Part shown: positions 1 through 45,850 of the stretch, one piece after another | Numbering within the stretch: the stretch's first letter is position 1 | Layout of the letters: each line of letters starts with the position of its first letter | Source: Deltaproteobacteria bacterium | GTDB taxonomy: Bacteria; Myxococcota_A; JAADFL01 | Assembly (NCBI GenBank): GCA_013152945.1 | Contig: JAADFL010000185.1 | Span: forward strand, 1 to 45,850 | Direction: 5' to 3' | Length of the DNA: 45,850 nt | Program-made: the position numbers and the translations under genes | Notes under the pieces: generated by a model | What the model was told of the DNA's origin: nothing | The model's input: the letters and a program-made list of their open reading frames with translations, nothing else | Databases searched by the model: none

Positions 1-60
1 GATACGGATACGGACACAGACACAGACACAGACACGGATACGGATACGGACACGGATACA
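1..60 (+). repeat. Hexanucleotide (Asp-Thr)n coding repeat
   Basis: About ten tandem copies of a six-base unit (GAT/GAC followed by ACG/ACA) are translated in frame as Asp-Thr pairs. The repeat continues beyond the left edge. The same kind of repeat occurs at 44144-44440. Confidence 0.9.
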
Positions 61-2187
61 ACGCATCATCCGGCGATATACATTGCCTTTCACTGGCACA
101 TGCACCAGCCAATATACTGGCCCTATGAAAGCATCGTGGATACAGAGGCAAACAATCGTACAGGCTTTTCAGTGTACCAGGTGCACCTGGACCGCGCCGG
201 GCCTTACACGACCTGGCCGAGGGATGCCGTGATTGCAGGATCGAGTCTTCCTCATCTTGGAGCACAGGTGAGTATATCGGGTTCACTCATGGAAAACCTT
301 TTCAACATGGAAGAAGCAGGTGCAGGCTTCTCGAACTGGACCGCTCCCTGGATCGAGGCCAACTCGCTTGACACATCTCTTGGGAACCCAAGGCTGGATC
401 TTGTGAACTTCGGTTACCACCATCCCTTGATGGGATTGCTCGACCAGGAAGATATAAAGCTGCAAATCGAGGCTCACCGGCTGAAACTCATACAGGCCTT
501 CGGCCAGGCAAGGAGCAAGGGCATATTTCCACCTGAATGCGCCTTTTCAGAGCGTATGATTCCGGCGCTTGTTAGCGAGGGGATCCAGTGGGTCATGGTA
601 GACAACATACATTTCGACAGGGCCCATGTGGACTATCCCTACAGGCCGGAGTCGAACCTGCCCTTGCCGAACAAGGCGGACCAGGTGGATACGGCTCCAA
701 CCTCGTGGGTGCAACTTACAGACCTGTGGGCACCCACGGCAGTATCAGCCCCCTGGGGATACCAGCCGCATTATGTGCAATACGTGAACCCGGATACAGG
801 CGAATCCACCAAGATCATTGCCGTGCCGGCAGCCAGGTACGAAGGCAACGAGGATGGGCGGGGCGGATTCGGTGCATTGAACTATGAGAAGGTCATGAGC
901 CAGTATTATGACAAAAATACCGATCCCAAACATCCCATGCTGGTGGTTTTGCACCATGACGGCGACAACTACGGCGGTGGAACAGAGAGCTACTACCATG
1001 GCAATTTTCAAAACTTTATCGACTGGGTAAAGTCCGATCCCAGGTTCGAGGCGACTACAGTGCAGGACTACCTGGATCGTTTCCCGCCTGATCCTACGGA
1101 CATCATACACGTTGAGGACGGCTCATGGAGCGGCGCGGATAACGGCGATCCATGGTTCAACAAGTGGAACGGCGCACCCGACGACCAGGGATACTCTCCT
1201 GACAGGAATTCCTGGGCAGTGGTCACGGCCGTGAAAAACCGTGTCCTTGCTGCACAAGCGGTATCACCTTATTCAAGCATGTCGGACATAGTGCAGGGAA
1301 CCGGAAACGACACGGCCATGGCCTGGCACTACTTCCTGAACAGCGAGACATCCTGCTACTGGTACTGGGATGGCTCATCAGACACCTTTTGGGACAGCAA
1401 TGCAACCAGGGCGGCCAACCAGGCAGCGGTATATGCCGACAAGGTGCTTGCAGGCGCAAAAGACCTGGTTGGTCCCACCGTGTACCTGCCCCAAAGGGAT
1501 CCCTATAACCCGGGGCAGGATGGCAATCCAAATGACTTTATCGTGTGGACGCTGGCCTATGACACTTCCGGTCTGAAAAGGGTGACATTGCTCTGGCGGG
1601 AGGACCAGGACAACCAGAGGGACAGTGACAACGATATCTTCAACAGTGGGAACTGGAACCAGGCCGCTATGCAGGGAACAAAACTTCCTGCCGCCAAGAC
1701 AGATCCCAAGCCCTTGTACAGGGCCGAGTACTTCGAAGCAATGGTAACCGGCCTGCAGGACAGACTCGTGGACTACTATGTCGAGGCTGAAGATACTTCG
1801 GGCCATGTAACAAAGACGCCCTTGATGCACGTATATGTAGGATCGGGAGGCTCTGTGAACACCGGACTATGGAAGCCGGAGCATCCTGCAAAGGACGATG
1901 TCATAACCATATACTGGAAAAAGCCCGCAAAGTTACACTGGGGCGTGGATGCAAGCATCAACGGAACCTGGAGCCCTCCGCCGCAGGAATATTGGCCGGC
2001 CGGTACTACCCAGTGGAGCGATGGGAAGTCCGTGGAGACTCCGCTTTCAGGTCCGAACACAGACGGCGACTATACTGCCCGGATCGGTCCTTTCAACAAG
2101 ACATCCGTGAGCGAGGTGAACTTTGTATTCCACAATAATGACGACACATGGTCATCACCTGATCAAACCATCGTCATAGGTAAATAA
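1..2187 (+). CDS. Family GH57 glycoside hydrolase with (Asp-Thr)n linker and C-terminal starch-binding-like domain (5' partial)
   Basis: The reading frame is open from base 1, so the start lies outside the window. The first ~20 codons are an Asp-Thr repeat, the type of linker that follows a lipoprotein signal in this genome (compare 43976-45612). Next comes the GH57 N-terminal motif HWHMHQP (codons 31-37 of the window frame). Glu179 in PPECAF fits the family nucleophile, and Asp320 or Asp322 in HHDGDN fits the acid/base position; these assignments are by motif, not alignment. After the catalytic part there is an all-beta stretch and then a C-terminal ~95 residues (LHWGVD, ETPLSG, FVFHNND) resembling CBM25-type starch-binding modules. 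The likely role is cell-surface hydrolysis of alpha-glucans. Many GH57 enzymes are cytoplasmic, so the surface linker is notable. Family call is firm; substrate is inferred. Confidence 0.85.
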   Translation, partial: DTDTDTDTDTDTDTDTDTDTTHHPAIYIAFHWHMHQPIYWPYESIVDTEANNRTGFSVYQVHLDRAGPYTTWPRDAVIAGSSLPHLGAQVSISGSLMENLFNMEEAGAGFSNWTAPWIEANSLDTSLGNPRLDLVNFGYHHPLMGLLDQEDIKLQIEAHRLKLIQAFGQARSKGIFPPECAFSERMIPALVSEGIQWVMVDNIHFDRAHVDYPYRPESNLPLPNKADQVDTAPTSWVQLTDLWAPTAVSAPWGYQPHYVQYVNPDTGESTKIIAVPAARYEGNEDGRGGFGALNYEKVMSQYYDKNTDPKHPMLVVLHHDGDNYGGGTESYYHGNFQNFIDWVKSDPRFEATTVQDYLDRFPPDPTDIIHVEDGSWSGADNGDPWFNKWNGAPDDQGYSPDRNSWAVVTAVKNRVLAAQAVSPYSSMSDIVQGTGNDTAMAWHYFLNSETSCYWYWDGSSDTFWDSNATRAANQAAVYADKVLAGAKDLVGPTVYLPQRDPYNPGQDGNPNDFIVWTLAYDTSGLKRVTLLWREDQDNQRDSDNDIFNSGNWNQAAMQGTKLPAAKTDPKPLYRAEYFEAMVTGLQDRLVDYYVEAEDTSGHVTKTPLMHVYVGSGGSVNTGLWKPEHPAKDDVITIYWKKPAKLHWGVDASINGTWSPPPQEYWPAGTTQWSDGKSVETPLSGPNTDGDYTARIGPFNKTSVSEVNFVFHNNDDTWSSPDQTIVIGK

Positions 2188-2208
2188 GAGGTTTTTCTCT
2201 CATGTACC

Positions 2209-2238
2209 TTGTAATGCATTGTCACATGCATATATATT
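2209..2238 (+). promoter_or_regulatory. Possible sigma-70 promoter for the riboswitch transcript
   Basis: TTGTAA (2209-2214) is followed after 16 bases by TATATA (2231-2236), or after 18 bases by TATATT. A start near 2244 would place the fluoride riboswitch in the 5' leader of the downstream GTPase mRNA. This is a match by eye in an AT-rich spacer. Confidence 0.4.
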
Positions 2239-2280
2239 AATCACCATGAATCATTTCCCGGGGCCTGCCAGCTCCGGGAC

Positions 2281-2329
2281 GGTGATGGAGTTCACCGGTC
2301 AACCGCCATCGTGGGCTGATGACTCCTGC
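2281..2329 (+). promoter_or_regulatory. Fluoride riboswitch (crcB motif)
   Basis: The stretch carries the conserved parts of the crcB/fluoride aptamer in order. A GGTGA/TCACC hairpin (2281-2285 with 2292-2296) encloses the TGGAGT loop. It is followed by AACCGCC (2301-2307), a GCC/GGC stem (2305-2307 with 2314-2316) and CTGATGACTCCT. The loop GGAGT (2287-2291) can pair with ACTCC (2322-2326), which is the diagnostic pseudoknot. The orientation matches the gene starting at 2369. Known members bind fluoride and switch on fluoride exporters and fluoride-sensitive enzymes; here the downstream gene is a dynamin-like GTPase. The aptamer call rests on recalled consensus and looks strong. Confidence 0.92.
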
Positions 2330-2330
2330 A

Positions 2331-2361
2331 AGGCCGGTTAAAGGCTTTGAAAAAAGGAGCC
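2331..2361 (+). promoter_or_regulatory. Candidate expression platform sequestering the ribosome binding site
   Basis: GGCTTT (2343-2348) can pair with GGAGCC (2356-2361), burying the Shine-Dalgarno GGAG (2356-2359) of the GTPase gene in a 6-bp hairpin (four Watson-Crick, two G-U). The same GGCTT (2343-2347) can alternatively pair with AGGCC (2331-2335), just 3' of the aptamer, which would free the ribosome binding site. The two folds exclude each other, as expected for a translational switch. This was worked out by eye, without energy calculation. Confidence 0.45.
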
Positions 2362-2368
2362 CCTGCTC

Positions 2369-4201
2369 ATGGAAGCAGAAATCAGAGAGACAAAAACGGT
2401 CGAGGCCAACAACAGGTCGGTAACGCGGCTGAAACAAGCCGGTATTATTCTGGCCGGGTACAGGGAAGATTTGCCTCTAATCCACGAGAAGATCAGTGAG
2501 CTTGAAAATCAACTCATCGACGGACGTTTCTACCTTGCAGTGGTAGGGCAATTCAAGCGGGGCAAGAGCACGATTTTGAACGCCCTGCTCGGAGACAAGC
2601 TTCTTCCAACATCGGTATTACCGCTGACCGCGATTCCCACGTTCATCTCGCATGGATCGAACAGCAAAGAAAAAATCATCCGGGTGGTGTTCGAAGACAA
2701 AAAGGCGGTTGAACACAAAGTTGACGAGGCAGATGAAATAAAAAAACTGCTGGACGACCTGGTGACGGAGTGCGGCAACCCGGAAAACCGTAAGGCCATA
2801 GCAAGGGTCGAAATAGAATACCAGGGAGATTTGCTGAAAAACGGGATAGTCCTGGTGGACACCCCTGGAATCGGCTCCACGTTCGAGCACAATACAAAAA
2901 CCACTTTGGAATTCCTGCCCAAGTGCGATGCAGCGCTTTTCGTTGTTTCCGCGGATCCGCCGCTTACAGAAGCGGAATTTGATTTTCTTTCACAGGTCAA
3001 AGACCGGGCGAGCCGGATCTTCTTTGCTTTTAATAAGATTGATTACCTGGACCGGGAAGAAAGAAGGGAAGCCCTTGCATTTTTACAAGAGCTTCTGGTC
3101 GAAAAGGCCGGCTTGGACGGTTCGCCGGAGATTTTTCCTCTTTCGGCCCGCACGGCCCTTGAGGCAAAGAGACAAGGGGACCAAAATAAGTTGCATGAAA
3201 GCGGACTCGTCGAATTGGAGCACCGGCTTGTCTCTTTCGCCCATGCAGAAAAGATGGATGTATTGCGCCGGGCAATCGAAAGAAAGGCATTGGAGGTGAT
3301 GGAGCAGGCCCTTTTGCAACTTCGAATTTCCCTGCGTTCTCTGCAGATGCCGCTTGCCGACCTGGAAGAAAAATCCGGTGTCTTCGAGTCCAAGCTGGCC
3401 GGAATCGAAAAGCAGCGGATCAGCTTGCAGGACAGGCTCGAAGGCGAGCGCCGGCGTTGCTCCGAATTCATAGAGAGTCAAGCCCAGGACCTCAAATCCG
3501 GCTCTGCGAAGTACCTAAAAGAAACTCTGGAACAGGTTTTCAGCAAGGACGAGAGCAGGTGCCCACTGGAAGAAGAATTACAAAATGATTTCGAAAAACG
3601 CGTCCCTGATTTCTTCAAGGCCGCCCTCAAAAAGCATGCCCGGACAGCCTCGAATCATGTACAATCCTCTCTTAGCGAGTTTCAAAAAGAGGCTGACCGG
3701 TTGGTGGAAGGTGTGCGCAAGATTGCTGCGGAGATATTCGACATTTCTTACAAGGCACCTGAAAGCGCCAAGGCCTTTCAACTTGACACCCGTGTATACT
3801 GGGAGACCCATAAATGGACTCCCAGCTTCAGCCCCATACCTCCCGGAGCTCTCGACAAGTTGCTGCCTGTGCGAACGAGACGGCAGAGACTTAAAAAAAG
3901 GTGGAATGAACAAGTGGATATGCTGGTTCGGCAAAACGTTGAAACAGTACGCTGGCAATTGCTGCAGAGTACGATAAAGGCCTTTGCCCATTTCAGCACA
4001 CAAATGGAAAAGTGCCTGGCGGAAACCGTGGAAGCGACCCGTAAGGCCATGGGAAAGGCCCATGCTCTAAAGCAGGAACACTCGAGGCAGAGTGAAAAAG
4101 AAATAAGAAAACTGGAAGAGACCATAGATAGTGTTCAAACCTGGCTGCGCAACACCGGAACGGCACCTGTGCAAGATAAAAAAAAGAAGCTCGGGGGCTA
4201 A
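2369..4201 (+). CDS. Dynamin-family (bacterial dynamin-like) GTPase
   Basis: A 610-residue GTPase with a G1/P-loop GQFKRGKST (residues 60-68), a G3 motif DTPG (164-167) and a G4 motif NKID (222-225). The spacing and the GQFKRGKS form are typical of bacterial dynamin-like proteins. The C-terminal half (about residues 300-590) is largely charged and helical, as in the stalk regions of dynamins. Members usually act on membranes (fission, fusion or stress repair). The ATG follows GGAG at 2356-2359 with a 9-base gap. The gene lies 40 bases behind a fluoride riboswitch and 4 bases before a membrane glycosyltransferase gene, so the pair is probably co-transcribed and fluoride-responsive. Function beyond GTPase/membrane remodelling is not visible. 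Confidence 0.85.
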   Translation: MEAEIRETKTVEANNRSVTRLKQAGIILAGYREDLPLIHEKISELENQLIDGRFYLAVVGQFKRGKSTILNALLGDKLLPTSVLPLTAIPTFISHGSNSKEKIIRVVFEDKKAVEHKVDEADEIKKLLDDLVTECGNPENRKAIARVEIEYQGDLLKNGIVLVDTPGIGSTFEHNTKTTLEFLPKCDAALFVVSADPPLTEAEFDFLSQVKDRASRIFFAFNKIDYLDREERREALAFLQELLVEKAGLDGSPEIFPLSARTALEAKRQGDQNKLHESGLVELEHRLVSFAHAEKMDVLRRAIERKALEVMEQALLQLRISLRSLQMPLADLEEKSGVFESKLAGIEKQRISLQDRLEGERRRCSEFIESQAQDLKSGSAKYLKETLEQVFSKDESRCPLEEELQNDFEKRVPDFFKAALKKHARTASNHVQSSLSEFQKEADRLVEGVRKIAAEIFDISYKAPESAKAFQLDTRVYWETHKWTPSFSPIPPGALDKLLPVRTRRQRLKKRWNEQVDMLVRQNVETVRWQLLQSTIKAFAHFSTQMEKCLAETVEATRKAMGKAHALKQEHSRQSEKEIRKLEETIDSVQTWLRNTGTAPVQDKKKKLGG

Positions 4202-4205
4202 AGAC

Positions 4206-6269
4206 TTGAAAGCGAGACCATTAACGGTCTTGCTGATTCTTGCATACCGGGTCTGTACGCCCATGCCGTTCGCCAGGGCGGGAGACGCCGATTCACATGA
4301 AGACGGCTCATGGGTTTTGTCGCCGATGCCCGGACAAGACCTCGAGGCATTGTTCGAGCCGGGACCTGATTTACCCCTTGAATTAAAACTTATCTCTGTC
4401 AGGGCCGGTCCCAAAACCATTGTCGTCGAATATGGATATGCAACCGGAGAGACGGTAAGTGTAATCATCGGCCATAATACAAGAGTGCAGGTTGTGGGAG
4501 CCAAGAATCAGGGGGACCACGCCGTAATTTCCGAATTGATCTCGGACAGGGCGGGGAAATCGGGTTTGAAGTGGACCCGGCTCGGCACAAGAAAGAAGAG
4601 TCCTTTGGAGCCGCCGGGAAACGCCTTTAATTACAACCTTGCGGCAGGAGTGGCCCTGATCTTGTTCCTGGTTGCAGGACTTGCAGCTATCAGGCTGTGG
4701 AGCCGCAGGATCCGAGGCAGCGGAGATGAGAAAGACATTTTAGAAACAAGGATTGGCCATGGCCCAAAAAACGACAGGGCAAGAATGCTCTCGATGCACC
4801 TGGATCCTTGGAATCTTGCTGCAGCAATATTCATCCTGTGTGCGCTTTTATTGAGGTTCTATCTTGCATCGACTGAACCAATAAGCAGGGACGAAACATT
4901 TCTCCTCGAACCTCACTTTTGGAACAACTGGTTTCTGGGCGGCAAGACAGGAGAAAATCCCCTCTTGTTCAGGTTTCTGGTGCATCTTTGGCGCAAGGGC
5001 AAGGAACCGCTTTGGTGGATGAGACTATGGCCCTGCCTCTTTGGCGGTGCAGGCCTGTGGATCTTGTTTACAGCACTTCGGAAAAGGACCAGACCATTGA
5101 CAGCCCTGGCTGCGGTCATCGTCATCTCGCTCGGCGCATTGCACTTGAGATTCTCTACACGGGAAAGGGCGTACACATTGTGGTTCTTTTTCAGCTTGCT
5201 CGCACATGTCTCGTATTGCAAGGCTGTCAAGGGTAAAACCAGGGCCTGGTTGTCGTTCACCCTTTGGTCGTACCTGGCAGTGCTCTCTCATTTCCTGGCC
5301 CTGGCACAGTTGCTGGGGTACATGGTTCACTCAGCCACCATGGGCCGCAAGAAATTAAATAACCTCGTCGTGGCTGTCCTGCCCGCAGTAGCAGCATGGT
5401 CGCTGCTGGTAGCTCCAATATTCATTATACAAAGAAGCGGCAGCGAGATGCTGCGGCCGTCTTTTCACCGTTTTTTGCTTTGCATGGGTTCCTTGTTGAC
5501 GCCCTCCCTCGGAGGGGCGGCGATTGTCTTATTATTGCTGCCTCTCATAGGCAAAGCCGCACCCTATGAAAGATTCAAGGAGGTGATGAGAAGCGGTGAC
5601 GGTGCTGTTCCGTGGATACTCTTGTTTTCCCTGGCCGGTGTCATGTTGCTCTCGATTTTCCGGCAAGTGGGAGCAAGGCACCTGTTTCCCGTTCTTCCAC
5701 TTGCCGCTATGTTCGGTTTGAGCGCCATGCAATCGGGAACATGGTCAATGATGCAGAAAGTGCTTTTGGGCGCCGTGTCTCTTTCAATACTTGCCGGTGG
5801 AGCGCAGCTACTCCTTGGAAAGAGGTCCGGGGCAATAGGTCCTGCAATCCGGCATTGCCCGACTGTTCTCGTAAGTCCTCCTTCTTACCTCTGGAAGGTG
5901 GTCTACGGCATCGAAGGCGGCAGGAAATTATGGAGCCCGTCCTGTAAGGGGATTCCCTATCCTCCTTCGTTCAGAGACGACAAAAAGAAAATCTATGTGT
6001 CCGGAATCCCGTTGGGCGAAAGCACATCCTTTATGGACGCCGTATTGGACAAAGCAGGAGATTTTTGTGTTCTTGATTTTGCACTGAACCTGGGTTCCGG
6101 TGCGGTAGGAACATGGCTTGAAAAGAGGTGCACGGTTACAAGTAACACGCAAGGTTTTTCTCATAACGGCTTCACTTCATATCGATGCAAAGGCCCCCGG
6201 TTGAACAACAGGGACCTGGGCTGTAATCCCTTTGAGACGCATCACGAAACGGAAATGCAACGGAATTGA
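4206..6269 (+). CDS. Polytopic membrane glycosyltransferase, GT-C fold (GT39/ArnT-like)
   Basis: Predicted 687 residues if translation begins at TTG 4206. That start gives a clean signal peptide (MKAR..., ending in ARA before GDADS) and lies 8 bases behind a GGGGG stretch; an ATG at 4131 would overlap the GTPase gene by 71 bases. Residues ~30-140 form a soluble, presumably periplasmic domain I do not recognise. A membrane segment follows at ~143-165, then a multi-spanning region beginning near residue 201. SRDE near residue 225, just after the first helix of that region, fits the catalytic acidic motif of lipid-linked sugar transferases, and LSHFLALAQLLG resembles the family's later helix. 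It probably transfers sugar from a polyprenyl carrier; donor and acceptor are unknown. It is 4 bases downstream of the dynamin-like gene. Confidence 0.6.
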   Translation: MKARPLTVLLILAYRVCTPMPFARAGDADSHEDGSWVLSPMPGQDLEALFEPGPDLPLELKLISVRAGPKTIVVEYGYATGETVSVIIGHNTRVQVVGAKNQGDHAVISELISDRAGKSGLKWTRLGTRKKSPLEPPGNAFNYNLAAGVALILFLVAGLAAIRLWSRRIRGSGDEKDILETRIGHGPKNDRARMLSMHLDPWNLAAAIFILCALLLRFYLASTEPISRDETFLLEPHFWNNWFLGGKTGENPLLFRFLVHLWRKGKEPLWWMRLWPCLFGGAGLWILFTALRKRTRPLTALAAVIVISLGALHLRFSTRERAYTLWFFFSLLAHVSYCKAVKGKTRAWLSFTLWSYLAVLSHFLALAQLLGYMVHSATMGRKKLNNLVVAVLPAVAAWSLLVAPIFIIQRSGSEMLRPSFHRFLLCMGSLLTPSLGGAAIVLLLLPLIGKAAPYERFKEVMRSGDGAVPWILLFSLAGVMLLSIFRQVGARHLFPVLPLAAMFGLSAMQSGTWSMMQKVLLGAVSLSILAGGAQLLLGKRSGAIGPAIRHCPTVLVSPPSYLWKVVYGIEGGRKLWSPSCKGIPYPPSFRDDKKKIYVSGIPLGESTSFMDAVLDKAGDFCVLDFALNLGSGAVGTWLEKRCTVTSNTQGFSHNGFTSYRCKGPRLNNRDLGCNPFETHHETEMQRN

Positions 6270-6292
6270 ACCGGTTGATGTAAATATAAACT

Positions 6293-7135
6293 TCATATTA
6301 CCATGAGATTGATCAGGAACGAGCCGAACAGCACATAGGCGATGGCTCCAACAGACAGGAACGGCCCGAAGGGCAAAGAGGCATATCTCCAGGATGCCTT
6401 TATTTCATTACCGCCGCGTGTCGAACCGGGGCTTTCGGGCTTCAGCTTGCCCAGGGCCGCAAGCACAAAGGAAGTCAATATTGTGGTTATGGATCCGATG
6501 ACCAGGGTAATGGCTACTCCTTGGAACCCAATAAAGGAGCCGATCATTGCGAGCAGCTTGACATCTCCGAATCCCATGCCTTCTATGCCGCGGATCACGA
6601 GGTATAGAAGCATCATTCCAAGCAAGATACCGCCGCCCAGGATTGCTCCGCCCAGGGATTCGAGCGGGCCCAAGCCTCCCGGAAAAAGGGAGAGGGCAAA
6701 CCCTGTAATGATCCCGGCCAATGTTATCTTGTTTGGAATAATCCTCAGCTCCATGTCTATGAAAGAAGCAGCCACCAGGCCGTAACAAAGCAGGAGGTAG
6801 GATACGGAGACGAGGCCCGGACCGTGAATCTTGACGATTGCCGCTGAAAGCAAACCGGACAACAATTCAACAAAAGGATACCTTGCGGAAATCCTTGCCT
6901 TGCAGTACCTGCATCTTCCCAGAAGCACCAGGTAACTCAACAAAGGTATATTGTCGAAGGCGGATATGGGCATCCTGCACTTCGGGCACCTGGAGCCCGG
7001 TGATACGAGCGACTCTCCGGCAGGGAGCCTGGCAATGACGACGTTCAGGAAGGAACCGATACAAAGGCCGAAAAGACCGGCGGAAACGACCCAGAACCAA
7101 AGTGCCGAATCCCGGCTTGGAGCAGAAACAGGCAT
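6293..7135 (-). CDS. pilD: Prepilin peptidase (type 4 prepilin leader peptidase/N-methyltransferase)
   Basis: A 280-residue integral membrane protein of the A24 aspartic peptidase family. An N-terminal helix GSFLNVVIARLP is followed by a cytoplasmic domain with two CxxC pairs (CPKC and CRYC) typical of the zinc-binding methyltransferase part. The two catalytic aspartates are in FIDMELRIIP and in GFGDVK (the GxGD motif). It cleaves and N-methylates type IV pilins and type II secretion pseudopilins. The ATG directly follows the stop of the upstream lipoprotein gene (TAA then ATG), so translation is probably coupled. No pilus or secretion genes are in the window. The insertion between GKLKPE and the last helices is slightly longer than usual. 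Confidence 0.93.
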   Translation of the reverse strand: MPVSAPSRDSALWFWVVSAGLFGLCIGSFLNVVIARLPAGESLVSPGSRCPKCRMPISAFDNIPLLSYLVLLGRCRYCKARISARYPFVELLSGLLSAAIVKIHGPGLVSVSYLLLCYGLVAASFIDMELRIIPNKITLAGIITGFALSLFPGGLGPLESLGGAILGGGILLGMMLLYLVIRGIEGMGFGDVKLLAMIGSFIGFQGVAITLVIGSITTILTSFVLAALGKLKPESPGSTRGGNEIKASWRYASLPFGPFLSVGAIAYVLFGSFLINLMVI

Positions 7136-9091
7136 TTATTGATCCGTTTCCTTTTGAACCAGGCACGGCCCGTATTCGAGCCCCTTTTCCTGGGATATCA
7201 TCAGAACGTAATTTGCCAGCACATTCGAAAATTCATCCCTCGTGTGGTCCTTGTCAGGCCAAGTCACGGTGAGCTTGTCTATCCGGCACGAATTGCCCAA
7301 TCCGAACCTGACGGCCAGGGAATTCTGCAGCCCGAAGTGGCCGTGACCGCCATCCACGTGCCTTGTTTGAAGCATGCCGTCCGCTAGGATCTCCACCCTT
7401 GCCCCTATTGCAGCCCGGTTGGCACCGCCCTCCCCGGCTCCTTCAAGATGTATCACGGTCCTGTTTGCAAGTTGGCCCACATCGTTCCTATACACGTGCA
7501 CTTCGGGTGTCTTCCACGGGCTGTCCCTCATCGTGCTCGATCCCATTACCAAGTCGTCATCGCCGTCGGAATCGATGTCAAAGGCAACCACTTCCTGCGG
7601 CCGTTCCTGGTCCACCCCGGAAATATCCGATACGTCCTGGTAACGCAACTTGTCGACATTCATCACCCTGTGGTACAAGAGACCCTTCTGGTCCGGGTAA
7701 TCGGACGCGGCGATGAACAAGTCTAGACCGCCGTCGTTGTCGAAGTCGAAAAAAACGGCTGAAATATCTCCCTCGTTCCAATCCTGTGTATAGTGTACCC
7801 TCGAAAGACCTGTAGCCTGCCTTCCCGGCCTGGTGAAATCTCCCTTACCGTCGTTGACCAATATCTGTGAAGGATCGGAGGACTCGCCCGCCCACCAGTG
7901 ACGGATCTCCGCATTGAACAGGTCCATGTCGCCATCATTGTCCACGTCTTCGCATAAAGTCGTAAACGTGTTGCCGTTCAGCCTGAACGGGTGGTCGTCC
8001 GTGCCGGGATTCCATGCAGGCGGGTCCGGGCATTGCACGGCGGGATTCGGCGGCTTGGGATCGCAGCCGCCCACGGTCTTGCAATAACACCTGTAGAACT
8101 GGTCGTCCGAGTAATTCCGCAATTCATCCCCTGCAAAGCCTGACTTTGCAGCCTGGTCCTCGAACTTCGCGCCCTTGTTCATCCACTGCATGTTCCATTG
8201 CCTGCCGTAAGCAGATACGAGCAGGTCCTGCATGCCGTCATTGTCCACGTCACATGCTGTAACACCGTAGGTCGGCCTGTGGTTCGTGCCCTTGTCGTAC
8301 CCGAACATGTCTGTTGTCAGTCCCACCTTGTCCGTGACATCTATAAACGTACCGTCTCCGTTTCCGCGGTACAACCTGTCCTGCAAACCCGGTAACTGAC
8401 CATAACGCATGTACCAAAAACCCACGAACAGGTCTATGTCGCCGTCAAGATCGTAATCCAGGAAGGTTGCTGAACTCGTACTCCACAAGCTCTGTTTTCC
8501 AGGTGTTACATCACTGTCGGGTGCAAACGAGAATTTGCCTGTTCCGTCGTTGAGGAGTATGGCGGACCTGTCTCCGGGATCATCCTTTGAAGGATCCGTG
8601 TACGTTCCGGAAAAGGCATCGAGGTCACCATCGTTATCCACGTCAGCAAATACCGCCAATTGTGCGGACCTGCCGTTTGTGCCTTCCTTGTTCTTGAGGA
8701 AACCCGAATCAAGGGTTTTATCCTCGAATCGTCCTTCCGCCTTGACCCGGTTCAAGAGCACCCTTTTCAGGAGTCCGCCCGGAATCTCATCCATGTTGTC
8801 CCTCTTGTTCGAAGTTACTTTGTGCACCACGAGGTCCGGCATCAAATCACCATCCAGGTCTGCTGCTGCAAGTCTGTTACCCTGAACATCCATGTCATCC
8901 TTGCCGAAGCCGACCTCTTTTGTGACATCGGTAAAGTACGGCCCACCGCCGAGCATGCCCGGCGAAAGACAAACCATGGGCGGAAGCTTGGGACCGGACA
9001 CCTTGTTCTCCTCGCAACCAAGAAAAAGCGCAATCCAAAGCAGTGCCAGAACCTGTGATGAAATAATATTTTTCCTTGTAAATCCGAACAT
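7136..9091 (-). CDS. FG-GAP/VCBS repeat lipoprotein with ASPIC/UnbV C-terminal domain (CRTAC1-like)
   Basis: A 651-residue predicted lipoprotein. The signal ends in LFLGC with the lipidated Cys at about residue 26. The body has at least six calcium-binding-type repeats (for example DVDNDGDLDAF, DYDLDGDIDLF, DVDNDGMQDLL, DFDNDGGLDLF) expected to form a beta-propeller. The last ~90 residues (RFGLGNSCRIDKLTVTWPD) match the ASPIC/UnbV domain. Proteins of this build are secreted or surface-bound; the ligand is unknown. AGGGAG and GAAGAGG lie just before the ATG. It forms a two-gene unit with the prepilin peptidase. Confidence 0.9.
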   Translation of the reverse strand: MFGFTRKNIISSQVLALLWIALFLGCEENKVSGPKLPPMVCLSPGMLGGGPYFTDVTKEVGFGKDDMDVQGNRLAAADLDGDLMPDLVVHKVTSNKRDNMDEIPGGLLKRVLLNRVKAEGRFEDKTLDSGFLKNKEGTNGRSAQLAVFADVDNDGDLDAFSGTYTDPSKDDPGDRSAILLNDGTGKFSFAPDSDVTPGKQSLWSTSSATFLDYDLDGDIDLFVGFWYMRYGQLPGLQDRLYRGNGDGTFIDVTDKVGLTTDMFGYDKGTNHRPTYGVTACDVDNDGMQDLLVSAYGRQWNMQWMNKGAKFEDQAAKSGFAGDELRNYSDDQFYRCYCKTVGGCDPKPPNPAVQCPDPPAWNPGTDDHPFRLNGNTFTTLCEDVDNDGDMDLFNAEIRHWWAGESSDPSQILVNDGKGDFTRPGRQATGLSRVHYTQDWNEGDISAVFFDFDNDGGLDLFIAASDYPDQKGLLYHRVMNVDKLRYQDVSDISGVDQERPQEVVAFDIDSDGDDDLVMGSSTMRDSPWKTPEVHVYRNDVGQLANRTVIHLEGAGEGGANRAAIGARVEILADGMLQTRHVDGGHGHFGLQNSLAVRFGLGNSCRIDKLTVTWPDKDHTRDEFSNVLANYVLMISQEKGLEYGPCLVQKETDQ

Positions 9092-9254
9092 GGCCTCTTC
9101 TCCCTGGAAAAAGAATCATGTCAATGATAAGGTAATTGCCGTTGCCAGGGCAAGTGGACTTGATTCACCGCGATTTTGTGGAAAGAAAACAGCGTCCGGC
9201 CCACATTTCCGGCTCGTGTCCCGCCACGTGACCCAGGTTGTCGGCGCGTCGATG

Positions 9255-9524
9255 CTACGGCCTCTTACCCGGCGCGCATCTGCCTATCTCTGCTTCGCAG
9301 TGGCGTGGTGCCGGGTAGCCACCGCCGCAGTACTCGTCCGTCCGGCAGTAAATTCCGAATGAGCAGTTGGAGTCGTCGTCGCAATAGTAGTAACCGAGGT
9401 CCTTGGCGTTCATGCATTTCATGGTGTTGAGCCAGCAGAACTCGTTTTCACCATAGTGGCTGTCACTGGTGCACCGTCCCGAGCCTTTCTGGTCTTGCCA
9501 CGACACGCGCGTGCTGGTATTCAA
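9255..9524 (-). pseudogene. Cys-rich protein remnant
   Basis: An 89-codon frame with about ten cysteines in a spaced pattern (DDDSNCSFGIYC, DEYCGGG, EIGRCAPG). This is like the Cys-rich repeats in deltaproteobacterial surface lipoproteins. It can only begin at a TTG directly after an in-frame TAA, has no ribosome binding site, no signal peptide, and abuts the divergent acetyltransferase gene. I read it as the C-terminal remnant of a larger secreted protein. It could instead be a small genuine gene. The 163 bases between it and 9091 show nothing else. Confidence 0.4.
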
Positions 9525-9532
9525 TTATACCC

Positions 9533-10063
9533 ATGAGAGCCGAACACAGTCTCGAAATAACTATAAGACCGGCCCGAATTCAGGACGCACAGCTCATTTC
9601 CGACATGATACACGAGCTTGCCAGGTACGAAAGGCATCCAGAGGACTGCCGGGCTACCGGCAAAACAATAGAGGCCCAGCTCTTTAAACAGGATCCCAGG
9701 CCCGCAGAATGCCTGATTGCAGAGTTGTCCGGTGAGCCCGTGGGGTTCGCATTGTTCTTTCACAATTTTTCGACGTGGGAGTGCGCTCCGGGCCTGTACC
9801 TCGAAGATCTGTTCGTCCGGCCCGGACACAGGGGCAAGGGGGCGGGCAAGGCATTATTCAAGAGAATAGCCGTAATAGCAGTGCAACGGGGATGCAAGAG
9901 ACTCGAGTTCTCTGTCCTGGACTGGAACGAGCCAAGCATTCGCTTCTACCAAGCCCAAAAGGCAAGGGCCATGGCCGAATGGACTGTATACAGGATTCAA
10001 TCCAGGGATCTGCAGGAACTTGCAGGCATTGACGAACCGGGCTGGAGCCGAAACCGCCGGTGA
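9533..10063 (+). CDS. GNAT-family N-acetyltransferase, SSAT/thialysine-acetyltransferase-like
   Basis: A 176-residue GNAT protein. The acetyl-CoA-binding motif A is LEDLFVRPGHRGKGAGKALF, with the RxxGxG/A loop intact, followed by motif B WNEPSIRFYQ. The order LYLEDLFV...GKALF and WNEPSIRFY is that of the spermidine/spermine and thialysine N-acetyltransferases. It should acetylate a polyamine, lysine analogue or related amine in the cytoplasm. No clear Shine-Dalgarno precedes the ATG. It ends 35 bases before the DsrE-like gene on the same strand. Confidence 0.85.
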   Translation: MRAEHSLEITIRPARIQDAQLISDMIHELARYERHPEDCRATGKTIEAQLFKQDPRPAECLIAELSGEPVGFALFFHNFSTWECAPGLYLEDLFVRPGHRGKGAGKALFKRIAVIAVQRGCKRLEFSVLDWNEPSIRFYQAQKARAMAEWTVYRIQSRDLQELAGIDEPGWSRNRR

Positions 10064-10098
10064 TTACGAAATATAACGGATTTCCAAAGGAGTACCAC

Positions 10099-10557
10099 AT
10101 GAAACCTTATGAAAAGAACGGCAGTGGCACAAAAAGAGTGGCCCTGGTGTGCACCAACTTCACCATGCAGAGCGCCTTCGGCCTGCTGATCCTGGCTCTC
10201 AACTCGGCAAGGCTGGGATACGAAACACTGATTTACTTCACCTTCGAGGGGCTCAACATGATAAGGCCGGGCAAGCTGAAAAACCTGCTCTACTTTCCCA
10301 CCGGAGTCAACCCGAGCGAGCCCAAGGTCGAGCGTTATACCGAGGAACTAAGGAAAAAGATGGAGGATAAGGACATTCCCTTCGTTGAGGACATGCTAGA
10401 AATGGCCCAACTAGAGGGCGTCAAGTTCCTGGCCTGCAAGACATCTGCGGATCTCTTCGACCTGGGGCAGGACGACTTCATCGACGGGGTCGAGATAATG
10501 GTGGCCGAGGACTTCATGAAAAAGGCCACCCACTCTGACCTGCATATGGTCTTTTGA
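10099..10557 (+). CDS. DsrE/DsrF/DrsH-like family protein (DsrE2-type)
   Basis: A 152-residue protein starting at ATG 10099, 6 bases after AAAGGAG (10086-10092); an upstream start at 10060 is less likely. The pattern matches the DsrE2-like group: a first strand RVALVCTNFTMQSAF, a central conserved Cys in KFLACKTSADLF, and a final segment DGVEIMVAEDFMKKA. Members are small soluble proteins linked to sulfur relay or persulfide handling, with the central Cys as the probable carrier residue. No sulfur-oxidation genes are nearby, so the physiological role is open. Confidence 0.8.
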   Translation: MKPYEKNGSGTKRVALVCTNFTMQSAFGLLILALNSARLGYETLIYFTFEGLNMIRPGKLKNLLYFPTGVNPSEPKVERYTEELRKKMEDKDIPFVEDMLEMAQLEGVKFLACKTSADLFDLGQDDFIDGVEIMVAEDFMKKATHSDLHMVF

Positions 10558-10844
10558 TCTTCGAGGCGGTAATGGTCGTGGATTCGACTTGTCCCGCCAT
10601 AGCTTATAAAGCGACGGCGGATTCCCGCTGCAATAGCAAATGCGGTGTTGTCATAACCTGAGTCTTAAGCAAGCCCGACATCCTAAGTCATGCTACCACA
10701 AGGCGTTATCAAGAATAATATCTCACACTACATCGCCTACCCAAAAGAAGTACATTTTGCACTTGATTTCCTGCTCAGGAATGGCATTTTGTAGCCTGTA
10801 GTGATCGCAAATGACATACAGAAGGTAAAAACATGGCGACATGA
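10558..10844 (+). other. Gene-free left flank of the defence-type island
   Basis: No open frame of convincing composition and no RNA gene recognised. Base composition shifts toward A+T relative to the genes on the left. It is the left border of the island that runs to about 15650. I found no clear direct repeat shared with the right border. Confidence 0.4.
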
Positions 10845-11063
10845 TTGACTCTTGATGAAGTGGCGAAGCACTAAAGAATCGGTAAGTCCACCATTTACCG
10901 ACTCGCACGCGCTGGCGACCTACCTGCTCATCGTGTTGGGTGTATATGGCGGTCCGATGTGGAGAAATTGGATAAGTGGATGAAAAGGAACTCCCGGCAT
11001 TTTCACTCTTCAAGTCCGACCGCACAAGCACAGACCAAGACGCGGAAGCGCAAGACCCGATGA
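10845..11063 (+). pseudogene. Broken excisionase-type helix-turn-helix gene (HTH_17/MerR-like)
   Basis: The frame reads LTLDEVAKH, a TAA stop at 10872-10874, then RIGKSTIYRLARAGDLPAHR and VGCIWRSDVEKLDKWMKR. This is the standard layout of excisionase-family DNA-binding domains (DEVAK..., stress on Y-R-L-A-R-A-G-DLPA and the W-R wing). The internal stop splits the first recognition helices from the rest. After KWMKR the frame continues with unrelated residues to TGA 11061-11063, while the OLD-nuclease frame begins in another phase across the same bases. It is thus both interrupted and joined to a foreign gene. Confidence 0.6.
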
Positions 11064-12292
11064 AAGCAGCGGTTGACAAAGCTTTGAAGTCAAAGGAAGC
11101 GGAACTTGAAGCCATTTCAAAATATGTTCAAAAGCAAGTTGAGACAATAGCCCAAAAGACCGTCGAGAAAATTCGGGAAATGGATCCGATGCTTGCCAGT
11201 GAACTGAAACCTCGCTTCAGCCCGCCATCATGGAAAAATGTCTTTAAAATCAGCCTTACGGACGACGATCAGATTTCCATCAACAAACGAGGCAGCGGTG
11301 TACGCCGTCTCATCCTCCTAAATTTCTTCAGAGCGAAAGCAGAACAGACAGCCTCTGCAGGAAATGCTCCAGGAATTATCTATGCGGTTGAGGAACCCGA
11401 AACAAGCCAGCATCCGAACAATCAACGAATGCTTATGGATGCTTTTGCGAATTTAGCCGACGAGCCAAACCGACAGGTTATTCTATCCACTCACACGCCG
11501 ATGTTGGCTCGCACATTGCCCGCCGATTCGCTACGCTACATTGAAGTTCAAAGCGATGGTACCCGGACAATCCATGCCGGAGATGAAGAAACGATTTCGC
11601 CTATTGCGAATGCACTAGGGGTTCTTGCTGACCATGATGTGAAGCTTTTCATTGGTATAGAAGGGCGTAACGACATCAATTTCTTGCGAGACATCTCAAA
11701 AATCCTCCATGCGGCGGACGATACAGTCCCCGACTTGTACGCCCTTGAGGACAAAAGCCAAGTCATATTCTTCCCAATGGGAGGAGCCAATCTGGCTCTT
11801 TGGGCCTCACGTACAAGACATTTGAATATCCCGGAATTCTACATTGAGGACAGTGACCTTACCGCTGCAGGAACGTCTTCACATCAACAGGAGGTAGACA
11901 ATACCAACAACAAACCAAACTGTGCTGCCGTTCTGACTCAGAAACGTGAAATGGAGAACTATTTACACCCTAACGCCATTAAGGCGGCTCGCTCAGAAGC
12001 AGATATTCAGTTTGGGGATTATGACGATGTGCCGCTGTTGGCGGCAAAGGCGCTCCATGACGCAAGTAATTCCGGCAACAACTGGGAAGATTTGACAGAC
12101 GACAAGAAGGTAAAGAAGGTATCACAAGCGAAGAAATGGCTTAACACAGAAGCCGTTGAAAAGATGACGCCGGAACTTCTTGCCGAACGGGATCCAGTTG
12201 GAGAGGTCAAAAGCTCGTTTACGAAGATAGTTGAACTGATGAATGTTCACAGACCGATAGCGGCAAATAGACACAACCAGGGTAGTTTCTGA
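10976..12292 (+). pseudogene. OLD-family ATPase/TOPRIM nuclease, 5'-truncated
   Basis: The 438-codon frame holds the C-terminal part of an overcoming-lysogenization-defect (OLD) type protein. It has an ABC signature NKRGSGVRRLILL, a Walker B YAVEEPETSQHP, an H-loop VILSTHTPMLA, and a TOPRIM start KLFIGIEGRNDINFL with a later acidic EDSDL. There is no Walker A and no N-terminal ATPase half. The frame starts at a GTG directly after an in-frame stop and overlaps the HTH remnant, so the 5' portion was lost, apparently by a deletion joining near 10980-10990. Without the P-loop it should not hydrolyse ATP. Its stop overlaps the methyltransferase start (TGATG), implying an original operon. Confidence 0.8.
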
Positions 12293-14505
12293 TGATTGAG
12301 CAAAATTTCGATATACCTTTTATTTCGGACCTTGCTCTTCGGGAGAAGCAGATTCAACAGAACTACCGTCCTGTTATCGCTGTGCACAAGTGGTTTGCCC
12401 GGCGACCAGGCACCTTGTTTCGCGGCTTGCTGTTGTCCGAGTTCTCGGACAAGCCGCTACGCGAGGCGTTTTACAGGTCGAATAACTTCCCTGGTCTCCA
12501 TGTCGCGGACCCTTTCATGGGTGGTGGGACACCGATTCTTGAGGCCAATCGAGTGGGTTGCGATGTTACGGGGTTTGACATAAACCCAATGGCCTGGTGG
12601 ATTGTCAAACAGGAAATAGAGCACATTAATCTTCGTGATTATGAGAAAGCCACCGTTTTCTTGCGGACAGCACTTGAAAAGGAGGTCGGGCATCTCTACC
12701 GTACCCGTTGCGTCTTTTGTGGTTCAGACGATGCTCACGTAAAATATTTTCTTTGGGTAAAAGTTAAAAAGTGCAGGGAATGTGGAGAAGAGATAAACCT
12801 GTTTCCAGGATATCTCCTTGCCGCCGATTCCAGGCACCCTAAAAATGTCTTTGTATGCCCGGCTTGCGGTGAATTAACGGAAACAGACGACAGGAAAAAT
12901 CCAGGACGGTGCAGCCATTGCTCCGCTGATTTGGTTCTTGACGGACCAGCCAAGCGGGGCAGATGCAGATGCCCTGCATGCAGGAGTGACAACTTATTTC
13001 CCGATGCCGAACTTGGTCCGCCACGCCATCGTCTTTTTGCCATCGAATACCATTGCCAAGTGTGCAAGCCCACTCATAAAGGGAGATTTTTCAAAAGGCC
13101 TGACTCCCAGGACATCAAGCGGGCCGGAGAGGCGGAAGAAAGGTGGAGGAAGATGCGTCCGAAGTATGTTCCCGATGATGAAATACCGAGCGGGGACGAG
13201 ACCAACAGGCTTCACCGCTGGGGATACAGACATTACCGGGAAATGTTCAATCCTCGACAGCTCGTCGGGTTAGAACTTTCCGCGCGTATTATCGCCGAAA
13301 CTCCGGATGAACGCGTACGCAATGCGCTTGCAACTAATCTGTCAGACTTGCTCCGTTACCAAAATATGTTATGCCGCTATGACACGAGGGCATTGAAATC
13401 GCTTGATATTTTTTCCGTGCATGGCTTCCCGGTGGGACTGATACAGTGCGAGTCAAATTTCCTGGGTATTACGGAGCCTGGCCGTTACATGTGTGTAGGA
13501 AGCGGAGGCTGGGCCAACATTATCGAAAAATTCAAAAAGGCGAAAGCGTATTGCGACAATCCGTTTGAGGTGCGCCACCATGGGCGTAGGAAAAAAGTAA
13601 TCCCGATTGACAAAGAATGGATTGGAGACCATATCAATGGTTCTGGTTCCGCTCATATCCGCACAGTCAATATCTCCTGCCAGGACGCAGCAATTTGTGA
13701 TTTGCCCGACAATTCACTGGACGCCGTCTTCACCGATCCTCCTTATTTCGGCAATGTCCAGTATGCGGAACTCATTGATTTTTGCTATGTCTGGCTCAAG
13801 CGATTGGTCGGGCAGACTTCCCATGCATTCAATGCTGTTTCAACCAGGAACGCAGACGAGTTAACGGGCAACGTGGACATGGGGCGCAATTTGGGTCATT
13901 TTACGGAAGGGCTTTCCGCCGTGTTTCAACGCATGTCAAAAGCCCTGAAACCGGGAGCGCCCCTTACGTTCACATATCATCACAATAAGATTGAGGCATA
14001 CTATCCTGTTGCGGTAGCAATTCTTGATGCGGGATTGACCTGTTCCGCGTCGTTTCCCTGTCCTGCGGAAATGGGCGCGTCCATACACATAAACGGGACG
14101 GGATCATCCATCATCGATACTGTGTTCGTCTGCCGTTCAACAGGAACCATGCGACGAAAATGGCTGGCGGATTCCCCGAAGGAGATAGCAAAAATCGTGG
14201 AGGAAGACCTTGCGCACCTCAGGGCAGGGAATGTCAATCCGACTCCAGGTGACATTAGGTGCATCACTTACGGCCATTTGATCCGCCTCGCGATATGGTC
14301 GCTCAGATGCGGATGGGATAAGAACAAACCAACTGCATCACGCTTAGGCGTTGTTGCGAATTGGCTCCTGCGGTTCGGAGGACAGGGCGAAGTGGAAAAG
14401 TTTATGGAGACCAACAGAACAGCAACGACAAAGGATATGCCTTTGTTCGCCGTCCACGAAGGCGTTGCGGAATATGGAGCCGAATGTGACAACGTTTCCT
14501 TTTGA
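12292..14505 (+). CDS. Adenine-specific-type DNA methyltransferase (DUF1156-like)
   Basis: A 737-residue protein that looks complete. The N-terminus (AVHKWFARRPGTLFRGLLL) and SAM-binding motif DPFMGGGT (from Asp73) resemble the DUF1156-type methylases. The catalytic motif is DPPYFGNVQYAEL (from Asp482). Between them are several zinc-ribbon-like Cys pairs (CVFC/CREC, CPAC/CSHC, CPAC, CQVC), probably for target recognition or folding. It presumably methylates an amino group of adenine, or less likely cytosine, within a DNA site for a restriction or phage-defence system. It overlaps the truncated OLD gene by one base and the following gene by 32. Arginine is often CGN here, whereas neighbours use much AGG (by eye), which fits horizontal origin. 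Confidence 0.85.
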   Translation: MIEQNFDIPFISDLALREKQIQQNYRPVIAVHKWFARRPGTLFRGLLLSEFSDKPLREAFYRSNNFPGLHVADPFMGGGTPILEANRVGCDVTGFDINPMAWWIVKQEIEHINLRDYEKATVFLRTALEKEVGHLYRTRCVFCGSDDAHVKYFLWVKVKKCRECGEEINLFPGYLLAADSRHPKNVFVCPACGELTETDDRKNPGRCSHCSADLVLDGPAKRGRCRCPACRSDNLFPDAELGPPRHRLFAIEYHCQVCKPTHKGRFFKRPDSQDIKRAGEAEERWRKMRPKYVPDDEIPSGDETNRLHRWGYRHYREMFNPRQLVGLELSARIIAETPDERVRNALATNLSDLLRYQNMLCRYDTRALKSLDIFSVHGFPVGLIQCESNFLGITEPGRYMCVGSGGWANIIEKFKKAKAYCDNPFEVRHHGRRKKVIPIDKEWIGDHINGSGSAHIRTVNISCQDAAICDLPDNSLDAVFTDPPYFGNVQYAELIDFCYVWLKRLVGQTSHAFNAVSTRNADELTGNVDMGRNLGHFTEGLSAVFQRMSKALKPGAPLTFTYHHNKIEAYYPVAVAILDAGLTCSASFPCPAEMGASIHINGTGSSIIDTVFVCRSTGTMRRKWLADSPKEIAKIVEEDLAHLRAGNVNPTPGDIRCITYGHLIRLAIWSLRCGWDKNKPTASRLGVVANWLLRFGGQGEVEKFMETNRTATTKDMPLFAVHEGVAEYGAECDNVSF

Positions 14506-15184
14506 AGTTTCCCTGGAGAAGATTCTCCAGGACCCTGAAAGTTATGTAGATGCCGTATTTTCATGCCTTGAGTCTGAATTTCTCGTCATGCCAAAAGGGG
14601 CTGGCTTTGTTGAATATCCTGTATTTGAGCGTGGATACGAGGCCTTAAAGATGGCCACCGCAGGTTTCTCACAGCTTGATCCGGAAAAAGTATTTCGGGT
14701 AACAGTTTCTGAGCCGATCTCGATTGTGGTGTTGCGCTCAATGCTCGGTTTTACGCCCCCTGAGTGGGGCTATGTCACTACACAGAGAACGGGTGTTTCG
14801 GTTACTCAAGGCTTCGTGCGCTCGCTGGACCGGAAGGTTCGAATGAACCCTGAAACGGAACTCAACACCAACGGTGTTACCAAAGAACGGCTCAAAGCAA
14901 TGGTCAAGACCGCATGCGGTTTACTTTCGTCCGGTGTCCCAGAAGTGGACGAGGAACAACTGCATCGCCTGGACAAGGCTGATACCAGAAATGGCATTGA
15001 CAGCATCAAGAACCTGGCAGGGATAGGTGTTCCCTACGCCATGCTGCTCTATGAACGATTTCTCGATAGCTCCTCGTCTACCTTTTTTTCTATCATTCTT
15101 GGTAGTAAAAGCCTCTCTGTCGGGCCTTCAATTAGCACGCCCCGATCTGCAAAGAGGAGGTCACACCGAGTGAGAGTCATGTAA
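14474..15184 (+). pseudogene. 3'-truncated partner gene of the methyltransferase, family not recognised
   Basis: From ATG 14474 (or GTG 14486) a coherent protein runs to about YAMLLYERF near 15062. It includes PISIVVLRSMLGFTPPEWGY and TQGFVRSLDRKVRMNPETEL. After that the frame reads through bases that are the antisense of an OLD gene fragment, ending at 15184. The true gene is thus cut at about 15060. Its position just behind a DNA methyltransferase, overlapping it, suggests a restriction endonuclease or another defence partner. I could not assign a family, so that function is inference from context. Confidence 0.55.
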
Positions 15185-15456
15185 CTATGTAAGAACCCTC
15201 GATTCTCGGTAGGTTCGTCATTTAGGCCCGATTGAAGATCTTTGACCTCCGTCGTAAAAATCCCGCGTGATTCGGCGCGGGGTTGAGCAAGAAAGTAACG
15301 CATCGAATCAAAAGTAGCCTCGTTTGCTATATGAGGCGAATGGGTCGTCACGATGAACTGAACCGGCCATGGGTTTCCGTTGTTGTATTCCTTTGAGAAA
15401 AAGTTGGCTATCTCTGACAGCTTGCGGATGAAGACAGTCTGCATTTGTGGGGTCAT
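15049..15456 (-). pseudogene. Internal fragment of a second OLD-family nuclease gene
   Basis: On the minus strand a frame encodes HPQ-like PQMQTVFIRKLSEIANFF, the H-loop FIVTTHSPHIANEA, and the TOPRIM start RGVLIEGPTERLLLPRMIE, then ends at the junction near 15060. Both the N-terminal ATPase part and most of the TOPRIM domain are missing. It is inverted relative to, and different in sequence from, the OLD remnant at 10976-12292. The fragment joins directly to the cut 3' end of the plus-strand gene, marking a rearrangement point. Confidence 0.7.
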
Positions 15457-15507
15457 TGGGGTCTTCGGCTTCCAAGCTGGCTTTGAAAAGCTTGGGAATG
15501 CGCTCTT

Positions 15508-15632
15508 TCATAGATTTGAAGAACGCTGGTTTTTCGGGTTCCAAGTCATCAAAGATGGCTTGGACTTTCCGTTTTCCCAACGGTTTACCGTGGCGAAGCT
15601 GACGCCAAGTTCCCGTTTATTGGTGAGTCGGC
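15508..15632 (-). pseudogene. Xre-type helix-turn-helix fragment
   Basis: A minus-strand stretch (about 15632 down to 15555) reads LTNKRELGVSFATVNRWENG followed by KSKPS. This is the recognition-helix block of Xre/Cro-like regulators. The residues before it lack the usual first helices, and the frame soon ends after MTWNPKNQRSS. It appears to be the remains of a regulator or of an HTH-containing protein at the right border of the island. Confidence 0.4.
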
Positions 15633-15724
15633 CGGGGTGGCGGCCACGATACTGTTGCGCCGAAGAGCAGAAAGATGATAACCACGGAACCAAACAACAA
15701 CCTTCTAAGAGGAGGAGCATCAAA

Positions 15725-17206
15725 GTGGAAGAGATCAGGCTGCGTTTTCCGCCTTCACCCACAGGGTACCTGCACATCGGCAGTGCGAGAACAGCATTGT
15801 ACAACTGGTTGTTTGCCAGAAAACACGGGGGCAAGCTGGTTTTCAGGATCGAGGACACAGACATGGAGCGCTCAACTGAAGAGGCGGCAAAGGCAATAAT
15901 CGAAGGCCTGAAATGGCTGGGAATTACCTGGGACCTGGGCCCGTACTACCAGAGCGACTTTGCGCAGGAACATCGCGAGGCTGCGGAAAGACTCCTCGAA
16001 CAGGGTAAGGCATATCGCTGTTTTTGCACGAAAGAAGAGCTCGAGGAGAAAAGAAAAGCAGCCCAAAAAGAAAAACGCGAGTACGGGTACGACCGGACAT
16101 GCAGGTCCATACCAAAGGAAGAGTCCGACAGGAGGGCATCGAACAACGAACCCTTTGTGATTCGCTTCAAGGTCCCGGATTCGGATGAACCGGTCGTATT
16201 CGAGGACAAGGTTTACGGCAGGATCGTCACCAACAGGAAGGAGATAGATGACTTCGTTATAGTCAGGTCCAACAAGGTTCCCTTGTACATCCTCTCCAAC
16301 GTGGTCGACGATCACCGGGACAGGGTGACACACATAATACGCGGCGCAGACCACATTACCAACACGCCGAAGCAGGTCTTGCTGTACCAGGCGTTTGGTT
16401 GGCCGACACCCGTCTTTGCACACATGTCATTGACCCTTGATTCCCAGAAGGCAAAGATATCCAAGAGAAGGCACGGGGAAATGGCAACAGTGGCATGGTA
16501 CAAGGAACATGGATTTTTGCCCTGGGCATTTTGCAACTTCCTGGCCCTGCTCGGCTGGAACGCCGGGGATGACAGGGAATATTTCCCGACAAGCGATGAA
16601 CTCGTCGAGGCATTCAGCCTGGAGGGGCTATCCAAGACCAACGCAGTGTTCAACTACAGGAAAGGAGACCCGAAGTTCATCACCGATCCCAAAGCCATAC
16701 ACATAAATTCACTGCACTTGAGAAGCATGGCCATCGAATCCCTGTTACCCTATGTAAAGAGCGAGCTTGAAAAGGCAGGGCTATGGAAAGACAATTACGA
16801 CTCGGACGAACGCGAGTGGTTTGTTGAAATGGTCGATCTATTGAGAGCCAGGTACAACTTGACAACGGATTTCGCAACATTGGGCAGGCCGTACTTTACA
16901 GAAGACTATGAAATCGAAGAAAAGGCCATGAAAAAGGGCTTGAAAAAGGATCCCGGGATCAAGGAATACCTCCCGGTCATAGCAAACAAGCTGGAGGCCC
17001 TCGACCCGTTCGACAAAGACGCCATAGAAATGTGCCTGCGGGAACTTGCGGAAAATTACGGTGTTAAAGTAGGTATACTCACAAATGCCGTGAGAGCCGC
17101 CGTGACAGGTCAAAACGTGGGGCCGGGCCTTTTCGAACTCCTTCCTGTAATGGGACGAGGCAGGGTTGTTGCAAGAATCAGGCGGATTGCTTCATCACTG
17201 GGCTGA
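15725..17206 (+). CDS. gltX: Glutamate--tRNA ligase
   Basis: A class I aminoacyl-tRNA synthetase of 493 residues from GTG 15725, which follows a GAGGAGGAG Shine-Dalgarno by 7 bases; the open frame extends further upstream but that part is island debris. The HIGH motif is in SPTGYLHIGSARTAL, the IEDTD element follows, and the KMSKS-type loop is AKISKRRHG. It charges tRNA-Glu, which feeds both translation and the C5 tetrapyrrole pathway. Its place immediately before hemA supports a link to haem synthesis. The 126 bases to hemA show no clear promoter. Confidence 0.95.
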   Translation: MEEIRLRFPPSPTGYLHIGSARTALYNWLFARKHGGKLVFRIEDTDMERSTEEAAKAIIEGLKWLGITWDLGPYYQSDFAQEHREAAERLLEQGKAYRCFCTKEELEEKRKAAQKEKREYGYDRTCRSIPKEESDRRASNNEPFVIRFKVPDSDEPVVFEDKVYGRIVTNRKEIDDFVIVRSNKVPLYILSNVVDDHRDRVTHIIRGADHITNTPKQVLLYQAFGWPTPVFAHMSLTLDSQKAKISKRRHGEMATVAWYKEHGFLPWAFCNFLALLGWNAGDDREYFPTSDELVEAFSLEGLSKTNAVFNYRKGDPKFITDPKAIHINSLHLRSMAIESLLPYVKSELEKAGLWKDNYDSDEREWFVEMVDLLRARYNLTTDFATLGRPYFTEDYEIEEKAMKKGLKKDPGIKEYLPVIANKLEALDPFDKDAIEMCLRELAENYGVKVGILTNAVRAAVTGQNVGPGLFELLPVMGRGRVVARIRRIASSLG

Positions 17207-17332
17207 CAGCATACCGCAGGTGTATTGTCACACATTCGTCACAGCATCTTGACACAGTGCGCCCATATTTGGACACTTGGCAACCCCGGGCATTGGGCCT
17301 GGTTGAAATAGGTTCTGGAGACACTGAACAAG

Positions 17333-18646
17333 ATGGATCGCCTGGGAGTCATCGGGACAAGTTACAGGGTGCTCGAAATCGATGCAATATCGAGGTACCA
17401 CCTTGGAGACGATCCCCTGCCCGCGCTCATGGAGTTCCGGGAGTATGGAGAACTCGAAGACATATTATACCTTCCCACCTGTAATCGCATAGAGTACTAC
17501 TACAGGGGAAATCCCTCCATTACGGCAAGAGAACACAGGGCAAAGCTTACGGCTTGGTACAGGAAACGCGGTGTGGAGGGGGCCGGAGGACACCATTTCT
17601 ATGCCCTGCAGGGAAGCGCTGCGGCCCGTCACCTGTTTCGCGTGGCCTGTTCCCTCGACTCCATGGTAGTGGGCGAAGTTCAGATCCTTGATCAAATCAA
17701 GCAAGCCCACCAATATTCACTTGAAAACAACCTTGCGGGCAGCGGCATGACAAGACTGCTCGAAGTGGCATACAGCACGGCTCACAAGGTCAGGAGGGAA
17801 ACACGGCTCTGTGAAAGGCCGGTGTCTGTCGCATCCCTGGCCGCCCAGGAGGTCCTGTCGTTCGGAAGCCGCCGTAATATGACACTCAGGGTATTGCTGA
17901 TCGGCGCAGGCATCACCATGTCCAAGGCAGGGACAAGACTCGCTTCCAACCCAGTGGGAGTGGACCTGCGATTATTCGTGGCAAATCGCAGTTTCGAAAA
18001 GGGACGTAAACTGGCTCAATCTCTGTCAGGTGAGGCCATCTCTCTCGATTCCATTTCAAAAAATCCACCCATGGTTGATGCAGTGATGACCGCCGTGTCC
18101 GGTGAAGAGCCTGTCCTGACCGGACAGGTAGTTCAGGCCTTGCAATCGGTTCGGAAAACCAATGATGCTCCCCTGCTCATAGTAGACCTCGGGCTTCCGG
18201 CCAACACCACGCCGGAGGCAAGGGCGGTGCAAGGCGTCAAAACCGTGATGCTGGACGACCTCAAGGCCCGCGCGGATGAAAACCTCAAGGCCCGGGAAGG
18301 AGAAATCGAAAAGTCCGAGGAAATAATCAGGGAACAGATGGAATTCCTGAATCGCAGGATGGCCGAGATTGCAGTAGGTCCCAGCGTAAGCACGGTGCAG
18401 GAACGTTTCCGCGAAGTAATGAGCGGGGAACTCGATCGTTTATTCGCCCAGGTATTGCCCGGCTTGGGAGAAAAAGAGAGAAAAAAGCTATCTGCTTGGG
18501 CCCAGGTCGCGGCCAAGCGCATGGCGGCCCAGGAACTCGGCGATGTAAAGAGCCTGCTAAGCTCCTGCGACAGGTGTCCCACCAATGCGCCCTGTATCAA
18601 TGCACTCGCTGGAAGCTCCAAGCCGGGAGGCCGGAACCGGGAATAG
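17333..18646 (+). CDS. hemA: Glutamyl-tRNA reductase
   Basis: A 437-residue enzyme that reduces glutamyl-tRNA to glutamate-1-semialdehyde with NADPH, the first committed step of the C5 route. The catalytic Cys50 is in LPTCNRIE. The SLDSMVVGEVQILDQIK block and the Rossmann part (LRVLLIGAGITMSKAG) follow, and the C-terminus has the helical dimerisation region. The start ATG gives GVIGTSYRVL, the usual N-terminal strand, but the Shine-Dalgarno is weak. The final residues with three Cys (CDRCPTNAPC) are an unusual tail. hemC starts 6 bases downstream. Confidence 0.95.
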   Translation: MDRLGVIGTSYRVLEIDAISRYHLGDDPLPALMEFREYGELEDILYLPTCNRIEYYYRGNPSITAREHRAKLTAWYRKRGVEGAGGHHFYALQGSAAARHLFRVACSLDSMVVGEVQILDQIKQAHQYSLENNLAGSGMTRLLEVAYSTAHKVRRETRLCERPVSVASLAAQEVLSFGSRRNMTLRVLLIGAGITMSKAGTRLASNPVGVDLRLFVANRSFEKGRKLAQSLSGEAISLDSISKNPPMVDAVMTAVSGEEPVLTGQVVQALQSVRKTNDAPLLIVDLGLPANTTPEARAVQGVKTVMLDDLKARADENLKAREGEIEKSEEIIREQMEFLNRRMAEIAVGPSVSTVQERFREVMSGELDRLFAQVLPGLGEKERKKLSAWAQVAAKRMAAQELGDVKSLLSSCDRCPTNAPCINALAGSSKPGGRNRE

Positions 18647-18652
18647 GCGGAA

Positions 18653-19576
18653 ATGATACTGAAAATTGGAACCAGAGGAAGTGATCTGGCCATGTGGCAG
18701 GCTCGCCGGGTCAGGACCGTTTTACAGACCCTTGCCGGCACACAATGCGAGATAATAGTGATAAAGACGTCGGGCGACAGGGATGGAAACTCTTCACTGC
18801 ATACGCTTCAAACCCAGGGCTTTTTTACAAAAGAGCTTGAAAGGGCGTTGCTGGATTCTGAAATCGACCTGGCTGTTCACAGCCTGAAGGATCTTCCAAC
18901 AGAATCGCCAACAGGGTTGACCATTTCCGCAATTTTAAAGCGGGCCGATCCGAGAGACGTGTTGCTTATTGACAGGGAGGCCTTTGATCCAAGCGCATCC
19001 GGCTTGCCGTTGAAGAGAGGCAGCCTCGTGGCCACGGGTTCGAACCGGAGAAGATCGCAGTTACTCAGGGAAAGACCGGACTTGAAACTGGCAGACCTTC
19101 GGGGCAATGTACCAACGAGAATCAATAAACTTTCGAACAAGACATTCGACGCAATGGTAATCGCAAAAGCCGCTTTGGACAGGTTGAAGATTGACATAGA
19201 AAAGTTGGAACACATCGAGCTCCGTGTCATGGATATAGTTGAAATGGTGCCGTCACCGGGCCAGGGTGCAATCGCAGTGCAGACAATCCAGGGCACTGTT
19301 GCCCATGAGAAGGCATCATGCCTGGATCATGAAACCACCAGGGCCGCGATCGAGGCCGAGCGCCGGCTCATGGCCAAACTCGAGGGAGGCTGTCAACTTC
19401 CCCTTGGCGTAAATGTCCGGGAAAAACCAGGTGGTTGGGTCATGCATGCATCGCTGGCGCCGAGACCCGGTCCAAGCTCCATGCCCGAACAGGCAGGTCC
19501 GGTTCTTCGGATAGAGGGAAAAGACTTGCACGATCTTGTAGAACAGGCCTTTGAAAGGCTAAAGGTCGAGGTATGA
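18653..19576 (+). CDS. hemC: Porphobilinogen deaminase (hydroxymethylbilane synthase)
   Basis: A 307-residue protein with the family's N-terminus KIGTRGSDLAMWQA and VIKTSGDRDG. It has the LAVHSLKDLPTE block and the dipyrromethane-cofactor Cys247 in EGGCQLPLG. It joins four porphobilinogen units into hydroxymethylbilane. Its stop overlaps the hemD start (ATGA), so the two are translationally coupled. Confidence 0.96.
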   Translation: MILKIGTRGSDLAMWQARRVRTVLQTLAGTQCEIIVIKTSGDRDGNSSLHTLQTQGFFTKELERALLDSEIDLAVHSLKDLPTESPTGLTISAILKRADPRDVLLIDREAFDPSASGLPLKRGSLVATGSNRRRSQLLRERPDLKLADLRGNVPTRINKLSNKTFDAMVIAKAALDRLKIDIEKLEHIELRVMDIVEMVPSPGQGAIAVQTIQGTVAHEKASCLDHETTRAAIEAERRLMAKLEGGCQLPLGVNVREKPGGWVMHASLAPRPGPSSMPEQAGPVLRIEGKDLHDLVEQAFERLKVEV

Positions 19577-20307
19577 CTTTGAAACCGGTCCAAGATCTTG
19601 ACGGTTTTGTTTTCATAATAACAAGACCCAAGGACAAGTCCCACGGCATAGTGCGTAAAATCAGGGCCAGGGGAGGCAAGGTCCTTTTAAGGCCGTGCAT
19701 AGAAATAGTGTACACCAAGCCGCCCGGGGAGGAAGCGGCCATGCTTGCCCGCATGGATGACTTTGACTGGCTCGTCTTTTTGAGTGTCAACGCAGTGAAC
19801 GGTTTAAACAAGGTCATCAAGGGCAAATGGCCCAAGCACCTGCCCAAGGTTGCGGCAATAGGACCTGCAACCGCTGCCGGCCTAGAGGCCATGCATATTG
19901 AACCGGATTTCCTGCCTTCACGGGCCACGGGAAAAGCACTCGCCCAGGAGCTCTCGGCGACCATGAGAGAAAAACCGGCAAAGATCCTCATGGCCTGTGG
20001 AAACCTTGTGAGCCCGGAAACAGTGTCGGTCATCCGGGGTTACGGCCACGAGGTTCAACTCGTTCACGTGTACGAAAACATCAAACCGAAGCAGGTCCGG
20101 CCGATCGAAGACATTGAAAAACCGTACATATTATTCTTCAGTCCGTCAGCATTCAAAAATTTCCTGGACCTGTACGAAATACCCGGGCAGGCGCGGCTGA
20201 TTTCAATCGGTCCTGCTACCACGTCAGCCATTGTGTCTTGCGGGTACAAGGTATACAAGGAAGCGGATGTTCATACTGCAAAAGGAATCTTGGAGGTATT
20301 GCCATGA
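19573..20307 (+). CDS. hemD: Uroporphyrinogen-III synthase
   Basis: A 244-residue protein, normal length for HemD, which closes hydroxymethylbilane with inversion of ring D. Sequence conservation in this family is low. Visible signs are the N-terminal VFIITRPKDKSHGIVRKIRARG, the mid-protein DWLVFLSVNAVNGL (typical T/SVNAV element), and the C-terminal SPSAFKNFLD with ISIGPATTSAIVSCGYK. Placement between hemC and hemB, overlapping both by 4 bases, confirms the call. Confidence 0.93.
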   Translation: MTLKPVQDLDGFVFIITRPKDKSHGIVRKIRARGGKVLLRPCIEIVYTKPPGEEAAMLARMDDFDWLVFLSVNAVNGLNKVIKGKWPKHLPKVAAIGPATAAGLEAMHIEPDFLPSRATGKALAQELSATMREKPAKILMACGNLVSPETVSVIRGYGHEVQLVHVYENIKPKQVRPIEDIEKPYILFFSPSAFKNFLDLYEIPGQARLISIGPATTSAIVSCGYKVYKEADVHTAKGILEVLP

Positions 20308-21287
20308 GCTTTCCGACAGAGCGGCCAAGGAGATTACGCAGGACTCCTGCAATAAGGGAAATGGCGGCAGAGACCAGGATACATCCATCCATGCTCATAC
20401 AGCCTCATTTCGTGGTCAGGGGAAAGGGTGAAAGGCAGGAGATACCCAGCATGCCCGAAATTGCGAGGATGTCTCCGGATGTACTGGTAGAGCAGGCCGG
20501 CCATGACTTGCAGCTTGGTATAAAGACCGTTCTACTGTTTGGCCTGGCGGATGAAAAGGACGGCACCGGGACCTATGGATCGGACTCGAATGGACCGGTC
20601 CAACAGGCCATACGCAGGCTCAAGTCCGCTTTCAGGGACGACATCACCATTATCACCGACGTGTGCCTGTGTGCATATACCGACCACGGCCATTGCGGGC
20701 TACTTTCCCAAGATGGAGAAATCCTGAACGACGAGACATTGGAGCAACTGTCGAAAATAGCGGTGTCCCATGCAGAGGCAGGCGCGGACATGGTAGCCCC
20801 TTCGGACATGATGGATGGAAGGGTTGGAGCCATAAGAGCCGCCATGGACGAAAATGGCTTCAAGAATACCGGTATCATGGCGTACAGCGCAAAGTATGCA
20901 TCAGCCTATTACGGCCCGTTCAGGGATGCGGCGGAATCCGCCCCGGCTCACGGGGACAGGAAGAGCCACCAGATGGATGTTCGAAACCGCAGGGAGGCCT
21001 TGCGGGAGATAAGGCTGGACATCGAAGAAGGGGCCGATATCGTGATGGTCAAGCCGGCACTTGCATACCTGGACGTGATTCTGGACGTTGCATCCATGGT
21101 GGAAGTTCCTGTCTCATGCTACAACGTCAGCGGCGAGTACAGCATGGTCAAGGCGGCCGCAGCCAATGGATGGATAGATGAGCCTGCTGTAGTAAGAGAA
21201 AACCTGCTCGCCATGGCACGGGCCGGCGCAGACCTGATAATAACATACCATGGAAGAAAGGCCCTGGAAGGCAACTGGCTCGGCTGA
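20304..21287 (+). CDS. hemB: Delta-aminolevulinic acid dehydratase (porphobilinogen synthase)
   Basis: A 327-residue enzyme that condenses two 5-aminolevulinate molecules. Start at ATG 20304 (overlapping the hemD stop) with GGAGG 7 bases upstream; a longer frame from 20238 is unlikely. The active-site Cys-rich metal motif is DVCLCAYTDHGHCG. The Schiff-base lysines are in YSAKYASAYYGPFR and VMVKPALAYLD. The Cys motif indicates the zinc-dependent type. Confidence 0.96.
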   Translation: MSFPTERPRRLRRTPAIREMAAETRIHPSMLIQPHFVVRGKGERQEIPSMPEIARMSPDVLVEQAGHDLQLGIKTVLLFGLADEKDGTGTYGSDSNGPVQQAIRRLKSAFRDDITIITDVCLCAYTDHGHCGLLSQDGEILNDETLEQLSKIAVSHAEAGADMVAPSDMMDGRVGAIRAAMDENGFKNTGIMAYSAKYASAYYGPFRDAAESAPAHGDRKSHQMDVRNRREALREIRLDIEEGADIVMVKPALAYLDVILDVASMVEVPVSCYNVSGEYSMVKAAAANGWIDEPAVVRENLLAMARAGADLIITYHGRKALEGNWLG

Positions 21288-21300
21288 AAAGGTGAGGAAC

Positions 21301-22584
21301 ATGAAAACAGACGAATCGACGAGGTTGTTCGATGAAGCCAAGAAGCTAATGCCCGGGGGCGTGAATTCTCCTGTCAGGGCATTCAGGGCGGTACATGGAA
21401 TACCCAGGGTCATTGTCAGGGGCTCGGGTTCACACGTATGGGACGCTGACGGCAATAAGTACATAGACCTTGTGTCTTCATGGGGCCCCTTGGTTGCAGG
21501 CCATGCCCATCCAAGGGTCGTACAGGCAATCTACGAGACTGCAAAAAGGGGAACGACCTTTGGAGCGCCCTGCCCTGCCGAGCTGGAATTGGCCCGGCAG
21601 GTGGTGCAAAGAATAGGCGTTGCGGAAAAGGTCAGGTTTGTCAACTCCGGCACCGAGGCGGTCATGACTGCGGTAAGGCTGGCCAGGGGCGCAACCGGCA
21701 GAGACAAGATAATCATATTCTCGGGTTGCTATCATGGGCATTCCGACGCCTTGCTCGCAGCCGGCGGATCCGGCATGGCCACCCTGGGCATTCCTTCGAC
21801 CCCGGGTGTCACATCCAGTGCCGTAAAGGACACCATAGTGCTTCCCCTGGACGACAAGGCAGCGGTAAGCCGGGCTTTTGACGAGAACAAGGGGCAAATA
21901 GCAGCAGTCATAATAGAACCTGCACCGGCTAATGCAGGCCTGTTGATCCAGGACCGCGAGTTTTTGAATTTCTTGCGTGAGACCTGCTCCAGGGAACAAA
22001 GCCTGCTCGTTTTCGATGAAGTGATAACCGGTTTCAGGGTGGCAAAAGGAGGCATGACCGAGCTGCTCGGTATCGAACCCGACCTAATGACCCTTGGAAA
22101 GATTATCGGCGGCGGCCTGCCCGTGGGCGCAATCGCAGGCCCTGCATCGTTGATGGAAGAGCTGGCTCCCAACGGCCCGGTGTACCAGGCGGGAACACTT
22201 TCAGGAAACCCGTTGGCAATGGCGGCCGGTGCGGCGACCCTGGACCTGCTGGATGACGAGGCCTACGACAAGCTCGAAGGCCTCGGCCTGAAATTGGAAG
22301 AGGAAATGAAAAATGCGCTTGCACGGACCGGCGTAAGGGGAAGCGTTGCAAGATTAGGCTCCGTGCTTTGGCTGTGCCTGGGCAGGCACACCCCTCCAAG
22401 GGTTCATGAACCTGATGAAGAAGGTGCCCGCCTGTATGCCGGGGTTCATGCAGGATTGCTCGAAAGAGGAGTGTACATGGCGCCGTCTGCATATGAGGTC
22501 GCATTCGTGAGCCTGGCCCATACCGAAGAAGACATTGCCCGAATAGGTTCCGCGCTTTTCGAAGCCCTTAAAGAGGCTGCATGA
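21301..22584 (+). CDS. hemL: Glutamate-1-semialdehyde 2,1-aminomutase
   Basis: A 427-residue PLP enzyme that makes 5-aminolevulinate. The N-terminus KKLMPGGVNSPVRAF is diagnostic, FVNSGTEAVMTAVRLARG follows, and the PLP lysine is Lys267 in TLGKIIGGGLPVGA. It starts 13 bases after hemB with a GGTGAGGA ribosome site. With hemA it forms the C5 entry to tetrapyrroles, so no 5-aminolevulinate synthase is needed. Confidence 0.96.
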   Translation: MKTDESTRLFDEAKKLMPGGVNSPVRAFRAVHGIPRVIVRGSGSHVWDADGNKYIDLVSSWGPLVAGHAHPRVVQAIYETAKRGTTFGAPCPAELELARQVVQRIGVAEKVRFVNSGTEAVMTAVRLARGATGRDKIIIFSGCYHGHSDALLAAGGSGMATLGIPSTPGVTSSAVKDTIVLPLDDKAAVSRAFDENKGQIAAVIIEPAPANAGLLIQDREFLNFLRETCSREQSLLVFDEVITGFRVAKGGMTELLGIEPDLMTLGKIIGGGLPVGAIAGPASLMEELAPNGPVYQAGTLSGNPLAMAAGAATLDLLDDEAYDKLEGLGLKLEEEMKNALARTGVRGSVARLGSVLWLCLGRHTPPRVHEPDEEGARLYAGVHAGLLERGVYMAPSAYEVAFVSLAHTEEDIARIGSALFEALKEAA

Positions 22585-22620
22585 AGATGCTGTAAAAATT
22601 CTGCTTAAAGAGGTTTGACA

Positions 22621-23664
22621 ATGAAAACGAAGCCGGTTCTTGAGCCATTGCTCGTAAGGGCTCTGCAATGCGAGCCTGTACAGAGGGTTCCTGTTTGGCT
22701 GATGAGACAGGCCGGCAGGTATCTTCCGGAATACAGGAAATTAAGACAGGAACATTCTTTCGAAGAATTGATCAAGTCGCCGGAACTCGCAACAAGGGTC
22801 ACCCTGCAGCCTGTGGAGCGATTCGACCTGGATGGGGCCATAATATTCTTTGATATACTGTACCTGTTCGAGGCCCTGGGCGTCAACGTGACCTTCGACG
22901 ACTCCGGGCCCAAAGTGCAATCTCCGTTTACGTCCGGCAAGCTCGACACCTCGGCAACCAGGATGTCCTTTGAACCCGGCATGTTTACGCACCTTGCAGA
23001 AAGCCTGGAGATGGCAAGAAAAAAACTTGCCCGGGAAAAGGCATTGATAGGCTTTGTGGGAGGTCCGTTCACGTTGTTTTCGTACCTCATGCCCTGTGTA
23101 GGCGAATCCGCCCTCTTGCAGGCAAGGAGACTGCTCCTCGAACAACCCGGGACAGGAAAGGAAATCCTGGCCACGATTGCAGAGGTTGCAGGGGCCCTGG
23201 CCGAATTGCAAGTCAAGGCGGGAGCACAGGTGATACAGGTTTTCGACACGTGGGCCGGCATATTGCCCGGCGACATGTTTCCTGAATTCGCCGCTCCTTT
23301 TATAGACATTGTTTTGGATCGCATCAACAACCTCGGGGTACCTTCGATTTATTTCGCAAGGAACACGACACACCTTCTCGGAGAGTTGAAGAAATTGAAA
23401 GCGAGTGCAATTTCACTGGACTGGACGGTTGATCTGAAAATTGCAAGCCAGGTGTTGGGGCCTGAAAAGGCATTGCAGGGAAACCTCGATCCTGCGGTAT
23501 TGTTGTGCGGGAATAATGTCATACAGGACCGGGTCTATAAGGCGCTCAGACAAGGCGGAGAGTCCAGGGGCTTTGTGTTCAACCTGGGACACGGAGTCCC
23601 TCCGCAGGCAGATCCGGGCAAAATCGAGCTACTGGTCGATACGGTCAGGAAGGGTCCGACGTGA
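22621..23664 (+). CDS. hemE: Uroporphyrinogen decarboxylase
   Basis: A 347-residue enzyme that converts uroporphyrinogen III to coproporphyrinogen III. The signature RQAGRYLPEYR is near the N-terminus and the second block GFVGGPFTLFSYL is in the middle. ATG 22621 follows AGAGG. The stop overlaps the GTG start of hemN. Confidence 0.96.
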   Translation: MKTKPVLEPLLVRALQCEPVQRVPVWLMRQAGRYLPEYRKLRQEHSFEELIKSPELATRVTLQPVERFDLDGAIIFFDILYLFEALGVNVTFDDSGPKVQSPFTSGKLDTSATRMSFEPGMFTHLAESLEMARKKLAREKALIGFVGGPFTLFSYLMPCVGESALLQARRLLLEQPGTGKEILATIAEVAGALAELQVKAGAQVIQVFDTWAGILPGDMFPEFAAPFIDIVLDRINNLGVPSIYFARNTTHLLGELKKLKASAISLDWTVDLKIASQVLGPEKALQGNLDPAVLLCGNNVIQDRVYKALRQGGESRGFVFNLGHGVPPQADPGKIELLVDTVRKGPT

Positions 23665-25028
23665 CAAAAAACGGCATAAAAGAACTTGCAGACAGGTTGC
23701 TGGAATTGGACAGGCCGGTGCCCAGGTACACCAGCTATCCGCCGGCCAATCACTTCGTTGCGATCGAGCCCCGCGTCTTTATCAATGCCCTGAAAAATGC
23801 GGGAAATCCCTTGTCAATCTATGTACACATACCGTTTTGCAAACGAAAATGCACATATTGCGGATGCTTTTCAATGGTGCCGCCCGGCCAAAACCCGGTC
23901 GGTCAATACATTCATGACCTCGCGTCCGACATGGAAAATATATCAAGGGAATTGCAGGGACACCACGAGGTGGCCCAAATCCAGTTCGGAGGCGGAACCC
24001 CTAACTTCCTCACAGCCGGCCAGTTGAGCAAGTGCATGAACCATTTAAAAGAGAATTTCCGCATCCTGGAAGATGCGGAAATAGGTGTTGAGCTGGATCC
24101 TACCTTCCTCGAGCAAAGCCAGGTGGACACGCTGAAGAAAACCGGCTTCAACAGGGTCAGCCTGGGAGTCCAGGACCTGGACCAGGAGGTGCAAAGACTT
24201 ATAGGCAGAGGACAATCCAGGGAAAAGACCGTCAATGCTTTCAACATGTGCCAAAATGCCGGTTTCGACAGCATTCACATTGACCTCGTATACGGTTTGC
24301 CCGGCCAATCAGTGGAGTCGCTGCAACTCACGCTGCAAGAGGTAATAGACATGGGCCCGGACAGGCTCTCCTTGTTCGGCTTTGCTTACCTTCCGGGCCT
24401 GCGTCCCAACCAGGCCAAGATACCGTGTGACAAGGTGCCTGGAAGCAGGACCAGGGCGGAGCTCTACCTGACGGCGACAGACCAGCTTACCAGGGCGGGA
24501 TACGTTCGCATCGGCATGGATCATTTTGCAAAACGAGATGATGAACTGGCCCAGGCCCTTGAGCAAGGCAGGTTGCACAGGAACTTCCAGGGCTATACAT
24601 CACGGCTTGCGCCCGACCTGCTCGGCTTCGGTGTTTCCGCTATCAGTGACATAGCGGGAGCGTACTTTCAGAACACCAAATCCCTCGAGGAATATTCATC
24701 CAGGACCGGCAGTGGGGTGCCTGCTGTTTTGCGGGGTTTCGTCCTTTCCGAGGAAGACAAGATCCGCAGGCAGGTTATAGAATCGATCATGTGTAACAAG
24801 AGGATTTCTTTCAAGGAAATCGAGAAATGTTGCCTTTCGTCCGATAGCTTCAATAAACATTTTGAAGAATCGCTCGAAAAGCTTTCATCCCTGGCCGGAC
24901 AGGGCTTAATCGAACTAAATAGAGATAGCATCGAGGTCAAGCTCTGGGCCTGGCCCCTTGTCAGGTTGGTCGCAGCCGCATTCGACGAATACCTCGAACC
25001 AGGAGCAGTCTATTCCAGGGTGATATGA
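23661..25028 (+). CDS. hemN: Oxygen-independent coproporphyrinogen III dehydrogenase (radical SAM)
   Basis: A 455-residue radical SAM enzyme, the length of true HemN. RYTSYPPANHF near the N-terminus and VHIPFCKRKCTYCGC carry the 4Fe-4S CxxxCxxC plus the following Cys. FGGGTPNFL provides the SAM-binding GGxTP. It starts at GTG 23661 overlapping the hemE stop. It makes protoporphyrinogen IX without oxygen, and the next-but-one gene supplies the final oxidation. Confidence 0.94.
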   Translation: MTKNGIKELADRLLELDRPVPRYTSYPPANHFVAIEPRVFINALKNAGNPLSIYVHIPFCKRKCTYCGCFSMVPPGQNPVGQYIHDLASDMENISRELQGHHEVAQIQFGGGTPNFLTAGQLSKCMNHLKENFRILEDAEIGVELDPTFLEQSQVDTLKKTGFNRVSLGVQDLDQEVQRLIGRGQSREKTVNAFNMCQNAGFDSIHIDLVYGLPGQSVESLQLTLQEVIDMGPDRLSLFGFAYLPGLRPNQAKIPCDKVPGSRTRAELYLTATDQLTRAGYVRIGMDHFAKRDDELAQALEQGRLHRNFQGYTSRLAPDLLGFGVSAISDIAGAYFQNTKSLEEYSSRTGSGVPAVLRGFVLSEEDKIRRQVIESIMCNKRISFKEIEKCCLSSDSFNKHFEESLEKLSSLAGQGLIELNRDSIEVKLWAWPLVRLVAAAFDEYLEPGAVYSRVI

Positions 25029-26036
25029 ATGGCAGGAGACAAAACCAGGATAGCCCTGCTCGGACTGGTCCTTGGGAGCCCCGGTAATCCGGGCCAGGTT
25101 AAAGATTTTCTCCTGGAACTTTTCAATGATCCTTACATGCTGGATTTACCGTTTCGAAAGTTCCTGGCCCGCATCATCGCCGATAGGAGAGCGCCAAAGG
25201 CTGTTGCCAAGTACGAGATGATCGGAGGCAAATCTCCACTCATGGAGATCAGCCGAAGCCAGGTATCTGCAATCGCCGACCTGCTCAATGACGATGAAAA
25301 AGAGGTTCAACCATTCCTGGCTGCAAGGTACCTCGAACCTTCATTGCCCGGTGCGCTTTCTTCAATAGCATCCGGTGGATTCGATATCGTGGTCGCATTG
25401 CCCCTGTACCCTCACCAGAGCAGGGTTACAACAGGTTCCAGCCTGGCCCGGTTGCACAGCATTGCGCCGGACTTCAAATTATCCGGGAGAATAATCGAGA
25501 TCGGATCATACTGCGACCACCCGGGATATATCTCGAGCCTTGCATCAACGGTAGAACAAGCCTTGAAAAAGCTTGGAACAACACAAAAGGACACGCACCT
25601 GCTCTTTGCAGCCCACAGCATTCCGCTCAAGCTTGCCGGGAAAGGAGATCCTTATCCGGGCCAGGTGAAACGTACCGTTCAGGCAATATTGGAAAAACTG
25701 AAATGGACGGGCACCCATAGCCTTGCTTTTCAAAGCAGGGCCGGCCCTGTCTCCTGGCTCGGGCCCGGTACAAGCGAAGAGGTCAAGAGATTGGCCGCCT
25801 CGGGTACAAGGAACATTTTGGTCGTTCCCACCAGCTTTGTGTCTGATCACCTCGAAACCCTTTTCGACCTGGATATCGAGCTTGCCCGTATCGCCGCCAA
25901 GGAAGGAATCAAGGGTTATGCAAGGGCACCGGCACTTAATGACAGGCCGGAATTCATTTCTGCTCTTGCCCTGATGGTGAATGACGAAATCTCCCGCACA
26001 ACCAATAAGAATACGTCCATGTTCGGGCCTTCTTGA
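25029..26036 (+). CDS. hemH: Ferrochelatase
   Basis: A 335-residue enzyme that inserts Fe2+ into the porphyrin. The catalytic His196 is in FAAHSIPLKL. The block FQSRAGPVSWLGPGTSE and the C-terminal SDHLETLFDLDIE carry the other conserved residues. The N-terminal LGLVLGSPGNP departs slightly from the usual NLGSP form. ATG directly follows the hemN stop. Confidence 0.94.
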   Translation: MAGDKTRIALLGLVLGSPGNPGQVKDFLLELFNDPYMLDLPFRKFLARIIADRRAPKAVAKYEMIGGKSPLMEISRSQVSAIADLLNDDEKEVQPFLAARYLEPSLPGALSSIASGGFDIVVALPLYPHQSRVTTGSSLARLHSIAPDFKLSGRIIEIGSYCDHPGYISSLASTVEQALKKLGTTQKDTHLLFAAHSIPLKLAGKGDPYPGQVKRTVQAILEKLKWTGTHSLAFQSRAGPVSWLGPGTSEEVKRLAASGTRNILVVPTSFVSDHLETLFDLDIELARIAAKEGIKGYARAPALNDRPEFISALALMVNDEISRTTNKNTSMFGPS

Positions 26037-26117
26037 ACAGGGCGTAAAATTAAATTACTTATGCAAAGAGGAGCGCAAGAGAGATAAAAAAAGAAAACAA
26101 GAGAAAGAAGAAATAGC

Positions 26118-27554
26118 ATGAAAAGGATAGCTGTACTGGGAGGCGGCATTTCAGGGCTTGCAACCGCCTTTCGTATCGATCAGGGCCTAAAAAAGGCAGG
26201 CACAAGCTATGACCTTGTCATACTGGAGCAGGCATGCCGGCCCTGCGGCAAGATACAAAGTGAGAAGATTGGTGATTTCATAGTCGAATCCGGGCCGAAC
26301 GGCTTCCTTGACAATGAACCTGCAACAGACAGGCTTGTTAAAGACCTTGGAATAGAAAACCGCCTCATTCCATCCAGGCCGGAAGGACAAAAAAGATACC
26401 TCTTGAGCAAAGGGAAACTTACAGCCTTGCCGGGCTCACCTTTATCTTTTCTGTTATCGCCCCTACTGACTCTCAAGGGAAAGGCCAGGGTCGTAATGGA
26501 GAGGTTCATTTCAAAAGGTATGGGCCTTGACGAGAGCGTCCTTGATTTCGTTACCCGCAGACTCGGCAGGGAAGCTGCGGAAACTCTCATCGACGCAATG
26601 GTTTCCGGTATTTATGCAGGCGACATTTCCAGGCTTTCGATCAAGGCCGCCTTTCCGCGCATATTCGAGCTGGAACAGGAGTACGGCGGCCTTTTCAAGG
26701 CCCTGCCCAAGGTGGCCGGGGAAAGAAAGAAAATGGGCCAAGAGCCCGGACCGACCGGACAACCGAGAGGCAGGCTGACCTCTTTTGACCAGGGAATGGA
26801 CGTGATAACAAAGGCTCTGGCTCAGGTCCTGTCACACAAGATACGGACCAGCACGGTCGTATCTGCGATCAGGCGTGAAAACCACGGGTACTCCATTCTG
26901 GTTCATGGAATGCACAAGCAGGGCCGCGCCAGACATTGTAAGGCCCCATTGACAAAAACAGGGATAATTCATGCGGACGCCGTGGTGCTCGCCCTTCCGG
27001 CTTACAGCGCATCCCGCGTACTGGCGAAGGCATGCAAGCAAGCTTCAGCCGCACTTGCAAATATTCCGTATGCAGGCATCACAGTTATCGCACTTGCATT
27101 CGACAGGTCAAATGTCGGGCACCGGCTGGACGGTTTCGGTTTCCTTGCCCCCAGAAACCAGGGGGTAAGGATACTGGGCGCAAGGTTTGCATCGAGCACA
27201 TTCGAAAACAGGGCTCCAAAAGAAAGTGTTCTGATCGAGGCCATGGCAGGCGGAATCACTGATCCGGGTGCACTGGACCTCGGAGCCCGGGACCTGGTCG
27301 ACATGGCCTTGGATGAACTCTCGGAGCCGCTCGGTATTGACTCCAGGCCCAAGCTGTCCGCCGTCTTCAGACACGTGACGGCAATACCCCAGTATAATCT
27401 CGGTCACATCGATCTTGTCTCGAGCATTGAAGAAGCTGAATCAAAGACGCCCGGCCTCTGGATAACGGGTAATGCCCTTCGCGGTGTTGCAATGAACAAG
27501 TGTATCGCCGAATCCGAAAGGGTGGCCGGGGCACTGATGAATTATCTCGGTTGA
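26118..27554 (+). CDS. hemY: Protoporphyrinogen oxidase (FAD, HemY type)
   Basis: A 478-residue flavoprotein. The N-terminal FAD-binding motif is VLGGGISGLATAF, followed by FIVESGPNGFLD and ending with LWITGNALRGVAMNKCIAE, the C-terminal FAD-contact block of this family. It oxidises protoporphyrinogen IX (or coproporphyrinogen III in some lineages) and normally uses oxygen. A purine-rich 81-base spacer separates it from hemH. Because HemN is present, the classical protoporphyrin route is more likely than the coproporphyrin-dependent one. Confidence 0.93.
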   Translation: MKRIAVLGGGISGLATAFRIDQGLKKAGTSYDLVILEQACRPCGKIQSEKIGDFIVESGPNGFLDNEPATDRLVKDLGIENRLIPSRPEGQKRYLLSKGKLTALPGSPLSFLLSPLLTLKGKARVVMERFISKGMGLDESVLDFVTRRLGREAAETLIDAMVSGIYAGDISRLSIKAAFPRIFELEQEYGGLFKALPKVAGERKKMGQEPGPTGQPRGRLTSFDQGMDVITKALAQVLSHKIRTSTVVSAIRRENHGYSILVHGMHKQGRARHCKAPLTKTGIIHADAVVLALPAYSASRVLAKACKQASAALANIPYAGITVIALAFDRSNVGHRLDGFGFLAPRNQGVRILGARFASSTFENRAPKESVLIEAMAGGITDPGALDLGARDLVDMALDELSEPLGIDSRPKLSAVFRHVTAIPQYNLGHIDLVSSIEEAESKTPGLWITGNALRGVAMNKCIAESERVAGALMNYLG

Positions 27555-27561
27555 AAAAGGC

Positions 27562-29949
27562 TCAATCCCAACCAGGTTCCTCGATCTTTGAAACAGCAGC
27601 CAGGTCGGCTTGATCTGTTGCCATGAAGACCCTGTAAAGAGCGGACATGGCGTGATAAGTATAGTCTATCCTTTGCTTGTTGTGTGTCAGGCAGTACCTG
27701 ACACCTCCCCATGCCAATTCAGGGTTTGGGAAATAATAATCGTTCCTGCCCTTTTCCACTTGTTGCTGGATAATGAACCTGGCTGCGGTCAATGCAGCGG
27801 TCCTGAATTTTTCCTGTACTTCTCTCGGCGCGCCTGCTTCCTTGGCAAGCATGAAACTTGCAGCGGTTCCCTCGGTATAAACGAATGTGTGCATTGCAGG
27901 CACCTCGAAGGCCACCTTGAAATAACCACCGAGGTAGTCCGGATAAGGCGCTTTTCCAGGTGTGAACTGATAGCTGTCTATTATCCAATTGGATACCAGG
28001 TTCGAATTCTCCAAGTACCTGGGGTCAGGATCGTGTCTGTACATTTCTTCCATTGCCATTGCAATCCAAGGCTGGAACTGGACCAGTTCTTTTCTAAGGC
28101 GTTCCTCGTACAAGCCGTCGGGCCGTCTCTTGTCCATCCGTTCCTTGAACCATTTCATGTTGGTCTCCATGGACTTTCTGAATATTTTCTTCCATTTTTC
28201 ATCCTTGTATTTACCGTACAGCCTTGCCACTGCATATAGAATCTCTCCCGGATATATTGAATTGCGCCAATTGTAATAGCTGGTCCCCGGACCGGCATAG
28301 TAATGATAGAAGCCGCCCTCGTCCCTTTCCATGTACTCAACGAAAGCAGCCAGTCCATCGAGCAACTTTTGCTTTTCCGGCGTAAGCTCGACGCCTGATT
28401 TTTCCGCCTGTGTAAGCCCGAGTATGGCTACTGCGGCAGCCCCCATCTTTGCAACCGGCGGACCGCCGTCCGATGGCTTGTACATAAGCAGCGCCACCTT
28501 GGGTCCGGGCAAGGGCTTGCCATGCCACGTCTTTATTTGCTCCAGAGGCCTTCCCTCCCGGTCCAACGGCGGCCCTCCCCACTTCAGGTGTGCCTCCATG
28601 AAGCGCCAGCCCGCCTCGATGGTCTTCAGGTTCGCCGGGTTCGGGGCAACCTGTTGTGCCAATAGAAGGCCGAATATTCCTACGCAATGGCGCACGAAGT
28701 TGAATTCCTTTGGCTTGCTGTACTTGTCCACGGACGGGAAATACCTGTAAACAAACCTGCCTGACGGATCCTTCTGGTTGACCCGTATCCAACGCGCAAG
28801 ACCGGCAATCGCCTTCTTTATCCTTTCCCTGGTCATGTCCTTCATGGAAGGAGGAGAGCCAAGTCCCCTGTACAGGTCCTGCACGGGACCACCCGGCCCG
28901 TTTTCGCGAAAATGTATGATGCGGAATCTTTTCAATTCAAGGTCTTGATCCAGGTAGGCCTTTTCGGGCAGGCCGGCCCATTTCATCAAGGCCTTTAGAA
29001 AATCCGCGGTCGAGTCCTTGTTCCTGGTAACCGAGTACCATGGAGGCAGGGTAAAGTTTCTTGCCTTGTTCCTGACTACAGCGCCGTACAGTCCGGGTTC
29101 GAATGTCCGCCACAGGAGCTCATCGTCCCTCGGCCCCTTGAGTACACCTTTGTCGAAGATGACACCTATTTCCACTGTCAAAGACTTGTCCAGGGCCACA
29201 GCCAGTCTACCGTACTTATTTTGGAATCCCTTTTTCTCATAGCCCTTTCTTGCAGAACGCGCAGCCTTGATTACCGCCCCTGAAAGGGTCTTGGCCCTTG
29301 CATAGTAAAATCCAAGATGCCTTCCTTTCGGTCTCAAGCACAACGTGACTTCCCAATCACCCTTCTTCAAGATCACCTTTCGATCCTTTGAAAAAGATCC
29401 GATTGCCTTTCCCTTCATGGTATTCCTGGCTATCTCGAGGAGACGGGCCTTGACCTCCCTTGTAAGCCCTGATGGGGGATCGAACCGCTCGTACAAGATC
29501 AGGTCCTTTGTTATCAATCTCGCCGAATACCGGGCCAGGCTCCTAAGCAGTGCCAACCTGGTCAATACGTTGTCGTCGGGAATCGGAGCACGGACAGCCG
29601 TATGAGGGTCCACCAATATTTTCTTGATGCCGGCCTTGTCGAGAACCGCAGACAAGGCCTTGGCCCTTCTTTCTCCGAGGGCCTTTTCAACTCCCGGCAA
29701 TTTGCTTGCCTTTACAGGAACCGTTCCTCTAGCCGCGAGCGATTCAGCCTTCGGTCCAATGGCGAGGACCTTGCCGAGGTTGTAGAACGTGGCATATTCA
29801 TGTTCCCGGGCAGGTTCTTTCTTCGGCAACCTTGTTTCCTTGCACGAGGAAAGAAAAAAGGATGCCATCAAGATTGCAAGGCCGGTCCAAGAACCCAAAT
29901 ATCGGCCGACGGGAAAAAAGCATGATTCGTAACCGGCTTTCTTTACCAT
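27562..29949 (-). CDS. Large lipoprotein with AMMECR1-like domain and (alpha/alpha)6-type catalytic-like domain
   Basis: A 795-residue lipoprotein from ATG 29949, which follows GGAG by 5 bases; a GTG at 29982 is less likely. The signal ends ASFFLSSC. Residues ~150-370 match the AMMECR1 domain outline. LLEIARNTMKG, VTLCL, a VEIGVIF strand, FEPGLYGAVV, then FLKALMKWAGLPE and a DLELKRF ending follow the usual order, but the hallmark LRGCIG motif is not conserved. Residues ~390-780 are helical hairpins with aromatic and acidic residues (GFYHYYAGPG, YPGEILYAVARL, AYPDYLGG-like), as in six-hairpin glycosidases, lyases or epimerases. Function is unknown; polysaccharide processing at the outer membrane is a guess. 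It lies 37 bases behind another lipoprotein gene. Confidence 0.7.
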   Translation of the reverse strand: MVKKAGYESCFFPVGRYLGSWTGLAILMASFFLSSCKETRLPKKEPAREHEYATFYNLGKVLAIGPKAESLAARGTVPVKASKLPGVEKALGERRAKALSAVLDKAGIKKILVDPHTAVRAPIPDDNVLTRLALLRSLARYSARLITKDLILYERFDPPSGLTREVKARLLEIARNTMKGKAIGSFSKDRKVILKKGDWEVTLCLRPKGRHLGFYYARAKTLSGAVIKAARSARKGYEKKGFQNKYGRLAVALDKSLTVEIGVIFDKGVLKGPRDDELLWRTFEPGLYGAVVRNKARNFTLPPWYSVTRNKDSTADFLKALMKWAGLPEKAYLDQDLELKRFRIIHFRENGPGGPVQDLYRGLGSPPSMKDMTRERIKKAIAGLARWIRVNQKDPSGRFVYRYFPSVDKYSKPKEFNFVRHCVGIFGLLLAQQVAPNPANLKTIEAGWRFMEAHLKWGGPPLDREGRPLEQIKTWHGKPLPGPKVALLMYKPSDGGPPVAKMGAAAVAILGLTQAEKSGVELTPEKQKLLDGLAAFVEYMERDEGGFYHYYAGPGTSYYNWRNSIYPGEILYAVARLYGKYKDEKWKKIFRKSMETNMKWFKERMDKRRPDGLYEERLRKELVQFQPWIAMAMEEMYRHDPDPRYLENSNLVSNWIIDSYQFTPGKAPYPDYLGGYFKVAFEVPAMHTFVYTEGTAASFMLAKEAGAPREVQEKFRTAALTAARFIIQQQVEKGRNDYYFPNPELAWGGVRYCLTHNKQRIDYTYHAMSALYRVFMATDQADLAAVSKIEEPGWD

Positions 29950-29986
29950 GACTTCTCCAAACCGATTTTTAGAAAGTATCACCTTT

Positions 29987-30496
29987 TTATGGACTTACCA
30001 GACAAGACCAGAGCCCGTTACAATCGGGGGCAGCCAAAACACACTGGGCGCGCTTGGGGTCGAGGTCCCATAACTTGTCGCACCCCGGGCTGCCGGCACC
30101 GGCCAGGCATGCCTCCAAGGTATTGCCGAAAGGAGATCCCGGTATTTGCAGAAAACCGCAATCATCCAGAAGATAGCATGCCTTTTCGCAGATCTTTGGT
30201 TGTTCCTCTGAATCTCCAACTTCTCGATTCTCATGATCACCTTCCATCTCGAATGCTTCAGGCTCGAGCGAGTCCTTGTCTGCATCTGCATGTTCCATGT
30301 CTGCATGTTCCATGTCCGGGACTGAATAATCCTTCTCACCCTGTTCAAGGGCATCGGCCCTTTCCTCCAAAATCGAGTCTTCTTTATCCGCTCCGGGCAA
30401 AGAAGCCAGTTCAATCACCTCCAGCTTGCAACCTGGTTGTACTGCCGATGATACGAAAAAAACCATTACAAATAATCTTTCAACCAGAGGTTTCAT
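29987..30496 (-). CDS. Small acidic, Cys-containing lipoprotein
   Basis: A 169-residue predicted lipoprotein, signal ending VQPGC. Residues ~35-100 are strongly acidic and low in complexity, with the direct repeat MEHADMEHADADKD. The C-terminal ~70 residues hold eight cysteines (CEKACYLLDDCGF, ACLAGAGSPGC, QCVLAAPDCNGLWSC), probably a disulfide-bonded domain. I do not recognise the family. It is divergent from the radical SAM operon and upstream of the AMMECR1-like lipoprotein gene. Confidence 0.7.
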   Translation of the reverse strand: MKPLVERLFVMVFFVSSAVQPGCKLEVIELASLPGADKEDSILEERADALEQGEKDYSVPDMEHADMEHADADKDSLEPEAFEMEGDHENREVGDSEEQPKICEKACYLLDDCGFLQIPGSPFGNTLEACLAGAGSPGCDKLWDLDPKRAQCVLAAPDCNGLWSCLVSP

Positions 30497-30502
30497 ATAT
30501 CG

Positions 30503-30530
30503 ATTATATCAAAAAGAACATATTGTAAAA
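30503..30530 (-). promoter_or_regulatory. Sigma-70-like promoter for the lipoprotein pair, possibly leaderless
   Basis: On the minus strand TATAAT (30508-30503) is preceded by TTTTAC (30530-30525) with a 16-base spacer. The expected start, about 7 bases past the -10, coincides with the A of the lipoprotein ATG at 30496. No Shine-Dalgarno is visible. Confidence 0.4.
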
Positions 30531-30590
30531 GTGTCGGTGCAACCGGTTGCATGCACGGTCGATAAGGCGAATTTCATATTGCCGACGTTG

Positions 30591-30619
30591 TTGACCGGCG
30601 GAGTTTGTATTATTAGGAT
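30591..30619 (+). promoter_or_regulatory. Possible sigma-70 promoter of the radical SAM operon
   Basis: TTGACC (30591-30596), a 17-base spacer, then TAGGAT (30614-30619). A start near 30626 would leave a ~55-base leader before GTG 30682. The match is moderate. Confidence 0.35.
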
Positions 30620-30681
30620 ACGTGATTCCGGACAGGGCTCTTTATCCTGTACGGATATTTTCCTGTTGCAAGGAGATTTCG

Positions 30682-31446
30682 GTGTCCGATTACATCAGTC
30701 TCAACATCGAGGTTACAGACAACTGCAATCTCAATTGCAGCATGTGCGACCAGGCTATTTCAGGAGGGCTGCCCCACGGCAATGAAAAGGGATACATCTC
30801 GAAAGATACATGGAACAAGATACTCGATTCCCTCGAGGGATTCGACAAGGAGATACACATTTCCGCTTTCTGGCTGGGCGAACCCCTGATGCATCCGGAG
30901 TTCGAGTCACTAATCAGGACGGCCTTTGAAAGAAACCATAAAAACCATCTGTTCAGGGATCTGAAGATACACACGAACGGCGTACTGCTGTCAGAAAAGA
31001 GGACCGATGCCATACTGGACTGTGCTTCCATGCAAGGGCTTTCGCCCGACACCTTCACGTTTCTGCACTGCTCCATCGAGGCGGTCAAACCCGAAACCTA
31101 CAAGTTGATAAAAGGCGGGGATTTCCTGGAAATAGTGAAGGCCAACCTCTTGCACTTCCTGGATATGCGGGCCAAGAGAAAACTCTCGTTTCCAAAGCTG
31201 ACCGTAGCCTTTATAGTAACCGAAGAAAACCGGGAAGAAGCAAGGGATTTCCTGGAAACATGGTCCCGTGTCTTCAAAAAGCGGGGCCTCGAATTCCAGG
31301 TGACCGGAGACTGGCCGCCCAAGCTCATGGACACCATATATTTCAGGCGACTAAACTCGTCCGACCAGGAAGCAGCGGACATGCTTCACCAAGAGGTTCT
31401 GTCCAGGCTCAACATTACGTCGGGACGAATCGAGGAGTCTTTCTGA
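30682..31446 (+). CDS. Radical SAM protein 1 (core only, SPASM encoded separately)
   Basis: A 254-residue protein from GTG 30682, which follows AAGGAG by 6 bases. The 4Fe-4S motif is Cys15, Cys19, Cys22 (CNLNCSMC). The SAM-contact motif is FWLGEPLMHPEF, a LGEP variant of the usual GGEP. KIHTNGVLL and HCSIEAVKPETYKLIKG are the later beta-strand motifs. No C-terminal auxiliary-cluster Cys domain is present; that domain is the next gene. It is first in a ten-gene overlapping operon. It presumably generates a 5'-deoxyadenosyl radical; the substrate is unknown. Confidence 0.88.
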   Translation: MSDYISLNIEVTDNCNLNCSMCDQAISGGLPHGNEKGYISKDTWNKILDSLEGFDKEIHISAFWLGEPLMHPEFESLIRTAFERNHKNHLFRDLKIHTNGVLLSEKRTDAILDCASMQGLSPDTFTFLHCSIEAVKPETYKLIKGGDFLEIVKANLLHFLDMRAKRKLSFPKLTVAFIVTEENREEARDFLETWSRVFKKRGLEFQVTGDWPPKLMDTIYFRRLNSSDQEAADMLHQEVLSRLNITSGRIEESF

Positions 31447-31784
31447 TGGCCGGCCGTGAACCCTGCGCCGGGCTCTGGGAAACCCCGGTAGTCAACCACA
31501 ACGGTGATGTCACCACCTGTTGCCTCGATGTCAAGATGAAGAATAAGCTGGGAAACCTGGGACAAGAAAGCCTGGTTTCGTTGTGGAGAGGCCCGAAGAT
31601 CCACTCGTGGAGAATCGCCCAAATTTTGGGCCGCTTCGATATGAGTGGTCCGGCCTGTCCGGACTGCAACTACAAGAGCGCCGGAACGTATCCACAGCGG
31701 AAGATCGTGGAATATCTCGAAAAAACAGGTGAGGCAAAGGTTTTGGCGGATTACCTTTCGAGGCAGGGGGAAAAGACGGATTGA
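31446..31784 (+). CDS. Stand-alone SPASM-domain protein 1
   Basis: A 112-residue protein starting at ATG 31446, sharing one base with the preceding stop (TGATG). It has a GAGGAG ribosome site (31432-31437) inside the end of the radical SAM gene, 8 bases away. Residues 7-28 (PCAGLWETPVV, then CC at 25-26) and Cys71/Cys74 (CPDC) are the SPASM auxiliary-cluster pattern normally found at the C-terminus of radical SAM/SPASM enzymes. It should bind an Fe-S cluster and act as a subunit with radical SAM protein 1. The strong internal ribosome site argues against a sequencing error. Confidence 0.8.
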   Translation: MAGREPCAGLWETPVVNHNGDVTTCCLDVKMKNKLGNLGQESLVSLWRGPKIHSWRIAQILGRFDMSGPACPDCNYKSAGTYPQRKIVEYLEKTGEAKVLADYLSRQGEKTD

Positions 31785-31814
31785 AAAAGCTTCCATGAAA
31801 GAGAAAGATCTGAA

Positions 31815-32858
31815 ATGAAAGGTCCGGATCAAATATGCATTGTCACGAACGTGACATGCAATCTCTCTTGCTTGAATTGTGACGCCTGGAAGTCCGAACC
31901 CAGAAAGCCGATGTCCAAAAGGCAAATCCGCAATCTGCTCGCTCGTTTGAGAAGCTGGCTCGGCCCGATCCGCCCTGACGGGTCCAGGCCGTTCGAGGTA
32001 TACTTTGCCGGAGGCGAGCCCTTCATGCGAAAGGACATGGAGGAAATACTGTCGTGCTGCCGTGACCTGGGCATTTGGTGCCAAGTCACCACCAACGGCA
32101 CGCTCCTTACGGAAAAGAGGGCCGAAAAGGTGATCCGCGCCGAACCCGGGGCCATAGGAATCTCCATCGATGCCGCAAGGCCCGAAATACACGACTACTT
32201 GAGGGGCAAAGAAGGTGCGTTCGAAAATGCATGGGCCGCGGTCCGGAGACTCGGCAGGCTGAAACTTGAAAGAAACGCCTCCACTGCAGTGCAGGTGCAT
32301 GCCTTGCTCTCTGGCTTTCATCCGCAAGAGGTGCTTGATTTGGTGGACATGACCGCCCGGACAAGAGGCGTTTTGAACCTTATAATACAGGCCCTGGTTG
32401 CACCTTGTTTTTCCGAGGTGAAAACAGGGTGGTGGAAGAACAATCCTTTCTGGCCCCGGGACATGGATCTCATGAACCGCGTGATCGACGAGCTGATACA
32501 AAAGAAGAGAAAATACGAATCAGAGGGAAGGCCGGTCCTGGGAAACTCCGAGGCACAGCTCGAACTCATACGCCTGTATTTTACCGACCCCGCCAGGCGG
32601 GTGCCCGGAAGATGCACTGTAGGCGGGCATTCTTTCAATGTCGATGTAAACGGCGATGTCAGGATCTGTCACTTCATGGAACCCGTGGGCAACATATTGA
32701 AGCAGGACCCGGAAAAAATCTGGCTTTCAAAGGCTGCGGCAAAGGTCAGGAAAAAAATAGAGTCATGCGTTTCCAACTGCAACCTCATGAACTGCAACTG
32801 GTTCGAGGACGGCCTCGAAGGGGTTGACGCAGTGCTCGCGGGATTGAAGAGATCATGA
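31815..32858 (+). CDS. Radical SAM/SPASM-type protein 2
   Basis: A 347-residue protein with CNLSCLNC at residues 15-22, AGGEPFMRKDME as SAM motif and TTNGTLL. The C-terminal cysteine region has GRCTVGGHSFNVDVNGDVRIC, then CVSNCNLMNCNW. The latter resembles the same region of protein 4 (CKRSCNLLNCNY), and both have a WWK...WPRD insert, so proteins 2 and 4 are probably products of duplication. The start lies 30 bases after the SPASM gene with a weak ribosome site; the stop overlaps the next start (ATGA). Confidence 0.88.
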   Translation: MKGPDQICIVTNVTCNLSCLNCDAWKSEPRKPMSKRQIRNLLARLRSWLGPIRPDGSRPFEVYFAGGEPFMRKDMEEILSCCRDLGIWCQVTTNGTLLTEKRAEKVIRAEPGAIGISIDAARPEIHDYLRGKEGAFENAWAAVRRLGRLKLERNASTAVQVHALLSGFHPQEVLDLVDMTARTRGVLNLIIQALVAPCFSEVKTGWWKNNPFWPRDMDLMNRVIDELIQKKRKYESEGRPVLGNSEAQLELIRLYFTDPARRVPGRCTVGGHSFNVDVNGDVRICHFMEPVGNILKQDPEKIWLSKAAAKVRKKIESCVSNCNLMNCNWFEDGLEGVDAVLAGLKRS

Positions 32859-33805
32859 GCAGGCCCTTTCCAGTACCCCGTGTCTTGATAGTCCACATCA
32901 CCGACAGGTGTAACCTCTCATGCAGGTTCTGCGATCTACCCAAGGGGCCAAGGGATTTTTCGTTCAAAAACCTTTCCTCCTTGTTGAAAGAGGGCAGCGA
33001 CCTCGGAATACCCAACCTGGTGCTCACAGGAGGAGAGCCGTTGCTCCACCCGGAGATTGAATCCATCCTGTCAATGTCATCATCCCTTGGCTTTGGTCTG
33101 AACATAACCACCAACGGCACGCCGCTTGTAGACCTTGCAGGCATGCTCGCCGGCTTCAAGGTTGCCTCCGTATCGGTGTCAATCGACGGTAAAGAAGAGA
33201 CCCACGACGACCTGAGAGGAGTCAAGGGAGCTTACAAACGCACCATGGCGGGAATAGAAGCCTTGAAAAGCAAGGCGCCGAAAACAAGACTGTCGATATA
33301 CATGGTGGTCACCGAAGTAAATGCGGCCGAGTTGAATGATGTGTACGATCTATCCGGGCGAATCGGGGCGGATTTCAATTTCTGGCCGGTGAACAACCAG
33401 CCCGGACTTTACATGAGATCCGACACGGCCAGACAGGCATACATATCATTCGTCCAAAGGCTGGCGCAGGAAAACCGGGAATTCGAAAAGAGGAAGGATT
33501 ACTATCTCACCGGCCTCGAGTACCACCGGGGAAAAAGGCTGCGTGTAAGGTGCATGGGCCTTTCCGACCAGGCCGGAATATCCGTAACCGGGGAGCTTCT
33601 GCCCTGCTGCGTGTGGGGAGAGAAAAGCCTGATCATAGGCAATGCAGTCGAACAAGGACTCCCGGCCCTGCTGTCTTGCTCAAAGGCCGAGGCCTTGAGA
33701 AAAAAGATATACAGCCGGGGTTGTGTCGGCCTGTGTTATAATCATTCCCTGTACGAGTTTTCGCAAAAGACAGGTGAACCGTTCCTGCTGGGGGTCGAGT
33801 ATTGA
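32855..33805 (+). CDS. Radical SAM/SPASM-type protein 3
   Basis: A 316-residue protein with CNLSCRFC at residues 19-26, LTGGEPLLHPEIE, ITTNGTPL and VSIDGKEETHDDLRG. It ends with a short auxiliary-type Cys region (RCMGLSDQ, LLPCCVWGE, GCVGLCYNHS). This arrangement is like peptide- or protein-modifying radical SAM enzymes with SPASM or twitch domains. It overlaps both neighbours by 4 bases. Confidence 0.87.
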   Translation: MSRPFPVPRVLIVHITDRCNLSCRFCDLPKGPRDFSFKNLSSLLKEGSDLGIPNLVLTGGEPLLHPEIESILSMSSSLGFGLNITTNGTPLVDLAGMLAGFKVASVSVSIDGKEETHDDLRGVKGAYKRTMAGIEALKSKAPKTRLSIYMVVTEVNAAELNDVYDLSGRIGADFNFWPVNNQPGLYMRSDTARQAYISFVQRLAQENREFEKRKDYYLTGLEYHRGKRLRVRCMGLSDQAGISVTGELLPCCVWGEKSLIIGNAVEQGLPALLSCSKAEALRKKIYSRGCVGLCYNHSLYEFSQKTGEPFLLGVEY

Positions 33806-34806
33806 TCCACGGATTAATCGAAAGAACGGCGGATCTGGTTTTGCAGAAACCCCGCACGGTTCATATCAGCCCTACTTACAGGTGTACCTTGAAGTGCATG
33901 CAGTGTGATTTATGGAGGCTTCCAAACGACGGTGAGCTTTCATCCTCCCGGTGGATCGGGGTAATCAAGGCATTCAAGGAATACCTGGGACCGTTTGCAC
34001 TCAAGATTTCCGGAGGCGAACCCTTCCTGGTACCGGGTATGATGGAGTTGGTGGAGCGTGCAAAAGCAATGGATCTGTACGTGGGCATTTCCACCAACGG
34101 CACATTGTTGAACGATGAAACGGCAAGGAGGATTGTACGCGCCGGGGTCGACGAGGTCCATGTATCGATTGATTCGATGAACCCGAAAATCCATGACCAC
34201 ATGCGGGGAGCCCCCTTGGCCTTCAAGAGAGCCATGCAAGCAATCGAAAGGCTTGCAAGTCTGAATGGTGAGACAAAGATATGCCTGGCCACGGTAATTA
34301 CATCCTTGAACCTCGAAGGACTCATGGACCTCGTGATCTGGGCTGCGAACAACCCCGGCCTGTACACCATAACTTTGCAGGCATTGTTCCAAAACTTCGG
34401 CGCACCTTACGACCCGGCCTGGTGGAAGAGAAGCGAACTGTGGCCGAGGGACAGGGACCTCGTAACTTCAGTTTTCGATCGCCTCATGGATTACAAGTCA
34501 TCACACTGGGAACTGGCCAACCCGATGAACCAGTTGGCTGCGATGAAAGATTACTTCCTTCACCCTGACCGGACCCCGACAGCCGTATGCCATGCAGGCA
34601 AGACGGACATCGCCGTCGATCCCTTTGGCGGGCTGCGGCTTTGTTTCAGCCTGCCTCCGATCGGCAACCTGTTGAGAAGCAGCCCGGGCCGCCTGTTGCA
34701 TTCCAAAGAGGCTGCAAAGCGAAGGAAGCAAATCGCCTCGTGCAAACGAAGCTGCAACTTGTTGAACTGCAATTACGAGGACGTTCGAAGGGACTCGTCG
34801 CCATGA
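33802..34806 (+). CDS. Radical SAM/SPASM-type protein 4
   Basis: A 334-residue protein from TTG 33802, overlapping the previous stop (TTGA). CTLKCMQC is at residues 28-35, after a ~25-residue N-terminal extension. SGGEPFLVPGMME and STNGTLLNDE follow. The C-terminus has VCHAGKTDIAVDPFGGLRLC and CKRSCNLLNCNY, paralleling protein 2. The shared WWKRSELWPRDRDL segment further ties the two. Substrate is unknown. Confidence 0.86.
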   Translation: MIHGLIERTADLVLQKPRTVHISPTYRCTLKCMQCDLWRLPNDGELSSSRWIGVIKAFKEYLGPFALKISGGEPFLVPGMMELVERAKAMDLYVGISTNGTLLNDETARRIVRAGVDEVHVSIDSMNPKIHDHMRGAPLAFKRAMQAIERLASLNGETKICLATVITSLNLEGLMDLVIWAANNPGLYTITLQALFQNFGAPYDPAWWKRSELWPRDRDLVTSVFDRLMDYKSSHWELANPMNQLAAMKDYFLHPDRTPTAVCHAGKTDIAVDPFGGLRLCFSLPPIGNLLRSSPGRLLHSKEAAKRRKQIASCKRSCNLLNCNYEDVRRDSSP

Positions 34807-35918
34807 ACCGGGCCCTTGAAAAAGATCTTGTCGACCTTGGATTCCATCTTTCGAGGAGAACAGGGATTCCGCTGGTCAGGCCGGACTGGGTGTCAATCAA
34901 CGTCACATTGCGTTGTAACCTGAAATGTGAAATGTGCGTCACTTGCTACGATGCTCCGGACGAGCTTGGTACAGGTGAATTGGTCCGTATCATCGACCAG
35001 GTGGCGGACTGGGGAGTACCCATCGTCAACTTGCTCGGCGGCGAACCAACAATCAGAAAAGATATTGCGCCTGTCCTGAAAAGGGCGCAGCAGAGGGGCT
35101 TGCTTACAACCCTCACCACGAATGGAACTCTCTGGGATACTGAAATGCTGGAACTGGTAGCCGGCCTGAACATGGTTCACGTCAACTTTTCCATAGACGG
35201 GCTGGAACAGACCCATGACTCCATACGTGGAAAGGGGACATTTAAAAAAGTAACATCTACTCTTTCAGCCTTGAGACAGGCTGAAGACAAATATACAAAA
35301 AATCCCGGATTTTACAGAAAGGCCATCAATGTCAATTCACTCGTAACCAGCGCCAACCTGGAGGAGCTGGTCGATCTTGCAAGACTTGCGAAAGCACTTG
35401 GGGCCGACAAAATACAGTTCTTGAATCTTTTCGATCATGGCCCGGCGGCAAGAAAGAGCAGGCTCTGGATAAAAGAAAAGGACTTGCCCGGGCTGGACAG
35501 GGCAATAGACAGGCTCATCGAGTATTTCAAACAAGACAAGCAGGGGTTCGGACCGGTCAACAGTCTTGAAGATCTGGCCATGATCAAACAATACTATCGC
35601 GGCACGATGAAACCGGAAGATGCTCCGTGTTACAACGGGTACAAAGAGCTGTACATCAATGTAAACGGTGATGGCCTCATGTGTGACGGAAAATTGAACT
35701 TCCTCAACGGCTCCTTTGGCAATGCCAGACGGCAGCCCATCAAGGAAATGTGGACCAGCTCGGCGGCCCGCACCATGAGAAAGAGAGTAGCTGCCTGTGA
35801 AAAACCGTGCCTCCAGGATTGCTACTTAAGGCGTGAATCCGATGATCCGGTAGGTATAATCACCTCGATGGCCGGACATGTTATGCAGGGCCTGGGTATT
35901 TTGGGAGGTTCGAAGTGA
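34803..35918 (+). CDS. Radical SAM/SPASM-type protein 5
   Basis: A 371-residue protein from ATG 34803 (ATGA overlap; a longer upstream frame is an artefact of the overlap). CNLKCEMCVTC begins at residue 38, giving the three cluster cysteines plus an extra Cys at 48. LGGEPTIRKDIA and TTNGTLWDTEM follow. The C-terminus has CYNGYKELYINVNGDGLMC and CEKPCLQDC, a SPASM-like set, then a hydrophobic tail GIITSMAGHVMQGLGILGG that could touch a membrane or partner. Confidence 0.87.
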   Translation: MNRALEKDLVDLGFHLSRRTGIPLVRPDWVSINVTLRCNLKCEMCVTCYDAPDELGTGELVRIIDQVADWGVPIVNLLGGEPTIRKDIAPVLKRAQQRGLLTTLTTNGTLWDTEMLELVAGLNMVHVNFSIDGLEQTHDSIRGKGTFKKVTSTLSALRQAEDKYTKNPGFYRKAINVNSLVTSANLEELVDLARLAKALGADKIQFLNLFDHGPAARKSRLWIKEKDLPGLDRAIDRLIEYFKQDKQGFGPVNSLEDLAMIKQYYRGTMKPEDAPCYNGYKELYINVNGDGLMCDGKLNFLNGSFGNARRQPIKEMWTSSAARTMRKRVAACEKPCLQDCYLRRESDDPVGIITSMAGHVMQGLGILGGSK

Positions 35919-36700
35919 ACCCGATTAAACCGGTACTGCAAATCGAGCCCACGGATTTTTGTAACCTTGCATGTGCCATGTGCTCCCCCCAAAAGAGCGG
36001 CAAGCCGCATGGAAACGTGAAACCAGGCTTCATGGCATTCGATTTGTACAAGAAAATAATACATGGGATAGCAAAGAGAGGGCCTGACCTGGACCACATG
36101 ATACTGCAATGGCTGGGAGAACCGACCCTGCATCCGCAATGGCTCGACATGTTGGAAACAGCAATAAGGGAGGCAGGTCACAGGTTCGGTTATTTCAGGG
36201 TGGATACGAATGCGGTTCTCCTCGACCATGATGCATCCATTCGGCTCTGCCGTATTGCAAGAGACAACCCGGGCAGGCCCATAGTACTCATCTTTTCCCT
36301 GGATGCCGCAACCAGGGATACATACATTAAATTAAAGGGCAAGGACCGCTTCGAACAGGTTGTCTCGAATATCGAGGACTTTTTAAGGCTTCGAAAAGAA
36401 AAGGTAAATCCCGCCGAGTCACCACTGAATGTCCAGTTCCAACTTGTGCTTCAACAAGGCAACGCACACGAGGTAAGAGCATTCATCGACAAATGGGATG
36501 GTTTCCTGTTCGACCTGGGCTCCAGTGACACGTATGATACTATAATGATAAAACGGCTCGCCGTGGGAACCGGCGGCCAAGGCCAAAGACAGGCTGATTT
36601 GCTTTACGAGAAAACAATCAGCCGCCTCGGCCTGAGACCCGGGAAGCTTGGTGCCTGCCGGCTCGAACTTTGGCTCGACAGGCCATGGGAGGAGGAATGA
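35915..36700 (+). CDS. Radical SAM protein 6 (core only, SPASM encoded separately)
   Basis: A 261-residue protein from GTG 35915. CNLACAMC is at residues 16-23. QWLGEPTLHPQW shows the same LGEP variant as proteins 1 and 7, and FSLDAATRDTYIKLKGKDRF is close to the matching part of protein 7. It ends WLDRPWEEE just where the SPASM domain would begin. The Glu codons at its end form the ribosome site of the next gene. It is the second case in this operon of a radical SAM core separated from its SPASM domain. Confidence 0.87.
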   Translation: MNPIKPVLQIEPTDFCNLACAMCSPQKSGKPHGNVKPGFMAFDLYKKIIHGIAKRGPDLDHMILQWLGEPTLHPQWLDMLETAIREAGHRFGYFRVDTNAVLLDHDASIRLCRIARDNPGRPIVLIFSLDAATRDTYIKLKGKDRFEQVVSNIEDFLRLRKEKVNPAESPLNVQFQLVLQQGNAHEVRAFIDKWDGFLFDLGSSDTYDTIMIKRLAVGTGGQGQRQADLLYEKTISRLGLRPGKLGACRLELWLDRPWEEE

Positions 36701-37041
36701 AAAGAGGAAGCACCAATCACAGGAGTCCTTGTCCCGGCCTGTGGCTTACCCCTGTAATCAGGCATGACGGTGAGCTTCACGTGTGCTGCGCTGATGTGGA
36801 AGGTGAAATAAAAGTAGGCAATCTCAAGGACGCGGATTTTGACGAGCTTTGGTTTGGAAGCAGGATGAATGAATACAGGGCATGGCACTTAAGGGGTGAA
36901 TTCCACAAGATGCCCAAATGTGAAACCTGCGGCGGCATCAATTTCTACAAGCTCGACAAGGAGCAGATAAAAAACTGGTGCATGGAAAACAATGAAATGG
37001 ATGCCTTGGAGGCATTCCAGGAAAGAACGGGCGGCGATTGA
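36697..37041 (+). CDS. Stand-alone SPASM-domain protein 2
   Basis: A 114-residue protein from ATG 36697, overlapping the previous stop (ATGA) and directly preceded by GGAGGA. Cys12 (PCPGLWLTPVIRHDGE), Cys30-Cys31 (VCCADV) and Cys75/Cys78 (CETC) give the same five-Cys pattern as SPASM protein 1, and the two are clearly paralogous. It should supply the auxiliary Fe-S cluster for radical SAM protein 6. Confidence 0.8.
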   Translation: MKRGSTNHRSPCPGLWLTPVIRHDGELHVCCADVEGEIKVGNLKDADFDELWFGSRMNEYRAWHLRGEFHKMPKCETCGGINFYKLDKEQIKNWCMENNEMDALEAFQERTGGD

Positions 37042-38129
37042 CCACGGCCTCCCATAAATTCGTTCCATGGTTCGACGGCTCATACTTGGTGCTGGAACTC
37101 ACCAACCGTTGTCCTGCAGCGTGTACACATTGCATACAAAAATACAGGAACACACACGAGCATTTCTCCATATCCAGCGACATGGATCCAAAGGTCATAG
37201 AAAAACTCGCCGAGTCCGCCTGGTCGGAGGGGTTGTATTTCGATACCTTGATTTTGTTCTGGCTTGGTGAACCTCTGATGCATCCTCGTTTCAATGATAT
37301 CTACACCAGGCTGCTTGATTACAATGCAAAAAAGCCATGGTTCAACAAGGTGGAAGTTCACACCAACGCCCTGCCCCTCGGCCCGGCGCAAAGAAGAGCG
37401 GCTGTCATCAACCAGGATGTCCCGGCAAAATGGCATATATCCCTGGATGCCGTAACAAGAGATACATACAGGGCGATCAAGGGTGTGGACAGGCTCGAAG
37501 AGGCCGAAGCCAACACGATCAAGTTACTCGAAACAAGGGGAAAGGAAAAATGGCCGGCAATCGTGTTTCAAATGGTGGTCCAGGATGAAAATGCCGGTGA
37601 GGCTTTGAAATTCGCCCACAGGTGGAAATCCATAGACGAGAAAAAGGGCAGGTCCTGCAGCACCAGGGGGTACACGGTTCCGCCGGATGGAAATGACTAC
37701 GTGTTCTTGAGACAACTCGACGCACTGGAACCGGAAGACCAGGCCGGGGCCGATGAACTGTACTTCAAGGTATGTGCTGAACAGGGAATACCCGGGCCTG
37801 AAAGGACCATTAAAAAAATACAGGGGAGCAGGGTGTGCTCCGGACCATGGAAGAGCCCGACCATCGGGGCTGATGGAAGAATGACCGTGTGCACGAGGGA
37901 CTCTTCATTCGAGCTGGAAGTAGGTAAATTCGAAAAGAGTTCAAACCTTGCAGCCGCATGGTGGTTTGGTGAAAAAATCGAAACCCTGCGCAAGGCCCAT
38001 CTCGACGGCAGGAAAGAACTTCCTTCCTTGTGCAGGGCTTGTCCCATTCCGAGATCATCCAACTACACGTCCATATCGGGAAGCGAGATTGCATGGTACA
38101 GGGCATGGAAAACAACTTTGGGGAAATAA
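37038..38129 (+). CDS. Radical SAM/SPASM protein 7 (fused form)
   Basis: A 363-residue protein from TTG 37038 (TTGA overlap). CPAACTHC is at residues 25-32, FWLGEPLMHPRF is the SAM motif, and SLDAVTRDTYRAIKG follows. In contrast to proteins 1 and 6, the SPASM-type part is in the same chain. SRVCSGPWKSPTIGADGRMTV and LCRACPIP align by eye with the stand-alone SPASM proteins, so this is the intact version of the same architecture. Confidence 0.88.
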   Translation: MTTASHKFVPWFDGSYLVLELTNRCPAACTHCIQKYRNTHEHFSISSDMDPKVIEKLAESAWSEGLYFDTLILFWLGEPLMHPRFNDIYTRLLDYNAKKPWFNKVEVHTNALPLGPAQRRAAVINQDVPAKWHISLDAVTRDTYRAIKGVDRLEEAEANTIKLLETRGKEKWPAIVFQMVVQDENAGEALKFAHRWKSIDEKKGRSCSTRGYTVPPDGNDYVFLRQLDALEPEDQAGADELYFKVCAEQGIPGPERTIKKIQGSRVCSGPWKSPTIGADGRMTVCTRDSSFELEVGKFEKSSNLAAAWWFGEKIETLRKAHLDGRKELPSLCRACPIPRSSNYTSISGSEIAWYRAWKTTLGK

Positions 38130-38833
38130 TGCCGCAGGCCTTATTCCTGGACCTTGACGGTCTGCTGATAGACAGCGAGGCTCTCTGGGACGAAGCGGAT
38201 CGACTGTTCCTGTTCAAATACAAGGTGCAGGACAGGAAGGAAATCGCCGGGCTGAAAAAATTCGTCATGGGGCGTTCGCCCGAAACCGTCATGTCTTTCT
38301 ACAAGGAGAGATTCGCCCTTGAAAAAGATCCTGCCGATCTTGTGCGTGAGCGTGAAGACATGGTGGCTCACCTCTTCGAGACAAGGCTTATACCCATGCC
38401 CGGGGCACTGGATTTCCTGAAAAGGGAAAAGGCTGAAAAAAGGATTCTTTGCCTGGTGACGGGATCCACTGAAAGGCTCGCGCTTTTGGCAATTGACAAG
38501 TGTTCCTTTAAAAAATACCTGGACATGATCGTGACATCCTGTGACATCAAGGCGGGAAAACCCGAACCGGAAATATACGAGAAGGCGCTCGAGAAAACCG
38601 GGGTCAAAGCCCACCGGGGTTTGGCGCTGGAAGACTCGCCGAACGGCGTCAGGGCTGCAAAGGCTGCAGGAATCGCCTGTATGGGAGTGGCGGATAAGAG
38701 GTTTGTCGAACCAGGAATGCTCGTTGCTGCCGGAGCGGATTTCGTGGTGACCGGTCTAGACCAGGTAAGTAATGAACGCATGAACAAAGTCATGCGACAA
38801 GCCATGCACGAAATACAAAAACAGGCAAGGTAA
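38129..38833 (+). CDS. HAD-superfamily hydrolase (phosphatase or phosphoglucomutase-like)
   Basis: A 234-residue protein from ATG 38129, which shares one base with the previous stop (TAATG) behind GGGGA. Motif I is FLDLDGLLIDSE with the nucleophile Asp, motif II is CLVTGST, the motif III lysine is in KAGKPEPEIYEKA, and motif IV is LALEDSPNGVRAAKAAG. This is subfamily IA, which includes phosphoglycolate phosphatase and beta-phosphoglucomutase. As the last gene of the radical SAM operon it may remove a phosphate from the pathway's substrate or product, though this is inference. Confidence 0.9.
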   Translation: MPQALFLDLDGLLIDSEALWDEADRLFLFKYKVQDRKEIAGLKKFVMGRSPETVMSFYKERFALEKDPADLVREREDMVAHLFETRLIPMPGALDFLKREKAEKRILCLVTGSTERLALLAIDKCSFKKYLDMIVTSCDIKAGKPEPEIYEKALEKTGVKAHRGLALEDSPNGVRAAKAAGIACMGVADKRFVEPGMLVAAGADFVVTGLDQVSNERMNKVMRQAMHEIQKQAR

Positions 38834-38853
38834 CATCTCACCTCCCCCGTGGT

Positions 38854-38871
38854 GTTTCAGGCCGCTGAAAC
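38854..38871 (+). terminator. Hairpin after the radical SAM operon, without U-tract
   Basis: GTTTCAG (38854-38860), loop GCCG, CTGAAAC (38865-38871) form a perfect 7-bp stem 20 bases after the HAD stop. No T-run follows, so it may be an mRNA end or a protein site rather than an intrinsic terminator. Confidence 0.35.
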
Positions 38872-38984
38872 AGACTAAAGGGTCATGCTCAAGCACAGAA
38901 AATAAGGATAATAGTCTCGAAAAAATATCATGATTTCAAATGATTAAAAACTTGTTTCAAACAATTTCCTCCCTCGGGCATAAA

Positions 38985-39000
38985 TGGCACGATTTCTGCT
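38985..39000 (+). promoter_or_regulatory. Sigma-54-type promoter upstream of the PilZ gene
   Basis: TGGCACG (38985-38991), four bases, then CTGCT (38996-39000). This matches the -24/-12 consensus TGGCACG-N4-TTGCW with one mismatch, and the GG and GC lie 12 bases apart as required. It would start ~55 bases before the PilZ ATG. An activator site was not identified. Confidence 0.55.
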
Positions 39001-39053
39001 GAAAACTCATCATCGTGAAATGATAAGTCGAATTTGCAAGGGAGGACAGAGCC

Positions 39054-39461
39054 ATGATCGCGCAAGAGCCGACTCAAGATGCAAAAAAAATGGAAAGCGG
39101 GCCTGGAAAAGATAATCGCAGGCAGTACCCAAGGAAGCCGCTCAAGGTTGAAATCAACATGGAAAGCGAATCCAATTTCTTTAAGGGATTTTCGGAAAAC
39201 ATCAGCGAGGGCGGCCTGTTCGTGGTAACACACGACATAAGGCCTATCGGCTCGGAAGTCGACCTCGAATTTTCCCTGCCCGGCAATAAGAAAAAGCCTG
39301 TTTATGTACGTGCCCAGGTTCGCTGGTTAAGGGAATATGATACATTCAAACCTGAAGTGGATCCCGGCATGGGTTTGAAATTCCTGGACTTGGATCCGGG
39401 AGCCCGGGAGGATATCGAACGATTTACAGCCAAGAGAGAGCCCCTCTTCTACGACGACTGA
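39054..39461 (+). CDS. PilZ-domain protein (TIGR02266-like)
   Basis: A 135-residue cytoplasmic protein with the two c-di-GMP-binding elements of PilZ: RRQYPR near residue 22 and NISEGGLFV near residue 50. The remaining strands (VDLEFSLPG, VYVRAQVRWLRE, GMGLKFLDLDP) match the PilZ barrel as found in the myxobacterial TIGR02266 group. It probably acts as a c-di-GMP receptor, perhaps for motility or exopolysaccharide. ATG follows AGGGAGGA by 7 bases. A sigma-54-like promoter precedes it. Confidence 0.88.
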   Translation: MIAQEPTQDAKKMESGPGKDNRRQYPRKPLKVEINMESESNFFKGFSENISEGGLFVVTHDIRPIGSEVDLEFSLPGNKKKPVYVRAQVRWLREYDTFKPEVDPGMGLKFLDLDPGAREDIERFTAKREPLFYDD

Positions 39462-39538
39462 ACCTCATGTATGGGCCCATCAAGGGATTCGCCGAAAAAG
39501 TTTTTCCCATCGTGAACAGGATAAGCCTCAAAGCCAGT

Positions 39539-40153
39539 CTAATCGATTACCTTCCGGTTCGACAAGGCCCTTGTCAAAGTTATAGGATCAGTATATTCCA
39601 GTTCGCCCCCTGCCGGCATACCGGTTCCAATCCTTGTAATTTTCAACCCCAAGCCCTTGAGTTCTTCCATGAGATAGGAAGCAGTCACATCCCCTTCAGT
39701 GTCTGCGTTGGTGGCTATTATTATTTCCTCGATGCCTCCCTTCTTCACCCTGTCGACCAACTCTTTTATCTTGAGATCGGCCGGACTTACAGCGTTCAAC
39801 GGTGAGAGAGCCCCATGAAGCACATGGTACATCCCGTTGTACTCGTTGGTTTTTTCTATTGCGCGCAAATCTGTGGGCTGTTCCACCACGCACACGGTTT
39901 TTTTGTTCCTCCTTGGATCACTGCATATGGGGCAAAGTTCTTCTTCGGTGTAATCACAACAAAGAGAACAAAGCCTGGTCCTGGTCCTGGCACGTTCGAG
40001 GGCCTGGCTGAATGCCCTTACGTAATCATCGGGAGCCCGCAATATGAACAACGACAGTCTCTGGGCACTCTTCGGTCCTATTGACGGCAGCCTTTTGAAG
40101 ACCCTTGTCAGGAGTTCCAGGGGATCACATTCTTTTTCGTCCACGCCTGTCAC
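39539..40153 (-). CDS. recR: Recombination protein RecR
   Basis: A 204-residue protein from GTG 40153. The N-terminal helix-hairpin-helix is RLPSIGPKSAQRLSLF, then a Cys4 zinc finger (CSLCCDYTEEELCPIC), then the TOPRIM region (VCVVEQPTDLRAIEKT, and ATNADTEGDVTASYL). It loads RecA with RecF and RecO at gaps. It directly follows ybaB, with one base between the ybaB stop and the recR start codon. Confidence 0.96.
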   Translation of the reverse strand: MTGVDEKECDPLELLTRVFKRLPSIGPKSAQRLSLFILRAPDDYVRAFSQALERARTRTRLCSLCCDYTEEELCPICSDPRRNKKTVCVVEQPTDLRAIEKTNEYNGMYHVLHGALSPLNAVSPADLKIKELVDRVKKGGIEEIIIATNADTEGDVTASYLMEELKGLGLKITRIGTGMPAGGELEYTDPITLTRALSNRKVID

Positions 40154-40154
40154 G

Positions 40155-40508
40155 TTACACCGTGAAACCCGGTATCTGGATGTTCAAGCCCGCGGTCAGT
40201 CCCATGGTTCTTTGTTGAGCCTCTTTTCTCGCGGCAACCAGGGCCTGGTTCACGGCGGCCACCACTAAATCCTGCAACAATGACAGGTCACCGGGGTCGA
40301 CCGCGTCCTTTTCAATGACTATATCCAGGATTTCGCCCTTTGCATTCGCCTTTACCTTTACCATGCCTCCGCCGGACGAACCTTCGACCATGACCGAAGA
40401 CAATTCTTCCTGGACTTGGTTGAACTTGGTGGCCATGCCCTTGGCCATGTCCACGAGCTTTCCGATATCCATAGCCGGAGGCCCCTTGCCCTGGTTATCA
40501 TCATCCAT
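40155..40508 (-). CDS. ybaB: YbaB/EbfC nucleoid-associated protein
   Basis: A 117-residue DNA-binding protein. The central GMVKVKANAKGEILDIVI and the C-terminal VVAAVNQALVAARKEAQQRTMG are typical. The ATG shares one base with the dnaX stop (TGATG), behind GAGGAGGA. The dnaX-ybaB-recR order is conserved across bacteria. Confidence 0.95.
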   Translation of the reverse strand: MDDDNQGKGPPAMDIGKLVDMAKGMATKFNQVQEELSSVMVEGSSGGGMVKVKANAKGEILDIVIEKDAVDPGDLSLLQDLVVAAVNQALVAARKEAQQRTMGLTAGLNIQIPGFTV

Positions 40509-42190
40509 CAGTCATCCTCCTCTGGAAATTTCACTTCCATTACCTTGCCGCCAAGGATTTCCTGCACTTCCAACACATTCGGATGTCTCAACACCCTTTG
40601 GTGTTTCTCCTGCAATTGTTTTTTCCTGTCTTCAGCCTTCTTTTCAGCTATGGGCTTCGATGCAACGGTTGCGGATAAAGTCAGATTCAAAGCAACCGGC
40701 CGGCCGAAATATCCGGATAAGTACTGTTCCAGCTCCTTTCGCCGTCTTTGGATTTCCTCCTTGTGAAATTCCTTTTGCACCACCAGCTTGATTTCGCTTT
40801 CACTAAGAGCGGCAAGGCTCGCATGCTCGAGCACACTGGCCAATCTCTTTGCTGCAATGTCGCCTTTCTGGCCGAGGAAATTCAAAAAGCTTACCCAGTT
40901 CTGTTCTACCGAATCTGCATTCTCATTGTTGATCGTCCCGGTATCTCTTTGGGGATTCGCTATGTTTTCTTTTTTGTATTCAGGTTCCTTCTCAAAGTTT
41001 TTTTTTGATACGGCCGCAGGTGATTCGCCCGAACGAACCGGCAAGTTTTTCAACAAATAATCGACATCTTCGATCACCTTGTCCAGGGGCTCGAGTGGAA
41101 GGGCGTGGAGCATCCTGAGCAATGTCATCTCTAGGGTCAATCCGGGCTTTGAGCTGTATGCCAGCTCATTGAGGCCCCTTCCCGCAGCATCAAAAAGCAG
41201 GTGTACGGCCCTCTGGCTGTACTGTTTTGCCATGGCTCCCAGCCTGGCCGCTTCCTCTTCCTCCAAGTCCAACAGGTCCGGCCTGGAAGGGCAGGCAGCC
41301 GCCACTGCAAGGTTTCTCAACACAACCGCCACCTCTCCCAGAAATGCCTTTTCAGAACAGCCGCTGTCGAGCGCCTTGTGCGCGGATTCCAACACAGCGG
41401 CAGAATCGTGCTCCAGCAATGCCAGGACCGTTTCCATGATCAGTTCGCGATCCACTGCTCCCAGGATTTCTCTTACCTGTCCGCTTGTTGGCGAGGTACC
41501 GGCGAAAGAAACCACTTGGTCCAGCAGGGACAATGCATCTCTCATGCTGCCGTCTGCTTGTGCAGCCAGCGTCTTGACTGCGTTATCATCGAGTTCGAAT
41601 CCTTCGGCTTTTGCTATATTTCTTATCTGGGCGCCTATTTGACCGGCCTTGAGTCTCTTGAGATCGTATCTCTGGCACCTGGAGAGAATCGTAACAGGTA
41701 TCTTCTGGGGATCGGTGGTGGCAAACATGAATATAACATGGGCAGGGGGTTCTTCCAGGATCTTCAGCAATGCATTGAATGCGGACCTGGACAGCATGTG
41801 CACCTCGTCGATGATAAATACCTTGTAGCGTAAAGACGAGGGCATGTATTGCGCGTTCTCGCGCAAATTTCTTACATCGTCTACAGAGTTGTTCGAAGCG
41901 CCGTCGATTTCCTGAACATCCACCGCCGATCCGTTACCGATTTCCCTGCAAGCCGTGCATTCACCGCATGGTTCTTCCGAGGGGCCTTCTGCCGACTGGC
42001 AATTGAGAGCCTTTGCCAGAATCCTTGCTATGGTGGTCTTTCCAACCCCGCGCACACCGGTAAACAGGAAGGCCTGAACAATCCGGTTGTTCTTGATGGC
42101 ATTTTTCAATGTCTCTGTTACATGCTCCTGGCCCACCACCTCCGAGAACTTTCCCGGTCTCCATTTGCGGGCCAGAACCAAATAACTCAT
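40508..42190 (-). CDS. dnaX: DNA polymerase III subunits tau/gamma
   Basis: A 560-residue clamp-loader ATPase from ATG 42190 (MSYLVLARKWRP, the canonical N-terminus; the open frame runs 17 codons further but into the SRP RNA). Walker A is GVRGVGKTT, the zinc-binding cysteines are CQSAEGPSEEPCGECTAC, Walker B is FIIDEVHML, and ATTDPQKIPVTILSRC is the sensor region. Domain III ends near residue 375. A run of nine A at codons 395-398 may produce a short gamma-like form (listed separately). The C-terminal domain after residue ~440 should contact the polymerase. Confidence 0.95.
   Translation of the reverse strand: MSYLVLARKWRPGKFSEVVGQEHVTETLKNAIKNNRIVQAFLFTGVRGVGKTTIARILAKALNCQSAEGPSEEPCGECTACREIGNGSAVDVQEIDGASNNSVDDVRNLRENAQYMPSSLRYKVFIIDEVHMLSRSAFNALLKILEEPPAHVIFMFATTDPQKIPVTILSRCQRYDLKRLKAGQIGAQIRNIAKAEGFELDDNAVKTLAAQADGSMRDALSLLDQVVSFAGTSPTSGQVREILGAVDRELIMETVLALLEHDSAAVLESAHKALDSGCSEKAFLGEVAVVLRNLAVAAACPSRPDLLDLEEEEAARLGAMAKQYSQRAVHLLFDAAGRGLNELAYSSKPGLTLEMTLLRMLHALPLEPLDKVIEDVDYLLKNLPVRSGESPAAVSKKNFEKEPEYKKENIANPQRDTGTINNENADSVEQNWVSFLNFLGQKGDIAAKRLASVLEHASLAALSESEIKLVVQKEFHKEEIQRRRKELEQYLSGYFGRPVALNLTLSATVASKPIAEKKAEDRKKQLQEKHQRVLRHPNVLEVQEILGGKVMEVKFPEEDD
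40998..41006 (-). promoter_or_regulatory. A9 slippery run in dnaX, candidate tau/gamma frameshift site
   Basis: On the coding strand codons 395-398 read TCA AAA AAA AAC. A -1 ribosomal slip or an extra A in the mRNA gives AAA CTT TGA, ending after about 399 residues. Loss of one A reaches TAG about 12 codons later. The site lies in the linker just after clamp-loader domain III. Nine A in dnaX is also the slippage site known from Thermus thermophilus. Confidence 0.6.
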
Positions 42191-42213
42191 GTCTCTCTTC
42201 TCTCGAAAAAAAG

Positions 42214-42313
42214 GGCGGCCGGAAGCACTGGACACACACAAGCATCCGCTACCGCTGCTTCCTTCCGGACCTCACGGGGTTCACGGCCCCGTGTCGTCCA
42301 GGCCCCGGCCGCC
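42214..42313 (-). ncRNA. ffs: Signal recognition particle RNA, 4.5S type
   Basis: On the minus strand the apical SRP core is present: GTGAGGTCCGGAAGGAAGC then AGCGGTAGCGG, with the GGAA tetraloop and the asymmetric internal loop. The ends GGCGGCC and GGCCGCC (42214-42220 with 42307-42313) and GGAC/GTCC blocks close a long hairpin of about 100 nt. A run of seven T on the coding strand (42211-42205 region) follows directly and should terminate transcription. It lies just upstream of dnaX, a common arrangement. Confidence 0.93.
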
Positions 42314-42330
42314 ACAATGAATTCCAAACA

Positions 42331-42422
<92 letters not shown>

Positions 42423-42441
42423 GACAATCCAATCAAATCGG

Positions 42442-42528
42442 CGGAGAGCGAGGGATTCGAACCCCCGGTGGAGAAAACCCCACACTTGATTTCGAATCAA
42501 GCGCCTTCGACCTCTCGGCCAGCTCTCC
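42442..42528 (-). tRNA. tRNA-Ser(CGA)
   Basis: Class II tRNA with acceptor GGAGAGC/GCTCTCC, anticodon stem CTTGA/TCAAG, loop TTCGAAA (anticodon CGA, codon TCG) and a variable arm. The 3' CCA is not encoded (CCG follows the discriminator). Confidence 0.95.
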
Positions 42529-42562
42529 AAACCTGCTTTCGCTCCATGGTTCGATAGCCCGG

Positions 42563-43012
42563 CTATCTCCTGGAGCGAAAAAATTTTTCAAGGAGCGAAG
42601 CGGTTTCCCGCTCTAGCACACCCCCCTTGACCTCTGCCCTGTGATTCAACCTCGGGTCAGAGGTGATCCGGAACATGGTATCCACGGACCCGGCCTTCGG
42701 ATCCGGACAACCATACACCACTCTTTCGACCCTTGCCAATACCGCGGCTCCGGCACACATGGGACAGGGTTCCATGGTGGACACAAGGGTGCAACCTTCG
42801 AGCCGCCACGTGCCGAGCCTGGCACCGGCCTCTCTCAAGGCCAAGAGTTCCGCGTGGGCCGTGGGATCGTGATCCCTTTCCCTGCGGTTACCTCTCGACG
42901 CCAGGATCTCGCCTGCCGGACCGATAACCACTGCCCCTACAGGCACTTCTCCGGCTTCTTCGGCCTTGACCGCTTCATCGATGGCCAGGCGCATTATACG
43001 TTCCAGGTCCAA
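42563..43012 (-). CDS. tadA: tRNA-specific adenosine deaminase
   Basis: A 149-residue zinc deaminase. The catalytic HAE motif is in PTAHAELLAL and the second zinc motif is EPCPMCAG. It converts A34 to inosine in tRNA-Arg(ACG). It starts at TTG 43012, or possibly at ATG 42994, which would lose six residues. It lies between serine tRNA genes and its own substrate tRNA-Arg(ACG), with a terminator-like hairpin in front. Confidence 0.95.
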   Translation of the reverse strand: MDLERIMRLAIDEAVKAEEAGEVPVGAVVIGPAGEILASRGNRRERDHDPTAHAELLALREAGARLGTWRLEGCTLVSTMEPCPMCAGAAVLARVERVVYGCPDPKAGSVDTMFRITSDPRLNHRAEVKGGVLERETASLLEKFFRSRR

Positions 43013-43029
43013 TTGGAATCCAGTGCCTG

Positions 43030-43056
43030 AAAACGCCCGGCCGATACGGCCGGACG
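43030..43056 (-). terminator. Intrinsic terminator between tRNA-Arg and tadA
   Basis: On the minus strand a 10-bp G+C-rich stem (43056-43047 with 43043-43034, one G-U pair) closes a TAT loop and is followed by TTTT (43033-43030). It would end transcripts of the upstream tRNAs, implying a separate or read-through start for tadA. Confidence 0.6.
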
Positions 43057-43071
43057 TTCCCGGCTATCTTT

Positions 43072-43148
43072 TGGCGTGCCCAAAGGGACTCGAACCCCCA
43101 ACCTCCTGATCCGTAGTCAGGTGCTCTATCCAATTGAGCCATGGGCAC
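43072..43148 (-). tRNA. tRNA-Arg(ACG)
   Basis: 77 nt with acceptor GTGCCCA/TGGGCAC, D-arm GCTC/GAGC, anticodon stem CCTGA/TCAGG with loop CTACGGA (anticodon ACG, read as ICG after TadA), T-arm GGGTTCGAGTCCC and an encoded CCA. Confidence 0.96.
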
Positions 43149-43162
43149 GCGGCTAATGCTCC

Positions 43163-43255
43163 TGGCGGAGAGAGAGGGATTCGAACCCTCGGTGGAGCTA
43201 TCAACCCCACACTCGCTTAGCAGGCGAGCACCTTCGGCCGCTCGGTCATCTCTCC
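43163..43255 (-). tRNA. tRNA-Ser(GCT)
   Basis: Class II tRNA with acceptor GGAGAGA/TCTCTCC, anticodon stem CTCGC/GCGAG, loop CTGCTAA (anticodon GCT, codons AGC/AGT), a variable arm and an encoded CCA. Confidence 0.95.
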
Positions 43256-43293
43256 GCATACCAAGTAAAACATGTTTTCAAAGAGTCGCGCGG

Positions 43294-43376
43294 CGGAGGA
43301 GGAGGGATTCGAACCCCCGGTGCTCTCGCACAGCGGTTTTCAAGACCGCCGCCTTAGACCACTCGGCCACTCCTCC
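43294..43376 (-). tRNA. tRNA-Ser(TGA)
   Basis: Class II tRNA with acceptor GGAGGAG/CTCCTCC, anticodon stem GCGGT/ACCGC, loop CTTGAAA (anticodon TGA, codons TCA and others by wobble). CCA is not encoded. Confidence 0.95.
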
Positions 43377-43391
43377 TCGCGGGCAAGCGAT

Positions 43392-43418
43392 AGTATATGA
43401 CCTTGCCATGCCAGTCAA
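43392..43418 (-). promoter_or_regulatory. Promoter of the Ser/Arg tRNA cluster
   Basis: On the minus strand TTGACT (43418-43413) is followed by TATACT (43397-43392) after 15 bases, or by TACTAT after 17. The start would fall a few bases before the first tRNA at 43376, as expected for a stable-RNA promoter. Confidence 0.55.
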
Positions 43419-43449
43419 TACACAAAACATCCACTGTGGTAGCCGAATT

Positions 43450-43485
43450 AAAATGTCAGTTGTACTGCCGAGTGAAAATGTCAGT
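43450..43485 (+). repeat. Two direct copies of AAAATGTCAGT
   Basis: AAAATGTCAGT occurs at 43450-43460 and 43475-43485, one copy every 25 bases. Short repeats with this sequence and spacing resemble the repeated ends of IS21-type elements. No transposase sequence is nearby, so it may be an element scar. Confidence 0.4.
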
Positions 43486-43570
43486 AGGAAGGGGATTCGT
43501 CCCATTCGGATTCAGGCTGTTCGCAACAATTCCAGGGGCGTTGTCCCTGGAATCGTTGGTACCAAACAAT

Positions 43571-43610
43571 CCCCCTCGCCCGCTCTGCGGGAGAGCGGGA
43601 CAAAAGGGGG
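43571..43610. repeat. Nested inverted repeat
   Basis: CCCGCTCT (43579-43586) pairs with AGAGCGGG (43592-43599) around a GCGGG loop. An outer CCCCCT (43571-43576) pairs with AGGGGG (43605-43610). No gene is attached. It looks like an intergenic palindromic element rather than a terminator of a known gene. Confidence 0.6.
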
Positions 43611-43720
43611 TGAGGGCGGTGGAAAACCGGCCTGGTCAAGGAGATAAAAAATAAATTGTTTGGATTGAATCTCGTATGGGCGGTATCATGACACGGAATT
43701 GTCGTAATCGTGTCCGGGTT

Positions 43721-43748
43721 GTAGGGTCGGTTCGCGAACCACCCCTAC
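43721..43748. repeat. 28-bp palindromic element
   Basis: GTAGGG and CCCTAC flank the perfect palindrome GGTTCGCGAACC, with two-base mismatched joints. Palindromes of this composition recur between genes in many bacteria. Only one copy is seen in the window. Confidence 0.65.
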
Positions 43749-43792
43749 TTCTTGAAATAACAGCATATTTTAGGCACCCTGAAAATCAACCT

Positions 43793-43820
43793 GGGTGGGG
43801 AGGCTTGGGTGGGGAGGCTT
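43793..43820 (+). repeat. Tandem 14-bp duplication
   Basis: GGGTGGGGAGGCTT is repeated twice without spacer (43793-43806 and 43807-43820). With the elements at 43450-43748 it makes the 600-base gap between the tRNA block and the DUF1566 gene entirely non-coding and repeat-rich. Confidence 0.8.
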
Positions 43821-43975
43821 ATGGTGACACTCGTCTCGAAGTATTATATGGAGAAAGGTTCGGACGCAGACCATGTTAGTATTCGACTGGCGCCGGTAGG
43901 TACGGTAAATTTTATTGGCCTGTCTTCTACGCTTCGAGTAAGGAAGAAGCGGGCATGTGCTTGGAGGCGCGGAAT

Positions 43976-45612
43976 ATGTATTTAAAGTCTTTCCTGCTTA
44001 TTTCTTTCCTGTCTTTTTCCGCCATGTTGTTTTCTGGTTGCACCTTCCTGATTGATAACGATGGAAAGAGATGCATTGAAAATAAGCAATGCGGCCCTGC
44101 ATACAAGTGCGATCCTGATACCCACGTTTGCGTGATGGACATGGATACTGATACAGGTACTGATACTGATACTGATACTGATACAGGTACTGATACTGAT
44201 ACTGATACTGACATCGACACTGACACCGACACTGACACCGACACCGACACCGACACTGACACTGACGCTGACACCGACACTGACACCGACACCGACACTG
44301 ACACTGACGCTGACACCGACACTGACACCGCGACACTGACACTGACGCTGACACCGACACTGACACCGACACTGACACCGACACTGACACTGACACCGAC
44401 ACTGACACGGATACTGACACTGACACTGACACGGACACTGACTCGGAAACAGTTGTGGTCGACGATTGTTCGAATGAGCCTGACTTCATGCCCTGCAAAG
44501 ATGCCACAGAGCCAAACTTCTCCCGCAGTATCTGTATCTTTGGAACATGTGTCTCACCTGGTTGTGGTAATGCGAGTTGTAATGCTATCGGACCTGGTTT
44601 CAAGTTAGCAGACACCGGTGAGAGAACTTGCTTCGATACATCAAAAGAACTCGATCTTTGCCAGGGCACAGTCGGCATGGACTCGTGCACTGTTACACCA
44701 TTTTGTGGTCAGGATGCACAATATGGATGGGATGTTGAGCATGCAGCCTCTACTCGTTTCGCCCGTGATAAATCAGTGACCGACCAACCTGTTGCCCTCG
44801 ATCAGGTAACAGGTCTTGAGTGGCAAGCTTGTCCTGTTGGCCTTTCCGGTAATTATTGCACCACAGGCACAGCTCAAAAACTGAACTGGGAATCCGCTGT
44901 GGAGTACTGTGAAAACCTGGTCTGGGGAGGAAAGGATGATTGGTACCTTCCTGACCCCTACCAGTTGAATTCTATAGTAGATTATTCACGCAACGGCCCG
45001 GCGATTAATTTCGAAGTTTTCTACAATACTCCGGCCGAGTACTTTTGGACCTCGTCATCCTGCGCAAGTAAGCAGGACAATGCCTGGTGTGTAAACTTCA
45101 ATTCCGGAGGCACCAACATATTCGCCAAAAGTTTCGACACATTTACGCGTTGTGTCAGGCAAGGAGATTCATTATATGTCGCATCGGATAGTGTACGTCT
45201 GTACCGACATGAGATTGTAGCAGGGGAGCCAATAGTGATGGACAATCTCACTGGGCTGGTGTGGCAGGGATGTCTTCCAGGCACGTCAGGAAGTAACTGC
45301 TCATCCGGCGAATCCATGAAAATGCTCTGGAAGGAATCACTATCCTACTGTGAGGGATTGGATTGGGGCGGATACAATGACTGGCGTCTACCGAACATCA
45401 CCGAACTGCAATCCATTGTTGACACCAGGAAGAACGGCCCTGCCGTAGATATCGAAATATTTCCAAGGACTCCAAAGGACGCATTCTGGTCCTCTTCCAC
45501 ACCGCCACAAAGTCCTAATGTCGCATGGTGTGTATCATTTTCCACCGGAAACCTATCGTGGTCAGGAAAGCAGTATAACGGCAACATCCGTTGCGTGAGG
45601 AAAGCCAGGTAA
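43976..45612 (+). pseudogene. DUF1566 (Lcl C-terminal) lipoprotein, frameshifted in its (Asp-Thr)n linker
   Basis: ATG 43976 follows GGAGG by 8 bases and begins a textbook lipoprotein signal (MYLKSFLL..., lipobox LFSGC); an in-frame ATG at 43955 has a weaker site. A short Cys-containing segment precedes the Asp-Thr repeat. At 44330-44331 two extra bases shift the frame; the original chain resumes in frame at 44332 and runs to TAA 45610-45612. The C-terminal part has two tandem DUF1566 domains: VTGLEWQAC...DDWYLPDPYQL...FWTSSS...RCVRQ and LTGLVWQGC...NDWRLPNITEL...FWSSST...RCVRKAR. DUF1566 proteins are surface-exposed; function is unknown. The break could be a true inactivation, a phase-variable state or a sequencing error. 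Confidence 0.8.
44144..44440 (+). repeat. Long (Asp-Thr)n hexanucleotide microsatellite
   Basis: About 50 near-tandem copies of GAC/GAT followed by ACT/ACC/ACA/ACG, with a few Gly, Ala and Ile variants. The codon third positions vary between copies, so selection on the protein repeat is likely in addition to slippage. The reverse strand gives long Ser-Val frames that are artefacts. Confidence 0.9.
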
Positions 45613-45618
45613 CCTGGC
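45604..45618 (+). terminator. Hairpin with the stop codon in its loop
   Basis: GCCAGG (45604-45609) and CCTGGC (45613-45618) form a 6-bp stem whose loop is the TAA stop of the DUF1566 gene. An AT-rich stretch follows, without a clean T-run. The remaining bases to 45850 show no gene. Confidence 0.4.
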
Positions 45619-45850
45619 ATATCAATTTATATTTCCTTACCGTACAATGTAACCTCATGCAGTATTGCTTAAATTCCCTTATGCGTCCCTTCCGCACCCT
45701 CCTGTCCGTGGCTGATTTTCCATGGTGAGGATGGGCCGGTATGGACGGATAATATCCTGAACGGATATGAAATTTTCATGAATGCCGCCAAAAGTTTTTC
45801 GAACAACATGTTGCAGGACATTGCCTGACATATTTACACATTCCCAAACC

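Follow-up and report, generated by a model that had tools for sequence, protein, structure and literature searches.

Why should a fluoride riboswitch stand directly in front of a gene for a dynamin-like GTPase? The arrangement lies near the beginning of the window, the whole stretch of 45,850 nucleotides analysed here, which is contig C185 in full. Genes named as fluoride-riboswitch genes in the available text of three reports encode exporters, Na+/H+ antiporters, pyrophosphatase, enolase and HAD phosphatases, together with formate hydrogen lyase, chorismate mutase and mutS; no dynamin or other GTPase is among those named in that text (PMC2864571, PMC7266159, PMC11139923). The earlier note on this DNA knew of no dynamin among such genes, and likewise no published link between fluoride riboswitches or fluoride resistance and dynamins was found in the literature searched, which was mostly open and excluded the Baker 2012 gene list.

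The aptamer, its leader and the gene behind it

The covariance-model check proposed in the earlier note gave a match to Rfam RF01734 over the complete model (1–64), scoring 51.8 bits against a gathering cut-off of 34 (E 1.4e-11 in the window scan, 3.4e-13 in the genome scan; Table 1), with P1, P2, the pseudoknot and the conserved core all present. The span first reported, 2281–2329, proves to be the core of this match, whose full extent is 2272–2335. The aptamer ends 33 nt before the ATG of the GTPase gene on the same strand, directly upstream and in the same direction as had been claimed, and the sequence runs from one to the other with no visible break of the kind that an assembly join would leave. 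Aptamers of RF01734 bind fluoride as a Mg-fluoride complex; for the window aptamer, fluoride binding is shown only by homology with that family. We regard it as practically certain that the window RNA is a real fluoride riboswitch, and its control of the dynamin gene as nearly as secure. A scan with Rfam found no second fluoride aptamer in the window's genome (4.84 Mb, 218 contigs, 94% complete). The window shares with known RF01734 riboswitches its sequence, P1, P2, pseudoknot and 5′ leader position, and the leaders considered here are transcription-type and translation-type in appearance, as in known fluoride riboswitches; the difference lies in the controlled gene, a dynamin.

Table 1. Positions of features around the aptamer and the dynamin-like gene in the window
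Feature	Position	Strand	Remarks
Sigma-70-like promoter, weak (TTGTAA, 18 nt, TATATT)	2209..2238	+	9/12 consensus bases
Fluoride riboswitch aptamer (RF01734)	2272..2335	+	51.8 bits, gathering 34, full-length model
Aptamer pseudoknot 5′ strand GGAGT	2287..2291	+	partner ACTCC 2322–2326; pairs present in 52/52 aligned aptamers
Switching strand CTCCT	2323..2327	+	pseudoknot strand; pairs with 2355–2359 in the minimum-energy fold
Shine-Dalgarno AAGGAG	2354..2359	+	begins 15 nt ahead of ATG
Dynamin-like GTPase, 610 aa	2369..4201	+	Dynamin_N E 6.7e-30, residues 56–219
Next ORF, membrane protein with 8 hydrophobic windows	about 4206..6269	+	may be co-transcribed with the dynamin

The promoter call is weak, since one promoter-like site was seen ahead of the aptamer and 0.5 would be expected from shuffles. 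In the window leader, the Shine-Dalgarno has a paired fraction of 0.76 when the ensemble is unconstrained and of 0.65 when the aptamer is held; because this difference is small and the energy model lacks pseudoknots, the strand-exchange fold is suggestive only.

The window protein carries the GTPase motifs G1 (GQFKRGKST), G3 (DTPG) and G4 (NKID), and in an alignment of 45 members (the window and 44 loci, with ATG starts throughout) G60, K63–S67, D164–G167, N222, K223 and D225 are invariant in all 45. Profile searches place it closest, among solved sequences, to BDLP (E 5e-38), the Campylobacter DLP pair, IniA and the mitofusins, and the matches of the dynamin family include 2j68 (E 5e-38), 5owv and 6j72. 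In the predicted structure (mean pLDDT 86.1), a GTPase domain is carried on an extended helical neck and trunk; the trunk tip is a loop predicted with lower confidence, spanning roughly residues 457–500, and it bears a conserved aromatic, proline-rich motif. Foldseek returned BDLP (2j69) and IniA (6j72) as top matches, and VIA-align superposed 343 residues on mitofusin 1 (Z 29.7, rmsd 7.2) and 519 residues on IniA (Z 25.3, rmsd 7.6), while identity to the top solved full-length relatives is at most 20%. Dynamin_N with G1, G3 and G4, and a neck and trunk of BDLP-mitofusin type, place the protein in the dynamin superfamily, and it probably acts on membranes. A simple hydropathy scan gave no transmembrane segment in the window protein.

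The ORF that follows had been described in the earlier note as a membrane glycosyltransferase, from which a change in envelope glycans was proposed. It is hydrophobic, but the name glycosyltransferase is unsupported because a Pfam search at E 0.01 gave nothing; since tblastn (E 1e-3) also gave no homologue beside the dynamin in the other loci compared, the envelope-glycan reading was dropped. The GH57 gene upstream, on the same strand, was set aside as a part of the riboswitch unit: its stop at 2187 precedes both the weak promoter and the aptamer. A long Asp-Thr repeat lies at the start of the GH57 ORF, which opens at the end of the contig (window 1–60). At the other end of the window, a small SRP RNA and five tRNA genes are clustered at 42214–43376 (−).

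Conservation of the riboswitch-dynamin pairing

In a sample of the phylum, fluoride aptamers are present in 24 of 377 genomes and dynamin relatives (E 1e-10) in 101 of 282. A same-strand aptamer stands directly ahead of four of the dynamin genes, all of them within the top five matches: those of the window (G000), G108 (39% identity), G033 and G112, from four different families; the window's order and class comprise one genome each. An alignment of these four riboswitch-linked dynamins was used as the query against 84,980 species genomes, in a protein-based search that ignored RNA. A single-protein search of the species-genome contigs returned no relatives, whereas the four-protein alignment did: at least 555 relatives were confirmed, and the best 80, most of them from metagenome assemblies, were analysed.

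Among these best 80, 53 have an above-cut-off aptamer on the same strand within 700 nt upstream, a proportion that is valid for the nearest relatives only. The median gap from aptamer to start codon is 61 nt, and 50 of the 53 gaps do not exceed 160 nt. Sixteen named phyla account for 46 of the linked loci, with seven more from genomes without a named phylum; 44 are bacterial and nine archaeal, methanogens included. Among them are an isolate, Moorella sulfitireducens, and the complete chromosome of a member of the Synergistota (L-13). L136, whose aptamer is in the same place as that of G108, is apparently this locus counted again among the 80. Since aptamers are rare in genomes and yet stand upstream of most of these relatives, which were selected by protein, the pairing is not a matter of chance. 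The link between riboswitch and dynamin is conserved, and the pairing that the earlier note had found unexpected at one locus recurs across its closest relatives. We consider it very likely that, across phyla, this dynamin is part of the response to fluoride.

At the other 27 of the best 80, no aptamer scoring above the cut-off lies within 700 nt. Sub-threshold aptamers lie directly 5′ of the dynamin in L125 (33.3 bits) and L135 (28.7 bits); L111 and L115 have an aptamer about 700 nt upstream with no intervening same-strand ORF of 60 aa or more (by naive ORF calls), L137 has two small ORFs between aptamer and dynamin, and in L084 and L100 the aptamer leads a pair of MutS_V-like genes, with the dynamin following immediately after. 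With these seven added to the 53, 60 of the best 80 plausibly belong to a riboswitch-led unit. The locus ends within 250 nt in a further four of the 27 (L082, L090, L132 and L156). In one group of seven (L147, L149, L150 and L153–L156) no fluoride aptamer was found anywhere in the genomes, and five of its dynamins adjoin the same opposite-strand gene, which we read from its sequence as RNase G. ORFs throughout were called naively as longest open frames, a method that performs badly at high GC, as in L060.

A tree of 109 proteins (quick LG+G4 search) unites the window protein with the 80 relatives in a single clade (SH-aLRT 99) and separates them from 26 other dynamins of myxococcal origin. The proteins of L060 and L061, the latter on a long branch, group with these other myxococcal dynamins, so their riboswitches may represent a separate acquisition. 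On plasmids, the dynamin family has one distant match.

The aptamers retain the RF01734 core. In an alignment of the window aptamer with those of 51 linked loci (all 53 except L102 and L130; n = 52), the 11 pairs tested are formed in 98.8% of cells, six pairs show two-sided changes (shuffle mean 1.4), and sliding the partner by one to three columns lowers pairing to 45–63%. Compensatory changes in the pseudoknot are seen in L061 (5202–5265, reverse strand of the locus), where GGGAT faces ATCCC, and in L127 (2549–2615), where GAGGT faces ACCTC. Eight of the 53 linked relatives have a terminator-like leader end, with GGAG and then a T run just 5′ of the start codon, and some leaders (e.g. L079, L107 and L123) lack a Shine-Dalgarno from the motif list used.

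A proposed role in the fluoride response

The family described here shares Dynamin_N and the helical neck and trunk fold with BDLP of Nostoc, IniA of mycobacteria, DynA of B. subtilis and Campylobacter DLP1/2; unlike those, it is linked to a fluoride riboswitch and, judged by the hydropathy scan of the window protein, has no transmembrane segment. Its members are mostly single genes, whereas most bacterial DLP genes are paired, according to the accessible part of one report (PMC6104087). In L200, a second dynamin-like ORF (8692–9987, −) lies upstream of the aptamer, perhaps forming a DLP pair. The window protein reaches none of the NCBIfam dynamin cut-offs (DynA, 63 bits against 1600; LeoA, 18.7 against 325; CrfC, 38.7 against 1146). 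All 45 members scanned match the PADLOC LeoA and LeoBC models (best E 8e-27), a similarity that is weak and at the level of the family; an anti-phage reading based on these models was rejected because the scores are weak and the recurrent neighbours here are fluoride genes.

The best explanation overall, which we hold with somewhat better than even confidence, is that these loci encode a fluoride-induced, membrane-acting dynamin that forms a widespread branch of the fluoride regulon. Each step from fluoride to membrane is inferred. Intracellular fluoride, as a Mg-fluoride complex, would bind the aptamer and keep the CTCCT strand in the pseudoknot; in the window this would leave AGGAG of the Shine-Dalgarno free, allowing translation to start, and in several relatives, to judge from their leaders, strand exchange would block an intrinsic terminator ending just 5′ of the start codon. 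The cell would then make a soluble GTPase of BDLP/mitofusin type, which may assemble on the inner face of the cytoplasmic membrane through its aromatic, proline-rich trunk tip and use GTP to seal, fuse or reshape a membrane that is under stress as HF enters and the proton gradient is lost.

IniA, which protects membranes, is an analogue for the dynamin described here. DynA is another, with a role in membrane surveillance in the available text (PMC8844932). On these analogies we favour membrane protection over enzyme replacement with modest confidence, although that protection is the dynamin's purpose, rather than something else, is a tentative proposal whose chances we put just short of even. 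The earlier note had connected fluoride stress with membrane remodelling or envelope glycan change; membrane remodelling remains the natural reading and, with the pairing conserved in 53 of the best 80 relatives, the connection is much stronger than one locus could make it, whereas the glycan part fell with the glycosyltransferase.

In its available text, one report (PMC11139923) gives the known fluoride regulon as exporters, genes of pH and ion balance, and enzymes that fluoride inhibits. Fluoride defence has thus far meant export, ion balance and the replacement of poisoned enzymes, to which the dynamin would add membrane remodelling conserved in at least 16 phyla; the fluoride-switched dynamin is apparently an overlooked branch of this regulon. 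To our knowledge, the physiological roles of bacterial and archaeal dynamins are mostly obscure, and these proteins would gain a chemically defined inducer, through which the function of the dynamin becomes directly testable.

Genomic company, exporters and the alternatives

Within about 3 kb of the dynamin, across the best 80 of at least 555 relatives, enolase is the commonest neighbour family (14 loci), followed by MutS_V protein pairs and MFS transporters (11 each), two clusters of Na+/H+ exchangers (10 and 4), CrcB (7), DUF190 (5) and UspA (3). Pfam, run on one representative each, supplied the names for enolase, both MutS_V proteins, MFS, the two exchanger clusters and DUF190; CrcB and UspA were named from sequence, CrcB also from the positions of genome CrcB matches. 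Five of the 36 genes directly 3′ of a dynamin match Na_H_Exchanger and four match enolase. The fluoride island of Enterobacter cloacae FRM, ppaC-uspA-eno-gpmA-crcB-orf5249, is under a fluoride riboswitch and shares enolase, UspA and CrcB with the dynamin loci; unlike these loci, no dynamin is named in its operon in the available text (PMC5533749).

The tandem MutS_V-domain pair, seen in fluoride clusters in L192 (6900–10057) and in L084, L088, L099, L100, L105 and L140, looks like a specialised family and not ordinary MutS. A protein of about 160 aa recurs near fluoride-linked dynamins (L121, 4820–5305; L101, 6388–6861; L102, 6348–6827), and its L121 copy has no Pfam match. In Methanoregula (L189; G401, contig C3, 201740–214613), seven fluoride aptamers lie within 13 kb: a divergent pair stands between the dynamin and an ABC-transporter-like gene, and others are near P-type ATPase-, glutamine synthetase- and dehydratase-like genes, named by sequence.

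The prominence of enolase, a fluoride-inhibited enzyme, bears on the strongest alternative, in which the GTPase is itself poisoned by fluoride and more of it is made, as with enolase and pyrophosphatase, because its ordinary job fails. Together with aluminium or magnesium fluoride, GDP imitates the transition state of GTP hydrolysis, and the fold matches include dynamin and Era structures with GDP-AlF4 (6djq, 3w6p and 7c1o). The replacement reading is the one given for enolase and phosphatases in the available text of PMC11139923. If dynamins were generally poisoned, however, other dynamins should have the switch too, and most do not: across 50 carrier genomes (those of the linked loci other than L087, L102 and L130) there are 58 Dynamin_N matches at E <1e-13, of which 51 have a switch and seven do not, the 51 being the 50 genes behind the choice of genomes and one more in G425. 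We consider poisoning unlikely, although it is the most serious rival. The same genomes hold 97 aptamer matches, 51 of them in front of a dynamin, a share that is not itself a test, as the genomes were picked for having a riboswitch-linked dynamin. In G425 (Methanofollis, L201), two divergent dynamins each have their own fluoride aptamer ahead of them.

The dynamin might instead replace or help an exporter, by coating the membrane, shedding damaged membrane or acting jointly with the adjoining Na+/H+ antiporters. The earlier note saw no fluoride exporter in the window, and this holds for the contig; genome-wide, there are no CrcB/Fluc matches in the 94% complete assembly. Two CLC genes are present, one of which seems to be divided between contigs C45 and C157, and their filter regions where seen (C167 and C157) read GHGVP. 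Riboswitch-linked CLC-F genes of the phylum (L015 and L016) have NNL or SNL, and GREGT, motifs that we take to be the mark of CLC-F, so the CLC genes of the window's genome were rejected as the exporter. CrcB is unmatched in 31 of the 50 carriers; 14 of the 50 lack CrcB and also yielded no aptamer other than that of the dynamin. A single riboswitch-linked CLC-F query, run on the 31 CrcB-free carriers and the window's genome, gave some CLC match in 13 of these 32 genomes, one of them strong (G402, E 1e-48); the NNL/SNL and GREGT pattern occurs in none of the 18 readable among the 19 matched places. Since the assemblies are incomplete, the query was single and other CLC-F types may differ, carriers without an exporter are a lead, one that would make fluoride survival independent of export possible in such genomes. 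Against the dynamin as a stand-in, CrcB is matched in the other 19 carriers, sometimes in the same cluster (L190, L197 and L200), so that dynamin and CrcB are not simple alternatives, and we judge this explanation rather improbable, somewhat more so than poisoning.

Membrane protection by an induced dynamin could also take a more specific form, in which fluoride is cofactor as well as inducer: Mg- or Al-fluoride would lock the GDP-bound dynamin in its assembled state, as a stable coat limiting HF entry or sealing leaks, an export-independent defence common to archaea and bacteria for carriers without Fluc or CLC-F. We offer this as a speculation with little chance of being right. Chance placement or an assembly artefact in one genome, which the single aptamer of that genome ahead of so unexpected a gene might have suggested, carries negligible probability and is refuted by the same arrangement in 53 of the best 80 relatives, from 16 named phyla.

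What the first reader, a model, noticed from the sequence alone, without database searches (positions are those of the whole stretch)
30682..38833. Operon of seven radical SAM proteins, two free SPASM proteins and a HAD phosphatase
Ten co-directional genes, almost all overlapping by 1-4 bases, encode seven different radical SAM proteins with intact CxxxCxxC motifs. Such density in a single operon is far above the one or two radical SAM enzymes of typical RiPP or cofactor loci. No precursor peptide, transporter, RRE-like protein or protease is visible inside the operon, so the substrate may be a protein, lipid, sugar or cofactor encoded elsewhere. The terminal HAD phosphatase suggests a phosphorylated intermediate. 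Two subgroups are seen: LGEP-type (1, 6, 7) and GGEP-type (2-5), with 2 and 4 as likely duplicates. This is my best candidate for an undescribed pathway.
Basis: partly seen in the sequence, partly recalled or inferred. Interest (0 to 1): 0.87.

Follow-up and report, generated by a model that had tools for sequence, protein, structure and literature searches.

The report
Seven-enzyme radical SAM glycan pathway
One compact gene cluster encodes seven radical SAM enzymes; six of them belong to families that, together with two sugar-transferring enzymes, are kept or missing almost as a block across many uncultured Myxococcota, which points to an undescribed pathway that probably builds or modifies a sugar-containing molecule.

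Summary
In detail: ten co-directional, mostly overlapping genes at 30682-38833 encode seven radical SAM proteins (RS1-RS7), two free auxiliary-cluster proteins (SP1, SP6) and a HAD phosphatase. None reaches an NCBIfam equivalog cut-off. Six of the seven (all but RS2) are members of distinct orthogroups that other Myxococcota families carry dispersed in smaller modules. Three orthogroups searched across 377 phylum genomes (RS3, RS5, RS7) are all-or-none: 44 of 50 positive genomes have all three, and the six exceptions are at most 88% complete. In every relative examined RS3 is fused to a GT4-type glycosyltransferase; a second GT-B/coiled-coil glycosyltransferase, often near RS5, is in 25/25 positive and 0/28 negative genomes tested. 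The window's genome holds both as separate genes on other contigs. Cysteine patterns are Twitch-like (one auxiliary cluster), not the seven-cysteine SPASM motif; RS1 and RS6 have their Twitch domain as a separate gene. Best reading: a conserved glycan or glycoconjugate pathway of glycosyltransferases plus radical SAM/Twitch enzymes. Substrate and reactions are inferred, not shown. A neighbouring Cys-rich lipoprotein, an ABC transporter and the HAD were tested as partners and found not specific. No description was found in the papers held.

The parts
30682..31446 (+). RS1: radical SAM core without auxiliary domain (LGEP type)
   Evidence: Pfam Radical_SAM 1.4e-14; member of the RS1 orthogroup, 306 bits against the profile built from relatives
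31446..31784 (+). SP1: free-standing Twitch/SPASM-type auxiliary iron-sulfur protein; presumed partner of RS1 (TGATG stop-start overlap)
   Evidence: Pfam SPASM 5e-11; Cys spacing C-x17-C ... C-x2-C; orthologues separate from RS1 in all families seen
31815..32858 (+). RS2: radical SAM/Twitch-like, GGEP type, window-specific relative of RS4
   Evidence: Pfam Radical_SAM + SPASM; long branch beside RS4; 205 bits against RS4 profile
32855..33805 (+). RS3: radical SAM/Twitch-like, GGEP type; orthologue is fused to a GT4 glycosyltransferase in every relative examined
   Evidence: 345 bits against RS3 profile; alignment A5; 49 phylum genomes including this one; fusions of 713-997 aa in 14/14 loci read
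33802..34806 (+). RS4: radical SAM/Twitch-like, GGEP type; directly follows RS7 in most relatives
   Evidence: 291 bits against RS4 profile; RS7->RS4 adjacent for 27 of 32 RS7 genes
34803..35918 (+). RS5: radical SAM/Twitch-like, GGEP type; fused to an RS7 paralogue in several families
   Evidence: 452 bits against RS5 profile; 48 phylum genomes
35915..36700 (+). RS6: radical SAM core without auxiliary domain (LGEP type)
   Evidence: Pfam Radical_SAM 1.9e-10; 315 bits against RS6 profile; fused to its Twitch domain in families f22, f24, f51
36697..37041 (+). SP6: free-standing Twitch/SPASM-type auxiliary iron-sulfur protein; presumed partner of RS6 (ATGA overlap)
   Evidence: Pfam SPASM 4e-12; Cys spacing C-x17-C ... 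C-x2-C
37038..38129 (+). RS7: complete radical SAM + Twitch protein (LGEP type)
   Evidence: 382 bits against RS7 profile; 46 phylum genomes with a strong match
38129..38833 (+). HAD-IA phosphatase (beta-phosphoglucomutase/hexitol-phosphatase-like), operon-terminal, window-specific accessory
   Evidence: Pfam HAD_2 1.2e-23; no NCBIfam equivalog cut-off reached; no homologue in relative loci

Best explanation
The operon is the most compact form seen of a conserved Myxococcota pathway made of at least six orthogroups of radical SAM/Twitch-like enzymes (RS1+SP1, RS3, RS4, RS5, RS6+SP6, RS7; a seventh, RSx, pairs with RS1 in relatives) and two GT4-type glycosyltransferases, one covalently joined to RS3 in relatives and one carrying a coiled-coil tail. 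Shown: gene content, orthogroup membership, all-or-none inheritance of three of the orthogroups and of the coiled-coil glycosyltransferase, the fusion, the GT-B fold of the second glycosyltransferase (predicted), Twitch-like cysteine patterns, and the separate Twitch proteins. Inferred: the glycosyltransferases attach sugar(s) to a carrier or acceptor made elsewhere in the cell, and the radical SAM enzymes carry out 5'-deoxyadenosyl-radical steps (oxidation, epimerisation, dehydration/deamination or cross-linking, in the manner of BtrN or DesII) on the sugar or glycoconjugate. RS1 and RS6 would work as two-subunit enzymes in which a small Twitch protein brings the auxiliary cluster in trans. 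The terminal HAD, if it takes part, would be a local sugar-phosphate phosphatase.
For: Co-occurrence in 377 phylum genomes: RS7 in 46, RS5 in 48, RS3 in 49; all three in 44 of 50; pairwise Fisher P 3e-50 to 2e-56, not corrected for shared ancestry. The six incomplete genomes are 72-88% complete. GT4-RS3 fusion in all 14 loci read, and similarly long open frames in the other relatives. The second glycosyltransferase is in 25/25 positive and 0/28 negative genomes; its model matches solved GT4 enzymes (BshA Z 28.4, rmsd 3.3, 331 aligned; PimB' Z 27.8, rmsd 4.2, 342 aligned). The window's own genome has both: GT4 at G000:C123, 40% identity, E 2e-84; the coiled-coil one at G000:C205, E 1.5e-27, Pfam Glycos_transf_1 8.7e-10. 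Modules conserved: RS7->RS4 27/32, RSx->RS1 16/17, GT4~RS3->RS7 9 (a few loci are the same contig read twice); L053 keeps RS5-RS6-SP6-RS7 in window order; L029 has RS4-GT-RS-B12rSAM-RS5-RS7-RS1-SP1 with a carbamoyltransferase beside it. The RS6-SP6 model's nearest solved structures are BtrN (Z 20.3, rmsd 3.0, 235 aligned) and DesII (Z 19.7, rmsd 4.0, 298 aligned).
Against: No reaction, substrate or product was tested. BtrN/DesII lead only slightly: MoaA (Z 19.0), SkfB and anSME (18.6) are close, and Twitch/SPASM class does not predict chemistry (PMC6231123). The glycosyltransferases could decorate a peptide or protein instead. RS1, RS4, RS6 and RSx were not given their own phylum-wide searches. 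Co-inheritance within one phylum is partly vertical descent. The window operon itself contains no glycosyltransferase. RS2 and HAD are not conserved.
Confidence: 0.55

Rival explanations
1. A peptide or protein modification pathway in which radical SAM/Twitch enzymes cross-link or epimerise a ribosomal product that is also glycosylated, as in mycofactocin or the Bacteroidetes TIGR04157 glycosyltransferase/radical SAM systems.
For: Twitch/SPASM enzymes include RiPP maturases (SkfB, Z 18.6); the GT4 shows a weak match to TIGR04157 (61 bits against a cut-off of 400); a small Cys-rich lipoprotein sits beside RS6 in several families.
Against: No precursor in the operon; no RRE/PqqD domain reported by Pfam in any RS protein; the Cys-rich lipoprotein also occurs in 23 genomes without the set, beside the same type of kinase, and the window's own lipoprotein aligns with it only weakly.
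Confidence: 0.2
2. A cofactor or tetrapyrrole pathway (NirJ/AhbC/AhbD-like), hinted at by the heme operon just upstream.
For: RS2-RS5 give high-ranking but sub-cut-off NCBIfam hits to NirJ and AhbD; heme genes at 17333-27554.
Against: Scores of roughly 60-97 bits against cut-offs of 500-515; the heme genes are not part of the conserved modules found beside the orthologues; glycosyltransferases are the constant partners.
Confidence: 0.05
3. A lineage-specific expansion of radical SAM genes with unrelated functions, brought together by chance or by shared regulation.
For: The genome is rich in radical SAM genes (88) and has other clusters; in relatives the genes lie in separate modules.
Against: All-or-none inheritance of RS3, RS5, RS7 and a glycosyltransferase across nine families; repeated module order; each window protein except RS2 scores far higher against its own orthogroup than the others do.
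Confidence: 0.1

Closest known systems
BtrN (2-deoxy-scyllo-inosamine dehydrogenase, butirosin; PDB 4m7t) and other Twitch enzymes (SpeY, MoaA, SkfB)
   Same: Radical SAM core plus Twitch domain; cysteine pattern for one auxiliary cluster; nearest solved fold to the RS6-SP6 model
   Different: About 22% identity; in RS1 and RS6 of the window the Twitch domain is a separate protein; part of a seven-enzyme set
DesII (TDP-amino-sugar deaminase; PDB 8hzv)
   Same: Second-best structural match (Z 19.7); a radical SAM enzyme acting on a nucleotide sugar
   Different: 15% identity; single enzyme in a deoxysugar cluster
GeoRSP system (NCBIfam TIGR04303)
   Same: Best NCBIfam hit of RS2 (87.9 bits)
   Different: Far below its cut-off of 400; no GeoRSP partners identified
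TIGR04157 glycosyltransferase of Bacteroidetes radical SAM systems
   Same: A glycosyltransferase family named for association with radical SAM
   Different: 61 bits against 400; here the glycosyltransferase is fused to the radical SAM enzyme in relatives
Mycofactocin pathway (MftC radical SAM plus a glycosyltransferase; from own knowledge)
   Same: Radical SAM and glycosyltransferase in one conserved, clade-restricted pathway
   Different: No MftA-type peptide or MftB-type RRE found; seven radical SAM enzymes instead of one

Membership tests
Radical SAM superfamily | CxxxCxxC cluster motif and Radical_SAM domain in RS1-RS7 | tested here: met
   Pfam PF04055 above cut-off for all seven; spacing 4,3 in all seven
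SPASM subfamily (two auxiliary clusters) | Seven-cysteine motif CX9-15GX4C-gap-CX2CX5CX3C-gap-C (PMC6231123) | tested here: not met
   Only 4-5 conserved C-terminal cysteines per protein, although Pfam SPASM matches
Twitch subfamily (one auxiliary cluster) | Four-cysteine truncated domain flanking a beta-hairpin, as in BtrN | tested here: met
   SP1, SP6, RS7: C-x17-C ... C-x2-C; model of fused RS6-SP6 best matches BtrN. Cluster content itself not tested
NCBIfam radical SAM equivalogs (GeoRSP TIGR04303, NirJ TIGR04051, AhbD TIGR04545, W_rSAM_matur TIGR04317, PqqE, MftC) | Score above the curated cut-off | tested here: not met
   Best scores about 58-104 bits against cut-offs of about 265-625
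RiPP biosynthetic locus | Precursor peptide and RRE/PqqD domain | tested here: inconclusive
   No PqqD/RRE hit in Pfam for RS1-RS7 and no precursor in the operon; candidate lipoprotein not specific to the set. A distant RRE or an unlinked precursor cannot be excluded
GT4 glycosyltransferases (the two partner enzymes outside the window) | GT-B fold and GT4-type domains | tested here: met
   Pfam Glyco_transf_4/Glyco_trans_1_4 in the fusion; coiled-coil enzyme model Z 28.4 to BshA
TIGR04157 glycosyltransferase/radical SAM system | Score above cut-off for the glycosyltransferase | tested here: not met
   61 bits against 400
Aminocyclitol/nucleotide-sugar radical SAM enzymes (BtrN, DesII) | Activity on a sugar or cyclitol | not testable with these tools
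   Only fold similarity

The most novel reading that the evidence does not exclude
A clade-defining, previously undescribed glycoconjugate or glycosylated cofactor of Myxococcota, built by two dedicated glycosyltransferases and six to eight radical SAM/Twitch enzymes, some of them two-subunit enzymes whose auxiliary iron-sulfur cluster is supplied by a separate small Twitch protein.
Probability: 0.4. Interest if true: 0.88.

Novelty: new variant of a known kind. Interest (0 to 1): 0.74.

Why it matters
Few described pathways use more than two or three radical SAM enzymes (own knowledge). A set of six or more orthogroups, three of them shown to be inherited as a block with glycosyltransferases across nine families of an uncultured-rich phylum, suggests a cell component whose structure is unknown. 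The glycosyltransferase-radical SAM fusion gives a direct handle on the substrate. The separate Twitch proteins would let one test whether an auxiliary cluster can act in trans. The compact operon in this window (about 8 kb) is a practical unit for expression.

Tried and rejected
Cys-rich lipoprotein as substrate: conserved beside RS6 in several families, but it also occurs in 23 genomes without the set, beside the same type of kinase where read. ABC exporter/DegT aminotransferase/prepilin peptidase beside SP1: the permease is in 320 of 377 phylum genomes, so it is background synteny. HAD phosphatase: not conserved. Heme link: the upstream heme operon looks like ordinary protoheme synthesis. 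RSx or RS7' elsewhere in the window's genome: no orthologue-level score among the other radical SAM regions read, which is not all of them. Plasmid collection: one distant hit. Literature: combinations of radical SAM/SPASM with glycosyltransferase, Myxococcota, lipoprotein, exopolysaccharide, and family names (GeoRSP, spiro-SPASM, TIGR04157, TIGR04317) gave nothing relevant in the open-licence library. The maximum-likelihood tree is the quick version; the careful search did not finish.
Full report
OBSERVATION. Ten genes on the + strand occupy 30682-38833. All junctions overlap by 1-4 bases except SP1/RS2, which has a 30-base gap. Seven carry the Radical_SAM domain, two are stand-alone SPASM-type domains and the last is a HAD-IA phosphatase. 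All seven radical SAM proteins have CxxxCxxC spacing. The genome (4.84 Mb, 218 contigs, 94% complete) has 88 radical SAM matches; seven in 8.15 kb by random placement has a Poisson probability of about 3e-10.

KNOWN FAMILIES. No radical SAM protein reaches an NCBIfam equivalog cut-off; best scores are about 58-104 bits against cut-offs in the hundreds. The C-terminal domains have four or five conserved cysteines with C-x17-C followed by C-x2-C, C-x3-C or C-x3-C-x3/4-C. The seven-cysteine motif that defines SPASM, as given in PMC6231123, is absent, so these are Twitch-like domains expected to hold one auxiliary cluster. In RS1 and RS6 the radical SAM core and the Twitch domain are separate genes with stop-start overlaps (TGATG and ATGA). 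RS1/SP1 are separate in every family where both were seen, sometimes kilobases apart; RS6/SP6 are split in f1, f3, f8, f43 and L053 and fused in f22, f24 and f51. The split is therefore unlikely to be a sequencing frameshift.

RELATIVES. The RS7 profile finds 28 loci in the public genome collection, almost all titled Deltaproteobacteria, Myxococcota or unnamed proteobacteria. A quick tree of 113 radical SAM sequences places window RS1, RS3, RS4, RS5, RS6 and RS7 with different groups of relatives, LGEP and GGEP types on opposite sides; RS2 is a long branch near RS4; an extra group, RSx, pairs with RS1 in relatives and is not in the window. Profiles built from the relatives alone score the matching window protein at 291-452 bits; the best paralogue is lower by 86 bits (RS2 against the RS4 profile) and by 165 bits or more in the other cases.

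CO-OCCURRENCE. In 377 phylum genomes RS7 (strong matches) is in 46, RS5 in 48 and RS3 in 49; 44 of the 50 genomes with any have all three; the six others are 72-88% complete (the Fisher tests used N = 378, a harmless off-by-one, and ignore shared ancestry). Nine families are involved. G033, in the same family (f18) as positive G197 and 97% complete, was not among the positives in any of the three searches. Because RS1, RS4, RS6 and RSx were not given separate phylum-wide searches, their co-inheritance rests on cross-hits and on the loci read.

GLYCOSYLTRANSFERASES. RS3 is preceded in the same polypeptide by a GT4-type glycosyltransferase in all 14 relative loci read (713-997 aa) and lies in similarly long open frames in the other relatives. 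The window's genome keeps that glycosyltransferase as a separate gene at G000:C123 (40% identity, E 2e-84), next to a GDSL-family protein. A second glycosyltransferase with a coiled-coil tail is adjacent to or near RS5 in several families. It is present in 25/25 positive and 0/28 negative genomes, has an orthologue at G000:C205, and its predicted structure (pLDDT 77) matches GT4 enzymes (BshA Z 28.4, rmsd 3.3, 331 aligned). L029 additionally has a glycosyltransferase, a B12-binding radical SAM protein and a carbamoyltransferase in or beside the cluster.

MODULES. RS7 is followed directly by RS4 for 27 of 32 RS7 genes, RSx by RS1 for 16 of 17, and the GT4-RS3 fusion by RS7 in 9 loci; RS5 is fused to an RS7 paralogue in 7 (a few loci are the same contig fetched twice). 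L053 keeps RS5-RS6-SP6-RS7 in the window's order.

CONTROLS. Two neighbourhood partners that looked attractive failed the same test. The Cys-rich lipoprotein beside RS6 is also in 23 genomes without the set, beside the same type of kinase where read. The ABC-2 permease beside SP1 is in 320 of 377 genomes. The HAD and an RS2 orthologue were not found in relatives.

STRUCTURE. A model of an RS6-SP6 fusion (L075; mean pLDDT 78.5, pTM 0.81) is closest to BtrN (Z 20.3, rmsd 3.0, 235 of 246 aligned) and DesII (Z 19.7, rmsd 4.0, 298 aligned), with MoaA (19.0), SkfB and anSME (18.6) and BlsE (18.4) nearly tied. This is compatible with a sugar or cyclitol substrate but does not show it.

MECHANISM. The best-supported reading is a glycan or glycoconjugate pathway: glycosyltransferase steps followed or accompanied by radical SAM steps on the sugar or its acceptor. 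That the genes form one inherited unit I put at about 0.9; the glycan substrate class at about 0.6. The individual reactions are not assignable. The main rival is a glycosylated peptide or protein product.

NOVELTY. The building blocks are known superfamilies, so it is filed as a new variant of a known kind. The combination (six to eight radical SAM/Twitch enzymes, two glycosyltransferases, a glycosyltransferase-radical SAM fusion, Twitch proteins encoded separately) was not found in the literature searched, which covers only open-licence papers.

Noticed in passing
window 27562-29949 (-): Large predicted lipoprotein with a sub-cut-off AMMECR1 match (22.2 bits against 25). AMMECR1 proteins are known partners of a radical SAM protein in the AmmeMemoRadiSam system (own knowledge); this gene is divergent from the operon.
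   Followed up: partly
window 29987-30496 (-): Acidic lipoprotein with a Cys-rich C-terminal domain, divergent from RS1; no clear homologue elsewhere in its genome (one match at E 0.7) and only weak alignment with the Cys-rich lipoproteins near RS6.
   Followed up: partly
window 17333-27554: Compact run of protoheme biosynthesis genes by Pfam: glutamyl-tRNA reductase, PBG deaminase, uroporphyrinogen synthase, ALA dehydratase, class III aminotransferase, URO-D, HemN-like radical SAM, ferrochelatase, amine oxidase.
   Followed up: no
L075 8915-11298, L118 6718-8947, L119 6069-8188: Small Cys-rich lipoprotein with six invariant cysteines paired with a Ser/Thr kinase-like gene across several Myxococcota families, independent of the radical SAM set.
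   Followed up: partly
L029 143-9557: Cluster in a MAG titled Euryarchaeota: RS4-glycosyltransferase-RS2-like-B12 radical SAM-RS5-RS7-RS1-SP1 plus a carbamoyltransferase; possible lateral copy or mis-binned contig.
   Followed up: partly
G000 contigs C78, C111, C212, C70, C74, C218: Other groups of three or four radical SAM matches in the same genome, unrelated to the orthogroups here as far as read.
   Followed up: partly
L081 7147-8160 and L091 7424-8437: A radical SAM protein distantly related to RS7 in family f4 genomes that lack the set; a possible outgroup.
   Followed up: no
window 42331-43376 (-): Cluster of five tRNA genes, four of them serine.
   Followed up: no

Follow-up and report, generated by a model that had tools for sequence, protein, structure and literature searches.

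Two overlapping genes in a 45,850-nt stretch of contig JAADFL010000185.1 from a Deltaproteobacteria bacterium (the whole stretch is referred to as the window) most likely encode the two subunits, rSAM1 and SPASM1, of a BtrN-like radical SAM enzyme in which the auxiliary cluster would be supplied in trans. We put the probability of this reading, in which the two proteins would bind each other, at roughly 80%. The first gene, rSAM1 (30682–31446, + strand), has its best start at the GTG at 30682, which is preceded by an AAGGAG ribosome site (30670–30675), and encodes a stand-alone radical SAM core of 254 residues that ends in -SF and lacks a C-terminal Fe-S domain. Its frame closes with GAG GAG TCT TTC TGA, the stop codon occupying 31444–31446. 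The second gene, SPASM1 (31446–31784, + strand), encodes a stand-alone auxiliary-cluster protein of 112 residues. Its ATG (31446–31448) shares the A of the rSAM1 stop in a TGATG stop-start overlap (31444–31448), and a GAGGAG ribosome site (31432–31437) lies within the end of rSAM1, 8 nt upstream of this ATG. In Pfam searches, rSAM1 matches Radical_SAM (PF04055) with 55.1 bits against a cut-off of 29.5, and SPASM1 matches SPASM (PF13186) with 43.6 bits against a cut-off of 21.5 over residues 7–75. The initial annotation had placed the end of the radical SAM core at 31446, at the SPASM border, and had begun a 112-residue protein at the overlapping ATG with its own GAGGAG; both statements hold, as Pfam splits the domains between the two ORFs and the start and ribosome site can be read directly in the DNA. 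Neither protein matched any NCBIfam model over cut-off, the best match of rSAM1 being W_rSAM_matur (TIGR04317) with 75.4 bits, below its cut-off of 380.

The rSAM1 chain modelled alone by AF2 (pLDDT 92.1) forms a full six-strand barrel, so the first gene appears to encode a whole domain rather than a truncated one. The CX3CX2C motif stands near the N-terminus in all 33 rSAM1 orthologues. Judged by motif and predicted fold, rSAM1 belongs to the radical SAM superfamily, and it is predicted to cleave SAM. SPASM1 carries the pattern C-x17-CC-x44-C-x2-C in 40 of 40 orthologues, and an invariant core, PCAGLW..TP....G..TTCCLD......GN, extends across Myxococcota; such strong conservation indicates more than a chance ORF. 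The complete barrel of rSAM1 could mean that the enzyme no longer needs an auxiliary cluster and that SPASM1 is a remnant, but a remnant would hardly keep all five cysteines in every one of 40 orthologues, and we give this explanation very little weight.

By its cysteine pattern, SPASM1 is, more exactly, a one-cluster twitch domain rather than a two-cluster SPASM domain. The seven-cysteine SPASM motif, CX9-15GX4C-gap-CX2CX5CX3C-gap-C (PMC6231123), is present in 0 of 40 SPASM1 sequences, which contain only its first half and the CX2C; all 40 have the truncated motif, CX9-15GX4C...CX2C, which provides the ligands of a single cluster. By definition, a twitch domain is a shortened SPASM domain that carries one auxiliary cluster (PMC9012708; PMC6231123). 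The SPASM label of the initial annotation therefore stands as a PF13186 match over cut-off and gives way to twitch-type on the missing seven-cysteine motif. Twitch domains are also described as C-terminal extensions of the radical SAM chain, and here the domain is a separate gene in all 33 loci. The best solved relative of SPASM1 is BtrN (2-deoxy-scyllo-inosamine dehydrogenase, 4m7s/4m7t), which its profile matches with an E-value of 1.9e-5, the cysteines aligning with BtrN C187, C232 and C235; the fourth cluster ligand of BtrN is Cys169. The rSAM1 profile likewise matches BtrN, which is among its best solved relatives, as well as CteB. BtrN has the same barrel, a one-cluster twitch domain and aligned cysteine ligands, yet it is one chain, whereas rSAM1 and SPASM1 are separate and often unlinked genes.

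To follow the split across genomes, we used 11 close relatives from a scan of named genomes (ten titled Myxococcota, Deltaproteobacteria or proteobacterial MAGs and one Klebsiella pneumoniae) and a survey of the window's phylum covering 377 genomes, of which 43 contain rSAM1, the orthologues being mostly from metagenome-assembled genomes. The Klebsiella pneumoniae title of one MAG (L047, CAMAWH010000033.1) looks wrong, since it carries a Myxococcota-type locus and a contig of equal length (56554) and content occurs in a genome of the window's phylum (G192). Fusion was examined at 33 Myxococcota loci. Not one rSAM1 orthologue is fused (0/33): the frame stops at, or a few residues from, the end of the profile and does not run on into a SPASM domain. 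Whether homologues share the split, or are instead always fused, was one point on which the initial annotation left its claim to turn, and the claim has come through.

The position of the partner gene varies widely. The pair stands side by side on one strand in eight genomes. SPASM1 follows in the -1 frame through a TGATG overlap in the window and in G008 and G259, and in the -1 frame after TAG and a 2-nt gap in G264. It lies in the +1 frame 13 nt away in G002, with a mini-ORF (MERS*) and its stop in between, in the +1 frame about 60 nt downstream in G125, and in the same frame behind an in-frame TGA in G187. An intermediate layout occurs in G206 and G090, where both genes lie on one strand, separated by 0.7 and 2 kb and by a member of family c14. 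The partner is on the opposite strand, at most 10 kb away, in 13 genomes; the two are 328 kb apart on the same contig in G178; and in 19 genomes SPASM1 is on another contig. A sequencing or assembly indel that broke one fused gene would give the look of the window itself, with ORFs in adjacent frames and an overlap. The absence of fused orthologues, partners in frames -1, 0 and +1 and above all the unlinked genes refute such an artefact, as the initial annotation had argued from the window, and its probability is practically nil. Programmed frameshifting at the overlap, yielding some fused product, could draw on the last codon of rSAM1, TTC preceded by T, where the Phe tRNA could slip back one base. 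It has scarcely more to recommend it, as other genomes show +1 or in-frame layouts, an extra stop, gaps of 13–60 nt or no adjacent gene at all, a set of layouts beyond the reach of either an indel or programmed slippage.

The end of the rSAM1 chain is itself conserved. The C-terminal residue is Phe at 33 of 33 loci (31438–31446 in the window, plus 32 orthologue loci), as -SF in 27 and -AF in 6, and three different stop codons follow it (TGA, TAG and TAA), which also speaks against a frameshift. The tails of a second split radical SAM protein, rSAM2 (described below), differ (EEE, GGRAS, TEAKA). The fixed -[SA]F, set against these variable tails, suggests that the free chain end of rSAM1 may have a function. 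One reading that builds on this would make SPASM1 a reversible partner that docks via the -[SA]F, accepts the electron of the substrate radical and leaves for re-oxidation, in effect a dedicated ferredoxin derived from a catalytic domain; we consider it unlikely.

Presence of the two genes is tightly coupled. Among the 377 genomes, 42 contain both, 1 contains rSAM1 only, 4 contain SPASM1 only and 330 contain neither (46/377 with SPASM1, whose hits score 148 bits or more, against 96 at most in the next class). Fisher's exact test gives P = 6e-50, a value that overstates the evidence because the genomes share ancestry. The single genome with rSAM1 in which SPASM1 was not found (G112) is 96% complete; the four with SPASM1 only are 72–86% complete. 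Where unlinked, SPASM1 belongs to a run of conserved order, SPASM1–ABC ATPase–ABC-2 permease–DegT aminotransferase–prepilin peptidase (Pfam identifies DegT; the other names were given by eye), and rSAM1 comes after another radical SAM gene. An arginyl/leucyl-transferase-like gene is often found upstream of the SPASM1 run (run loci L038, L147–L166 and L169–L175). That most genomes place SPASM1 in this transporter, DegT and prepilin peptidase run, away from rSAM1, and that rSAM1 goes undetected in four genomes with SPASM1, would fit an independent Fe-S electron carrier serving one or more other enzymes. However, SPASM1 accompanies rSAM1 in 42 of 43 genomes, the four exceptions are incomplete, rSAM1 is without exactly the domain that SPASM1 provides and that most relatives of rSAM1 carry themselves, and the eight side-by-side pairs tie the two together; an independent carrier is thus improbable. 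Taken together, the co-occurrence, the fact that the small domains are of one type, and the intact barrel devoid of an auxiliary domain point to a two-subunit enzyme.

The window contains a second case. Seven radical SAM proteins, two of them split, stand in one run on the + strand (30682–38129). After the rSAM1/SPASM1 pair come, by Pfam, a radical SAM protein with fused SPASM domain of type '..CNLMNCNW' (family c4, 31815–32858), another of type '..CYNHSLYEF' (32855–33805), a radical SAM protein of type '..CNLLNCNY' with a C-terminal Cys region and no SPASM match at E <= 0.001 (33802–34806), and a further fused one of type 'DWVSINVTLRCNLKCEMC' (34803–35918). They are followed by a second stand-alone radical SAM core, rSAM2 (35915–36700; PF04055, 41.6 bits), a second stand-alone auxiliary-cluster protein, SPASM2 (36697–37041; PF13186, 46.9 bits), which overlaps rSAM2 through ATGA, and a paralogue with radical SAM and SPASM domains in one chain, rSAM3 (37038–38129). 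Among the scanned radical SAM proteins of the window, only rSAM1, rSAM2 and the protein at 33802 lack a SPASM match of their own, and the second pair (35915–37041) is split at the same domain border as the first. The initial annotation, sound on the first pair, had missed both the second pair and the fused paralogue next to it. In other Myxococcota, the same radical SAM types are scattered over several loci; that they stand in one run here argues that the window's radical SAM proteins act together. Just upstream of the run lie a haem biosynthesis-like gene run (HemA, C, D, B, L, E, N, H and G by eye; 17333–27554) and a gene for an 806-residue putative lipoprotein (27562–29982, - strand), whose AMMECR1 match is sub-threshold (22.1 bits, cut-off 25).

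In a tree built from 69 radical SAM cores by a quick method, with the window's proteins on long branches, the rSAM1 sequences all fall into one clade (SH-aLRT 98) and the rSAM3 sequences, which are fused, all into another (SH-aLRT 100). The eight split rSAM2 form one subclade (SH-aLRT 88) that lies within the fused rSAM2; families f15, f18, f22, f24 and f51 have fused orthologues, and splitting of rSAM2 is confined to the window's part of the tree. With rSAM1 a clade of its own and split rSAM2 nested within fused forms, there were two separate fissions, and two changes of state suffice on this tree. The fission in rSAM1 was early and single; that in rSAM2 was later and independent.

The fit of the two proteins was modelled on the G187 pair, its in-frame TGA read through with table 4 to give a single chain; all other rows of the AF2 alignment were separate rSAM1 or SPASM1 sequences. 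The joined model (pLDDT 86.9, pTM 0.88) has a disordered linker. Over both domains it superposes on BtrN (4m7t) with Z 19.6 and an rmsd of 2.9 Å for 232 of 246 residues, and on anSME with Z 20.9 and 4.3 Å. rSAM1 and SPASM1 are accordingly predicted to fit together in the canonical way, an arrangement that is to be expected, and is weak proof, because AF2 knows the superfamily and the model joins the chains. In the joined-chain overlay, the small protein is predicted to lie at the normal SPASM position. The two-subunit enzyme proposed by the initial annotation is supported, its physical association being a prediction of the model.

In such an enzyme, rSAM1 would provide the (beta/alpha)6 barrel together with the cluster that cleaves SAM, and SPASM1, a one-cluster twitch domain, would dock on this barrel where BtrN, MoaA and anSME have the domain attached covalently, bringing in trans an auxiliary [4Fe-4S] cluster. 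The TGATG overlap in the window would couple translation of the two; in most relatives, they would be made from separate transcription units. By analogy with BtrN, whose cluster is held by four cysteines, the auxiliary cluster would most likely take the second electron during oxidation of a substrate radical.

Several known systems come close. To BtrN-type dehydrogenases, which carry out the two-electron oxidation of an aminocyclitol, rSAM1/SPASM1 show similarity in sequence and fold only. The fused rSAM2 and rSAM3 proteins of the same genomes belong to one sequence family with rSAM1 (about 30% identical) and have the same domain order when fused, but they keep the auxiliary domain in their own chain, unlike rSAM1/SPASM1. 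With scores far under the cut-off, SPASM1 matches positions ~5–84 and rSAM1 positions 112–293 of the 398-position model NF033640 (N_Twi_rSAM), whose twitch part is N-terminal in one chain, whereas SPASM1 is a separate gene. The fused architectures with C-terminal and with N-terminal (NF033640) twitch domains were already known. In the GeoRSP system, a SPASM protein (TIGR04304) belongs with a radical SAM/SPASM protein, a likeness judged here from the family names. We considered and rejected it as the same thing: the model has 293 positions and does not describe a bare domain of ~110 residues, and no match over its cut-off (300 bits) was found in the genome, and none at the window. The lipoyl synthase LipS1/LipS2 likewise shares a radical SAM reaction between two proteins, yet each is a complete radical SAM protein with two clusters, and no domain is supplied in trans (PMC9585515). 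We found no description in the searchable open-licence literature of a split radical SAM/SPASM or twitch enzyme with the domain on a separate or unlinked gene.

As to the substrate, a carbohydrate or amino sugar and an exported Cys-rich protein are guesses. Oxidation of a sugar-like substrate, suggested by the likeness to BtrN and by neighbouring DegT and epimerase genes, is a tentative possibility. The other candidate comes from a family of small Cys-rich lipoproteins, without Pfam match, that adjoins rSAM2, mostly divergently (L196:5497–5844, - strand; L036:3730–4062, + strand; L192:6137–6511, - strand; and others). Members occur in every one of the 18 genomes with the set and in 1 of the 14 without it, the query having included the window's own member. 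In the one exception (G013), the lipoprotein lies beside a Ser/Thr kinase with no rSAM1-type match or rSAM2 nearby. Divergent from rSAM1 in the window, a gene at 29987–30496 (- strand) encodes a Cys-rich putative lipoprotein that by eye resembles this family; a family profile built without the window's member does not find it. The Cys-rich lipoprotein may serve as a lead to the substrate, against which both the G013 exception and this profile miss speak.

Radical SAM genes with SPASM or twitch extensions number about 165,000, and direct evidence on the role of their auxiliary clusters has long been elusive (PMC9012708). The auxiliary domain is genetically separable, even to unlinked loci. A naturally separate cluster domain would permit assays with and without it, titration, and EPR of one cluster at a time with ligands unmutated; by removing and re-adding the second Fe-S part, chemists could learn its role.
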